Below, one piece after another: positions 1 through 64,000 of a stretch of DNA of 64,000 bases. Both the position numbers and the translations under genes were made by a program. The DNA comes from Odontesthes bonariensis. Lineage: Eukaryota; Chordata; Actinopteri; Atheriniformes; Atherinopsidae. The stretch is taken from the NCBI RefSeq assembly GCF_027942865.1, contig NC_134524.1, positions 2,764,536-2,828,535 of the forward strand. Reading direction: 5' to 3'. The first letter of the stretch is position 1; each line of letters starts with the position of its first letter. The notes below the pieces were generated by a model that saw nothing but the letters and a program-made list of their open reading frames with translations, made no database searches and was not told the origin of the DNA.

Positions 1-165
1 CATGTTCTTGCTACACAGATATTTTTAAAGAAAATGTGTATTTGGTTACGAGGGAAAGTTGACCCTTATCATCTTCCCCAAAGACCCAGAAATCTTTAAC
101 GCAGTCTGAAAAAGGTTTGGAGTTGTTCCCTGTACTTCCCAGACAGCTGTATGATGCTCATGACT
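1..165. repeat. Inverted-repeat arm matching 6243-6407
   Basis: These 165 bases are the reverse complement of 6243-6407 with few mismatches; beyond position 165 the two diverge. The other arm is the 3' flank of the minus-strand zinc-finger gene, so position 1 lies in the 3' flank of a plus-strand zinc-finger gene just left of the window. The same arrangement recurs at 48072-48236 versus about 60349-60513. Confidence 0.88.
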
Positions 166-2181
166 TAAGCTATGGTCCTGGCTGAACAGTAAGTAGCCAC
201 CAGAAATGCAAGACAGTCGCTGTAGCCACTGAATGTTATGCAGGACGGTCTTCCTGAATGCAGATGGTCATCAGTGAAGTCACCTCCCCCGAATGAACCC
301 CGTCATGTTGTGTATATGTGGCGAAACATGGCGAGCCAGCCGGGGGGGCTGTTAGCGTGACAGAGACAGTCTCTCAGTCAGAGACCAACCTCAGAAGTTA
401 AACCCAGTTTGTAACTGAGCTGACTCACAGTGGAAGTCACATGTTAGATCTGGTTCTCAGGGAGTGTTTCCTGCTGAGATCCAGCCGTGTCTGATCAGTG
501 CTGCAGTTTCTTGTTTTGCATTATTCTCTCCTCTTACTCAGACTACACCTGAAACTAATCAAAAGCAGGAAGCAGCATGAAGAATTGTCACATCAGCCAA
601 TTCAAATAAGTAATAACAAGTGCTTGAAAAAGGCAAATGAATGAAGGGACGTAAAAATGAGGAAAATCCCCTCAGTCCCCAGAAGTCTTTCTGTGGTTCC
701 TGCTCCCAAAGCACACTGAGCGCTGCTTCTGTGCTTCAGTGTTTTTCAGGAGTTTGTGTTCACTTTTTCCACCTCCGTAATGATCTGTAAAACTGAAGGT
801 TGTTGAAGAACACAGTGCTGGATCCAAACAATAGTGTAATGTTCCAATCTGACCTTCTGGTGGCAGCGTCGTCTCACTGGGGATTTCTCATTGATTCTTT
901 TAAAAGCGGCAATCAGCGTCAGATATTCATGATCTGAAGGGGATGAACTCCTGTGCTTCTGCAGAATACCTGAGTGTCCTCCAGTGCCACCATCAAGTTA
1001 GTGTTTTTCACCATATATGTTTATATTTACACTAACTTATAGATTTAATCTGCTGTAACTCCTGGTTAAATGGAGGTTTACCTCTTTCTTTAACTGCAGA
1101 ATTCCACCGTAATATAATTCTAGTTCAAAAAATAAAATGATAAACTCATGTGTCGGCTTTAGTTATTTATAAATGTAGATTGATGATACGTATTGGATGG
1201 AAGCTTTTGACTCCGGATGAAATGTTTTGGGTTCAGGTGGAACAGAACCAGGTCAGCACCATTATCCCAGAATTCTTTGCATCTTCTTCAGATTTTCTGT
1301 GTGAAAACAGAGACCTCTGAAACATGTTTCTGAGCTGGTGTGGATGCTGCTGGAAGGACCTCTGCTGGTCACTCTGGTAGGTTTTCACATCTGTTATGAT
1401 GCGTAACCGTAGCAATGGGAAAGTTGTTCACCTGTTGGTTTAGCTAACTGAGCTTCACAAAAGCCCAAGAAATGGCTGGAAAAATACCCCAAATCTGGAT
1501 GAACTGAAGAGGAGACGTCTAGGATGCAGAGCAGGAACAACCTGGAGGAAAAGGAGGAGGAAGTTTAAAGCATTTCTTCCCTCGATCATCAGGGGAAATG
1601 TGAGGTCACTGGTGGATAAGACAACTACATGCACCAACTACACACTGAAAGGTTGAATCCTAAACTTTCTCTTTTCATTTTCTTTTCATAGGGACTGAGT
1701 TCAAGCCTTTTCCAGGTTCCACTCAATCTTTTTCAGTGTTCAAAGTTTGAAACCAACGAGTCTGAGACTTTATTGGGATACAGAGCATGAGACAGAACAC
1801 CGAGCAGCTGAACAAAGCAGAGACAGTTGATGAGCAAAGCTGCTTCACAGAAAACATGTTGGAAGACTAAAAGATAGTGTCTGTGCTCATCAGTCTCAGG
1901 TAAAAAGTGCCAAGAAAGCAGCACAAAGCAGCGGAGGCATCGCTCAGAGGGGCAATAAACTGCTTTGGGACTCGGAGATCATATGTTCAAGTCCTGTGAG
2001 AGCTGCTCAAAGAGTTTAAATGTCTCCAGGTTTTAGAGGCCAAAGCAAAGAGTGAAAGGCTTTAAGGTGGAAAGAGTGCACATTTTAATAAAGACGGATT
2101 AATTGAGATTCCTGTAAATGAACAAGAGGACAGTAACTGGACTGGGGCCACCTCCCAGGAGCTCCTCCTCTTATCTCTAAG
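166..2181. other. Non-coding spacer of the duplicated unit
   Basis: No gene is recognised here. The sequence is repeated at 48237-50181 with a few substitutions. It contains short open frames without recognisable domains, which are equally open in both copies simply because the copies are nearly identical. A weakly tRNA-like stretch near 1930-2010 does not fold properly and was not called. Confidence 0.6.
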
Positions 2182-2358
2182 GTGAGCTCCTTCTCTAGGC
2201 CTGACCCCTCGGGTGTGTCCCAGTTTCCCTTTCCTGGGAGGTGAGCTCCTTCTCTAGGCCTGACCCCTCAGGTGTGTCCCAGTTTCCCTTTCCTGGGAGG
2301 TGAGCTCCTTCTCTAGGCCTGACCCCTCGGGTGTGTTCCAGTTTCCCTTTCCTGGGAG
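2182..2358. repeat. 59-bp minisatellite, 3 units
   Basis: Units start at 2182, 2241 and 2300, and the next partial unit begins at 2359. Each unit starts GTGAGCTCCTTCTCTAGGCC and ends TTTCCTGGGAG. The right copy of the segment (56882-57176) has five units, so unit number changed after the duplication. Confidence 0.92.
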
Positions 2359-2758
2359 GTGAGCGTTCACAATCTGGTGCTGCTCCATCAAGGTCTTTGT
2401 GTCAATCCAAGCCTGACCCCACCCCTGAGGCAAGGTGCCAGGGGAGACCCTACTAGGAAGGTAACCCCCGACAACAAAGCTCTCAGGTTCCTGGGAGAAC
2501 TCAAAGCCCTCCATCACGTTACGGATTCTATTCGTGTTGTGAATGATGGCATCACGGTTTACACTGAGAGCCAACAGGACAGCACCTCTGTTTAGAGCCG
2601 TGAGACGGTTGTTGGACACTTCTTGCTCTCTTAGATATATTTGGACGATGGGAGCAGTTCCTCTGCAGCAGTCAACCAAAAACTGTCCAAAGGTGATGAG
2701 CAAAGCGTCCTGTAGCTTCAGACCTCGGTCTCGTCTTAGTTCAGTTAGCTCCTCCCAG
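2254..2758 (-). pseudogene. Unrecognised open frame ending in the minisatellite; possible exon remnant
   Basis: On the minus strand a frame runs from about 2758 to a stop at 2254. The first in-frame ATG is at 2703, but the frame continues upstream to a possible splice acceptor (a CTAAC branch-like motif followed by CAG), beginning WEELTELRRDRGLKLQDAL. The first ~110 residues are of ordinary composition, rich in L, N and E; the last ~35 are encoded by the 59-bp minisatellite. The right copy at 57072-57521 keeps the frame with three or four amino-acid changes. I do not recognise a family. It may be part of a gene of which only one exon is visible, or a chance frame kept open by recent duplication. 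Confidence 0.3.
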
Positions 2759-2940
2759 CTGAGTTGTTAGGATCCGTAACCCAGTCGAGGCTTTTTCAGG
2801 TGCTCACCTGTTATATATTGTCCCCCAAAGTGCTGCAACACTTCATTTCAGTCATTTCAGAGGGGGAACATGTCCAGGTTGGCCCGTTCCAGCTGTTGTT
2901 TCCAGAGGTGCATCTTTGGGCAGAATCCATTGTCGGTGCT
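2359..2940. other. Spacer with no gene seen on the plus strand
   Basis: Apart from the minus-strand open frame described separately, no promoter, RNA gene or repeat was recognised. The sequence is duplicated at 57177-57760. Confidence 0.5.
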
Positions 2941-3288
2941 TGTTTTTTTTGTTTATTTTTCTCTCTTTTTTTCTCTCTCTCTCCCTCTTTTTCTCTCTCC
3001 TCTCTTTTTTTTCTTTCCCTTTTTCTTTCTCTCTTTTTTCTCTTTTTTTCTTTCTTTTTCTTTTTAATTTTTTTTCTCTTTTTTCCTCTTTCTTTTCTTT
3101 TTTTCTCTCATTTTTTTTCTCTTTCTCATTTGTTTTATTTTTCCTCTTTTTTCTCATTTTTTTCTCTTTTTTCCCCTTTTTTCTTTTTTCTCTCTCTCTT
3201 ATTTTTTTCTCTTTTTTAAATTTTTTCTCTTTTTTTCTCTCCTTTTCTTTTTCCTCTTTTCCTTTCTCTCTCTCTCTCACCAGATGGC
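2940..3288. repeat. Pyrimidine-rich low-complexity tract
   Basis: About 350 bases are almost entirely T and C on the plus strand, as irregular T runs broken by CTC and TTTC. The right copy (57760-58115) has expanded into a perfect (CT)n run at 58023-58112. Long open frames across this tract encode only F/S/L or K/R/E runs and are composition artefacts. Confidence 0.9.
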
Positions 3289-4164
3289 GCTGATCAGGTG
3301 ATTGATGACGTCAGAAGCGCAGAACGCATTGTTCGGTGGAACCACGGTTCAGAGGTCTCTCATCGTTTGAACACTTGGGGGCGCTGTTCTCTACAAAAGT
3401 AAAATGAATCCCAAACTGTCACAATTGAACTCAATTCATTGCTCTTTTCCATGGCTTCTGACAGGAAACGTTCTGTGGCTTGGGATCACTTCACCTTGGT
3501 TTCTCCTAATAAGCTGATACTATTGTACAATATACTGTTGTGTGATGCAAGATGTTTGCTTGTTTTTGTTTTTCAACTGTAAATATAAGCTTTATTATTA
3601 TTATGGGTATGCATGCTAATATACTTCTCTTCTTAAAATAAGGGGGCAGCACATTTAAGAATCTAAGGTATGTAGGACAATACATTCATTTTGGACTTGT
3701 TTATTTAGCGCATATCCCAAACAAAGCGCTTACGGCCATTATTCCACACATTTTAAAAAGTGATGGCTTATCTCTTTCTTTTCTGTCTGCTGAAGGTGCG
3801 GTGTTTGATTTGCCCACAAGAACTGGCCTTTCATGCCAACACATCCTCCATGATGGGACACCTCCGGTCCATCCATCCTGCTGAGAGCCCTCGGACAACA
3901 AAGCCAACCTTCAGCCTGTAACCTGGGGCGGCCATCTTGGACCGGTCATCGCTCCACTCAGTGTAATCTGTCTGGCTGGAGCCATGAAGCGTCAGCGCAT
4001 TTAATCAATCATAAATCGCTGAATACAAAACTGATTTTCAACGGATTTTTGTTTCTGCAAACGTGATACATGTAGGCATGATACGGGACACATGACACGT
4101 ATTTTAACATTCATAGTAGGCTCAGCAGTAATAGAATATTCTGCTCTGTAACATATGTGATGTA

Positions 4165-4165
<1 letters not shown>
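3289..4165. other. Non-coding spacer, nothing recognised
   Basis: This part is repeated at 58116-58965 in the right copy. Short open frames lack domains or splice context. No gene, RNA or mobile-element terminus was seen. Confidence 0.5.

Positions 4166-4203
<38 letters not shown>
4166..4203. repeat. (TA)n microsatellite at a copy-difference breakpoint
   Basis: A run of TA dinucleotides. In the right copy the matching position carries an L2 LINE fragment (59008-59399), and the following 1.1 kb of the left copy is missing there. Confidence 0.9.
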
Positions 4204-4205
<2 letters not shown>

Positions 4206-5303
4206 CACTAATATATGATAAAGAAGCAGATTGTGTACTACTCAGATATTTTATTAAGTTGAAAAATGAAGAAATTATACATTATACATAAAAGATAAAA
4301 CCCAAAAGACAGAAGTTATATATCGGAAAATAATTGTATCTCTTTCAGGCTTGTTGCTCCATCAGTGTTAAAACAAGAATAAACGTTTCATGTAAAATCT
4401 ACTGAACATTGTATGTTCTTTATGCTGAGCTGTAAATAAACAGTTGGAATCATAATTCACTGTATCCTGTATATATTTGCTGGGAGAGACTTTAGTCCAG
4501 TTTAGATTACAGCAGATTATCAGAAAATATGCAGCTGAACTCAACACAAACAGCTCTGATGGCTGCAGAAGATGCAGTCTGAGAGAAGGAGATTTATTTC
4601 ACTTCTACAGCGATTTATTTATGCTTTGCATGCAGGTTTTATCATAATAACTCAGTGGTGGCTCCTGGCAGATTTATCAGAGGGTCATCAGCTCTGCTCC
4701 ATCACTTTTTGTCTTTGTGCGCTCGTTGTTCCTGCTCCTTCTCACCCGGAGATCCTCCTACATTTTTATTAATGACTTTACAAATGCCCGTTTGTCACAG
4801 TTGATGAGGAATGCCGCTGTTGAAAGGAGTAATTAGCATTTGGGCCCCGAGCAGACCTCCACCGATTTGTAATCATTAAAGTTATTTTAGCCTTAAGGAG
4901 TTTCTTTTGTTTTGTGACTGAATGTTACAAATGAAGACATTTCCCCATAACTTAGAGCCTCCACCCATCCTTCAGAGACTTTAGGCATGTGTCCAAGATG
5001 GCGAGGGGAAAGACTCTCACACTCAGGGGCGCCTCAGGGCTCCAGGCTGGGACCTCACACTGACAGAAGGTAAAACACTTCAGTTTCTGCCTCAGAAAGA
5101 AAGCTCAAAGCTGCACCTCAACCACACCTTACAGCATCTCGTTGGGACGGGGAGGCCATGAGACGGGAAACTTTATCATTAACTCGGTGAATGTGATTTT
5201 ATGATAAAGTTTTATCAACATTTAAATGAATCAAACAAAATCAGTTTTGTAAATGAGCTCAGTTGAATTCAACTCAACAATACTCATTAATCCCTGAAGG
5301 TAA
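4204..5303. other. 1.1-kb block present only in the left copy
   Basis: The right copy jumps from the TA tract plus L2 fragment straight to sequence matching 5304 onward, so this block was deleted there or inserted here. The stretch near 4262-4300 resembles 30700-30770 (GTTGAAAAATGAAGAAAT followed by ATACATTATACAT), which suggests an interspersed repeat. No gene is recognised. Confidence 0.6.
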
Positions 5304-6436
5304 ATTATATCCCTGCAGGATTAGTTATTACTAAAGATCAGCTGCTGTTACAGAGAACTAAATAAAATGTAATCAGCTGAAGTGTAGCAGAGAGGAAGGT
5401 GTGGTAGAAACCTTCAGAGGTCTCCATCAGTGGGTCGGGCTGTTGTTTCTGTAGCTTAGCAACAGCTCAGCTGATGATGTCACACACAGCGTCAGCAGGT
5501 AACTCAGGTGAACTCTGTCAGCAGACAACATGGACAGAAACTCACAGCCAGCACTTCAACATCTGGGGTGCAGAGACGCTCCTTCTAAGCTTTCCAAGCT
5601 TATTTGAATCTAAGTTGTATAAATGTACTTTTAAAATACTACGAATAAGTTCAGTTTGTGTATTGTACAAAAATTGTAATGTACTTAGCCGCTTGTTCTG
5701 TATATTTTTTTGTTTGGAATAAACTAAACTAAACTAACAAAAAAAAAAAAAAAAAAAGGAACAAAAACAGCCTGAAGCAGGTTTAAATGATCAGCGTTTG
5801 AGTTTGAGGTACAATCCAATAAAGTATAAGGGTGTCGTGTGCACACTCTGCCAACGGGTGTTCTGGGTAAGTTGTGCAGCCGTCGGGGCAGAAGAAGAAG
5901 AAGAAGAGTTGTGGACTAAAACAACGTGAGCAGCGCGACTGAGAGCATCTGAGATTACAGCAGAATGTCTGTTTGGTAAATCTGCTCAGTACCTGATTGT
6001 GTGAGTAACTGAGCAGTTGTAGAAGCGACAAACAGATCAGTTCAGTTTTCTCATGTTAAACGGTTCAATTCAAAGTAGCGTTAGCCTGCTTAGCTGCCTT
6101 TTCCCTCAGTGCAGCCATGACGTTTGGACTAAAATGCGTTCACACGTCTGATTCCAACACAACAGACATTTGAAAGAGTTTCACAGCTTGAAGTTGATCC
6201 TCGTGCCCTTTTAGTGTTGGAACAGCCTTAACTTTCAGCTTCAGTCATCAGCATCATACAGCTGTCTGGGAAGTACAGGGAACAACTCCAAACCTTTTTC
6301 AGACTGCGTTAAAGATTTCTGGGTCTTTGGGGAAGATGATAAGGGTCAACTTTCCCTCGTAACCAAATACACATTTTCTTCAAAAATATCTGTGTAGCAA
6401 GAACATGAAAAGCATGAGAAAAGTTAACATCTGACC
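5304..6436. other. Spacer with retroposon-like A-rich tail
   Basis: Near 5715-5758 an AATAAA-like motif is followed by AAACTAAACTAAACTAAC and then about 19 A residues, the look of a retroposed 3' end. The A-run is shorter in the right copy (59852 region). Positions 6243-6407 form the inverted arm matching 1-165. No protein-coding gene is recognised. Confidence 0.45.
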
Positions 6437-6442
6437 TTTAAT
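6437..6442 (-). terminator. Candidate poly(A) signal of the 16-finger gene
   Basis: TTTAAT on the plus strand is ATTAAA on the minus strand, about 490 nt downstream of the zinc-finger stop codon at 6927. The same hexamer at the same distance follows the other two zinc-finger genes (48037-48042 and 60543-60548). Confidence 0.45.
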
Positions 6443-6926
6443 GAAATGCAGAACAATGAAATACAGACGAGTGTAAAGCTCGACTTCACATCAAACTGAA
6501 ATGATATATTGCTTCTTCAGATGTTTACAGAAATACCCACAGCTGGTGCAAAGCTACTTTGTGGATCTTAACTTTAAACAAAACAAACATGTTCAGTATA
6601 ACAGAATAAACATGTTTCTACTTTCAAACAGACTGCATTTTGTTCTGTCCATCAACTCACAATTGATGCCATGTTTGTCTTGAACGTCGGGAGATCCGTC
6701 CCCAGTTAAAGCAATCCCAACAAATTATAAAGCACTTTCAATGGTTCGTCAAACATGTGCTCCCCACAGAACATTCAGAACTAAAGTCCTAACAAGAGAA
6801 GGTGGTAATCCACAAAGAAGATTTTTAATCTGAACAAAGGAAAGGCTTCTGATCGGTAGTTCCAGTTGCTGCTCCCAGGTGAATATTTGCTTATCTGCCG
6901 TAAAAATTGATGTTGATTTAAGCCAA

Positions 6927-8297
6927 TCATTTCTCTGCATTGTGACTACGTTGGTGTGTCTTTAGATTACCTAATTGAGTGAAAGCTGCCCCACACTGAC
7001 CACAGCTGAAAGGTTTCTCTCCTGTGTGAATACGTTGGTGTGTCTTTAGATGAGATAATGTAGTGAAAGCTGCCCCACACTGACCACAGCTGTAAGGCTT
7101 CTCTCCTGTGTGAATACGTTGGTGTGTCTTTAGACTACCTAATGTAGTGAAAGCTGCCCCACACTGACCACAGCTGTAAGGCTTCTCTCCTGTGTGAATA
7201 TGTTGGTGTGTCTTTAGACTACCTAATGTAGTGAAAGCTGCCCCACACTGACCACAGCTGAAAGGCTTCTCTCCTGTGTGAATACGTTGGTGTGTCTTTA
7301 GATTAGCTAATGTAGTCAAAGCTGCCCCACACTGACCACAGCTGAAAGGCTTCTCTCCTGTGTGAATACGTTGGTGTCTCTTTAGATGAGATGAATGAGT
7401 GAAAGCTGCCCCACACTGACCACAGCTGAAAGGCTTCTCTCCTGTGTGAATACGTTGGTGTGTCTTTAGATTATTTAATGTAGTGAAAGCTGCCCCACAC
7501 TGACCACAGCTGAAAGGCTTCTCTCCTGTGTGAATACGTTGGTGTCTCTTTAGATGAGATGATTGAGTGAAAGCTGCCCCACACTGGCCACAGATGAAAG
7601 GTTTATCTCCTGTGTGAACACGTTGGTGTGTCTTTAGATTAGATAATTGAGTGAAAGCTGCCCCACACTGACCACAGCTGAAAGGTTTCTCTCCTGTGTG
7701 AATATGTTGGTGTGTCTTTAGACTACCTAATGCAGTGAAAGCTGCCCCACACTGACCACAGCTGAAAGGCTTCTCTCCTGTGTGAATACGTTGGTGTGTC
7801 TTTAGATTAGCTAATGTAGTGAAAGCTGCCCCACACTGACCACAGCTGAAAGGTTTCTCTCCTGTGTGAATACGTTGGTGTGTCTTTAGATTAGATAAAT
7901 CAGTGAAAGCTGCCCCACACTGACCACAGCTGAAAGGTTTCTCTCCTGAGTGAATACGTTGGTGTGTCTTTAGATTATTTAATGTAGTGAAAGCTGCCCC
8001 ACACTGACCACAGCTGAAAGGTTTCTCTCCTGTGTGAATACGTTGGTGTCTCTTTAGATGAGATGATTGAGTGAAAGCTGCCCCACACTGACCACAGCTG
8101 AAAGGTTTCTCTCCTGTGTGAATACGTTGGTGCGTCTTTAGATGAAATAATCCAGTGAAAGCTGCCCCACACTGGTCACAGCTGTATGGCTTCTCTCCTG
8201 TATGAATCCTCTGATGATACCTCAGATTTGATTGTTTGATAACTTTCCCACAGTCCTTACAGCAGTGCCATCTGGATCCCTCTTGGGCTCTACGTTT
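6927..8297 (-). CDS. C2H2 zinc-finger protein, last exon, 16 fingers
   Basis: Probable nuclear DNA-binding protein built of tandem Kruppel-type C2H2 fingers. The exon encodes KRRAQEGSRWHC and then 16 fingers of exactly 28 residues, joined by TGEKPF/TGEKPY linkers, ending NAEK and TGA. Finger 1 is distinct (CKDCGKVIKQSNLRYH); the rest share the frame C-GQ-CGAAFT-x-L-xx-LK-x-HQRIH. Variation concentrates at the helix positions that contact DNA (-1: T, Q, D, H, A, G; 2/3: NN, SN, AN, GS, SH, FH, GN; 6: T or R), while the backbone is nearly invariant, as expected for concerted evolution. One finger has AALT instead of AAFT. There is no ATG at the start: the frame enters through a splice acceptor (pyrimidine tract then TTGCAG at 8303-8298), so this is an internal start of the last exon. 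Upstream exons were not identified, so an effector domain (KRAB- or FiNZ-like) cannot be assessed. Confidence 0.9.
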   Translation of the reverse strand, partial: KRRAQEGSRWHCCKDCGKVIKQSNLRYHQRIHTGEKPYSCDQCGAAFTGLFHLKTHQRIHTGEKPFSCGQCGAAFTQSSHLKRHQRIHTGEKPFSCGQCGAAFTTLNNLKTHQRIHSGEKPFSCGQCGAAFTDLSNLKTHQRIHTGEKPFSCGQCGAAFTTLANLKTHQRIHTGEKPFSCGQCGAAFTALGSLKTHQHIHTGEKPFSCGQCGAAFTQLSNLKTHQRVHTGDKPFICGQCGAAFTQSSHLKRHQRIHTGEKPFSCGQCGAAFTTLNNLKTHQRIHTGEKPFSCGQCGAAFTHSSHLKRHQRIHTGEKPFSCGQCGAALTTLANLKTHQRIHTGEKPFSCGQCGAAFTTLGSLKTHQHIHTGEKPYSCGQCGAAFTTLGSLKTHQRIHTGEKPYSCGQCGAAFTTLSHLKTHQRIHTGEKPFSCGQCGAAFTQLGNLKTHQRSHNAEK

Positions 8298-8607
8298 CTG
8301 CAATGACAGAGAGGAAGAAGACTTAGATCCTTTTGAAGTTCACACAAAAGATTTCTCTAAGCTAACCTACGCTAACCAACATATTCTAACTGGAGCTGGA
8401 CAGACCGAGCCACACAGGTCTCAATATCTCAGATCAAAAGTGAACGCTGAGGGTGCGTTTATAAGTGCCCTCAGTTATCAGCACTGTGCTCTGATGTGTT
8501 CTGCACACGTTCAGCTTTTTAAGCAGTAAACTCTGCAGCTCAGAGAGAGGAGATGAAACCAGGAAACACTTTGCTGTTTTTAACCAGGAAAAACACAAAC
8601 TAAGCAA
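8298..8607 (-). other. Intron side and 5' flank of the 16-finger exon
   Basis: The sequence upstream of the acceptor includes the pyrimidine-rich stretch before CAG. It is shared with the right copy (61480-61787) and, inverted, with 46030-46265 and 41232-41325. In the inverted copy, 4.7 kb containing LINE sequence lies in the middle. No upstream coding exon is recognised. Confidence 0.5.
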
Positions 8608-9743
8608 GTGGAACATTTATTAAGTGACTCTAATATCGATCTACTTGAAATATCTGAAAGTTGGTTGACACATTCATCATCATCTACAGCAGCTAGCAGC
8701 ATTCCAGGATATAATGTATGTAGAAAGGCTAGAGAAGCAGGGCGAGGTGGGGGAGTATTGATCTATGTCAGAGAGAAGTTTCAACATGAACTAATAAGGT
8801 GGCCTAAAGACGTTTACGCTGAGTGTATTGGTCTAAATGCATCACTCTGCTCTGCAATTTGTCTTTTACTGTGATTTGTGTGGATCCACCTCAGCAAAGG
8901 ATGTGTTTTATGATCATCTTCAGACAATCTTAAATCACTGCAACTCGAAGAAGGAAATCATCCTACTCGCTGATTTTAATATCAACTGGAACATCAAGTC
9001 AGGGAAAAAATTACAATTTGAGACAAATTATAAAAGGAGCGACAAGAATAACTAATACGTCAAATACAACAATTGATCTTATATTTACTAATAATCCTGA
9101 AAGACTCTGTAAGACTTTTAATCTATTATCTGGCCTGTCAGATCACAATTTTATCTTGTGCTCATGGAAAATTAAGAGGAAGCATTTAATGGCATCCACC
9201 AGACGTCACCAGTTCTACTTCATACCCAAAAGCCAGCAACAATTCCTGAATGAGGAAATCCAAAATCTAGAAGGTCTGAAAAATAACGACATTGAGGCTC
9301 GCTCAGATAACAATAATAATAATAATAATAATAAATTTATTTGTATAGCACCTTTCACAGAAAATAAAATTCACAAAGTGCTTCACAATACGATGCAAGT
9401 CAACATTTCATATACACACATAAGAAAACACAGTAAATGCAGAAAAGCATGAGGCTACAGAGCAGATGGGCACTTTAAGAACAGATAAAAGGTATTTTAA
9501 ATAGGTGGGACTTCAGATTCTTTTTGAAAATGTCTAAAGAAGTTGCAGACCGTAGACAGAGAGGAAGAGAGTTCCAAAGAGTTGGAGCCACAACCTCAAA
9601 GGCACGATCACGCTTTGTCTTTAGACATGCTGCAGCTTGGGGATGTCGTCAGGAGACATGGCATTAGTTTTCACAGCTATGCTGATGATACACAGCTTTA
9701 CATTGCCGTGTCTCCTGATGACCTAGAACCAGTTAACGTTCTT
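8608..9743 (+). pseudogene. L2-type LINE, 5' half (endonuclease and part of RT), broken
   Basis: Translated fragments match the apurinic-endonuclease-like domain of L2-clade LINEs (ESWLTHSSSS; GVLIYVREKF; LLADFNINWN; SDHNFILCSW) and then, after an internal replacement, the reverse transcriptase motif SYADDTQLY at about 9677-9703. Frames are broken near 8870 and 9050. Between the endonuclease and YADD parts, about 9308-9620 holds an AAT microsatellite and an unrelated repeat, so the N-terminal RT is missing. The LINE continues at 16319 on the far side of a Kolobok insertion: PVNVL before the TTAA joins LNCILDIKS after it. The right copy is at 61788-62923. Confidence 0.85.
9308..9620. repeat. 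AAT microsatellite plus unclassified interspersed repeat
   Basis: An (AAT)n run at 9308-9333 is followed by ATTTATTTGTATAGCACCTT and sequence of a kind I recall from many fish intergenic regions. It sits inside the L2 LINE where RT coding is missing. It also occurs at 62497-62800. Confidence 0.55.
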
Positions 9744-10026
9744 TTAAAGATCCTATGACATGAAAATAAATGGAGGCTTTTATATATTTTTAGAGGCTTT
9801 AGTGGTCCCCTTATACTGTATTATACTGTATATAGGCAACATTCTGCCTTGGTGCAGAATTACAGCCAGTCCCAAAATGAGTTTTTCTTAGGATCCTCAG
9901 AATGAGCTGTTTAGGGCCTGCAGCTTTAAATGCAAATTAGGAGGAGAAAGACGGGGCAAAGCGGAGGGTGGGGGTGTGGCCTTACTTCCGCCCTTGGTAC
10001 CATGCGCAAATGCGTTGTGAATCGCT

Positions 10027-11188
10027 ATGGCACGTAGAACAGCAGTCGTTCAAGCTTTTCAATTTGACCCAGAGTCTGATCCAGATGGAGAAGAAGTTGA
10101 AGAAGTTGAAAATCAGCGACTACAGCAGGACGTCTCTGAATGGTTAGTTAAGTATTTCGCCGTTAATTTAGTTTGTTTTGCTTATGTGTTGTTACAGATA
10201 TCATCATGTGGGCTTAGCTACCTATGCTGAAGTAGTTGTATGTCTAGTTATATCAGTAATCTTTGTCATAAAAAAGAGCTATGCAGCCTTCACATCCATG
10301 TAAATCATGTTGCACATTACTCATGATTTATTCCTGAAGATAAATGTTCACCGTATGAAAAATAATATTTGATTTACTCCAGAGCACATTTGATGTTTAC
10401 TTACTCAACAGCCACAAGCTAGACACTAACAAGCCATTATACCTTTTTATGTTGTTTATATCCACCTACATTTTTTACATAGGTGCCATTGTGGAAAATG
10501 TGCAACTATGCCCACAGAAGTGGAGAATATTTGCTGCCTTGAGATACCACAGGTAACATTCTCACCACCTCACTGGAAAATAATTTGTCTCTTCTTTCGG
10601 CAACTAATTTTGCTAATAAATGTCACTTACCGTTTCTAATTCTAAAAAAGGTTACTACACGACTTCGGGAGGTCGAAGAACAGCTCCCATGCATGGTAGA
10701 CCATTCTGGATTGGAGCCTGTCTGCCTAAATGTCTACTCACTTCAAAATGCCAGCCAAATATACAGAGCAGACTATGGTCCTCTACAGTTCAGAGAAATA
10801 CACCGGTAAATTGTGCATTGTTAGATAAGTTAATAACAGAAGTTTAGAGTTTTGACTTTGTATTCCAATAATTTATTTATTTTTGTACAGCGAGGGATGG
10901 GGTGGGGGGGGGGGGGGGACACAAAACAGACCGAATATGATCCATTGGTGCATAGAATTATTTTTTCACACACACAATGATACATTCAGAATTTAATATC
11001 TAAAATTTCTGAATCAATTGTTCAGTCGCTACAGGTATCTGTCCTGTCGCAGTTTTGTGAGCTGGTGCTGGGGCTTCTTGGGACGCAGAATCCGGGTTGT
11101 AATTCCAGCCTGTGTGGTCCTGCGCATCCGCTCGGAGTTTCCTGATGAGGAAGGCCACTATGTTGGGTTTAAACGGCCCCCTGTTTGA
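10027..11188 (+). CDS. P2X7-receptor C-terminal (ballast) domain protein encoded by the transposon
   Basis: Four exons with GT/AG borders: 10027-10142, 10483-10552, 10651-10805 and 11026-11188. Together they give 504 nt, 167 codons plus TGA, with phases agreeing at all three joins. After an acidic start (MARRTAVVQAFQ, then a DPESDPDGEEVEEVE stretch), exon 2 encodes WCHCGKCATMP with a later CC pair, exon 3 a linker with CMVDH and VCLNVYSLQ, and exon 4 RYRYLSCRSFVSWCWG and RIRSEFPDEEGHYVGFKRPP. From memory, human P2X7 ends with WCQCGSC and, at its C-terminus, RIRKEFPKSEGQYSGFKSPY, so homology to the zinc-coordinating ballast domain is strong. There is no channel region or membrane segment. Its role in the transposon is unknown; zinc, nucleotide or DNA binding are possible. 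A shorter reading ending at TAA 10807-10809 is rejected because it loses the conserved tail. Confidence 0.88.
10806..11025 (+). other. Intron 3 of the P2X7-tail-like gene, with a G-run
   Basis: The donor follows CACCG at 10805 and the acceptor TTCAG ends at 11025. The intron holds a G-rich run near 10897-10918 that could form a G-quadruplex or simply be slippage-prone. Confidence 0.7.
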
Positions 11189-14100
11189 ACCTTGAAACAA
11201 AGCTGGCAATGACCTCCTCCTTGTCCGGCCTCTCATACTGCGCTGATAAGTTTTCTGGGACAGAGATGGCCAACAGCGCATCGTTGTATGGTGTCGGGTT
11301 AAAAAAGACTTCATCGAAGATTAGGTCCATCATGTCAGAAACATAACCTGTATCATAAAGCACAAGCAATATCTCCATTTAATTGGTTGAGTTTTGTTTT
11401 TACTGTGCATTTGTATGTAATCCATTTTTCTTCGAGAGAAATAAATGTTAAAATTCCAAACAATGTGTCATTTTAATTGATTTGAACCATTACCAAAGGT
11501 CGCCTTTGTCTTTACTGGTTTAGCTCTGCACTCTCCCTTCCGAGACTTTGGAAAGGAGAGTTTAAAGAGGGGTACACCTTCCTCCGTTTCGGCCTGTGGT
11601 CGTTCCGCATTTTCATTGAAATGCATAGCAGCCAGGTAGAGTCTGGAAGTACAAGATAAAAATATTTGTTCATATTGACAGATATTTTAAACTAAAATTC
11701 CTAAAAGTATTGAGTAAAGATTTGTTTTACCTGCACAGCATTCCAATAAAGGGAAACACTACATTTTTTGGAGCAAAACGAAGGATGACTGCATGGAAAG
11801 CCTCCAAAGATGACGTTTGGTGGTGGGGGCTCAGTTTTTCCACATCCTTCAGCGTTCTTTTCTTTGTCAGCAGAGACTCCAACTTGTAGAAAGCTGGAGT
11901 TGCTGCAAACAATAACAAAATATCTTATTAGAAAACAATACAGTAACAAATATCACAGCAATGACCTCGTTGTTTGCTTGTCTGTTTGCTGTTTTAACAT
12001 TTTGCCTGCATATTGGTTGAGATACCTGCTTGGAGCCATTTCTTTTTGTCCGTTGTTGTGCGGATTGCATGCTCACACTTGGGGTAAAGAGGATTCTCAT
12101 GCGTGTGGATATCTTGCACATGGTTGAGGATCGCGTTCCACTTGGCAATTCTCTCTGGCCCTGAGGTTGAATTAGCTGCAGTCCAGTATATGTGGTTGTT
12201 GATGCTTTTCATCCACTTGTTCAGTTTCTCACAGTCTTTCATCTTACATAGGACTTCCAGTTTCTTTGAAATTCCTAAAATGAAAGCAAACAACATTCCA
12301 CTTAGTAAAGAGTAAGAGTGACAACTATGCTGTAGCAATTCAAAAACAATTTCAAAGCATTTGATAATATTGACTCATAATGTCAGCATTTGACTGTCCA
12401 ACATCACTGCTGTCAATTTTTCTGATGACACAGCAGTAGTTGACCTAATTTCTAAGAACAATGAGCAGGCTTACTTGAATGAGGTAGATAGACTTTCAAA
12501 CTGTTGCCAAGACAACAACCTACTCCTATTGTTACCAAGACTAAGGAGATATATATAGATTTCAGGCAATATCAGCAGAAAGTCTACCAACCAGTCCAGA
12601 TTAACGACTCTGAGGTGGAAAGAGTAGATCTTGGTGTTGATATTTCTGAACATCTGACTTTGACCAAACATGTTGATTCACTGGTGAACGCCAGCGTCTT
12701 TTCCACCTCAGATGCCATAAGTACTTTAGGTTACCTGAAAACCTGAATAGTTACCTTTTGCGAAGTGCCACACATCGTAGTACTGGGTGATGTTTCTCTC
12801 CCTGAGGAACTTTTGAACTTGAGGATGACGATCGGTGACAATGCAATCCAGTTTGACGTCACGCGACTCGAGCAAGGCCAGACTCCTCGTCAGGCCCTCT
12901 TTCTCCATATAGCAGCTACCACCAACCTCGTTGCTCTGTCACCACAGAAAAAAAACACATTAGTAGACAATGTATTATGGACCTTGATTTTTAAATTACA
13001 ACAAATAACCCCTTTACAGAGTCAATTTCAACAACTCACCTGGACCAACTGAATGTCCACAACGGTGTTAGTTTGGAGATCCATCATGGTGTAACTCCCA
13101 TATTTTGCAGAGTGACCTGTTAAAAATTGGGTTTAAATAATGACACTTGGAATCACTATTCAATACATATTATGTATTCTTATATTTAGGTGCAATTCAT
13201 AACTTCACATAACAACACACTGCTTAGAGCCATCAGACCTGGTCCCTGGCTTTTGTGTGTCTCAGAGCCAGCACTATTACACTCTGATTGCTGGCCTTTG
13301 GCTACAGATAGTTGGAGCTAAAGACCTTGATAAAACCACCCCCTGCCTGCTGTCATTCCTTTGAACTTCAAACAATATCACTGTACAAAATACAATACTT
13401 CAGTCAAGTAACAATACCTGGAGAATCAGCCCTCATGTCACCACCGAGTATGACTTTTTCCTCCCGAGTAAGCCGCTGCAGATTCACATCCTGTGTGACT
13501 TTCCAGTGGTGAATAACTGCAGGTTCAATGAAGGCTCTGGCATGCCGGCGAAATGTTTCATACCGAAACAACTCCAGCTTCATTGCCTTGAAGACCTGGG
13601 TGTGGAGGGGAGAAATAATACATGTAATTTGATATAAATACAAGTATTTCAGTTACGGTATCTACAGTTGCACATACTTTACCTTTTCTATTTGTATGAA
13701 AGATGCACCACTCAGGTACACAGCGGCAGAAAGGTGCAGGTTTCCAGCTGGCGTGCTACCCAGGATAGGCTGGCTATTCCATTGTCTTCTAAATGTGCAG
13801 TGGGGACACCGCTGCTTCACAGACAGGAATGTCCCCAGCCTTTGAGTCTTCACATCACATGCCCGTGTGCAGACCGGACATGCATTAAACAACTGCATGA
13901 TGCAGTTCTCGTACACTATGTACTTCTTGATGTGTGTGGAAGTGGAGGACTCCTCTCTATATAAAACCACAAAGAAAGCAAAACACATTTTGAGTTGATC
14001 AGATTGAGCTTTCATCTGGACAGTACTTTAAACCAGCACACTCCTTGAAGCCGGATGAATAATCTGTATGCACATAAATAATCCTAAAAGTAATGCTATA

Positions 14101-15976
14101 AACAACAACAGTCTCGCTGAGACCAATCCTTCATGTTGGAATGCCATACAATTAAAAAAAAATTATGAAAGTTCTCACAATCCCTACATTTTCTTCACAC
14201 TCACACACAGATAATGATAACTTACAGCCTCAGTGTAGAGTTTTCGGACGCTGTGACAGAGTCTGCAGGGTCATAAGTGGAATCCTGTCCCTTTGGGGTA
14301 TCCACTAAAGAGCTTCCCTCCAATGCATCATCTTCCTGCTCCTCCTCAAGATCCAATCGAGGTCTTTTGGATGGTCTCTTTACTGGTGTTGATGACAGGA
14401 ACAAAGGGTCTACATTGGACGTCCCAACACCAAAGTCTTTGCAGGAGACAGTTGCCTGGACACCTGCAACAAATATCACCATTGTACCGTCAGGATGTAT
14501 GTTTGTTTGATATGTCAAGTCATTCATGTGTATGACATATGATGTATTCATACAGTGACAGCACTCTTCTAACCCAATTTCACATGTGGGACAATAAAGT
14601 TAATCTCATCTTATTGAAGGTGGCTAGAACATACCTTCACTTCTTTCTTTTTTTTACTTTATTGCCAATAACGTATAGGCAATACAAACAAACACACCAC
14701 ACAGAAACAGACAAATAATAACAATAACAATATTATACATAAAACACACATATACAAATAAAATTGAAAATTAAAATAAAATTAAAATAAAAATACATTA
14801 GAAAAAAAAAGGTTCACCTTGATTGCAAGCTTATGTTACATTCGTCTTATACAATTATATGCTTAACCAATATAAAGAATGACAGGTGTCCATCTCCTAA
14901 GGAATAGGGGTAATTTTAACTGTAGAATGGCAGTCATATTTTCCATCACTTGGACTTGATTACACCTCTGTCTCCATTGAGCCACTGTATGAGGCTCAGG
15001 CTGCATCCAACGCATTGTAATAATTTTTCTTGCGATCATTAGTAAGACATGCAAAATATAACACTGGTCTTTAGTAAAGTTTTGTTCTGTTGTTTTCTCA
15101 AGCAAAATAAATACAGGGTCAAAATACCTTCACTTCTGATGTGGGCCTTCAAAGTCCTAAAGGATAGCTGTGTGGCTACAGTATGTGTTTCCAGTTGGTC
15201 TGTCTGGCAGGCAACATCCCTTGAGAGAGGCAGCTGAATAAAAGCACTTGATGTGCTGGCCTGTGTAGATACAACAAGGTCAAATTAGTACAAGTTATTA
15301 CTTTGTATATCTTCCAAATGCAAGTTTGAAGACTTAGCCCTATGCTAATCGCGATTTTGACATTCTCAGCTGATTGCTCTGGTTTGCAAAGATGGACGTA
15401 GTGCTAGTCATTTTAATCAGGGGAAAGGCAGATATCGTGCGCGCCATAACACCAACAGCAGGACGGCTATCAAAACAACAAATAAGTACACAACACTGGC
15501 GTTACAGTAAATGAGGTGTCCACTCGCATACCTCATGCTATTTACAGTTACATTAGCGACAGTAGCTGCATTAGCTATTAGCTGCAGAGCTAACGATACT
15601 TTCAGGACACTTTCTTGTGGTAACAAGCTATTTAACTATACTGTACATACATAAAAGCAAGACAATTATAGAGCGTTAAATTACTTACTTGTCCGAGGTC
15701 TGTAGTTGGGCCAAAGAGAGTTGGTACTGATCCAGGGTTCATTTTAAGACGATCGGCAAGGCCAGCTCGGTATTGGCCCAAGTTTTGGAAACAATCCTCC
15801 GTGAAATGTTTGGCGCACACATACACAAATCTCTTCTGTTCTTTTGTCACTTTCCCAGAAAAAACAAAATCTGACCACTGGCTCTTTAGGGGTTCTGATG
15901 CAGGAGCTTTAAAAAGATTTTTTAGATCCGTTGTACATCCATGTACAGAGCAAATGTTATGCTTTCGATCAGCCAT
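11169..15976 (-). CDS. THAP-domain Kolobok-like transposase, 11 exons, apparently intact
   Basis: Exons, 5' to 3' on the minus strand: 15976-15689, 15260-15128, 14463-14226, 13956-13683, 13595-13418, 13116-13040, 12935-12755, 12274-12026, 11902-11731, 11642-11494, 11347-11169. They sum to 2118 nt (705 codons plus TAA), every junction has GT/AG borders and all phases agree. Residues 1-96 form a C2CH THAP zinc finger (C9, C14, C54, H57, with W34 and P85), which would bind the transposon ends. A second cysteine cluster, CPVC...CPHC (246-273), follows an acidic, basic-patched linker. The catalytic core shows GGDMRADSPG (D364) and VTDRHPQV (D431), then YYDVWH, typical of Kolobok DDE cores as I know them; the third acidic residue was not assigned. 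No stop or frameshift was seen, so it may be functional despite two LINE fragments in its introns. Its last codons overlap the opposite-strand gene. Confidence 0.88.
12380..12735 (+). mobile_element. Rex-like LINE RT fragment inside a transposase intron
   Basis: Plus-strand translation gives SDDTAVVDLISKNNEQAYL, VTKTKEIYIDFRQYQQKVY and LGVDISEHLTLTKHVDSL, a non-LTR reverse transcriptase around the catalytic DD motif. It lies in the intron between transposase exons 7 and 8, antisense to the transposase. Its ends and target duplication were not resolved. It is only a fragment and has frame breaks. Confidence 0.75.
14645..15123 (-). mobile_element. L1-like LINE 3' fragment at a transposase splice donor
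   Basis: A 5'-truncated insertion flanked by 14-bp direct repeats ATACCTTCACTTCT at 14631-14644 and 15124-15137. On the minus strand it encodes a C-terminal LINE ORF2-like piece (VLLMIARKIITMRWMQPEPH) and ends in an A-rich tail at its left end. The duplicated target contains the end of transposase exon 2 and its GT donor, so the insertion left a working donor in place and created a second one downstream. Confidence 0.78.
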
Positions 15977-15999
15977 GGTGTGTTAGATATCCTACGCAG

Positions 16000-16075
16000 A
16001 AAAATCAAGATGGCGTTGCGCAGACTTTCAACTGATTTTACAATGAGCTGGCCAAAGAGCTGTGGGCGGGGAAAG
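16000..16075 (-). promoter_or_regulatory. Candidate transposase promoter (YY1-like site, GC box)
   Basis: About 30-40 nt upstream of the transposase ATG the plus strand reads CAAGATGGCG, a YY1-type motif, and GTGGGCGGGG, a GC box, lies near 16061-16070. There is no TATA box. Motif matching only. Confidence 0.35.
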
Positions 16076-16318
16076 GCAGTTTATTGGCTCTGGGTGGAAA
16101 CAACCTCCACGTCATAAGCGGGCACACGTCATAAGCGGCGGCTTTCTCGATCAGGCCTTCTGCATGGTCACATTTCCAAAGGCAGAGAATAATTTCCAGT
16201 GCATGGTTTAGGTCTATCGTCATTTTTAGACACTGGGGGACCGCAGGCAGGCTAGAGGAACTCATATTAATGTTAAACAACCTTAAAAAGTGAAAATTTC
16301 ATGCCATGGGACCTTTAA

Positions 16319-17160
16319 ACTGTATTTTAGATATAAAGTCATGAATGGCAGAGAATTTCTTACAGCTCAACCAGGGCAAGACTGAAGTTTTGATTATTGG
16401 TCCTGAAGACAAGAGAGAGATCATTTTACCCAAACTACAAAACTTTAAATCTTCTCAACATGTAAAAAATCTGGGTGTTCTTTTTGACTCTGAGCTGGAT
16501 TTTATCCAACATATTAGAAATGTAACAAAGACAGGATTTTATCATCTTAAAAATATTGCCAGAGTCCGCCCATTTCTCTCTCTTACCAGCACGGAGGAGC
16601 TGATGCAAGCTTTTATTTCTAGTAGAATAGATTATTGTAATGCCCTGCTTTCTGGTCTTCCCAAAAAAGTATTCATTACCTACAATTAATACAGAATTCA
16701 GCTGCACGTGTGCTGACGAGGACCAGAGGGCGGGAACACATTACACCAGTTTTAAAATCGCTGCATTGGCTCCCCGTGCGTTTCAGGATTGATTTTAAGG
16801 TTCTTTTAGTTGTTTATAAATGTCTTAATGGTCTTGGGCCTTCTTATCTATCTGATCTGCTTTTAAATTATGAGCCCTCGCGGACCCTGAGGTCCTCTGG
16901 TACCGGCCTTTTAGTTGTTCCTAAAGTTAGAACAAAAACTTATGGTGAGACGTCGTTCCACTATTATGGACCTCGTCTGTGGAACAGCCTGCCAGAGAAG
17001 CTCAGGGCTGCAGAGACTGTTGATGTTTTTAAAAAAAGGCTCAAGACCTTTTTAGTTTAGCTTACAGCTGAATTTTATTTAATTTATTATTTAATTTATT
17101 ATTTTATATATATATATTGTTTGTTTGTTTTGTTTTATAGCAACTGCAGTTGCTATAACT
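16319..17160 (+). pseudogene. L2-type LINE, 3' half (RT C-terminus and tail)
   Basis: This continues the LINE interrupted at 9743. Translation gives ENFLQLNQGKTEVLIIGPE, SRIDYCNALLSGLP and, in a second frame, HWLPVRFRIDFKVL and SFHYYGPRLWNSLP, the usual C-terminal end of L2-clade ORF2. A TGA replaces the expected tryptophan after DIKS, and a frame break occurs near 16680. An AT-rich tail follows the stop at 17060. Confidence 0.85.
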
Positions 17161-17189
17161 TTTACTGTCAGTTATTGTCAGCCCGGGAG

Positions 17190-19375
17190 GAAATCTGCTC
17201 GCACAGTCTCAGCGCACAAGAAAATCTATGCAGAGCATAAAATAAATTCACCATAAACGTATTAATTCATATCTAATACTAGACCTAATCTAATGTAATT
17301 AATTAGACCAATACTGTGTTTTTCTGTACCATTTTTCAATATAACGCAGTGAGTGACAGGTGTTCAGCCAATGATACGGCTTACTTGCGCTATGCAGCCA
17401 ATCAGAGCATTGATGGTGCTTGCATATGTGCCCTGCCCATACGCGCCGTGCAGGTTAGCTAGCTAACAGTGAGACGCAACCCCTTATCATGGCGAAACGA
17501 ACAGGCAGCGCCAGCGACACATCCACTCACCGAGCCAAAGTAAAAAAGAAATGCGGTTCTTTTAGGATGGAATGGCTGTCTGAGTGCAAACAGAAGAACA
17601 AGCGCTGAAACTGGGTCAGATTTTTTCTTTTTCGAGCGAGAAAGGTCTACTCTGCAAAACAAGGCTGCAAGCATGACTCTCACATATAACAGATAACATA
17701 CTACACATCTCATGAACAACAAGATTTTTGTCTTTTTCATTTTAAGTGGGCCAAATCGCTTTTATTAAAAGTAAACTAATGAAAACTGCTGGTGTGATTT
17801 GATTCTTTTAATAAGCCATGTAACTGGCTATGATCCAGGGGGTTGAACAGGTGTGATACAGGTGTGTGGCCACAGCGTGCACATCTGATGCTGCTCACAG
17901 TGCTCCTCAGTGTGCTCAGGGAGCTGGTGTGTTTGCCCAGACACATGAAAAATTAGAGGGAAGGCAGCTAAGTATGATGGAGTATCCCTCACTACTTTTG
18001 CCTCCCTTCATATCAATGCTAACAGCCACCTAGCGATAGCCGCAGCTGTTACGGTGTTTGCTGCTCGGAAGCAGGGGAGTGCTCGGGCTGCACTTCGGTC
18101 TGCACGGTTTACACAGCAGGCAGTGATACGAAGGGAGAGAAAATAGGGCCAAGCGATGTGAGCTCTGACTTTTTCTGGAGGGAGGGTTTTGTGATGCAAA
18201 TGTATTACTCTTTGGAACGCATATTGTTTTGAGAAGCAAAACGCTTTATTTTCGGGACCTTAGCAAACTAGCCGGACTACTTTCATCAACACCAAAACGA
18301 GGCTGGAACTCTGCTCACAGGACGCAGCAGGGGGGAAGAAGATGTTCAGAAATGATGTTGCTGATATGGGATGTTACACAGCTTCATGTCAAAAGAGGCG
18401 AACTGTCCCTTTAACTTTGATGTGAATCTTTCTAAATATTTTCTGTTTGTTTGTTCTTTAGTTTTTTGTCATGGTGTATTGTCTGTATGTGTTTATGATA
18501 CCTGCCTGAGGACAACGGATGAAATTTAGCAGCTGTGCTAACTCCGGCATATTTACATGGATGCTTTGCTGATATGTTGATTAATGTGCAGAGTCCTAAC
18601 CAAATAAATAAGAAATAAAATAAAAACCCCCTCCACACTGACCTGTGGCCCGGTGGACCCAGAGGATGAGCCGGCTCTGTTCCTGGTGGAGGGGTTCTGC
18701 TCCTGCTTCAGCTCCTGGTTCAGCTCCTGGTTCTGGTTCTGCTCCTGGTTCAGCTCCTGGTTCTGGTTCTGCTCCTGGTTCAGCTCCTGGTTCTGGTTCT
18801 GCTCCTGGTTCAGCTCCTGGTTCTGGTTCTGCTCATGGTTCAGCTCCTGGTTCTGCTCCTGGTTCAGCTCCTGGTTCAGCTCCTGGTTCTGCTCCTGGTT
18901 CTGCTCCTGGTTCTGCTCCTGGTTCTGCTCCTGCTTCAGCTCCTGCTTCTGCTCCTGGTTCTGCTCCTGGTTCTGCTCCTGCTTCAGCTCCTGCTTCAGC
19001 TCCATTCTGGTCCAACTGATGGACTCTGCAACTGTCAGCACATACGATAAGATCCAGCTGTGGCGTGCAGCGTGTTAAACCACACCCACTTTTCTTCTTC
19101 TCTTGATAACCTTTCTGCACAGTTTTTAACCATCCAGTCACATTCCATTAAACTCATTACTGTGCTTTTTATTTAAACCCCTGTGAACTTTAAAACGCTT
19201 CTTTAAAGACCCACTAAGGTCACAGTTCAAAATATTTGTAGCTTTTTGATCAAATTCAGAAAAAAATGTAATAATAACTCTGTAGACCGACAGCCACTGT
19301 GTGCAATATCCCATAAATCTCATCTGAGTCAGTGGAACACCACCAACTTAAATCATTTTACTACATTAAGACAAT
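17190..19375. repeat. Inverted block, left arm (partner 37309-39838)
   Basis: This 2.2-kb block is the reverse complement of 37309-39838 over nearly its whole length, including a 12-bp minisatellite. The far end of the partner reads CAACGTTCCCTCTGAGCTGC outward, like hAT termini common in fish, and this arm has the related CTGCTCGCACAGTCTCAGCG near 17195. It may therefore be a large non-autonomous DNA element present twice in opposite orientation. No host gene is recognised; short frames repeated in both arms are conserved only as DNA. Confidence 0.75.
18693..19005. repeat. 12-bp minisatellite, short allele
   Basis: About 26 units of GGTTCTGCTCCT or GGTTCAGCTCCT. Because the unit is a multiple of three and lacks stops, frames on both strands stay open and encode APGS, QEQN or similar repeats. 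The partner array at 37575-38430 is nearly three times longer. Confidence 0.95.
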
Positions 19376-20423
19376 AGCCGCTTTCGGACAGACCGTTCTA
19401 AGAACGCAGTTATCAGAACTGTGGAAATAAGGGACCCCTCATTAGAAGGGCCGGCCGACCCGATTGCCTTCTCCCTTCCTGGCCTGATGAATTTTTTAGC
19501 CCCTTTTTTTTGTGAGTGAAACGATTTTTTAACTATTTAACTCGAACCTGAATTGAATTAGATGCATATTTTTTGAGTGACATGAACACATGGAAAACAA
19601 ATTATTATTCAGGAATTCACTTTAATACAAAATCAACTGAATAAAATAAGTATCTTTCTTAAAAGGGACATTATGTAATTTCTTCCCCCATCTAGTGGTG
19701 CAACTTTATTTTGCAAAGTCGAATGAATTTGCTCTCTAGCGCCTCGCGTTTTCAAACGTGCGTTGCAACTTCTTGAACTACGGCAGGTGGTATGTGTCAA
19801 GATTCAAGAAGCTATAGCTTCAGACTCAATGTCCATACAAACAAAAAGGCATCACACACAGTACAAAGGATTACATAACACGTATACAATAACACTATAA
19901 ATACAGATGACAGATAACATGTCAGATAACAGAAGTTGACATAGCTTTTGGTGTGCAAACAATGCAATTAGTCATATTCCGGGAGTTACCGGAAGTGACG
20001 TCGACGCAGCGTTAGCGTTAGCAGCACTGTTGCTGTCTGGAAAGTGTTCTTTTAAATAAACTCCCGGTAAACTTACAAACTTTCTAATGCCTCGTTTTGT
20101 GAGTTAAGAGCCTATGTGTACTACGGCAGAAGTTTGGTAACAATCAATGCATTATTAGTGGGATAATTTACTAGATAAAATCTATTTAGCATTAGCGCCA
20201 GTAATAAGCCATTCGGTGGATAGCCCTATCTTGACCAGTGTTGACCATTGCTAAAGATGCGTCTGATGGGGTATTTGGCTGGATGTCATGGTGGAAATGA
20301 CGCTAGGTCATCGCTTTAACGGGACCAGGTTGAAGTGATGTATACACATTATTTTGCTAGGAGTTAGCTCCTTAGCTACCCGACCTAGCAGACCATGCCT
20401 TTCAGGCTGAGCATTCTTACGGT
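19376..20423. other. Spacer with DNA-transposon ends, no gene
   Basis: It begins AGCCGCTTTCGGACAG at 19376, the terminal sequence of a small element also seen at 34927-35655, here truncated. Near 19668, TTAAAAGGGACATTATGTAA resembles a TTAA-targeting MITE end, but its partner was not found. No coding sequence is recognised. Confidence 0.5.
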
Positions 20424-20469
20424 GTTAGACACATATATGTGTATATGTATATATATGTATATATATATG

Positions 20470-20517
<48 letters not shown>
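20424..20517. repeat. (TA)n/(TATG)n microsatellite
   Basis: An alternating TA tract abutting the left terminal inverted repeat of the transposon at 20518. Confidence 0.9.
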
Positions 20518-20521
<4 letters not shown>

Positions 20522-20594
20522 GAGTTTGGTTCCAAAACGCGATAAACGCCGTTTAAAAAAAAAAAATAGAGTTTGAGCCAGAATCAGAATGGTA

Positions 20595-21268
20595 CAGGTG
20601 CTGGTCAACGAATTAGAATAATTTGAAATAGTGCAATCAATAAATTCTTTGAATGCATTTTTCGTGCAGAAAGCAAATCAGGTGTTCACCGCACCTGTCC
20701 TACTCGTTAGACTAATCACAGAACTCGTTACCTGTAAAAAATTTGCTCAGCTGATCTTTCCAAAAGGCCCATTTAGGCCATTTAACTGTGACACTGTTGT
20801 TTTATTGAATTAGAATAATGGAGAAACCGTTTCATTGAATTAGAATAATTTTTATTATAATTAGAATCATCACTTTCTCAGTATTTTGTGGCTGCCCCCT
20901 TGGCTTGTATGACTGCCTGAAGTCTCCGCGGCATCGATTTGACCAGCTTGTCGCATGTTTCCGCACTCACAGCTTCCCAGGCAGTGGCGATGTTCTGCTT
21001 CAGTTGGTCCAGCGTAGTAGGCTTTCTGTCGCGAATTTTCCGCTTGACGATGGCCCAAAGGTTTTCAATGACATTGAGGTCAGGCGAGTTGGCCGGCCAT
21101 GCCAAAACTTCAAGCTGTTTTTTAGTGAACCGATCTTTGATACTGTACAGTATATCAAGATGTTCCGGAAACGTTCCTGATTCCGACTGTTGAGGAACAG
21201 TTCGGCGAAGAAGACTTCATATTTCAACAGCATCTTGCACCGGCTCATGCGGCAAAGTCGACCAAAGA
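20595..21268. pseudogene. Tc1-like transposase remnant with internal inversion
   Basis: After a TA at 20593-20594 the element starts CAGGTGCTGGTCAACGAATT. The minus strand 21120-20878 encodes the transposase C-terminus (LAWPANSPDLNVIENLWAIV, ending IQAKGAATKY). Immediately to the right, the plus strand 21170-21268 encodes the segment that should precede it (EEDFIFQQHLAPAHAAKSTK). The two parts are head to head, so an inversion separated the catalytic halves. The second terminal repeat is missing. Confidence 0.82.
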
Positions 21269-21286
21269 TTGGTTCTGCGCAGAGAG

Positions 21287-22229
21287 ACCGCAATGTACAT
21301 TTTGCATAGAAGGAGAGCACGAGTCTTTTATGATATGCTGGGAAAGGTGGAGCATGATGCTGTGACGGTGTGCTTTGACATGATGCAGAATTTAGTGCTC
21401 CCTAGAACCCCTATCGGTCAGGCATACTACTCACGCCAGCTATACATGTATGTCTTTGGTGTTGTTCTCCATCATGGTAAGGGCAGTAGGCAAGCCACAG
21501 ATGACGTCCATCTGTACACATGGATGGAGCATGAAAACACAAAGGGGAGTAATATGACAGCTTCTGCCCTTGACCACTGCCTACGCCACGAGCTGAGAGA
21601 TGCACTTCACAGCACTCAAAAGCTCCGCCTCTTCAGCGATTCCTGTTTTGGGCAGAACAAGAACATGAACATCCTGAGCATGCTGTTTGCTGTTCTCAAA
21701 CAAGAATTCCCACAGATCACCGCAGAGTATGCCTTCCACATCAAGAGGGCACAGTTTCCTGCCGGTGGATCGTGTTTTTGGGAGAATTGAGCAGCAGGTC
21801 CGCAAGCAGGAGACAACTCTTATGCCGGAGGAGTACTACGACATCATGAGAAATCACGGGCGCGTCCGTATCTACGGGCAGCACTGGCAGGCCTTTGATT
21901 TCAAAAAGGAAACGCAGTGTTTTGTGAAGGCCCAAAAGTCCTTCAAGCTGAGCGAGGCTAGAATGCTCCAGTTGCAGAATGACAAAGTCGGCTTCAAGGC
22001 TGTGTACAGCAGTGACTACTGCTACCACTCAGTTTTGAAGAGAGGGAAGACATGGGCCAGCTTCAGACCAAGTCTTCTACCGAGACAAAGCACTGTGAAG
22101 GACGCTAAAAAAAGAGACGTGTTACGCTTGCTTTCGGAAATGGGTGCCAGTGACCATGTGCAGGCCTTCTATCATGATGCACTTCTATCACATGTTGCTG
22201 ATGGGCAAGGTAGTGAGAGTGATGAGTAG
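21287..22229 (+). pseudogene. DUF7869-like transposase-type gene, one frameshift
   Basis: Residues include CFDMMQNLVLP, YYSRQLYMYVFGVV, LRLFSDSCFGQNKNMNILSM and, in the next frame, GHSFLPVDRVFGRIEQQVRK, followed by a C-terminal part ending in a serine/glutamate-rich tail. The spacing D(MMQ)...SDSCFGQNKN...GHS...D matches a domain annotated as DUF7869 in many animal transposon-like proteins; I infer a DDE-type nuclease fold. A single-base shift in a G-run near 21745 splits the frame. The N-terminus is lost at the Tc1 junction; the apparent start is a TTG inside junction sequence. Confidence 0.72.
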
Positions 22230-22239
22230 TTGCCTTTTA

Positions 22240-22242
<3 letters not shown>

Positions 22243-22287
<45 letters not shown>
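22243..22287. repeat. (CA)n microsatellite
   Basis: A CA dinucleotide run just after the DUF7869-like stop. A second CA run at 23706-23769 begins the duplicated 3' flank. Confidence 0.95.
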
Positions 22288-22289
<2 letters not shown>

Positions 22290-22327
22290 TACAATACACA
22301 CTATACTACACTACAGTACAGTACAAT

Positions 22328-23386
22328 TAGGGCTGTCGCGGTGAGGGAATTCCCACCGCGGTGACTCATAGCCGCTCTCAACAGCGCGGTATGCGGTGAT
22401 ATCGCATTTTTGTTCATTAGGCTACTTTCCACGACATGCAATGTTAGATGAAAATCGAGCGCATAATCCGTCTTTTTTTCCCAGCGATTCTGACATTTCA
22501 CTTTGCTTTGCCTGTCATTTACTCGCTCACAGACCAACATAGCGGAGATCAAGCAGCGCATGCCCCAGTTCTGCAACATTGTTGCCAGTGCCACATGGCA
22601 AATATCAACATTGTTGCAGACCTGCGCACGTTTCGTTTAGTAATGACGGAGAAAAACGAAGCAGATCAGGGCAGCAGTTGAGCTCACGTGTCCGGGATAC
22701 AGTTTTTTTAAACAGACTGCCGCCGACCAACCAACCCCGGCACATTTTTTAAACTTTTTTTTTTTTTTTTAATAGTTTCACCTACACAGTTTTGTTGAAA
22801 TGATCAGGTATTTCCCAACAGCAAATGTGCACACCAAGCTGTGGTTCTGTGGAAGCTAGTTTATTGTTGATATTAGACGGTGGCATTTACAACGGTAAAC
22901 ATGGATAATAAGGGAAGATTCAAAGCCATAAAGTGTCCGGACTAGACAGAGGAGTAAAGCCGAGATAAAGGTAGGCCACTGCATTTTATTTTAACTTCTA
23001 TTGCTACGACACTGAGTAGGCATATTCTTGTAATATCAGCTGCTGAGGGAGAAAGAGACCACAACGAGTAGCATGCAGACGTGTGTGCGTGTGCGGTGCC
23101 TACATGCAAAGATGACGACAGAAACGCGGCACCTAGCTGTGTTAATGTGTTTCTCCTGCCTTGCGGGGAATATACAATGTATCATTATTACTGTGCTGGC
23201 TTTAAAAAGTATCAGTTCTGTCAGTCGCTTTGTATCTACTGTGCAGGCTTAAAAACTCTTTTAGTTTCTCGAGTTGTTCTGCTCGTGCAAGCGGGCATGC
23301 GGTGGGCGGTGGTGGCCTGGACACGCACCGCGGAGGTCCTCTCAGCACCGCGGTGATTGCATTTTGCGGTTATCGCGACAGCCCTA
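22328..23386. mobile_element. hAT-type non-autonomous element
   Basis: 1059 bp with termini TAGGGCTGTCGCGGT and the reverse complement of GCGACAGCCCTA. It is flanked by 8-bp target duplications AGTACAAT at 22320-22327 and 23387-23394, the hAT signature. No transposase is encoded. Confidence 0.92.
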
Positions 23387-23394
23387 AGTACAAT

Positions 23395-23702
23395 ACACAC
23401 CACATTACACTACACTACATTACTTGAATGTAACATGTGATTTTTGGGATTTTATTGTCTTGAAAATTTGCGCTTTTTCTAAATGTTTTGAATTTTGTGT
23501 TTTTAGGCCCAATGGTCAAACTATTATTCAGATGTACAATTTACTGTTATTTATTATTGTATTTTGCATTGCACAGTAAAAAAAAAAAATGTTAGTGATC
23601 ACAGTGTGTCACCTCAGCACTGGTGCTCTCTGAAATGTTCATGGTGTGTGTTTACAGTGGACGTGGTCATGTGCACACACTTCCACATTCTCACCCCACC
23701 CC

Positions 23703-23771
<69 letters not shown>

Positions 23772-24010
23772 CACTACACTAAATTACACTACACTGCAAT
23801 ACACCCTACACTACAGCACGTGAATGTAACATGTGATTTTGGGAATTTTATAGTCTTAATGTCTTGTTCGTTAATTAAAAATTTTGCACTTTTTCGAAAA
23901 TAAATGTTTTGAAATTTGTGTTTTTAGGCCCAATGGTCACACTATTATATTAAGATGTACAATTTACTGTTATTTATTATTGTATTTTGCACATTTTCAG
24001 TCAAAAAAAT
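23395..24010. repeat. Tandem duplicate of the transposon 3' flank
   Basis: 23395-23580 and 23795-24005 are diverged copies sharing GAATGTAACATGTGATTTT and GTGTTTTTAGGCCCAATGGT; each follows a CA repeat and an ACTACACTAC-type stretch. The hAT element interrupts the first copy. Confidence 0.85.
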
Positions 24011-24285
24011 AAAAATTCTGTTGATGCCAAAGGATATAAGACATTTGGGGAAAAAACATGGCATGGATTTATTGCGTTTTGCGAAAAAACGAATTGTGTT
24101 TTAAAAGAAAATCTTTAAATATTAAAATCTTGATTTTATTTGTTTGTGAAATTTTAACCTTAGTATGGTATTTGATAGTTTGAAACAGAAAACAGTGGTT
24201 TTCAGCTGACCACTTTCTTGCTAAAGAAAACACATTTTTACTCCAATTGATCAAAATGGATTTATAGCGTTTTGGAACCAAACTC

Positions 24286-24289
<4 letters not shown>

Positions 24290-24318
<29 letters not shown>
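24290..24318. repeat. (TA)n microsatellite at transposon right end
   Basis: A TA run directly adjoining the right terminal inverted repeat. Confidence 0.9.
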
Positions 24319-24321
<3 letters not shown>

Positions 24322-24844
24322 CCACTATAAACACACTCTGACCTCCACAATCTTTTATTTTGGTACTTCCTGTTACCGCCATTTGATTTTGCATATTAGC
24401 TAAATACTTAGTTTCACCCAAAACATTTAGATTTAGATTTCACATTTAGATTTAACATTTAGATTTAACATTTAGATTCAGATTTAACATTTAGATTTAG
24501 ATTTAACATTTAGATTTAGCATTTAAATTTAACATTTAGATTTAAATATTCAAAATATCTCTAAGTTGACAAATATTGTTGTATATGTGCAAAAAAGTGA
24601 AGCTCAAAAATTCACACCAGTTTTTCAAACATTGTTTAAAGCTAAATGTGACAAAATGTAGCTGTTATTTTCAGCGTGAGCCGCTTTACAAACGGCGCCC
24701 CATAATTTCCATATAACAGGGCAGAGACAATACAGCCTCTAAATAAGGCTTTATCTGTCTTTATTTCACTGAAACTTTAAGACCAATGAATGAATGAACG
24801 CGTACTATTCCTCTGTTAGCTCAGAGCTGCCCTGTGTACGTGTA
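24319..24844. other. Spacer with ATTTAGATTTAAC mini-repeats
   Basis: 24425-24545 holds irregular tandem copies of AACATTTAGATTT. The rest shows no gene. Confidence 0.65.
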
Positions 24845-25433
24845 CGTTAAACACATCAAATCACATGTTTTGGCTGCACACTTCTATCAAAAAGCCAAAT
24901 GATGCTCAGATAAGTCTGGAAAGAACCATTCTACATTTGACATTGATCATCAAACTTTTTAAATCACAAAAGATTTCAGCAAAACTACAGAAAGAAGTTA
25001 AGAAAACTGCAGCTTTAGTGGGAAATGTGACAGGATGGTCAAAAAGTGCCCCAAAAGGTTAGAAAAGAGGAAGAAAAGGGCCCAGAAGTATGTTTCACAC
25101 GCAGCTAAAAGGATAAAGCTCCATTTTATTTGGCCATCTGGCCGGCTTATTGAAATCTATAGCTGAGGTTGTGTTTCTGGGATGGTTTAACGCTGTAACG
25201 GTTAGCATTAGCGGTTAGCGTTAGCAGGCCGGGCTAACAGTGAATAGCAGCCAGGTTATCTGAACTTTTTACTCTCTGCTGCATGTTCTGACTGCCCGTG
25301 TCCAGCAGCAGGAGTCAAACCAATGACACAGAGCACTCTGAAGACATTTCTGCTAACGTCTGACCGCTAAATTCATTCTTTTCTGGACTCACCTGCATGC
25401 AGCTTTCTGTTGCTATGCTACCAGATGTTCCGA
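24845..25433. repeat. Inverted arm (partner 32770-33361)
   Basis: About 590 bp, the near-exact reverse complement of 32770-33361, from ACGTTAAACACATCAAATCA to TGCTACCAGATGTTCCGA. The flanks beyond both ends differ. No coding content was found. Confidence 0.85.
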
Positions 25434-25663
25434 GATGAGCCGAGATGAGCCGAGGCTTCGCAGTGTGTGTCGGGTAATGGGCCGTTTCTCAATGTGAGTA
25501 TTTATTTATTTTTTTTTTATTTTTTTTTTTTATTATTATTATTCAAATGTCACATAGACAAAACAATGACATACTCAGAAGTAAACAATTATTATTTTTA
25601 ACTTTACATATTTACACCTCCACATATAGAAAAAACAACTTGAAGGATCTTAAATGCCCAAGA

Positions 25664-25694
<31 letters not shown>

Positions 25695-25761
25695 AAAATA
25701 AAAAGGGGGATAATAAAAAATAAATGAATAAAATAAATAACTTCTAAACAGTTACAAGAGG

Positions 25762-28700
25762 TCAGGACAGGTTAAGATCTTCTATGAGTGTGTATAATTT
25801 ATTTGCATGGGGATTATTTATATGTTTCAAACATTTTTGTAATGAGGATATATTATTTTTTAATGTAAGCCATGAAGGTGGGGATTTGGCATATCGACAC
25901 TTGTGAATATAAAATTTTGTGATGATGATGAGGTTATTTATCAAGAACTCTGTTTTCTTATCTTTGAGGATTACGCCTACTTGGATATCTTGAAAAGACC
26001 AAAAATCTGTGCTCATGGAACTGGATGATAATAAGTCATGTAGAGATTTCCACAAATTGTGGACAGTCTCACATTCATAAAATAGGTGTTCTGTTGTTTC
26101 CAAATTTATTTTGCAGTTATAACAGTTTTCTACAACAAATTTAAATCTTCTTTTTAAAAATTCATTTGAGGGATAGATGTTGTTTATACTTTTGAAATGA
26201 ACTTCTTTACATTTTGGGGGAACTGGGAATTTTAAGTATTTTGTCCGAATATTTTATTTTTCACATTTGTTATAATTTCTAAGAATGAATGAGCTTCTTG
26301 CTATACCTGGGTATAAGGTGTTTACTGAGTACTGTCTTAAAAATTTATGATTACATTTATCACTTACTAGGTCCAAATCATCTAATTTTATTTTATGTAA
26401 ATTTGGAGTTGGAATGATCAAGATATTGTTCTTTATTGATTGGATAAGGGCTTGTGGGATATTCTGTATAACTTTCCTATAAGTCGCACTGGAACAATAC
26501 AAGCTATATTTAGCATTAAAATAATTCAATTCAAGAATGTTTCCATTATCATCCATTATGTGTCTAACAGACCAAATTTGTTTAGTCATCCAGTCTTCCA
26601 TAAACACAGACTTCCTTCCACTCAATATTACCCGATTATTCCACAATGGTACATTATGAGGGCTGAAATTATGCTTGAACATCAGTTTCCAATTTAACAA
26701 AAGCTGTTGATGAAATTTGGATAATTTTATGGGCAGTTTTGAAATTTCAAAATCACAGACTAAGAGAAAATCAATGCCTCCAACTTTCTTAAAAACAAGA
26801 GAAGGTAGCGAGAACCATATCTCATCATGATTTCTTAAAAAAGAACGAAGCCATTTGATCTTCAATATACCATTCATAATTTCAAAATCAATTGCTTTTA
26901 AGCCACCATCCTCATAATCCTTTATCAAATCTCCATTTTTGATGTAGTGATGCTTATTTTTCCATATGAAATGACAGTTTATTCTATTGATTTCTTTTAT
27001 AATTCTAGGTGGGATGGCGAGGGAGTATGCTGGATAAATTCATCTGGATAATGTTTCAACCTTGGTTAACATGGTTCTGCCGAATAGCGTTAAGTCTCTT
27101 TGTAGCCAATTATTTAAAGTTTTTTTGCATTTGTCAATAGTATTTTGAATATTCTTTTTTTCACTAACTTCTTCACATTTAGTTATCCAAATCCCTAGAT
27201 ATCTGGTCTCCTTTTTGACAGGCATATCATACAACGAAGAATCAGAACAGTTATGGATACTCATGAGTTCACATTTGTCCAGATTCAGGTGCAAACCTGA
27301 GGCCTGAGAAAATTTTTTTATTGTTTCTAAGGCTAATGGAATTTGATCCTTATTTCTTAAAAATATAGTTGTATCATCAGCAAGCTGACTTATAATCAAT
27401 TTGTGGTTGTTTATGTCTAACCCTTCAATATTTGAATTTAAAACAGTAATAGCTAGTAGTTCAGTGGCTATAATGAATAAAAGAGGTGAAATGCTGCAAC
27501 CCTGCCTGATGCCTCTTTCTACCCTGAATCTGGAACATGTACCTTCTGAGAGAGAAACACAGCTGTTAACATCAGTGTGTAACATTGTAATCATATCAAG
27601 AAATACTTTACCAAACCCAAAATGTTTAAGTGTGTTAATAATGAAAGCATGTTCAATTGAGTCAAATGCTTTGCGGAAGTCCAGGAACATCATAAAACCA
27701 TCATCCTTAATTAGATGATTGTAATCAATAAGATCCAGAACCAGACGGATATTATTATGGATCGACCTTTCTTTGAGGAATCCTGATTGTGTTGGGCTAA
27801 TTATTTTAGAGATACCGGTTTTTAGTTATTATGAGTTACACACTCTTCCTGAATTTATTTTCCTCACTGACTTTTATAACTTTTATCTTCACATTATCCA
27901 TGTTCCCTCTGCTCAACATGTTCCCATGTTGTTCAACATATTTAAAGTTATCATCAATTACCGGAATTAAATTCTTGATTTTGTCAAAAAAGGATGTGAC
28001 ATTTTGCTCTGAGTACGAGGATTTGTAAAGGTTACTATAAAACTTAAAAACTTCATTTGAAACGCGTTTAGGATCTGTGCATTCTTCTCCATTGATCAAT
28101 AAACTACAGATTGAATTATGTTCTTGTCTGCGTTTTTCAAGGTTGCAAAAATAGGCTGTGTTTTTTTCTCCTTCTTCTATCCATCTGGCTCTGGACCTCA
28201 CATAGGCACCCTTGGCTTTGTTGAAGTACATCACATCCAATTGGCATTGCAGGTTATTAATTCTTTCTTTTTCTTCCTCAGTCCAATCTAACTTGCTATA
28301 AAGAGTCATAAGTTCTTTAACCACATTTGTTTCTTCTTCTCTCTTTTGTTGGTTTAGTTTTTTACTAAATGAGATTGAGAATTTTCTAATACTAAATTTG
28401 AGAAATTCCCATTTAGATATTGATGTGCTAATGTTGTCATCATTTTTAATATCCAAAATTAGTTTTTTAATAGAGTTACAATATTCCAAATTCCTTAGCA
28501 ATTGGGAATTAGATTTCCAATAATCTTTAAATTTATTACTTGGATCTTTGTTTTTTAGTCTAAGATTAATAGTACAATGGTCACTCAAAGGACAATTAGA
28601 GATCATCGTCTCTGTAACATGCTGTGAAATTGAATAAGATATCAACCAATAATCGATGCGTGATCTAATTTGACCATTGGGTTTGTACCAAGTAAATTGT

Positions 28701-29302
28701 TTGATATCTTTATTCAAGGTTCTCCAGATATCTATCAAATTGTTGCTGTTAGTAAAGTTTTCTATGATAGGGTTTTTACACTCTCTTAAAAGTCTTGAAG
28801 GCCATCTATCCATCCATTCATCAGGGGTTAGATTAAAATCACCTCCAACCACTATATGATCAGTAGGAAAATTTGTATTAAGTTCTCTTATGACTGTTGA
28901 TATCTCATGTAACAAACATTTATTATTTTGATCACTATTGTACCCATAGATATTAACTAGAATAATGAGGATGTTATCAATATTCAAAACACAAGCAACC
29001 CAATGTCCATCCTTATCCACCTTGTTACATAGGATCTTACCAGGGCATCTGTTGAAACAAATGGCAACTCCGGCTGAACGGTTTGTGCCATGACTGAAAA
29101 GGATTTTGTCACCCCATTGTTGTGACCAAAACTTGACATCAGATTCATTAGAATGAGTTTCCTGGAGAAAGATGCAGTTTGCTTGTTGCCCCTTGCAGAA
29201 CAAAAAAACAGCTTTACGCTTAATTGAGTCTTTAAGTCCCCTTGTATTGAAAGAAAAAAAAGAAATGTCAGTTTTCAACTGGAACACAGAACACATTAAC
29301 AA
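25762..29302 (-). pseudogene. L1-like ORF2 (endonuclease and reverse transcriptase), decayed
   Basis: 29302-27836 encodes the endonuclease (CIFLQETHSNESD, GGDFNLTPDEW, SDHCTINLRL) and the linker. 27693-27040 encodes RT (FLDFRKAFDSIEHAF, RQGCSISPLLF, LADDTTIFLR). 26928-26254 and 26103-25762 are the C-terminal part (GGLKAIDFEIMN; TEHLFYECETVHNLW). Breaks: a frameshift near 27700-27836, a TGA at about 27040 after ETLSR, and at least one frame disruption at 26103-26254. The element cannot make a full ORF2 protein. Confidence 0.88.
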
Positions 29303-29400
29303 AGTTTAAGAAAAGTTTAGGGAGGTGGAGTAAAAAAACCTTGAGATTAAAGTCCCATTTTCAGGAATGATCCACATTGTATTCAATTCACCTTCATATA

Positions 29401-30282
29401 TCAGCCCACATCGGGAGTCTCAACCGTAATGCGCTTGCCTTCTATGAAACCAAATGGGCCCCTGAAGCCCGCAGCTTTGCCTTCCTTCCTTGCCTGGTCG
29501 ATTCTGGGCCATATTGCTTGTCTGTACTTCCAGTCCCCTTGGGTCAGGTCTTCAGCAAAGCGGATTCCTTCATCTTTACACACAGGAGAAGCTCTTGTAC
29601 GCCTCCAGATGTCATCTCTCACTGTACGTCTCACAAACAGGATGATAATTGGTCGAAACCTGTTCTCCGTCGCACGCCCCACTCTATGAACAATGTCAAC
29701 TGCTTCGTCCATTTTCGTCTTCAGGTCTGGTGCAATTTTTCCCAGAAGCTCAACCACCTCTGCTCTGATGTTTTCATTCACTTTCTCTTTTTTTCCTTTG
29801 ATTCGAAGGCACCATCTTCTTTTGTATCTTTCTTGATTCAGCACACGACCTTTCATGTCTTCATTATCTTTTGTGAGTGATTCGACCTGTTTTCCCAGGT
29901 GTTGTATTTTTGTTTTGCACTCTGTTAACTCCTCTGAATTGAACTGCACCGACTTAGCAATAGCAGCCAGCATGGTGCTATGTTGTTGCATTTGTTTGCT
30001 AACTTCCTCCATGCGGTCGTCAACACGTTTTCCAAGAGTGGCAATAGCATTAATTATGGATTCGGTAGAAGATTTAAGTTCGTTTCCCTGAGACGTACCT
30101 TTCGCTTTCTTCTCCATTTGTGCTTTTTCTGGAGTGTCGGGGGTTGTCGAGTTTCTGTCACGTTTGTTGTTGCTAGCGCCAGCGCTAGCCGTTTCCATCG
30201 GAGCTGAGTAGTCATGTTCATTACTGACTGCGAGTTGGAGGATTTTCGCTGCCGAAGGTTTCTCACTGTTCTTTTTTTCCAT
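29401..30282 (-). CDS. L1-like ORF1 RNA-binding protein, intact frame
   Basis: 293 codons from ATG at 30282. A charged N-terminus is followed by a long coiled coil (about residues 75-150, heptads such as KRVDDRMEEVSKQMQQ) and an RRM-like core starting RRWCLRIKGKKEKVNENIRA, with a C-terminal domain containing FRGPFGFIEGKRI. In L1 elements ORF1p trimerises through the coiled coil and coats the LINE RNA. It ends 99 nt before the ORF2 frame opens. Confidence 0.85.
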   Translation of the reverse strand: MEKKNSEKPSAAKILQLAVSNEHDYSAPMETASAGASNNKRDRNSTTPDTPEKAQMEKKAKGTSQGNELKSSTESIINAIATLGKRVDDRMEEVSKQMQQHSTMLAAIAKSVQFNSEELTECKTKIQHLGKQVESLTKDNEDMKGRVLNQERYKRRWCLRIKGKKEKVNENIRAEVVELLGKIAPDLKTKMDEAVDIVHRVGRATENRFRPIIILFVRRTVRDDIWRRTRASPVCKDEGIRFAEDLTQGDWKYRQAIWPRIDQARKEGKAAGFRGPFGFIEGKRITVETPDVG

Positions 30283-30428
30283 GTTCGGGCTGATTTTTTT
30301 CGTTTTAACTGGAAATAAAGTGGATTGTATAAGTTCAAAGACTGTTACATCAGGACTTTAGTTGGAGCTCAGACGGATGCGACTGTTCAGATCGCCATCT
30401 TGCCGGAACCCCCTCAATGTGAGTATTT

Positions 30429-30956
30429 GTCTTGACTCTGAAGCGCGTGTCCAGTAACTTCGGATGTATTTTGTGAAGCTCGTACCGAGGCGCGTGTCGA
30501 TGACTATGTGGTGACGTCAGAGGCCTTTCGAACCGGCCGTACCATGTGACCGGTTTAGGAGGGTTTTTTTCAGTAAAATGTATTGTTCTATGTAAATGTA
30601 CAAAAAGCATGGCATACAAAACATTGTACAGATATCTGTAGTGTTGAGCTGACTGTAGAAATATCAACATAATCAACATGTTATTCTGTGTATGATTAAG
30701 TTGAAAAATGAAGAAATAATACATTATACATATAAACACAATAGACAGAAACTATTTATCAGAAAAAAAATATATCTATATCTACATATATCTCAGAAGA
30801 AATTAATATATATATATTTATCTATATATATAAAATGTCAGTCTGCTGTAGTTCCCCTACAATCCAGCAGAGGGTGCTGTGACTAAGAGGAGCTGAATAA
30901 GTGGAATCTGTGAGATGCAGTTTGATCTAAGAAGCAAATGATGTTCTGGTAGAAGA
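30429..30956. other. Spacer, nothing recognised except a short interspersed repeat
   Basis: 30690-30770 resembles 4255-4330. No gene seen. Confidence 0.5.

Positions 30957-31001
<45 letters not shown>
30957..31001. repeat. (TA)n microsatellite
   Basis: A perfect TA run directly before the Rex1 fragment. Confidence 0.95.
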
Positions 31002-31002
<1 letters not shown>

Positions 31003-31007
<5 letters not shown>

Positions 31008-32310
31008 AAGACATTTGAGCGTGTGTTGCTGCTCAACATCCTGAAACCCCAGGTTCACCAAAGCACTGGACCCCTTACAATTTGCCTACCAGGAGAATGT
31101 GGGAGTAGAGGATGCCATCCTGTACCTGCTGCACAGAGTGCATTCTCACCTGGATAAAGGAGGCAGTGCTGTGAGAATCATGTTTTGTGATTTTTCCAGT
31201 GCCTTCAACACGATCCAGCCACTCCTGTTGAGAGACAAACTGCTGCAGATGGAAGTGGAGACAGGGCTGGTGACCTGGATTACTGACTACCTCACAGAAC
31301 GGCCCCAGTTCGTCAGACTGGGTGACCTCACATCAGAGACTGTGGTCAGTAGCACTGGAGCTCCACAAGGAACGGTGCTCTCCCCGGTGTTGTTCACCCT
31401 GTACACCACTGACTTCACCTACAACTCAGAGACCTGCCCCATGCAAAAGTTCTCGGATGACACCGCCATTGTTGCATGCATTATGGATGGGCAGGAGGGG
31501 GAGTACAGGGGAGTGGTGGAGAACTTTGCCGGATGGTGCAGGACCAACCAGCTGCAGCTGAACACCACCAAAACAAAGGAAATGGTGGTTGACCTCAGGC
31601 GAACCACCCCGCCCCTGGTGCCTGTCTCTATCGAGGGGGAGACGATGGAGACAGTCTGCACATACAAGTACCTATGGGTACTTCTGGACAATAAACTGGA
31701 CTGGTCTGCAAACTCACACGCACTCTACAAGAAGGGTCAGAGCAGGCTCTACTTTCTGAGGAAGCTGAGATGTCTGCAACAGACTCCTGCTGATGTTCTA
31801 CCAGTCGGTCATGGCCAGTGTGCTCTCCTATGCTGTGACATGCTGGAGGGGTAGCATTAGGAAGAGAGATGCTGGACGCCTGGACAGGTTGGTGAGGAAG
31901 GCTGGGTCTGTTGTAGGCACAGAACTGGAGGCTCTCACTTCCACAGCTGAGAAGAGGACACTGAGCAGACTCTTCTCTATAATGGACAACCACAGTCACC
32001 CTCTGCACTCTGTGTTTGCCAACCAGAGAAACCTGCTCGGCTACAGGTTCCGTGCAGTCCCCTGCAGGACGGACAGGCTACGGAGGTCCTTTGTCCCCCC
32101 CCCCCCCCCCCCCCCAATAACCAGGAACAATTTCTCTGCACCAGGACTCTTTTTACTGCTCTTTACTTTGGACAATATGTACATACTGTGTGTGTGTGTG
32201 TGTGTCATATGGCTGTTATATGTGCAATGTTGTGTATAGTGCCTTGTGTATATGTTTATATGCTACTGGATACCTTAATTTCCTTCGGGATTAATAAATA
32301 GTACTCTACT
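31003..32310 (+). pseudogene. Rex1-type LINE, RT C-terminal half
   Basis: Encodes VEDAILYLLHRVHSHLDKGG, FCDFSSAFNTIQP, TGAPQGTVLSPVLF and the catalytic FSDDTAIVA, then in the next frame MFYQSVMASVLSYAVTCW to the end. Frame breaks occur near 31050 and 31790. A C-run (32096-32115) and a GT run (32186-32204) interrupt the tail, which ends with GGATTAATAAATAGTACTCT. The 5' half is absent, as expected of truncated LINE copies. Confidence 0.88.
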
Positions 32311-32769
32311 CTCTCTCTCTACTCTATATGTAGTGTATGTATATACACACATATCCAACAGAACAATTTTTGCTAGTTTTATGTACATTTATGTGCAGGA
32401 GTCCACACGCATATAGTCAAAGAGGTTATTGCTGCTCAGCACACAAAGCTGAAAATGAAGCTTCTCTTCAGAGTGAACCAAGGCCAAAATGATTCAACAA
32501 AACAAACTAGATCTTAAAGCTTTGGGGCTAGTGGTGCTCACGGTGTGGTACACACTATTTTGTAGGAAATATTTCATTTCTTCCTAAAAGCTCTCCATAG
32601 CTGCTGCCGATCACCGAAAGACCGAGAAAAAAACTCTCCTAGTTACGGTTACTATGGCTACTACAGCCAATCACAATGTACTCCCATTCAAGCCCACAGC
32701 CATATACTGTGACGTAATCAGCAGGCGACGGAAGCCGAGCCGATTCGACCAAACAATGCGTTCTGCGCT
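32311..32769. other. Spacer, no gene seen
   Basis: No domains, RNA structures or element ends were recognised. Confidence 0.5.
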
Positions 32770-33361
32770 TCGGAACATCTGGTAGCATAGCAACAGAAAG
32801 CTGCATGCAGGTGAGTCCAGAAAAGAATGAATTTAGCGGTCAGACGTTAGCAGAAATGTCTTCAGAGTGCTCTGTGTCATTGGTTTGATTCCTGCTGCTG
32901 GACACGGGCAGTCAGAACATGCAGCAGAGAGTAAAAAGTTCAGATAACCTGGCTGCTATTCACTGTTAGCCCGGCCTGCTAACGCTAAAGCTAATGCTAA
33001 CCGTTACAGCGTTAAACCATCCCAGAAACACAACCTCAGCTATTGATTTCAATAAGCCGGCCAGATGGCCAAATAAAATGGAGCTTTATCCTTTTAGCTG
33101 TGTGTGAAACATACTTCTGGGCCCTTTTCTTCCTCTTTTCTAACCTTTTGGGGCACTTTTTGACCATCCTGTCACATTTCCCACTAAAGCTGCAGTTTTC
33201 TTAACTTCTTTCTGTAGTTTTGCTGAAATCTTTTGTGATTTAAAAAGTTTGATGATCAATGTCAAATGTAGAATGGTCTTTCCAGACTTATCTGAGCATC
33301 ATTTGGCTTTTTGATAGAAGTGTGCAGCCAAAACATGTGATTTGATGTGTTTAACGTACAC
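32770..33361. repeat. Inverted arm (partner 24845-25433)
   Basis: Reverse complement of the left arm with a few substitutions. A 380-bp stretch without recognisable content follows (33362-33743). Confidence 0.85.
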
Positions 33362-34343
33362 AATATGCCATATTTCATGATTAGATGTTAAAATGGGACT
33401 TAATTCTGCTCAATATAAAGAGTTTAAGTTGTGTGAAGAGGAGTCATAGCATTATTATAAAGACTTGTGGGTGATCCAGGAAAGTATCACAGGAGCAGTA
33501 GAAATCCAGTTCTCCTCAGTATCAGTGTGTGATTTCTCAGATTTACACTCAGAAGCCCATTAAAAGACAGTCTGACTGTCCTCTTCAGAAGTGTCTCATG
33601 AAAGCTTCATTATTCACTTTCCTTTACATATCCAATATTTTCTGTTATCCACGAACCAACAAGGACTGAGCACATGATAAAAAGGTTCTGGAAATGAGAA
33701 CAGGTTTAGAAACGGAGAGAATCTGAACCTCAGTCTTTGGGATTAGGGCCCGACCGATATGTTTTTTTCAGGGCCGATACCGATAATTATGGAAATGGGA
33801 GGCCGATAACCAGCGGCGTCGAACAGGGGGGAAAAGTCAGACTGATTCACAGGGTCCAGCCTACAGGGGGGGGCCCTAAGGGAAATTTTCTTCTTCTTTC
33901 GTTTTTTAAAAATCATTTTTTAAATAATATCAATATATGTTGGTAATTTATAAAAATCCAATGTTCTCTGGAAATACATCTGTTGAAATGTATATCCCAG
34001 CCTGCAAATAGGCTATAATCTATATCAGACACCCCCATTATCAGTGCGCATTGGTTTAGTCCGCCCTCTGGCGGACTTTTGAATGTACATGCGCCATAAA
34101 TTTCACTCACTTCATTATTAGGCATTAAACGCTGCAGCCGGCATATGAAAGATGTCATCCAAATAAAAATCAGGCTTTCAGAAAAGAAAAGAAAGGCAAG
34201 AGAGAAAAAATGAAGGAAAGCAACTGCTTACTGATTTCTTTCCCAAGAAAGGTGAGCCCAAATGTCAAAATTACAGCCTACAGTAACTGATTATCCCATT
34301 CACCTTCCATTGCATAGCCTACCACGGTGATACCAGCCATAGC

Positions 34344-35875
34344 CGTAGCCAGCTATGAGGAAAGCGAGGTCTGGACCTCGGCAATTTTCAGGGATTTTTT
34401 TATTTATTTATTTTTTTAATCTCGGTTTTCGCATACACGTTTCAATTGACGTTTGTGTTGACATCACTTTCGTGAATGTGTGACTGCGTCGTACCATTTG
34501 AAAGGTCTGTTTCTGCCCTTTCCAACGGTGTGTATAACACGTGTAAGTACCGTCAACATAGTAGCTGCATACCAGTAATCAGTAATAGAAAAATTGGACG
34601 AATTTGATGAACGATTTCCTCGGCCACTCTGCAGTGCAGCGGCGATTGCTATATACTGACGGAAAGCTCAGCTCGAGCTCTTTAGAATGATATGATTGTT
34701 ATATCGATGTCATGTATGGTTCATGAATAAAGAAGACAGCACCTTGTTATAGCAATGCACATTTATGTAGGCTGGAGACTGTTTTTCACATCCAATTTAG
34801 TAATGAATTCAATATAGCCCATAAATCTTTATAAGTTGTTTAGCAACAGCTATAGCCTACAACATGCATCTATCCATCTATATTTAACTCTATTTTTTAT
34901 ATTGGTTAGTTAGCCTTACTCAATAGCCGCTTTGGGACTGTAGGAACCTTTGGCAGTTCTAATAACCTTTTAATCCGCGGGGCCGTTTTCTCCCGTGTTC
35001 GGACATACAGGAACTCGGGGCTTTCTCCCTCAGTTCCTATAACTATTTAGCTCCTTCTCCGAGGTCGGGTCTTTTCATAGTTCTATAGAACTAATCTGAC
35101 GGAGGTGTGTGGTGGTCGGTAGCTACGCCCCATGTCATGCTATCACGGCTGAAATGTCTCCTCATATGACACAGACACAACCGGCGGGTGTTTAATAAGT
35201 TAAACTTACATTGGTCTCATTTGTCTGCAGCGCTCTGCTCTCCTTTCTTCCTTCGTGAAATAAAAAAGTATCTCTCCAGACTCTCTCTCTGTGAGCTTTT
35301 CCAGCCTCGATATTAGACGCCTGATGTGATTGTCCATGATTAATATCACCATCATGCAGACCATAAACACGATGGCCTCCCCGCGCTCCATATTAGCTTC
35401 TTGGTGGTGTTTTTTCTACTCTCCTTACTTTTACCGTTTTGTTTTGTGTTTGAATGTAGCGCTAAACGGCTAACGGCTAACACGTCACTGAAGCAGACGG
35501 CTGCACGTGACGCATCAGTCCCTATCAGGTCCCGACTCATGTGCGAATGCAGACTGAAACAGTTCCGCTGGGGAAGGATAGTTATCAGAACGAAATTTGA
35601 GGAGGGTAGTTCTGATAACTACTTTCTTAGAACTGTCTGTCCGAAAGCGGCTTATGCCTGGCCAAATGGCCTTTGCTTGTACCAAACATTTGTAAAGGCT
35701 TGCATTGGGAAATAATCAGGTTCTTTTTAGCTATGGGTTCTTGTTACATTATAATGGTTTCTTTTGCTACTAGCCTCAATGTGCAACACTGCTATATATT
35801 AAAAACTATATAATTTAAAATATATATATTGTAAAAAATATGGGACCTCACCTATTCCTAAATCCTGGCTACGGC
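34344..35875. mobile_element. Element 3 with GCCGTAGCCAG ends, nested in element 2
   Basis: The left end GCCGTAGCCAG at 34343-34353 faces CTGGCTACGGC at 35865-35875, with GAGGTC/GACCTC near both ends. The target duplication was not resolved and the superfamily is unassigned. Confidence 0.55.
34927..35657. mobile_element. Element 4 with AGCCGCTTTCGGACAG ends, nested in element 3
   Basis: The left end AGCCGCTTTGGGACTG faces the right end CTGTCCGAAAGCGGCT. The same terminus occurs at 19376. Short frames inside have no recognisable domain. Confidence 0.6.
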
Positions 35876-36104
35876 CCTGATAGCAGCCGAAGTCAAATAA
35901 TTCAAAAACAATCTCTCATTTTGTTGGCTACCACATAATTGTGAAATAGAAGCCATATTTGTCTTAAATGTATTTATTTTTGTAATAACTATTAGCCAAT
36001 ACAAGTGTCCCAAAAGCCTAACATAGGGTCGATGTTGGTTCAAATATGCATGGTAGTGGTTGTTCCTGGGGCCCCAAATTTGGTGCCACGCCCCTGCCGA
36101 TAAC

Positions 36105-37270
36105 CGATATGTGCAACCGATAAATAGAAACATTATTCACGATAAATTAAGAATAGCATGCCCTGACACAAACTTTCATATCCATTAAGTCTTTTTAATT
36201 GTAAAAATGAAAAGTGCAGGGAGCTGCCAGCAGCATTTGTAAAATAAAGCCAAACATAACTTATAAAATAATAATATAAATACATAATTATCAATAAAAA
36301 AATAAATCACTCTCTGCTTTGAGAATACTTGAATATATGCTATTTTTATATTAAGAAGTAATAGAAAATGAACTGACTGAGAACTAAAAAGCAAGTGTAG
36401 GGAGCTGCAGCATTTTTAAACAGTAAAATAAACATAAACATCCCTGTACAACTTTACAATGAACCATCTGAGTCGCGTCGCGTACGGCTTCATGAAGTTG
36501 TTCACCTAACACCATGGCTGTTAGCACAAGCCTGCTAGCTACTTGGTGGTGGTGTGACGGCCTGTCTGGCTACCCGTAACAAGATGTTACTCCAGATGTT
36601 TGAAACGCAGCGACTGGCCAAAACTTAATTCTATTAAAGTTAAGTAAGAGGGACATTACGACCAATCACCGCTGGTTCTGACGTGCTGGGTAACCAGTTG
36701 TTACGGAACAAGATAGGCTCTCACACCGGCAGGCTACCAAGTAGCTAGCAGGCTTGCGCTAACACATGGTTAGTCTCAGGAACAAACACAAACACGTTTT
36801 ATTTGGTCTCCATTGACCATGGCTTTCAGTCCACCTTTCGTGTAGAACTACAGACACGTTCACGTTTCCATGTGGGGGTTTAAAAATGACCGTACACTAT
36901 GCTGAGACTGCTTTATGGACAGCCGTTTCAGTGAGGAGTATTCGCCGTCATTCTGGCTATCCTTACGTGAGCTAAAGGTTTGCGTCGTTACACAGATCAA
37001 ATGGACCATTTTCACTAGTTGTATACACTAATAAAGACGTTGTGGTGCCGTGCTTTTGCAACGTTGGTGTGTTTGTGACTTATTGCAGGGGATAAGGCTT
37101 CGTATATGCTTACCTTGAAGGGAGTTTGTTCTCTCTGCTTCAAGTAGTACTGCCACCACCGCGGCCCAACTTGCGGATATAAACTTATCGGTGGAAATTT
37201 ACGGAAAGTATGGCCGATGCCGATATCCCCAAAATGCTAAATATCGCCCCGATATATCGGTGGGGCCTTA
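36105..37270. other. Remainder of hAT element 1, no gene
   Basis: Right part of the outer hAT element. A/T-rich, with inverted GTAGCTAGCAGGC/GCCTGCTAGCTAC stretches near 36527 and 36740; no coding sequence. Confidence 0.6.
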
Positions 37271-37308
37271 TTTGGGATGATATTGGGACCCTTTCCTCAA
37301 ACAGGATC

Positions 37309-39838
37309 ATTGTCTTAATGTAGTAAAATGATTTAAGTTGATGGTGTTCCACTGACTCAGATGAGATTTATGGGATATTGCACACAGTGGCTGTCGGTCT
37401 ACAGAGTTATTATTACATTTTTTTTCTGAATTTGATCAAAAAGCTACAAATATTTTGAACTGTGACCTTAGTGGGTCTTTAAAGAAGCATTTTAAAGTTC
37501 ACAGGGATTTAAATAAAAAGCACAGTAATGAGTTTAATGGAATGTGACTGGATGGTTAAAAACTGTGCAGACCAGAATGGAGCAGAACCAGGAGCAGAAC
37601 CAGGAGCTGAACCAGGAGCAGAACCAGGAACTGAACCAGGAGCTGAACCAGGAGCAGAACCAGGAGCAGAACCAGGAGCAGAACCAGGAGCAGAACCAGG
37701 AGCAGAACCAGGAGCAGAACCAGGAACTGAACCAGGAACTGAACCAGGAGCTGAACCAGGAGCAGAACCAGGAGCAGAACCAGGAGCAGAACCAGGAGCT
37801 GAACCCGGAGCTGAACCCGGAGCTGAACCCGGAGCTGAACCCGGAGCTGAACCAGGAGCTGAAGCAGGAGCTGAAGCAGGAGCTGAAGCAGGAGCTGAAC
37901 CCGGAGCTGAACCCGGAGTTGAAACAGGAGCAGAACCAGGAGCAGAACCAGGAGCTGAACCAGGAGCAGAACCAGGAACTGAACCAGGAGCTGAACCAGG
38001 AGCAGAACCAGGAGCAGAACCAGGAGCAGAACCAGGAGCAGAACCAGGAGCAGAACCAGGAACTGAACCAGGAACTGAACCAGGAGCTGAACCAGGAGCT
38101 GAACCAGGAGCAGAACCAGGAGCTGAACCAGGAGCTGAACCCGGAGCTGAACCCGGAGCTGAACCAGGAGCTGAAGCAGGAGCTGAAGCAGGAGCTGAAC
38201 CCGGAGCTGAACCCGGAGCTGAACCCGGAGTTGAAACAGGAGCAGAACCAGGAGCAGAACCAGGAGCTGAACCAGGAGCTGAACCAGGAGCAGAACCAGG
38301 AGCAGAACCAGGAGCAGAACCAGGAGCAGAACCAGGAGCAGAACCAGGAGCTGAACCAGGAGCTGAACCAGGAGCAGAACCAGAACCAGGAGCTGAACCA
38401 AGAGCTGAACCAAGAGCAGAACCCCTCCACCAGGAACAGAGCCGGCTCATCCTCTGGGTCCACCGGGCCACAGGTCAGTGTGGAGGAGGTTTTTATTTTA
38501 TTTCTTATTTATTTGGTTAGGACTCTGCACATTAATCAACATATCAGCAAAGCATCCATGTAAATATGTCTGAGTTAGCACAGCTGCTAAATTTCATCCG
38601 TTGTCCTCAGGCAGGTATCATAAAAACATACAGACAATACACCATGACAAAAAACTAAAGAACAAACAAACAGAAAATCTTTAGAAAGATTCACATCAAA
38701 GTTAAAGGGACAGTTTGCTTCTTCTGACATGAAGCTGTGTAACATCCCATATCAGCAGCATCATTTCTGAACATCTTCTTCCCCCCTGCTGCGTCCTGTG
38801 AGCAGAGTTCCAGCCTCGTTTTGGTGTTGATGAAGGTAGTCCTGCTAGTTTGCTGGGGTCCCGAAAATAAAGCGTTTTGCTTCTCAAAACAATATGCGTT
38901 CCAAAGAGTAATACATTTGCATCACAAAACCCTCCCTCCAGAAAAAGTTACAGCTCACATCGCTTGGCCCTATTTTCTCTCCCTTCGTATCACTGCCTGC
39001 TGTGTAAACCGTGCAGACCGAAGTGCAGCCCGAGCACTCCCCTGCTTCCGAGCAGCAAACACCGTAACAGCTGCGGCTATCGCTAGGTGGCTGTTAGCAT
39101 TGATATGAAGGGAGGCAAAAGTAGTGAGGGATACTCCATCATACTTAGCTGCCTTCCCTCTAATTTTTCATGTGTCTGGACAAACACACCAGCTCCCTGA
39201 GCACACTGAGGAGCACTGTGAGCAGCATCAGATGTGCACGCTGTGGCCACACACCTGTATCACACCTGTTCAAAACCCTGGATCATAGCCAGTTACATGG
39301 CTTATTAAAAGAATCAAATCACAGCAGCAATTTCCATTAGTTTACTTTTAATAAAAGCGATTTGGCCCACTTAAAATGAAAAAGACAAAAATCTTGTTGT
39401 TCATGAGATGTGTAGTATGTTATCTGTTATATGTGAGAGTCATGCTCGCAGCCTGGTTTTGCAGAGTAGACCTTTCTCACTCGAAAAAGAAAAAATCTGA
39501 CCCAGTTTCAGCGCTTGTTCTTCTGTTTGCACTCAGACAGCCATTCCATCCTAAAAGAACCGCATTTCTTTTTTACTTTGGCTCGGTGAGTGGATGTGTC
39601 GCTGGCGCTGCCCCTTCGTTTCGCCATGATAAGGGGTTGCGTCTCACTGTTAGCTAGCTAACAGTGCACGGTGCGTATGGGCAGGGCACATATGCAAGCA
39701 CCATCAATGCTCTGATTGGCTGCATAGCGTAAGTAAGCCGTATCATTGGTAGAATTAATACGTTTATGGTGAATTTTATTTTATGCGCTGCATAGATGTT
39801 CTTGTGCGCTGAGAATGTGCGAGCAGCTCAGAGGGAAC
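37309..39838. repeat. Inverted block, right arm (partner 17190-19375)
   Basis: Matches the reverse complement of the left arm except for the longer 12-bp array and minor indels. The outer end GCAGCTCAGAGGGAACGTTG resembles fish hAT termini. No target duplication was found. Confidence 0.75.
37575..38430. repeat. 12-bp minisatellite, long allele (about 70 units)
   Basis: Tandem GAGCAGAACCAG-type units with variants carrying CTG, CCC and AAG. Higher-order repetition is visible: a roughly 300-bp pattern near 37680-37925 recurs at 37995-38235. Frames of more than 285 codons are open on both strands and are artefacts of the unit length. Confidence 0.95.
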
Positions 39839-39849
39839 GTTGCTTAGCT

Positions 39850-40850
39850 GCACAATCAAAGACGACACGCACCTTTCCAGGCTTGCGGGGATGAGTCACT
39901 GGGTGATGTGGGAGGTACCAGATCTTGCTATCGCTGCGGTCAAGTGACGAAGCTGAGACCTCTTCTGCATAACCTTTGTCGATGGTCGACTTCATCGCCT
40001 CCACATACTTCTCTTTCAGGTCTGCGTTCTTTCTTAGTCTGTGTTCCAGTAATCGTAGTCTGTGTTGCTAAGTTGATGTTGTTTTGTAATGTCACGGTTT
40101 CCTTTTTGAAAGGGATGTCTAAGCTATAGTATGAGCCTTCTTTGGAGAATGAATTTTCCCACAGTTTAATGACTTTGTTGTCATTGATTGATAGATTGTT
40201 CTTGTGTGTGGGGTCATCAAGTTTCCAAAACCTTTCCACCTGAGTTTGCAGGCTATGATCGGGCTTGAGGAAGTAGGCCCTGGCCTTCCTTCTTTCCTTG
40301 CAATCAATTGGTCCATTTATGGCCCAGCCAAGCACCGTTCTGGTAGCATATGGGTCATTATCTCCTCCTACAGGATATTCTTCAGCTCTGAGAAGACGTG
40401 GTACATCTTGTCCAATAACAAGGTGCACATCTTTGGAGTTGACACTGGGAATAGGAATGTCCGCTAAGTGATCCCATCTGGCCGTCTCATCAGGTGTAGC
40501 TAGACGGATAAGTCCTATGTTTAACTTATTTAGTGTTCTCGCACCATTAAGCGTGTACATGCTGCCATCGTGCAGTGAGTCTATCTCAAGCTCCACACTT
40601 CCAGTAAATATTCCTTCTCGACTGCCTCCTACTGTATCAAGGTCTAACCTGGCAGGCTTGCCCTTAACTTTGAGTTTCTTGGTGAGTTCTTCCGACACTA
40701 AACTGGTGTTGGCTCCTGGATCGAGTAATGCGTATGTGACAGAACTGATGCTGCTAGCCTTGCTTCTAACCACAACAGGAACAATAGGTAAGCAAACCTT
40801 ACCATTTCCTTCCACTGCCCTGTAGGCTAAAAAATATGCTTCTGACAGAA
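39850..40850 (-). pseudogene. BEL/Pao pol fragment (protease region)
   Basis: On the minus strand from about 40815: LLDPGANTSLVSEEL (aspartic-protease-like DxGA motif), then VHLVIGQDVPRLLRAEEYP and TRTVLGWAINGP, the region between protease and reverse transcriptase in BEL/Pao elements. It breaks off before the RT. LTRs are absent. It belongs to a different lineage from the complete element at 50182. Confidence 0.82.
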
Positions 40851-41235
40851 ATTCTGAAAGTTAGCCGCCGCAGACTTTGTGTCTTTGTGGGCGAAATACT
40901 TGTTGTAGACTAACTATTTTACTGGAGAACATTAATTGGATCCTTGCCAACGTGACAGGACCGTTTTTATTGGAATTGTTTCTTTTCTTAGAATACTGTG
41001 AGGCTTTATAGGTGACTTTGACACTTTTTTTTTTGTTGCGACTGGTTTTACATGAGTGTTAACTGCGTCCACAGTTCTGATTGTATCCTGGATACATCAT
41101 TGGAATCACAAGACCCTTAGCTTTCCAACAGTATATAACATATGTAGGTACATATAAAGGCGGGCTGAGGAAAACCCCGGATTTGCGCTGAAGTGTGCAA
41201 CGTCCCGCCGGCGGGACATAAAAACGTTAAGGGGT
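40851..41235. mobile_element. Right end of a TTAA-targeting (piggyBac-like?) element
   Basis: The sequence ends CCGCCGGCGGGAC, then AAAACGTTAAGGGG and TTAA at 41232-41235. The TTAA is also present at the matching place in the other copies (8617 region), so it is the target site. The left end was not found. Confidence 0.5.
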
Positions 41236-41519
41236 TAATAAATGTTCCATTTGCTCAGTTTGTGTTTTTCCTGGTTAAAAACAGCAAAGTGTTTCCTGGT
41301 TTCATCTCCTCTCTCTGAGCTGCAGATCCAGATGTGCTCAGACTCAACGTGCTGCAGGCTGAATGATCTGCTGGAAGAAAATCAGCGGGCAGATTGTTGT
41401 GGTGGGACTTTTTCTGGCTCTGTCTGCAGATTTGAGAGGTTCAGGAGCTAATCTTCATTTTGTGTTTAAAGTCTCTGGGTTACTCTGGGTTACATGAATT
41501 GAACCTGGTGGTGGTAATA

Positions 41520-41667
41520 TTCATATCTCTATGTGGCCCTGCGATGGACTGGCGGCCTGTCCAGGGTGTACCCCGCCTCTCGCCCATTGACTGCTGGGAT
41601 AGGCTCCAGCCCCCCCGCGACCCGATCGACGGATTCAGCGGTATAGATAATGGATGGATGGATGGGT
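41520..41667 (+). mobile_element. L2-like LINE 3' tail with target duplication
   Basis: Contains GCGATGGACTGGCGGCCTGT and ends in GATGG repeats. GGTGGTAATATT occurs on both sides (about 41507 and 41665). Same family as 59008-59399. Confidence 0.8.
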
Positions 41668-41904
41668 GGTAATATTCTGGGTCTTTAATGGTTAGATGAC
41701 AGGTTTGTAGAGTTGTTTTAACAAAGAGAAACAGGTTGAGTTAAAATGGACTGTGTTTCCCTGATGGCTGTTGAGCTGAATGGCTGCAGACCTCTGAGTT
41801 GTAAGCTGGAACAGAGGCTTAGTGTAAAGAATGTCATGTATTACCACCGCTGTTACTTTTATTCCTTTAAACCAGCGGTTCTCTCTTCCCCCCCCCCCCC
41901 CCCC
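41667..41904. other. Intronic or spacer sequence ending in a C-run
   Basis: No gene. A run of about 22 C residues (41889-41910) marks the junction with the RTE-like LINE. Confidence 0.5.
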
Positions 41905-43192
41905 CCCCCCACCCTTCCACTGCACTCATCTCTGGGCCTTCTTCCTTAGGTCTTGCCGGCTGTTGCCTATGCTCCTCATCTCCTCCTCTGTGTCTGTTCT
42001 CCAGCTGTTTTTTGGCCTTCCTCTCTTTCGTTTACCCTGTGGATTCCAGGTTAGTGCCTGGTTTGTGATGCTGGATGGTGTCTTCCTAAGGGTGTGCCCT
42101 ATCCAAGACCATTTCCTCTTGAGGATCTGGCTTCCCACCGGGTTTTGTCCTGCTCTATCCCACAGCTCCAGGTTGCTGATCTTGTCTGACCACTTAATCT
42201 TAAAGATCCTTCTCAGACAAGTGTTTATAAATGTTTGTATCCTGTGTTGTGTTGTTTTTGTGGTTCTCCATGTCTCGGATCCGTAGAGCAATACTGACTT
42301 GACATTGGAGTTGAAGATCCGGAGTTTGGTGGCTATGCGAATCACTCTGGAGGCCCAGACGTTCCTAAGCATGATGAAGGCTGCTCTTGCTTTCCCTATC
42401 CTGGCTGTTACATCCCTATCCGTGCCCCCCTGCCGGTCAACCACACTTCCCAAGTACACAAAGGACTCTGTCTCCTTCACCTCTTCCCCTCCAATTGTGA
42501 CTGGTGTGCTGTTTGTAATGTTAATCTTCATGAGTTCAGTCTTCTTTTTGCTGATCTTGAGTCCTGTACTGATTGATGTTGTCCAGATGGGCTGTTTTAT
42601 CTTGCATTTGTTTGTGGTTGTGTGAGAGGAGTGCCAGGTCGTTGGCAAAATCTAAATCCTCCAGCTGTATCCAAAGTGTCCACTGGATCCCATTTCTCCC
42701 TCCTCTAGTAGTAGTCCTCATAATCCAGTCAATAACCAGTATGAAAAGAAATGGCGACAGTAAACATCCCTGACGTACTCCTGTCTTCACATTAAAGCTC
42801 TCTGTTAGCTGTCCTGCATGGGCTACTCTGCATTTCATGTCCTTATATGTGTTCCGGATTAGAGATACAAACTTCTCTGGTATCCCGTAGTGCCGCAGCA
42901 ACTTCCACAAGGTGTCTCTATCTATGCTATCAAAGGCCTTCTCGTAGTCTATGAAATTGATGTAGAGAGGAGAGTTCAATTCAGTGACTGTTCTATTATG
43001 ATGCGTAGGCTGGCAAACTGGTCAGCACAGGACCTGTTCTTCCGGAAACCTGCCTGTTCATCTCGCAGCTTGACATCCACTACATCCCTCATTCTCTCCA
43101 GGACAATTCTGTTGAACACTTTCCCTGCTGTTGACAGTAGCATAATCCCTATAGTTGTTACACTTACCAAGATACCCCTTCTTCGGTAGTTT

Positions 43193-43873
43193 TAAGGCTC
43201 TAGCATGGTTGCCGCGTCTGCTCGCGCGAGCGGTGTTGATGACGTCACGAGTTCGTGCCCGCCATAGGACCCTATATAGTGGCGCAAGTTGTTGCGCGCC
43301 AGTAGTTGCAATTTTCTCCGTCACAGAGGTGGCGCTGCTACGTGAAGGTTACCTCTACTCTACAACCACGAAAGGGGAGAAGAAAACAATGCCGCTGTCA
43401 AGAGCAGGAATACTGTAATTAATGATACTGCGGCAGTTTTCGGATCATTTTAATTTTTTAATTCAGTTAAAAGAGGTGAAGGTTTGAAGCCCCCGGCATC
43501 AACAGAGTCTCTGCCCTCTTCTTTGCCTTCACGTATCTGTCCCGTAGCTTCTTCCACACATTCTTACAGAACTCTCCCTCTTTCCCCAAAGTTCTGCCAA
43601 TCTCTGTGCACCAGTTTGGGGAGTTTACGTGCTCCCTGTGCTGTTTCACTGCAGTTTCGTACAGCTGCTGTACAAACGCACCTCCCCACTTAGCCTGGTC
43701 TCACATCGGTCCATCCGGTTCGTTGTGCTCGGCGCCGCCAAGTTACAAAAATCGACTGGTGCACGACACCGCGCTGCGCCGTCTTTTCAAGGGAAGCGCC
43801 AGGCCTGAAACGTCATTTTGACGTCACGGTGCGACACCGCCGTGACAGACGCGGCAACCATACTACCGCCTTA
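43193..43873 (-). mobile_element. Harbinger-like non-autonomous element with MADF remnant
   Basis: Termini TAAGGCTCTAGCATGGTTGC and TAAGGCGGTAGTATGGTTGC (right end reverse-complemented) sit at TTAA/TTA sites, consistent with a PIF/Harbinger 3-bp target. On the minus strand, NSPNWCTEIGRTLGKEGEFC and KNVWKKLRDRYVKAKKR form a MADF/Myb-like DNA-binding domain, the usual second protein of Harbinger elements. No transposase is present. Confidence 0.7.
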
Positions 43874-44025
43874 ACGAGTATGCCCTCCCTCCACTCCAGG
43901 GGAACATGCTCCTCTTCCCAAATCCTACTGAAAAGGCTGTGCAGTATGTTGACTGAGCTCACTATGTCCGCCTTGAGGGCCTCTGCTGGTACTTCATCTG
44001 GTCCTGCTGACTTCCCGTTCTTTAG

Positions 44026-44646
44026 AGACATGATTAGCCTGGTTAACATAGACTTTCAAATCTCTTCGAGATTCTGGTCTGACCAAGACCATAACGAATA
44101 CGATTCGAAATGGCCTGGTCAACCCGCCTCCCTCGGGTTGCTACTGGTTGTGGCCAGAAAAGGCTGTGCCTAAGCTTAAGTCAATCACACCACTCTTTCC
44201 TCTGACGTATGATTTAGCTACCAGCGGGGCTAACTGGGAGATTAAACTCTTAACAAAGTCAGTAGGGAGCAAGCCAGGCGAAAACGTCTTTCCTGTCAAG
44301 AAACGATTCAAGGGCTGTTCTTTGCTCGATTTTTAACGAGAATCTCCCGTCGAACACTTTCATTACAGCATCTACAGCAGTGTCAAAAGCTTGATGCTGC
44401 TCCATGTGATATTGAATGAAGCGCTTCCGTGTACAATCCATCGGTTGAGTGGCAGTTCAACCACGTCACTACCTTGAACCCGCCTTGGTTGGCGCTGCTC
44501 AAAGTTGATTGCTTCCCGACAAAGTGGGTGGAGTTCCCATTTTTTCGGGAACTCGAATCCACCTGAATGAGCAGTTTGCCTGAGTAAGTGTAGCAGAGCC
44601 GAAGGTGTTGCGTCACTGCGAGGGCGGAGCCTGGGTAAGACATGAT
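44026..44646 (-). mobile_element. Small element with 9-bp target duplication and helicase-like remnant
   Basis: Element 44035-44637 between AGACATGAT at 44026-44034 and 44638-44646. The minus strand encodes FSLKIEQRTALESFLDRKDV and, after a frame break, FGKSLISQLAPLVAKS. These resemble the Q-motif and Walker A region of RecQ-type helicase genes, with the Walker motif degraded. The superfamily is undetermined; the 9-bp duplication would fit a Mutator-like element. Confidence 0.6.
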
Positions 44647-45957
44647 GGCCTTCTTGACCTCTACCTTTGTAGGTTTTCCCGTGTTGATAGGTAGCTCTCT
44701 GTTTGCAGGTGGTATATCTGGAGGTGCCTCTGGGGCTGGTCTGTTTAATAGCTCATTAAAGTGTTCTGCCCATCTTCTAAGTTGCTGTTCTGTTGTTGTA
44801 AGTGGGTTGCCCTCTTCGTCCTTAACTGGTTTCTCTACTTGTTGGAATTTACCTGCTAGCTTTCTTGTCGTCATGTAGAGCTCCCTCAGGTTTCCCTTCC
44901 CTGCAGCTTCCTCTGCCTGCTTGGCTAGGTCCTCAAAGTGGTCTCTTTTGTCCTTTTTGATGCTCTTTTTAACTTCCTTGTCTGCTGCTGTGTAGGCCTC
45001 CTGTGCCCTTGCCTTCTCTGATCTTGTCCGGCTTGTGTTCAATACCTCTTTCTTTTGTTTCCTCCTTTCTAGCTTCTTCATAGTGTGGAAGGTCATCCAC
45101 TCCTTGTGATGTTGTTTCGTCTTGCCCAAGACCTCCAGCCAGCCCTTTGTGGCCTGTTGCCACTGGTTCTCAATATCTGTATCCTCCTCTTTAAAGAGTT
45201 CCTGCAGTGGCTGAAACCTGTTTGAAATGCTGAGTTTGAATGCTGTCTGGATGTCCTTATCCTTGAGCAGGCCTACATTGAATCTTTTACGTGGATTGGT
45301 GTTTGTGGAGTGTTTCTTCAGCCTCAGCCGTGCTGACGTCACAATAAGGTGGTGGTCTGATGACACATCTGCCCCCCTCATCACCCTTACATCACTCCAC
45401 AGCCGTCGGAACTTCCGGTTGATGCACATGTGGTCGATCTGGTTTTCTGTGACGTGGTCGGGTGATCTCCATGTGGCTTTGTGGATTCGTTTGTGCATAA
45501 AGATGCTGCCTCCTATCACTAGTTGATTGAGCGAACACAGATCTGCAAATCTTTCCCCATTCTCGTTCATCTTACCTAGCCCTTGTGTTCCCATTACCTC
45601 TTCATGGCCTGTGTTATCTGACCCTATCTTGGCATTGAGGTCGCCCATAAGTAAAGTGATGTCCTTGTTTCTACTTGTGTTTCTTGGATTCTTATCATCG
45701 GTGCTTCTGTAACTGTATTTTTCTAGATAAGGTAGTTGGCCCTACGCTAACCCTTTTTACCTTCGAGGTGAGGTGGTCCACATTTTGTCTGGCCTCTACC
45801 CTTTGACCTGTCCAGCATGGGTGACCCTGCCGGGGGTGCTAATCATTGAGGCACTCCCGCTGGCATAGCTCTTGGGGTCATTGAGACACGCAAGCCCTCA
45901 CACCGCTACAAGGCGTGGACGTTATGAGACGTTATTATCTATCTATCTATCTATCTG

Positions 45958-46265
45958 AAATATTGTAGCTCAAGTTCCTTTTCAGAGTTTCATCATGACA
46001 AAAAGAATTAGTAAAAGAGCAAAATGCAAGAGTTTACTGCTTAAAAAGCTGAACATGTGTAGAACACATCAGAGCACAGTGCTGATAGCTGAGGGCACTT
46101 ATAAACGCACCCTCAGTGTTCACGTTTGATCTGAGATATTGAGACCTGTGTGGCTCGGTCTGTCCAGCTCTAGATAGAATATGTTGGTTAGCGTAGGTTA
46201 GCTTAGAGAAATCTTTTGTGTGAACTTCAAAAGGATCTAAGTCTTCTTCCTCTCTGTCATTGCAG
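45958..46265 (+). other. Intron and splice acceptor before the 15-finger exon
   Basis: Ends with the pyrimidine-rich CTTCTTCCTCTCTGTCATTG and CAG at 46263-46265. No upstream exon is recognised. Confidence 0.55.
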
Positions 46266-47552
46266 AAACGTAGAGCCCAAGAGAGATCCAGATGGCACTG
46301 CTGTAAGGACTGTGGGAAAGTTATCAAACGATCAAATCTGAGGTATCATCAGATAATTCATACTGGAGAGAAGCCATACAGCTGTGGTCAGTGTGGGGCA
46401 GCTTTCACTACATTATTTCATCTAAAGAGACACCAACGCATTCACACAGGAGAGAAGCCATACAGCTGTGGTCAGTGTGAGGCAGCTTTCACTGAATTAG
46501 GTCACCTAAAGAGACACCAACGTATTCACACAGGAGAGAAGCCATACAGCTGTGGTCAGTGTGGGGCAGCTTTTACTACATTAGGTAGTCTAAAGGCACA
46601 CCAACGTATTCACACTGGAGAGAAGCCATACAGCTGTGGTCAGTGTGGGGCAGCTTTCACTGAATTAGGTAGTCTAAAGAGACACCAACGTATACACACA
46701 GGAGAGAAGCCATACAGCTGTGGTCAGTGTGGGGCAGCTTTCACTACATTATCTGATCTAAAGACACACCAACGTATTCACACAGGAGAGAAGCCATACA
46801 GCTGTGGTCAGTGTGGGGCAGCTTTCACTACATTAGGTAATCTAAAGACACACCAACGTTCTCACACTGCAGAGAAACCTTTCATCTGTGGTCAGTGTGG
46901 GGCAGCTTTCACTACATCATCTCATCTAAAGGCACACCAACGTATTCACACAGGAGAGAAACCTTTCATCTGTGGCCAGTGTGGGGCAGCTTTCACTACA
47001 TTATCTAGTGTAAAGAGACACCAACGTATTCACACAGGAGTGAAACCTTTCATCTGTGGTCAGTGTGGGGCAGCTTTCACTAGCTTAGGTAATCTAAAGA
47101 CACACCAACGTATTCACACAGGAGAGAAACCTTTCAGCTGTGGTCAGTGTGGGGCAGCTTTCACTACATTAGGTAGTCTAAAGAGACACCAACGTATTCA
47201 CACAGGAGAGAAGCCATACAGCTGTGGTCAGTGTGGGGCAGCTTTCACTGAATTAGGTAGTCTAAAGAGACACCAACGTATTCACACAGGAGAGAAGCCA
47301 TACAGCTGTGGTCAGTGTGGGGCAGCTTTCACTACATTATCTGATCTAAAGACACACCAACGTATTCACACAGGAGAGAAGCCATACAGCTGTGGTCAGT
47401 GTGGGGCAGCTTTCACTACATTAAATAATCTAAAGACACACCAACGCATTCACACAGGAGAGAAACCTTTCAGCTGTGGTCAGTGTAGGGCAGCTTTCAC
47501 TACATTATCTCATCTAAAGAGACACCAACGTAGTCACACTGCAGAGAAATGA
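46266..47552 (+). CDS. C2H2 zinc-finger protein, last exon, 15 fingers
   Basis: Paralogue of the 16-finger gene in the opposite orientation. After KRRAQERSRWHC come 15 fingers of 28 residues, ending HTAEK and TGA. Helix residues differ from those of the minus-strand paralogues: E at -1 is frequent (TELGSLKRH) and TTLSDLKTH recurs. Two finger pairs are repeated within the array (5-6 and 12-13), pointing to internal unit duplication. Departures from the consensus include CGQCEAAF in finger 3, CGQCRAAF in finger 15, a TGVKPF linker after finger 9 and TAEKPF after finger 7. The frame enters through a splice acceptor; the first codon seen without splicing would be TTG, so this is not the protein start. 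A candidate ATTAAA poly(A) signal lies at 48037-48042. Confidence 0.9.
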   Translation, partial: KRRAQERSRWHCCKDCGKVIKRSNLRYHQIIHTGEKPYSCGQCGAAFTTLFHLKRHQRIHTGEKPYSCGQCEAAFTELGHLKRHQRIHTGEKPYSCGQCGAAFTTLGSLKAHQRIHTGEKPYSCGQCGAAFTELGSLKRHQRIHTGEKPYSCGQCGAAFTTLSDLKTHQRIHTGEKPYSCGQCGAAFTTLGNLKTHQRSHTAEKPFICGQCGAAFTTSSHLKAHQRIHTGEKPFICGQCGAAFTTLSSVKRHQRIHTGVKPFICGQCGAAFTSLGNLKTHQRIHTGEKPFSCGQCGAAFTTLGSLKRHQRIHTGEKPYSCGQCGAAFTELGSLKRHQRIHTGEKPYSCGQCGAAFTTLSDLKTHQRIHTGEKPYSCGQCGAAFTTLNNLKTHQRIHTGEKPFSCGQCRAAFTTLSHLKRHQRSHTAEK

Positions 47553-48036
47553 TTAGCTGAAATCAACAACAATTTTTACGGCAGATAAGCAAACATTCAC
47601 CTGGGAGCAGCAACAGGAACTACCAATCAGAAGCCTTGCCTTTGTTCAGATTAAAAATCTTCTTTGTGGATTACCACCTTCTCTTATCAGGTCTTTAGTT
47701 CTTAATGTTCTGTGGGGAGCACATGTTTGAAGAACCATTGAAAGTGCTTTATAATTTGTTGGGATTGCTTTAACTGGGGACGGATCTCCCGACGTTCAAG
47801 ACAAACATGGCATCAATTGTGAGTTGATGGACAGAACAAAATGCAGTCTGTTTGAAAGTAGAAACATGTTTATTCTGTTATACTGCACATATTTGTTTTG
47901 TTTAAAGTTAAGATCCACAAAGTAGCTTTGCACCAGCTGTTGGTATTTCTGTAAACCTCTGAAGAAGCAATATATCATTTCAGTTTGATGTGAAGTCGAG
48001 CTTTACACTCGTCTGTATTTCATTGTTCTGCATTTC

Positions 48037-48042
48037 ATTAAA
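48037..48042 (+). terminator. Candidate poly(A) signal of the 15-finger gene
   Basis: ATTAAA about 490 nt after the stop codon, conserved in position after all three zinc-finger genes. Confidence 0.45.
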
Positions 48043-48236
48043 GGTCAGATGTTAACTTTTCTCATGCTTTTCATGTTCTTGCTACACAGATATTTTTAAA
48101 GAAAATGTGTATTTGGTTACGAGGGAAAGTTGACCCTTATCATCTTCCCCAAAGACCCAGAAATCTTTAACGCAGTCTGAAAAAGGTTTGGAGTTGTTCC
48201 CTGTACTTCCCAGACAGCTGTATGATGCTCATGACT

Positions 48237-50176
48237 TAAGCTATGGTCCTGGCTGAACAGTAAGTAGCCACCAGAAATGCAAGACAGTCGCTGTAGCCAC
48301 TGAATGTTATGCAGGACGGTCTTCCTGAATGCAGATGGTCATCAGTGAAGTCACCTCCCCCGAATGAACCCCGTCATGTTGTGTATATGTGGCGAAACAT
48401 GGCGAGCCAGCCGGGGGGGCTGTTAGCGTGACAGAGACTGTCTCTCAGTCAGAGACCAACCTCAGAAGTTAAACCCAGTTTGTAACTGAGCTGACTCACA
48501 GTGGAAGTCACACGTTAGATCTGGTTCTCAGGGAGTGTTTCCTGCTGAGATCCAGCCGTGTCTGATCAGTGCTGCAGTTTCTTGTTTTGCATTATTCTCT
48601 CCTCTTACTCAGACTACACCTGAAACTAATCAAAAGCAGGAAGCAGCATGAAGAATTGTCACATCAGCCAATTCAAATAAGTAATAACAAGTGCTTGAAA
48701 AAGGCAAATGAATGAAGGGACGTAAAAATGAGGAAAATCCCCTCAGTCCCCAGAAGTCTTTCTGGGGTTCCTGCTGCCAAAGCACACTGAGCGCTGCTTC
48801 TGTGCTTCAGTGTTTTTCAGGAGTTTGTGTTCACTTTTTCCACCTCCGTAATGATCTGTAAAACTGAAGGTTGTTGAAGAACACAGTGCTGGATCCAAAC
48901 AATAGTGTAATGTTCCAATCTGACCTTCTGGTGGCAGCGTCGTCTCACTGGGGATTTCTCATTGATTCTTTTAAAAGCTGCAATCAGCGTCAGATATTCA
49001 TGATCTGAAGGGGATGAACTCCTGTGCTTCTGCAGAATACCTGAGTTTCCTCCGGTGTGACCATCAAGTTAGTGTTTTTCACCATATATATTTATATTTA
49101 CACTAACTTATAGATTTAATCTGCTGTAACTCCTGGTTAAATGGAGGTTTTCCTCTTTCTTTAACTGCAGAATTCCACCGTAATATAATTCTAGTTCAAA
49201 AAATAAAATGATAAACTCATGTGTCGGCTTTAGTTATTTATAAATGTAGATTGATGATACATATTGGATGGAAGCTTTTGACTCCGGATGAAATGTTTTG
49301 GGTTCAGGTGGAACCGAACCAGGTCAGCACCATTATCCCAGAATTCTTTGCATCTTCTTCAGATTTTCTGTGTGAAAACAGAGACCTCTGAAACATGTTT
49401 CTGAGCTGGTGTGGATGCTGCTGGAAGGACCTCTGCTGGTCACTCTGGTAGGTTTTCACATCTGTTATGATGCGTAACCGTAGCAATGGGAAAGTTGTTC
49501 ACCTGTTGGTGCAGCTAACTGAGCTTCACAAAAGCCCAAGAAATGGCTGGAAAAATACCCCAAATCTGGATGAGCTGAAGAGGAGACGTCTAGGATGCAG
49601 AGCAGGAACAACCTGGAGGAAAAGGAGGAGGAAGTTTAAAGCATTTCTTCCCTCGATCATCAGGGGAAATGTGAGGTCCCTGGTGGATAAGACAACTACA
49701 TGCACCAACTACACACTGAAAGGTTGAATCCTAAACTTTCTCTTTTCATTTTCTTTTCATAGGGACTGAGTTCAAGCCTTTTCCAGGTTCCACTCAATCT
49801 TTTTCAGTGTTCAAAGTTTGAAACCAACGAGTCTGAGACTTTATTGGGATACAGAGCATGAGACAGAACACCGAGCAGCTGAACAAAGCAGAGACAGTTG
49901 ATGAGCAAAGCTGCTTCACAGAAAACATGTTGGAAGACTAAAAGATAGTGTCTGTGCTCATCAGTCTCAGGTAAAAAGTGCCAAGAAAGCAGCACAAAGC
50001 AGCGGAGGCATCGCTCAGAGGGGCAATAAACTGCTTTGGGACTCAGATCATATGTTCAAGTCCTGTGAGAGCTGCTCAAAGAGTTTAAATGTCTCCAGGT
50101 TTTAGAGGCCAAAGCAAAGAGTGAAAGGCTTTAAGGTGGAAAGAGTGCACATTTTAATAAAGACGGATTAATTGAG
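48237..50176. other. Non-coding spacer (copy of 166-2108)
   Basis: No gene recognised; counterpart of the left-copy spacer, with scattered substitutions. Confidence 0.6.
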
Positions 50177-50181
50177 ATTCC

Positions 50182-50633
50182 TGTACAAAAGGCCCCTCTG
50201 TTTCAGTTCTTTCTACGTCTGAATAAGGCTGTTTTAGTTTAATGCGTTATTTGGTTGTAGTTTCGGAGTGTCCACCAGGGGGCACTGCAGCCTGTTATGT
50301 GCTCGTACCGCCAGTAGAGTTAGACATGGTCTCAGAAGTTCGTTTCTCCTGGTGAATGCTTCATGCAAAGTGTGTGTGATTCCTGTCAAGTGTGCGTTTA
50401 TGCAGAAAGACCACACAGACACACCTATATAATACGTGTCACACCTTTTGTCATCCTGTATTCATCTGATGTTCAATACAAACCTAAACGTCAACCCTTG
50501 CCTCCTCATTCTCTCCATCCATCTGCACATTCATCCTGGCCCAAGTAGTGCTCTGGCCGGCACTCCAGAGTAGTGACAGCTTAACTCCTAAAATAGAGCC
50601 CATACAGTCCTTTACTTCATTTCCTCCACAACA
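50182..50633 (+). repeat. 5' LTR of the BEL/Pao element
   Basis: 452 bp starting TGTACAAAAGGCCCCTCTGT and ending CTCCACAACA. A TATATAAT at about 50427-50434 is the likely promoter element. Confidence 0.95.
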
Positions 50634-50638
50634 ATAAA

Positions 50639-50656
50639 TGGTCCTTCGAGCCGGAT
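50639..50656 (+). promoter_or_regulatory. Primer-binding site, tRNA-Tyr type
   Basis: TGGTCCTTCGAGCCGGAT, 5 nt after the LTR, is complementary to the 3' end of vertebrate tRNA-Tyr (TCCGGCTCGAAGGA plus CCA) as I know it. Confidence 0.8.
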
Positions 50657-50678
50657 AAGCTGTCTCTGCCCTCTCAAG

Positions 50679-51107
50679 ATGGATGATGTTCAGGATTTTG
50701 CAGCCCTCGGTGCACGCCCTCGACGCAATGTACGCCTGCCCCTTCGTTATGAAGACTATGAGATCGATCTACCCAGGCATGAGGTGCGTCACCCTGAGGA
50801 TGGTGAGATAACACTACCACTAGTTGGCGCTACCTATGCCCCTGCCCTTCCCCCCATGTTTGAACATCATAGCGAGCTCTCACCAGGCTATGCCACACAT
50901 ATGAGGGCAGAACTACAGGAGATGCAACGTGAGAGACATCTGCTTCAGAAATCCCAGGAACGGATGAAAGCGGGATTGGAGGATTTTCAGGCCCTTTATG
51001 CCAGTATGCAGCAGCTGCTGAACCGTGCTGAGAGTCTGCAGCATTCCCCCTCACCAGTGGTTGCTGCAGTTCCCTACCACCCCGTCTCTACCCCCACCCC
51101 CAGTTGA
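50679..51107 (+). CDS. BEL/Pao gag, N-terminal part (frame 1)
   Basis: 142 codons from ATG at 50679. Contains an acidic start and a charged helical or coiled-coil segment (about residues 65-125, rich in E, Q, R and L). It ends at a TGA in a proline-rich, C-run-containing stretch (51075-51107). The rest of gag continues in another frame that is already open from 51025. Because the break falls in the gag N-terminus and in homopolymeric C runs, it looks like an indel rather than a gag-pol frameshift. Confidence 0.8.
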   Translation: MDDVQDFAALGARPRRNVRLPLRYEDYEIDLPRHEVRHPEDGEITLPLVGATYAPALPPMFEHHSELSPGYATHMRAELQEMQRERHLLQKSQERMKAGLEDFQALYASMQQLLNRAESLQHSPSPVVAAVPYHPVSTPTPS

Positions 51108-54100
51108 GTTTAAAGAGGAACCGGTACCCAGTCCAGTTGTAGATCGTCTGGATATCATGATGATTGAGCTTCAGAACCTGAAGAGGGAGTCTTTGGCTGC
51201 ACAGCAGAGCCGTATTAACCCACCCTTTGTGCCCAAGCCAATGGTCTCACCCCAGCCCAAGACTACCCTTCCTCCAGTGCCACCCCCTAGAGCAAACCCC
51301 CAGCCCGCTGTATTATTGCATCCACCCCCTCCGGATTCAGGGTGGAGGTCATCACAGGCCCAGAGACCCCCGAGACCAGTCGCAGTTTCAGAGTTCACCT
51401 ACAGGGGGCCTCGACCAAGCATTCCCAAGCTATTGCACAGGGATCCTGGGGAATTTGCAAGGCTGAAGATGGCACTGGAGAACTTGTTGCCTCCTGAGAG
51501 CTCAGAGCTCTTCAAGTATCAAGTCTTGTTAGACCACCTGCACCTGGAGGAGGCAAAGTTAATAGCTGATGCCTACCTTCACTCTACCACCCCCTTCAGT
51601 GACACCATGAATGCTCTCAATGAGAAGCTGGGTCAGCCCCACCAGCTTGCCCTGAGAAGAATCGCAGCGGTGATGGACTCACCTGACATCCGCAGAGGGG
51701 ATGTGGTGGCATTCGAGCGGTTTGCCCTCCAGATACAGTCACTTGTTGGTATGTTAAAGACTTTAGGCCATGATGGTGAAGTTGAGCTTCAATGCGGCTC
51801 TCACGTGGCTCGACTCCTGAGTAAGCTTCCCACAGAGCAGAGAGCGGAGTTTCGTCGGTGCATGTTCAACCGCTCTGGCCAAACGTACACCCTAGAAGAC
51901 CTAGCCACATGGTTGAAGTACGAGTCGTGGTGTCAGGATTTTGACGGCCTGCCCACTCAGCGAGGTGCTAAAGAGAAGCCTGATACCAGACCCCCTAAGC
52001 GCTCCACCACTGTGCTCCATGGGGCAAAAGGCTCACCCCTGCCACCAGCTAACACCCCTAGCAAGCCAAAGCAGCAGCCATACTGTGCTTACTGTGACAA
52101 CCGTGCTCACCACCTGAGTCAGTGTACAGAGGTCATCAAGCTAAGCCAAGAACAGCTCACTGACTGGATCAAGGCCAACAAGAGGTGCTGGCGCTGTGCA
52201 CGGTCCCATCAGGCAGCACAGTGCACCCTTAAGAAGCCCTGTAACATTTGTCAGGGTCACCACCTGCAGGTTCTTCACCAAGTTAACTGTAGGCCACAGA
52301 GGTCACCTGTTCCAGCTGCTGTTGCCACTCCGGGAAATGAGAATTCCACTGGTGTTCTGTACCTCGACCGACCGACAGAGAGCGGTAGAGTCCTGCTAAA
52401 GGTCGTCCCAGTCATCCTTCACCATAATGGCAAGGCTCTGAGCACCCATGCTGTCTTGGACGACGGGTCCGAGAGGACCATGCTGCTGCCCACCGCTGCC
52501 CGGAAGCTAAACCTCCAGGGCACTCCCGAGAGACTTCCTCTGCGCACCATTAGACAAGATGTGCAGACCCTACAGGGTGCATGTGTTTCCTTTGACATCT
52601 CCACTGGTGGTGAACCTAAGCAGAAGTATAGGGTCGCTAACGCCTTCACCGCCACCCGCATTGACTTAGCTGAGCACAGTTACCCAGTTGAGTCACTTCA
52701 GCGGAAGTATAAGCACCTCCGAGGCCTGCCCATCCAGCCCTTCATGAAGGTCAAACCCCTACTACTCATCGGAAGCGACCACCCACAGCTTATCACTCCA
52801 ACCGAAGCTGTCCGTCTTGGCCCCCCAGGTGGTCCCGCTGCAATGCGCACCAGATTAGGGTGGACATTACAGGGTCCCTCCAGTCTCATCTGTTCTTCCT
52901 CCTCACCACAACAGTGTCTCCTCACAACCACCACAGCCCCTCAGGTCAGTGAGCTACTGAAACACGTAGAGAAGCTATGGCAGGCAGATGTTATTCCAGT
53001 GAAGGAAGGCAAGATAGTTACCCGCTCAAGAGAGGATAATTACGCTGTTGACCTGCTTGAGCTCAAGACAGTTCGTGTGGATGTAGAGGGTACCCTCCGC
53101 TACGCCACCCCGCTTCTTCGCCGTAAGAACATGCCACCCCTCAAGGCTACCCCTGCTGCTGTCCTGCCCAGTCTGAGAGGCGTAGAGAGGCGCCTGCAAA
53201 AGGACCCTGAGCGAGCTAAGATTTACAGCACAGAAATAGAGAAGTTGATCCATGCAGGTTCTGTGGTGAAGTTGTCCCCTTCAGAAGTTACCCAGTCAGA
53301 GGAGTCGTGGTACATCCCACACCACCTTGTTAGCCACAATGGCAAACATCGCCTTGTGTTCAACTGTTCATTCCAGTTTCAGGGCCAAACCCTTAATGAC
53401 CAGCTCCTACCTGGCCCTGCCTTAAGTGCATCCCTCCTCGGTGTCCTCCTGCGGTTCCGGGAGCATGCGGTGGCAGTCAGTGGCGACATAAAAGGCATGT
53501 TCCACCAGATTCGCCTTCGCCCTGAGGACCGCTCCCTCCTCCGTTTTGTGTGGCGCGACCTACACCCAGAAGAACCGGTTGCAGTGTTCGAGTGGCAAGT
53601 TCTTCCTTTCGGCACAACTTGTAGCCCTTGTTGTGCGACTTACGCCTTGCAGCGCCACACAAAGAACCACGCCCAAGCCGATGATCAGCTCCATCATTCT
53701 GTTGGACAGTGCTTCTATGTCGATAACCTTCTCCAGAGTGTGCCCACCCCAGAAGAAGCACGGGGCTTGGTAGACAAGTTAAGAGCCCTCTTGTCTACTG
53801 CTGGATTTGTCCTCCGTCAGTGGGCTAGTAACGAACCCAGCGCTATCAGCCACCTCCCCGAAGACCTCAGATCCACCAGTGCAGAATTGTGGCTTGCCCA
53901 AGAAAAGACAGACACTTCTGAACCAACTTTGGGCCTTAGCTGGCACTTCCCCATCGACACCTTGACCTACAAGCACCGCCCTATCAGCTATGGCGTCCCC
54001 ACCATGAGGAACATCTATAAAGTCCTCGCAAGCCAATACGACCCCTTAGGCTTCATCCTTCCTTACACCACCCGGGCCAAAATGCTGGTGAGACGCCTTT

Positions 54101-56295
54101 GGGATCAACAAAGAGGCTGGGATGACCCGCAGCTACCATCAGAACTATTGCAGCAGTGGAGAACCTGGGAGGAAGAGTTGCAGTACCTCCCTCAAGTCCT
54201 GCTGCCCCGCCCTTACCTGCCATCACACCTCACCGAGTCTGTCGAAGAGAGGGAGATTCACATATTTTGTGATGCCTCCGAACAGGCCTATGGCACTGTG
54301 GTCTACCTGAGAACCGTGATGAGTGATGGGAGCGCACATCTGGCTTTCCTGCTGGCACGCTCAAGAGTAGCCCCCAAACGTGTGCTCTCCATGCCCAGAC
54401 TCGAACTGTGTGGTGCCCTCTGCGGAGCTCGTCTCTGCAGTCTCCTCGAGAATGAGCTCAGCCTAGACATCAAGCGAACAGTGCTGTGGTCGGATTCCAC
54501 TACAGTACTCACCTGGCTGAGTTCTGAGTCATGCCGCTTCAAGATTTTCGTAGGCACCCGCATAGCCGAGATCCAAGAGCTCACCCACCTTCATTCTTGG
54601 CGCTATGTCGACTCAGCCCAGAACCCCGCTGACGACATAACCCGGGGAAAGTCGCTTCTGGAGTTGAGTAGACCAAACCGGTGGAGCCAAGGTCCTCCTT
54701 TCCTGCTCCTACCCCAAGACCAGTGGCCCTCGGAGCCAAGCAGCCCCAGTACTCAGCCTCCCGATCCTGCAGAGCTCCGTAAAGACATTTTCTGCGGAGT
54801 TTCTACAACAGCTCACCCTGCCACACCGAGCTTCAGCGAGTATGACACCTGGATGCAGGTGTTGGAAGCTACCATCACGCAGGTGCACGGGGCGGCCACC
54901 GGAGACAGAACACCTTCTGCTGAAGACTATCGTCAGGCAGAAATCGTGGTCCTGAGAAGAGCTCAACAGGAGAGCTTTCCTGATGAGTACCGTCTCCTCA
55001 AGTCAGGCAAATCTATCAGCCGTAGCAGTCGTCTCATTGCTCTCGCCCCTGAGTTCGACTCTGAGAGTGAGGTAATTCGAGTAGGTGGACGTCTTCGTCG
55101 CTCTGAGGATCTTGCCTACTCCAGTCTCCATCCAGTTGTCTTGGATCCAACACACCCAGTCACCCGTCTGCTCATTCAGGACTTCGACAATCGCCTGCTA
55201 CACCCAGGACCAGAGAGGGTCTTCGCGGAGATCCGACGTTCCTACTGGATCCTGAGAGGCCGGGAAGCAGTTCGACGCTTCCAGCGAACCTGTACTGAGT
55301 GTCGCCGATGGAGATCCCGACCTACAGTCCCCAAGATGGCTGATCTGCCAGTCGCTCGCCTCCGCCTTTACAAGCCTGTGTTCTACTCGACAGGAATGGA
55401 CTGCTTCGGACCATTCGAAGTAAAATTAGGACGCCGCGTGGAGAAGAGGTGGGGTATCATCTTCAAGTGCCTTACCACCCGAGCCGTTCACCTGGATGTT
55501 CTCACCTCCATCGATACCGATGCCTTCCTCATGGCACTCCGACGGTTCATTGCCCGGAGAGGAACCCCGGCAGAGCTTTACTCAGATCGCGGCACTAACT
55601 TCCGCGGCGGAGAGAGTGAACTTCAAGCAGCCTTCGCCGCCATGACCTCCGACCTGCAAAGGCTCCTCGCTCCTCAGAAGATCAGCTTCCATTTTAATCC
55701 TCCTGCAGCTCCTCACTTTGGGGGAGTGTGGGAGCGAGAGATCCGATCAGTCAAGACGGCGCTCTACACTACAGTTGGAGCTCAACCCCTGCAAGAAGAA
55801 GTCCTCCGTACAGTCCTAGTGGAGGTGGAGGGCATCTTGAACTCAAAACCTCTGGGCTACGTCCCATCCGACGTCAGCGATCCTGATCCAGTGACCCCCA
55901 ACTGTCTTTTGATGGGGCGGCCAAATGGGTCACTCCCCCAAGTGGTCTACCCGAAAGAAGAGATCCTGAGTCGCCGGAGGTGGAAGCATTCACAGGTGCT
56001 GACCGACCACTTCTGGTCCCGTTTCATCCGGCTGTATCTTCCTGGTCTGCAGTCCCGTCAGAAATGGCAGTCATCCTCTGCGGACATCACCAAAGACTCT
56101 GTAGCGATGATCGTGGATCCACAGTTGCCACGGGCTTCCTGGCTCATTGGTCGCATCTCCAAGGTTCACCCCAGTGCGGATGGCCACATCCGGTCAGCCG
56201 ACATCAAGGTAAAGGACAGGACCTTCACCCGACCTGTCGCCCGGTTGGTGATCCTGCCAGCCCTCCCAGGAGAAGCCAGTGGACAGTCGCCTTGA
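51025..56295 (+). CDS. BEL/Pao gag C-terminal part plus complete pol
   Basis: An open frame of 1756 codons; its first ATG lies inside the gag overlap and is probably not a real start. In order: DUF1759-type gag domain (about 51420-51860); CCHC-like knuckles (CAYCDNRAHHLSQC, CWRCARSHQAAQC; about 52084-52230); aspartic protease (LDDGSER, about 52453); reverse transcriptase (LVFNCSF to FYVDNLL, about 53350-53730); RNase H (IFCDASEQAYG, VLWSDSTT; about 54255-54500); integrase zinc-binding region (HPGPE to CTECRRW, about 55200-55305); integrase catalytic core with GMDCFGPF, YSDRGTNF and VWEREI (about 55393-55740); and a C-terminal DUF5641-like region. The RT active site is YVDN, not YVDD; I recall YVDN from fish BEL/Pao copies, so it may be normal. 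No stop codon occurs in pol. Confidence 0.93.
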   Translation: MLRVCSIPPHQWLLQFPTTPSLPPPPVEFKEEPVPSPVVDRLDIMMIELQNLKRESLAAQQSRINPPFVPKPMVSPQPKTTLPPVPPPRANPQPAVLLHPPPPDSGWRSSQAQRPPRPVAVSEFTYRGPRPSIPKLLHRDPGEFARLKMALENLLPPESSELFKYQVLLDHLHLEEAKLIADAYLHSTTPFSDTMNALNEKLGQPHQLALRRIAAVMDSPDIRRGDVVAFERFALQIQSLVGMLKTLGHDGEVELQCGSHVARLLSKLPTEQRAEFRRCMFNRSGQTYTLEDLATWLKYESWCQDFDGLPTQRGAKEKPDTRPPKRSTTVLHGAKGSPLPPANTPSKPKQQPYCAYCDNRAHHLSQCTEVIKLSQEQLTDWIKANKRCWRCARSHQAAQCTLKKPCNICQGHHLQVLHQVNCRPQRSPVPAAVATPGNENSTGVLYLDRPTESGRVLLKVVPVILHHNGKALSTHAVLDDGSERTMLLPTAARKLNLQGTPERLPLRTIRQDVQTLQGACVSFDISTGGEPKQKYRVANAFTATRIDLAEHSYPVESLQRKYKHLRGLPIQPFMKVKPLLLIGSDHPQLITPTEAVRLGPPGGPAAMRTRLGWTLQGPSSLICSSSSPQQCLLTTTTAPQVSELLKHVEKLWQADVIPVKEGKIVTRSREDNYAVDLLELKTVRVDVEGTLRYATPLLRRKNMPPLKATPAAVLPSLRGVERRLQKDPERAKIYSTEIEKLIHAGSVVKLSPSEVTQSEESWYIPHHLVSHNGKHRLVFNCSFQFQGQTLNDQLLPGPALSASLLGVLLRFREHAVAVSGDIKGMFHQIRLRPEDRSLLRFVWRDLHPEEPVAVFEWQVLPFGTTCSPCCATYALQRHTKNHAQADDQLHHSVGQCFYVDNLLQSVPTPEEARGLVDKLRALLSTAGFVLRQWASNEPSAISHLPEDLRSTSAELWLAQEKTDTSEPTLGLSWHFPIDTLTYKHRPISYGVPTMRNIYKVLASQYDPLGFILPYTTRAKMLVRRLWDQQRGWDDPQLPSELLQQWRTWEEELQYLPQVLLPRPYLPSHLTESVEEREIHIFCDASEQAYGTVVYLRTVMSDGSAHLAFLLARSRVAPKRVLSMPRLELCGALCGARLCSLLENELSLDIKRTVLWSDSTTVLTWLSSESCRFKIFVGTRIAEIQELTHLHSWRYVDSAQNPADDITRGKSLLELSRPNRWSQGPPFLLLPQDQWPSEPSSPSTQPPDPAELRKDIFCGVSTTAHPATPSFSEYDTWMQVLEATITQVHGAATGDRTPSAEDYRQAEIVVLRRAQQESFPDEYRLLKSGKSISRSSRLIALAPEFDSESEVIRVGGRLRRSEDLAYSSLHPVVLDPTHPVTRLLIQDFDNRLLHPGPERVFAEIRRSYWILRGREAVRRFQRTCTECRRWRSRPTVPKMADLPVARLRLYKPVFYSTGMDCFGPFEVKLGRRVEKRWGIIFKCLTTRAVHLDVLTSIDTDAFLMALRRFIARRGTPAELYSDRGTNFRGGESELQAAFAAMTSDLQRLLAPQKISFHFNPPAAPHFGGVWEREIRSVKTALYTTVGAQPLQEEVLRTVLVEVEGILNSKPLGYVPSDVSDPDPVTPNCLLMGRPNGSLPQVVYPKEEILSRRRWKHSQVLTDHFWSRFIRLYLPGLQSRQKWQSSSADITKDSVAMIVDPQLPRASWLIGRISKVHPSADGHIRSADIKVKDRTFTRPVARLVILPALPGEASGQSP

Positions 56296-56355
56296 GTTTT
56301 TGTTAGTGGTAACCTTTTGTTGTGAGCAAATGTACTTCATACATTTGGGGGCGGC

Positions 56356-56807
56356 TGTACAAAAGGCCCCTCTGTTTCAGTTCTTTCTACGTCTGAATAA
56401 GGCTGTTTTAGTTTAATGCGTTATTTGGTTGTAGTTTCGGAGTGTCCACCAGGGGGCACTGCAGCCTGTTATGTGCTCGTACCGCCAGTAGAGTTAGACA
56501 TGGTCTCAGAAGTTCGTTTCTCCTGGTGAATGCTTCATGCAAAGTGTGTGTGATTCCTGTCAAGTGTGCGTTTATGCAGAAAGACCACACAGACACACCT
56601 ATATAATACGTGTCACACCTTTTGTCATCCTGTATTCATCTGATGTTCAATACAAACCTAAACGTCAACCCTTGCCTCCTCATTCTCTCCATCCATCTGC
56701 ACATTCATCCTGGCCCAAGTAGTGCTCTGGCCGGCACTCCAGAGTAGTGACAGCTTAACTCCTAAAATAGAGCCCATACAGTCCTTTACTTCATTTCCTC
56801 CACAACA
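56356..56807 (+). repeat. 3' LTR of the BEL/Pao element
   Basis: 452 bp, no difference from the 5' LTR found by eye. Confidence 0.95.
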
Positions 56808-56881
56808 ATTCCTGTAAATGAACAAGAGGACAGTAACTGGACTGGGGCCACCTCCCAGGAGCTCCTCCTCCTATCTCTAAG

Positions 56882-57176
56882 GTGAGCTCCTTCTCTAGGC
56901 CTGACCCCTCGGGTGTGTCCCAGTTTCCCTTTCCTGGGAGGTGAGCTCCTTCTCTAGGCCTGAGCCCTCGGGTGTGTCCCAGTTTCCCTTTCCTGGGAGG
57001 TGAGCTCCTTTTCTAGGCCTGACCCCTCAGGTGTGTCCCAGTTTCCCTTTCCTGGGAGGTGAGCTCCTTCTCTAGGCCTGACCCCTCGGGTGTGTTCCAG
57101 TTTCCCTTTCCTGGGAGGTGAGCTCCTTCTCTAGGCCTGACCCCTCGGGTGTGTTCCAGTTTCCCTTTCCTGGGAG
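56882..57176. repeat. 59-bp minisatellite, 5 units
   Basis: Units start at 56882, 56941, 57000, 57059 and 57118. The left copy has three. Confidence 0.92.
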
Positions 57177-57576
57177 GTGAGCGTTCACAATCTGGTGCTG
57201 CTCCATCAAGGTCTTTGTGTCAATCCAAGCCTGACCCCACCCCTGAGGCAAGGTGCCAGGGGAGACCCTACTAGGAAGGTAACCCCCGACAACAAAGCTC
57301 TCAGGTTCCTGGGAGAACTCAAAGCCCTCCATCACGTTACGGATTCTATTCGTGTTGTGAATGATGCCATCACGGTTTACACTGAGAGCCAACAGGACAG
57401 CAGCTCTGTTTAGAGCCGTGAGACGGTTGTTGGACACTTCTTGCTCTCTTAGATATATTTGGACGATGGGAGCAGTTCCTCTGCAGCAGTCAACCAAAAA
57501 CTGTCCAAAGGTGATGAGCAAAGCGTCCTGTAGCTTTAGACCTCGGTCTCGTCTTAGTTCAGTTAGCTCCTCCCAG
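57072..57576 (-). pseudogene. Right-copy version of the unrecognised open frame
   Basis: Same frame and stop as 2254-2758, with a few amino-acid changes (for example RAAVLL for RGAVLL and RDGI for RDAI). Function unknown; possible exon remnant. Confidence 0.3.
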
Positions 57577-57759
57577 CTGAGTTGTTAGGATCCGTAACCC
57601 AGTCGAGGCTTTTTCAGGTGCTCACCTGTTATCTATTGTCCCCCAAAGTGCTGCAACACTTCATTTCAGTCATTTCAGAGGGGAACATGTCCAGGTTGGC
57701 CCGTTCCAGCTGTTGTTTCCAGAGGTGCATCTTTGGGCAAAATCCATTGTCGGTGCTTG

Positions 57760-58019
57760 TTTTTTTTGTTTATTTTTCTCTCTATCTCCCTCTTTTTCTC
57801 TCTCCTCTCTTTTTTTTCTTTCCCTTTTTCTTTCTCTCTTTTTTTCTTTCTTTTTCTTTTTAATTTTTTTTCTCTTTTTCCTCTTTCTTTTCTTTTTTTC
57901 TCTCATTTTTTTCTCTTTCTCATTTGTTTTATTTTTCCTCTTTTTTTCTCTCTTTTTTTCTCTCTCTCTCTTATTTTTTTCTCTTTTTTAAATTTTTTCT
58001 CTTTTTTTCTCTCCTTTTT

Positions 58020-58115
<96 letters not shown>
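57760..58115. repeat. Pyrimidine-rich tract with (CT)n expansion
   Basis: Counterpart of 2940-3288. 58023-58112 is an uninterrupted (CT)n run not seen in the left copy. Confidence 0.92.
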
Positions 58116-58117
<2 letters not shown>

Positions 58118-58967
58118 CAGATGACGTCAGAAGCGCGGAACGCATTGTTCGGTGGAACCACGGTTCAGAGGTCGCTCATCGTTTGAACACTTGGGGGCGC
58201 TGTTCTCTACAAAAGTAAAATGAATCCCAAACTGTCACAATTGAACTCAATTCATTGCTCTTTTCCATGGCTTCTGGCAGGAAACGTTCTGTGGCTTGGG
58301 ATCACTTCACCTTGGTTTCTCCTAATAAGCTGATACTATTGTACAATATACTGTTGTGTGATGCAAGATGTTTGCTTGTTTTTGTTTTTCAACTGTAAAT
58401 ATAAGCTTTATTATTATTATGGGTATGCATGCTAATATACTTCTCTTCTTAAAATAAGGGGGCAGCACATTTAAGAATCTAAGGTATGTAGGACAATACA
58501 TTCATTTTGGACTTGTTTATTTAGCGCATATCCCAAACAAAGCGCTTACGGCCATTATTCCATACATTTTAAAAAGTGATGGCTTATCTCTTTCTTTTCT
58601 GTCTGCTGAAGGTGCGGTGTTTGATTTGCCCACAAGAACTGGCCTTTCATGCCAACACATCCTCCATGATGGGACACCTCCATCCATCCTGCTGAGAGCC
58701 CTCGGACAACAAAGCAAACCTTCAGCCTGTAACCTGGGGCGGCCATCTTGGACCGGTCATCGCTCCACTCAGTGTAATCTGTCTGGCTGGAGCCATGAAG
58801 CGTCAGCGCATTTAATCAATCACAACTCGTTGAATACAAAACTGATTTTCAACGGATTTTTGTTTCTGCAAACGTGATACATGTAGGCATGATACGGGAC
58901 TCATGAGTCAGCGTATTTTAACATTCATAGTAGGCTCAGCAGTAATAGAATATTCTGCTCTGTAACA
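58116..58967. other. Non-coding spacer (copy of 3289-4165)
   Basis: No gene recognised. Confidence 0.5.
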
Positions 58968-59007
58968 TATATATATAGATATATCTATATCTATATATAT
59001 AGATATA

Positions 59008-59399
59008 TCCATCCATCCATCCATCCATCCATCCATTATCTATACCGCTGAATCCGTCGATCGGGTCGCGGGCGGGCTGGAGCCTATCCCAGCAGTCAAT
59101 GGGCGAGAGGCAGGGTACACCCTGGACAGGCCGCCAGTCCATCGCAGGGCCACATAGAGACAAACGAGACAAACAACCATGCACGCCCACACTCACTCCT
59201 AAGGACAATTTAGAGATGCCAATCAACCTAACATGCATGATTTTTTGGACAGTGGGAGGAAGCCGGAGTACCCGGAGAGAACCCACGCATACACGGGGAG
59301 AACATGCAAACTCCACACAGAAAGGCCCCAGCTGGGTGTTGAACCTGGAACCTTCTTGCTGTGAGGCGACGGTGCTAACCACCACACCACCGTGCAGGT
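59008..59399 (-). mobile_element. L2-like LINE 3' fragment
   Basis: Begins with the (ATCC)n tail (59008-59036) and contains GGCCGCCAGTCCATCGCAGG, CATGCAAACTCCACACAGAA and CTTGCTGTGAGGCGACGGTG, the common teleost L2/Maui-type 3' region as I know it. It sits in a TA/TATC tract at the site where 4204-5303 of the left copy is missing. Confidence 0.85.
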
Positions 59400-60542
59400 G
59401 ATATATAAAAAAAATTATATCCCTGCAGGATTAGTTATTACTAAAGATCAGCTGCTGTTACAGAGAACTAAATAAAATGTAATCAGCTGAAGTGTAGCAG
59501 AGAGGAAGGTGTGGTAGAAACCTTCAGAGGTCTCCATCAGTGGGTCGGGCTGTTGTTTCTGTAGCTTAGCAACAGCTCAGCTGATGATGTCACACACAGC
59601 GTCAGCAGGTAACTCAGGTGAACTCTGTCAGCAGACAACATGGACAGAAACTCACAGCCACCAGTTCAACATCTGGGCTGCAGAGACGCTCCTTCTAAGC
59701 TTTCCAAGCTTATTTGAATCTAAGTTGTATAAATGTACTTCTAAAATACTACGAATAAGTTCAGTTTGTGTATTGTACAAAAATTGTAATGTACTTAGCC
59801 GCTTGTTCTGTATATTTTTTTTGTTTGGAATAAACTAAACTAAACTAACAAAAAAAAAAAAAGGAACAAAAACAGCCTGAAGCAGGTTTAAATGATCAGC
59901 GTTTGAGTTTGAGGTACAATCCAATAAAGTATAAGGGTGTCGTGTGCACACTCTGCCAACGGGTGTTCTGGGTAAGTTGTGCAGCCGTCGGGGCAGAAGA
60001 AGAAGAAGAAGAAGAGTTGTGGACTAAAACAACGTGAGCAGCGCGACAGAGCATCTGAGATTACAGCAGAATGTCTGTTGGGTAAATCTGCTCAGTACCT
60101 GATTGTGTGAGTAACTGAGCAGTTGTAGAAGCAACAAACAGATCAGTTCAGTTTTCTCCTGTTAAACGGTTCAATTCAAAGTAGCGTTAGCCTGCTTAGC
60201 TGCCTTTTCCCTCAGTGCAGCCGTGACGTTTGGACTAAAATGCGTTCACACGTCTGATTCCAACACAACAGACATTTGAAAGAGTTTCATAGCTTGAAGT
60301 TGAGCCTCGTGCCCTTTTAGTGTTGGAACAGCCTTAACTTTCAGCTTCAGTCATCAGCATCATACAGCTGTCTGGGAAGTACAGGGAACAACTCCAAACC
60401 TTTTTCAGACTGTGTTAAAGATTTCTGGGTCTTTGGGGAAGATGATAAGGGTCAACTTTCCCTCGTAACCAAACACACATTTTCTTCAAAAATATCTGTG
60501 TAGCAAGAACATGAAAAGCATGAGAAAAGTTAACATATGACC
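59400..60542. other. Non-coding spacer (copy of 5304-6436)
   Basis: No gene recognised. 60349-60513 is the inverted arm matching 48072-48236. Confidence 0.5.
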
Positions 60543-60548
60543 TTTAAT
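60543..60548 (-). terminator. Candidate poly(A) signal of the 5-finger gene
   Basis: ATTAAA on the minus strand, about 485 nt after the stop codon at 61033. Confidence 0.45.
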
Positions 60549-61032
60549 GAAATGCAGAACAATGAAATACAGACGAGTGTAAAGCTCGACTTCACATCAA
60601 ACTGAAATGATATATTGCTTCTTCAGATGTTTACAGAAATACCCACAGCTGGTGCAAAGCTACTTTGTGGATCTTAACTTTAAACAAAACAAACATGTTC
60701 AGTATAACAGAATAAACATGTTTCTACTTTCAGACAGAATGCATTTTGTTCTGTCCATCAACTCACAATTGATGCCATGTTTGTCTTGAACGTCGGGAGA
60801 TCCGTCCCCAGTTAAAGCAATCCCAACAAATTATAAAGCACTTTCAATGGTTCTTCAAACATGTGCTCCCCACAGAACATTCAGAACTAAAGTCCTGACA
60901 AGAGAAGGTGGTAATCCACAAAGAAGATTTTTAATCTGAACAAAGGAAAGGCTTCTGATCGGTAGTTCCAGTTGCTGCTCCCAGGTGAATATTTGCTTAT
61001 CTGCCGTAAAAATTGATGTTGATTTAAGCCAA

Positions 61033-61479
61033 TCATTTCTCTGCATTGTGACTACGTTGGTGTGTCTTTAGACTACCTAATGTAGTGAAAGCTGCCCCAC
61101 ACTGACCACAGCTGAAAGGTTTCTCTCCTGTGTGAATACGTTGGTGTGTCTTTAGATTAGATAAATCAGTGAAAGCTGTCCCACACTGACTACAGCTGAA
61201 AGGTTTCTCTCCTGTGTGAATACGTTGGTGTGTCTTTAGATTAGATAAATCAGTGAAAGCTGCCCCACACTGACCACAGCTGAAAGGTTTCTCTCCTGTG
61301 TGAATACGTTGGTGCGTCTTTAGATGAAATAATCCAGTGAAAGCTGCCCCACATTGACCACAGCTGTATGGCTTCTCTCCAGTATGAATTATCTGATGAT
61401 ACCTCAGATTTGATCGTTTGATAACTTTCCCACAGTCCTTACAGCAGTGCCATCTGGATCCCTCTTGGGCTCTACGTTT
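61033..61479 (-). CDS. C2H2 zinc-finger protein, last exon, contracted to 5 fingers
   Basis: Right-copy counterpart of the 16-finger exon, with the same KRRAQEGSRWHC entry from a splice acceptor, the same first finger class (KRSNLRYHQIIH) and the same NAEK end. Only five 28-residue fingers remain. Helix segments in order are KRSNLRYH, TGLFHLKTH, TDLSNLKTH, TDLSNLKTH and TTLGSLKTH; finger 4 has CSQCGTAF. Relative to the 16-finger exon, 11 units (924 bp) are missing, which accounts for the change in alignment offset across the exon (54106 to 53180) within 2 bp. The frame is intact, so a short DNA-binding protein could still be made. Confidence 0.88.
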   Translation of the reverse strand, partial: KRRAQEGSRWHCCKDCGKVIKRSNLRYHQIIHTGEKPYSCGQCGAAFTGLFHLKTHQRIHTGEKPFSCGQCGAAFTDLSNLKTHQRIHTGEKPFSCSQCGTAFTDLSNLKTHQRIHTGEKPFSCGQCGAAFTTLGSLKTHQRSHNAEK

Positions 61480-61787
61480 CTGCAATGACAGAGAGGAAGA
61501 AGACTTAGATCCTTTTGAAGTTCACACAAAAGATTTGCCTAAGCTAACCTACGCTAACCAACATATTCTAACTGGAGCTGGACAGACCGAGCCACACAGG
61601 TCTCAATATCTCAGATCAAACGTGAACGCTGAGGGTGCGTTTATAAGTGCCCTCAGCTATCAGCACTGTGCTGATATGTTCTGCACACGTTCAGCTTTTT
61701 AAGCATTAAACTCTGCAGCTCAGAGAGAGGAGATGAAACCAGGAAACACTTTGCTGTTTTTAACCAGGAAAAACACAAACTGAGCAA
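61480..61787 (-). other. Intron side and 5' flank of the 5-finger exon
   Basis: Copy of 8298-8607; no upstream exon recognised. Confidence 0.5.
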
Positions 61788-62923
61788 ATGGAACATTCAT
61801 TAAGTGACTCTAATATTGATATACTTGGAATATGTGAAAGTTGGTTGACACATTCATCATCATCTACAGCAGCTAGCAGCATTCCAGGATATAATGTATT
61901 TAGAAAGGCTAGAGAAGCAGGGCGAGGTGGGGGAGTATTAATCTATGTCAGAGAGAAGTTTCAACATGAACTAATAAGGTGGCCTAAAGACGTTAACGCT
62001 GAGTGTATTGGTCTAAATGCATCACTCTGCTCTGCAATGTCTTTTACTGCGATTTGTGTGGATCCACCTCAGCAAAGGATGTGTTTTATGATCATCTTCA
62101 GACAATCTTAAATCACTGCAACTCGAAGAAGGAAATCATCCTACTCGCTGATTTTAATATCAACTGGAACATCAAGTCAGGGAAAAAATTACAATTTGAG
62201 ACAAATTATGAAAGGAGCGACAAGAATAACTAATACGTCAAATACAACAATTGATCTTATATTTACTAATAATCCTGAAAGACTCTGTAAGACTTTTAAT
62301 CTATTATCTGGCCTGTCAGATCACAATTTTATCTTGTGCTCATGGAAAATTAAGAGGAAGCATTTAATGGCATCCACCAGAGGTCACCAGTTCTACTTCA
62401 TACCCAAAAGCCAGCAACAATTCCTGAATGAGGAAATCCAAAATCTAGAAGGTCTAATATTCTGAAAAATAACGACATTGAGGCTCGCTCAGATAATAAT
62501 AATAATAATAATAAATTTATTTGTATAGCACCTTTCACAGAAAATAAAATTCACAAAGTGCTTCACAATACGATGCAAGTCAACATTTCATATACACACA
62601 TAAGAAAACACAGTAAATGCAGAAAAGCATGAGGCTACAGAGCAGATGGGCACTTTAAGAACAGATAAAAGCTATTTTAAATAGGTGGGACTTCAGATTC
62701 TTTTTGAAAATGTCTAAAGAAGTTGCAGACCGTAGACAGAGAGGAAGAGAGTTCCAAAGAGTTGGAGCCACTACCTCAAAGGCACGATCACGCTTTGTCT
62801 TTAGACATGCTGCAGCTTGGGGATGTCGTCAGGAGACATGGCATTAGTTTTCACAGCTATGCTGATGATACACAGCTTTACATTGCCGTGTCTCCTGATG
62901 ACCTAGAACCAGTTAACGTTCTT
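61788..62923 (+). pseudogene. L2-type LINE 5' half, right copy
   Basis: Same fragment as 8608-9743, including the AAT run and the interspersed repeat, ending at the same TTAA. Small indels place frame breaks slightly differently. Confidence 0.85.
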
Positions 62924-64000
62924 TTAAAGATCCTATGACATGAAAATAAATGGAGGCTTTTATATATTTTTAGAGGCTTTAGTGGTCCCCTTATACTGTA
63001 TTATACTGTATATAGGCAACATTCTGCCTTGGTGCAGAATTACAGCCAGTCCCAAAATGAGTTTTTCTTAGGATCCTCAGAATGAGCTGTTTAGGGCCTG
63101 CAGCTTTAAATGCAAATTAGGAGGAGAAAGACGGGGCAAAGCGGAGGGTGGGGGTGTGGCCTTACTTCCGCCCTTGGTACCATGCGCAAATGCGTTGTGA
63201 ATCGCTATGGCACGTAGAACAGCAGTCGTTCAAGCTTTTCAATTTGACCCAGAGTCTGATCCAGATGGAGAAGAAGTTGAAGAAGTTGAAAATCAGCGAC
63301 TACAGCAGGACGTCTCTGAATGGTTAGTTAAGTATTTCGCCGTTAATTTAGTTTGTTTTGCTTATGTGTTGTTACAGATATTATCATGTGGGCTTAGCTA
63401 CCTATGCTGAAGTAGTTGTATGTCTAGTTATATCAGTAATCTTTGTCATAAAAAAGAGCTATGCAGCCTTCACATCCATGTAAATCATGTTGCACATTAC
63501 TCATGATTTATTCCTGAAGATAAATGTTCACCGTATGAAAAATAATATTTGATTTACTCCAGAGCACATTTGATGTTTACTTACTCAACAGCCACAAGCT
63601 AGACACTAACAAGCCATTATACCTTTTTATGTTGTTTATATCCACCTACATTTTTTACATAGGTGCCATTGTGGAAAATGTGCAACTATGCCCACAGAAG
63701 TGAAGAATATTTGCTGCCTTGAGATACCACAGGTAACATTCTCACCACCTCACTGGAAAATAATTTGTCTCTTCTTTCGGCAACTAATTTTGCTAATAAA
63801 TGTCACTTACCGTTTCTAATTCTAAAAAAGGTTACTACACGACTTCGGGAGGTCGAAGAACAGCTCCCATGCATGGTAGACCATCCTGGATTGGAGCCTG
63901 TCTGCCTAAATGTCTACTCACTTCAAAATGCCAGCCAAATATACAGAGCAGACTATGGTCCTCTACAGTTCAGAGAAATACACCGGTAAATTGTGCATTG
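62924..64000. mobile_element. Left end of the second Kolobok copy, cut by the window edge
   Basis: TTAA at 62924-62927, then AGATCCTATGACATGAAAA. Identical in position and ends to 9748 onward, so the insertion was duplicated with the segment rather than acquired twice. Confidence 0.92.
63207..63985 (+). CDS. P2X7-tail-like gene, second copy, exons 1-3 only
   Basis: Exons 63207-63322, 63663-63732 and 63831-63985 correspond to exons 1-3 at 10027-10805 with the same splice borders. Exon 4 lies beyond the window. Two amino-acid changes were noticed in the coding part: E to K in exon 2 (AAGAATATT for GAGAATATT) and S to P in exon 3. Confidence 0.82.

Follow-up and report, generated by a model that had tools for sequence, protein, structure and literature searches.

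A Kolobok transposon of Odontesthes bonariensis carries an intron-split KolX gene convergent with its transposase gene

A complete Kolobok element between TTAA sites

The DNA analyzed here, which we call the window, is a stretch of 64,000 nucleotides from the Odontesthes bonariensis genome. An earlier note on it had described a complete Kolobok transposon, with TTAA-flanked inverted repeats around a THAP transposase, and this description stands. The element occupies 6,567 bp (positions 9748–16314), and 14 of the 20 copies that we fetched from the genome align with it end to end, in a single piece, at 98.7–99.8% identity. Its terminal inverted repeats, AGATCCTATGACATGAAA at 9748–9765 on the plus strand and AGGTCCCATGGCATGAAA at 16297–16314 on the minus strand, are imperfect and match at 15 of 18 bases, and beyond each lies a TTAA target-site duplication (9744–9747 on the left, 16315–16318 on the right) that is present in the copy comparison. 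The termini read AG...CT in all 19 aligned copies, and are therefore of the 5′-RR...YY-3′ type that has been given as the rule for Kolobok elements (Kojima and Bao, 2022; PMC9587614). When the flanks are joined at one TTAA, a single reading frame spans the site, with one stop about 10 codons past the junction; since one frame is restored in this way, the insertion at 9748–16314 is a clean one. Judged by eye, the restored frame looks like that of a LINE reverse transcriptase with a YADD motif. From its identity and anatomy, we are highly confident that this is an autonomous cut-and-paste DNA transposon of the Kolobok superfamily, of the KolX-carrying (Kol0) kind. The piggyBac superfamily, whose members also use TTAA sites, was considered and rejected, as the 705-aa protein matches THAP alone in Pfam, with no match to a piggyBac-type transposase.

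Two convergent genes with overlapping coding ends

The model of the transposase gene comprises 11 exons on the minus strand and encodes 705 aa, with GT/AG borders at all ten introns in the window copy. Exon 1 (15689–15976) carries the THAP domain, its frame matching the Pfam model with an E-value of 8.9e-11, and is followed by exon 2 (15128–15260), exon 3 (14226–14463), and exon 4 (13683–13956), in which CPVC...CPHC looks zinc-binding by eye. No Pfam model matched the catalytic part of the protein, where we recognize by eye a putative first D in GGDMRADSPG of exon 5 (13418–13595), a second D in IVTDRHPQ of exon 7 (12755–12935), and an E in SLEAFH of exon 9 (11731–11902). Exons 6 (13040–13116), 8 (12026–12274), and 10 (11494–11642), together with exon 11, which includes the stop codon (11169–11347), complete the model. 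The segment at 14631–15137, bounded by direct repeats of ATACCTTCACTTCT (14631–14644 and 15124–15137), is likely an insertion inside the transposase gene, and each of the 14 copies with a one-piece alignment has it. The second of these repeats contains the splice donor of exon 2; because the duplicated target includes this donor, the insertion would have left it in place on the exon side.

On the plus strand lies a gene for KolX, a protein with the cytoplasmic ballast fold that is encoded by Kolobok elements of the Kol0 lineage (Kojima and Bao, 2022; PMC9587614). Exon 1 (10027–10142) encodes an acidic N-terminal part, and its end is conserved in two diverged relatives, L041 and L042, described below. 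Exon 2 (10483–10552) encodes WCHCGKC...ICC, with the first cysteines, and is placed by its GT/AG borders, the Pfam match, and alignment; exon 3 (10651–10805), placed by GT/AG borders and alignment, supplies, beyond an insertion, the last of the three cluster 2 cysteines. Exon 4 (11035–11188), encoding IPACVVLRIRSEFPDEEGHYVGFKRPPV and the stop, is placed by GT/AG borders, the Pfam match, and a match to PDB chains. A poly-A signal of the AATAAA/ATTAAA type downstream (11440–11445, plus strand) is a consensus match only. The earlier note had read a plus-strand gene of four exons, with WCHCGKC in exon 2 and RIRSEFPDEEGHYVGFKRPP in exon 4; the exon number and both motifs are borne out, while the length of 167 residues has to be corrected, as the predicted product has 164 residues plus the stop. 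All three introns have GT/AG borders in the window copy. Transcription and splicing of both gene models are predicted from the sequence.

The coding sequences of the two genes overlap tail to tail on opposite strands over 20 bp (11169–11188), so that their stop codons cross, and an overlap of equal length, 20 bp, occurs in L041, as does one of 23 bp in a further relative, L040.

The resemblance to the P2X7 tail that had been drawn in the earlier note was confirmed by profile search, in which residues 25–160 of KolX matched Pfam P2RX7_C (PF20478) with an E-value of 8.2e-13 and 49.1 bits, well over the cut-off of 23.5. Solved P2X7 chains in the PDB matched as well (best E-value, 1.3e-05). KolX shares with the P2X7 ballast the motifs WCxCxxC, CC, and FP...G.Y.GF, and alignment with the single-exon relatives described below shows that it keeps seven of the eight ballast cysteine columns. 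One of the seven is out of register because about 12 residues are inserted between the cysteines of cluster 2, behind the CC pair and where exons 2 and 3 meet. The eighth cysteine is replaced by V (IPACV for IPSCC). The consensus of this zinc-coordinating cysteine domain, or ZCD, has been described as three cysteine clusters with seven to eight cysteines (Rump et al., 2020; PMC7016195). Unlike P2X7, KolX has its ballast divided among exons 2–4 instead of one exon and has no channel part, and it shares 31% identity with the human ballast and 30% with the O. bonariensis one. All 51 P2X_receptor matches of the genome are on contigs other than C24, which holds the window.

Near-identical copies throughout the genome

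Using the first 395 bp of the element as query, we obtained 40 listed matches (40 of 573 candidates were scored), of which at least 25, the window included, cover the whole query at 99–100% identity, and one more does so at 97%. The best 20 other copies were fetched, and genes were counted in the window copy and 18 of these, L015 and L023 being excluded as they are split by other insertions or cut. TTAA was found on both sides in all 19 aligned copies, and 16 distinct pairs of flanks were distinguished among them, the sharing pairs being the window copy with L010, L013 with L014, and L018 with L019. KolX is open at 164 residues in 15 of the 19 copies and the transposase in 12, with both genes open in 11. 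Because the copies are near-identical, we infer that this Kolobok family has probably been active recently.

Full-length copies without the plus-strand gene, which the earlier note had named as evidence against its reading, were not seen among the 19: the two copies that lack KolX, L018 and L019, are 5,378-bp deletion forms with shared flanks, missing KolX exons 2–4 and the end of the transposase. In L020 and L028, KolX is altered, yet most of the gene is kept. A still shorter form of 621 bp (C3:37170170–37170790) consists of both element ends only. This form and L018/L019 look like derivatives that would need the enzyme in trans.

The window also contains a direct segmental duplication, in which positions 1–2116 correspond to 48072–50185 and 2108–10820 to 56808–64000, with 94–99% identity in the longer plain matches. 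A second Kolobok copy, L010, starts at position 62928; its transposase is broken. We considered L010 as an independent insertion and ruled this out, as it has the same flanks as the first copy and sits in the segmental duplication.

Diverged relatives and constraint on KolX

The KolX of L041 is 66% identical to that of the window over 154 codons, and its three introns are at the same places. Over these codons the comparison gave a pN of 0.195 and a pS of 0.781, and with L042, a close relative of L041, the values were 0.205 and 0.787, respectively. As synonymous change is saturated, these figures yield no dN/dS value between the families, only a ratio well under one, which points to strong purifying selection on KolX. 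A diverged relative that shares three intron positions and shows such selection argues that KolX is a real gene. The middle of the transposase has been lost in both L041 and L042, and the match to L040 was confined to exon 4 of KolX.

The P2X7 tail and single-exon relatives of KolX

A search of the genome with the P2RX7_C profile, in which 150 of 595 candidates were scored, detected a one-exon tail at C7:6162286–6162756 (E-value, 4.0e-63). It lies some 10 kb past P2X exons, and we take it to be the tail of the host P2X7. No ballast was found in nine regions, each about 3 kb long and following a group of P2X exons, that were also searched for the P2X7 tail. Among the candidates scored there were at least 36 further single-exon ballast matches (profile start at or before 83 and end at or after 190), three of them with an internal stop; we read the sequences of 18 of the 36 plus one shorter relative, L062. 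P2RX7_C bit scores were 118 for the single-exon L045 and 61.6 for L041, compared with the 49.1 of the window KolX. Identity to both P2X7 tails differs slightly, being 32–40% for five single-exon sequences and 30–33% for KolX of the window type.

Some of these single-exon genes also have a transposase nearby. L047 and L048, which are copies of a single family, showed weak transposase matches on the opposite strand, and none was found within flanks of about 1.5 kb in L044, L045, and L046. With longer flanks, L048 revealed four transposase pieces (best E-value, 2.5e-08), and L045 one convincing piece (E-value, 9.7e-08) about 6 kb downstream, separated from KolX by a LINE-like frame of 513 aa. Thus, in both loci followed with longer flanks, the single-exon KolX is convergent with a distant transposase of the Kolobok type. 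A third type of KolX was observed in L060 (C20:7278400) and L061 (C18:32384250), which have a single exon, an insertion placed as in the window family, and IPSCA; it is possibly a link between the intron-split and single-exon lineages.

In a tree of 10 rows, five single-exon sequences grouped without P2X7, with weak support (58/51), while in a tree of 24 rows P2X7 fell inside the single-exon set, with 91/98 and 83/84 at two forks and long branches. Keeping the single-exon rows together was not rejected by the AU test, either with 23 rows (SE_L062 dropped; p = 0.215) or with 21 rows (SE_L060 and SE_L061 also dropped; p = 0.134). The trees are therefore suggestive, but not decisive, for a single-exon lineage as donor of the P2X7 tail.

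In P2X7, a single exon, exon 13, encodes the ballast (Rump et al., 2020; PMC7016195), and for this reason a spliced copy, or a donor gene without introns in its ballast from the start, fits better than the window family. The latter makes a poor candidate, as introns interrupt its ballast and one of the eight cysteines is missing, in contrast to the tail exon of P2X7 and the single-exon relatives in this genome. Hence, should the tail of P2X7 have come from a transposon, the single-exon type of KolX is likelier as donor than the intron-split type of the window. The earlier note had named a mobile element encoding the ballast alone as a plausible vehicle; our results support this in general, and make the window family, intron-split and with seven of eight cysteines, an unlikely donor. 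A fuller reading would be that the P2X7 tail exon came from a single-exon lineage of Kolobok KolX, coexisting with the intron-split one, and that the overlap of 20–23 bp has been conserved because it couples KolX to the transposase gene. We put this forward tentatively, our confidence in it falling short of even; if true, a transposon-to-receptor capture could be traced to one branch of KolX.

Comparison with published elements and domains

The pairing of a Kolobok with the P2X7 ballast and the idea of a P2X7 origin from it are already published: Kojima and Bao (2022; PMC9587614) proposed that a P2X4-like gene fused with KolX to give rise to P2X7, and considered NANOR a likely domesticated KolX. 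What we add is a family whose ballast is split by introns and is without one of the eight cysteines, set against the one-exon ballast of P2X7. The Kol0/KolX elements of that study, such as Kolobok-1_XT, resemble the window element in their TTAA sites, 5′-RR/YY-3′ ends, and the combination of a transposase with a ballast protein; the accessible text of PMC9587614 mentions neither introns in KolX nor an overlap of its coding sequence with that of the transposase, and the window element has both. NANOR-like or ZCD proteins are, like KolX, short and made of the zinc-coordinating cysteine domain alone, but they were described as genes, and "transpos-", "mobile", and "Kolobok" are absent from the main text of that report (Rump et al., 2020; PMC7016195). 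Our literature search found KolX named only by Kojima and Bao (2022), with no functional test in the accessible text of PMC9587614, and for Kolobok with P2X7, or for P2X7 domestication, it otherwise returned just a review whose accessible text names each in unrelated places. A search of the same literature for a Kolobok THAP transposase together with a second protein found none.

What KolX may do for the element

By analogy with known families, the minus-strand THAP/DDE transposase would bind the element ends and move the element into TTAA sites. KolX would be a small zinc-binding accessory protein of the ballast fold, kept because it aids the element's own propagation, and under the published proposal a relative of it would have joined a P2X4-like gene to give P2X7. 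Since KolX has been kept convergent and under constraint in several families, it may be a helper of transposition, and we consider the chances about even that it works with the transposase or with its complex with DNA.

The main rival to this is that KolX acts on the host and not on transposition, for example by blunting silencing or signalling. In the window family as well as in L041 and L040 the coding ends overlap by 20–23 bp, so the messages of KolX and the transposase would share antisense stretches, and a host-directed protein would be of use to an element if its convergent transcripts can form double-stranded RNA with each other. Apart from KolX, moreover, the ballast domain is known as a cytoplasmic region of P2X7. 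Short overlaps are common between convergent genes, which counts against such a role, and we regard it as rather unlikely. Lower still is the probability we give to KolX as a passenger, that is, a ballast gene of the host that a Kolobok picked up on one occasion and has kept without benefit. The direction of descent is left unsettled by the trees, one deletion form (two copies, L018 and L019) is without most of KolX, and the 621-bp form has both ends only; such forms, however, can be moved in trans. The strong purifying selection on KolX between families also speaks against a passenger, as does its occurrence with a transposase or its remnants in the window family, L040, L041/L042, and two single-exon loci. 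A chance composite, in which an old ballast gene came to lie between two unrelated repeat ends, is refuted for practical purposes, given that the 6.5-kb unit with both genes recurs at many sites with TTAA flanks.

A recent element that is intact, present in many copies, and open in both of its genes offers a system for asking what the ballast did before its capture by a receptor. Because a single genome holds a P2X7-like tail exon together with single-exon and intron-split relatives, the route of capture could be tested by comparing gene structures.

Other features of the window

Arrays with a period of 84 bp were observed at 6930–8339 (minus strand), 46224–47549 (plus strand), and about 60952–61503, the first two of which read by eye as C2H2 zinc fingers, their frames staying open for 470 and 442 aa, respectively. 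A 12-bp repeat at 37512–38560, GAEP-like, is open in several frames on both strands. Finally, a plus-strand open frame of 1,757 aa at 51022–56292 is, at a glance, retroelement-like.
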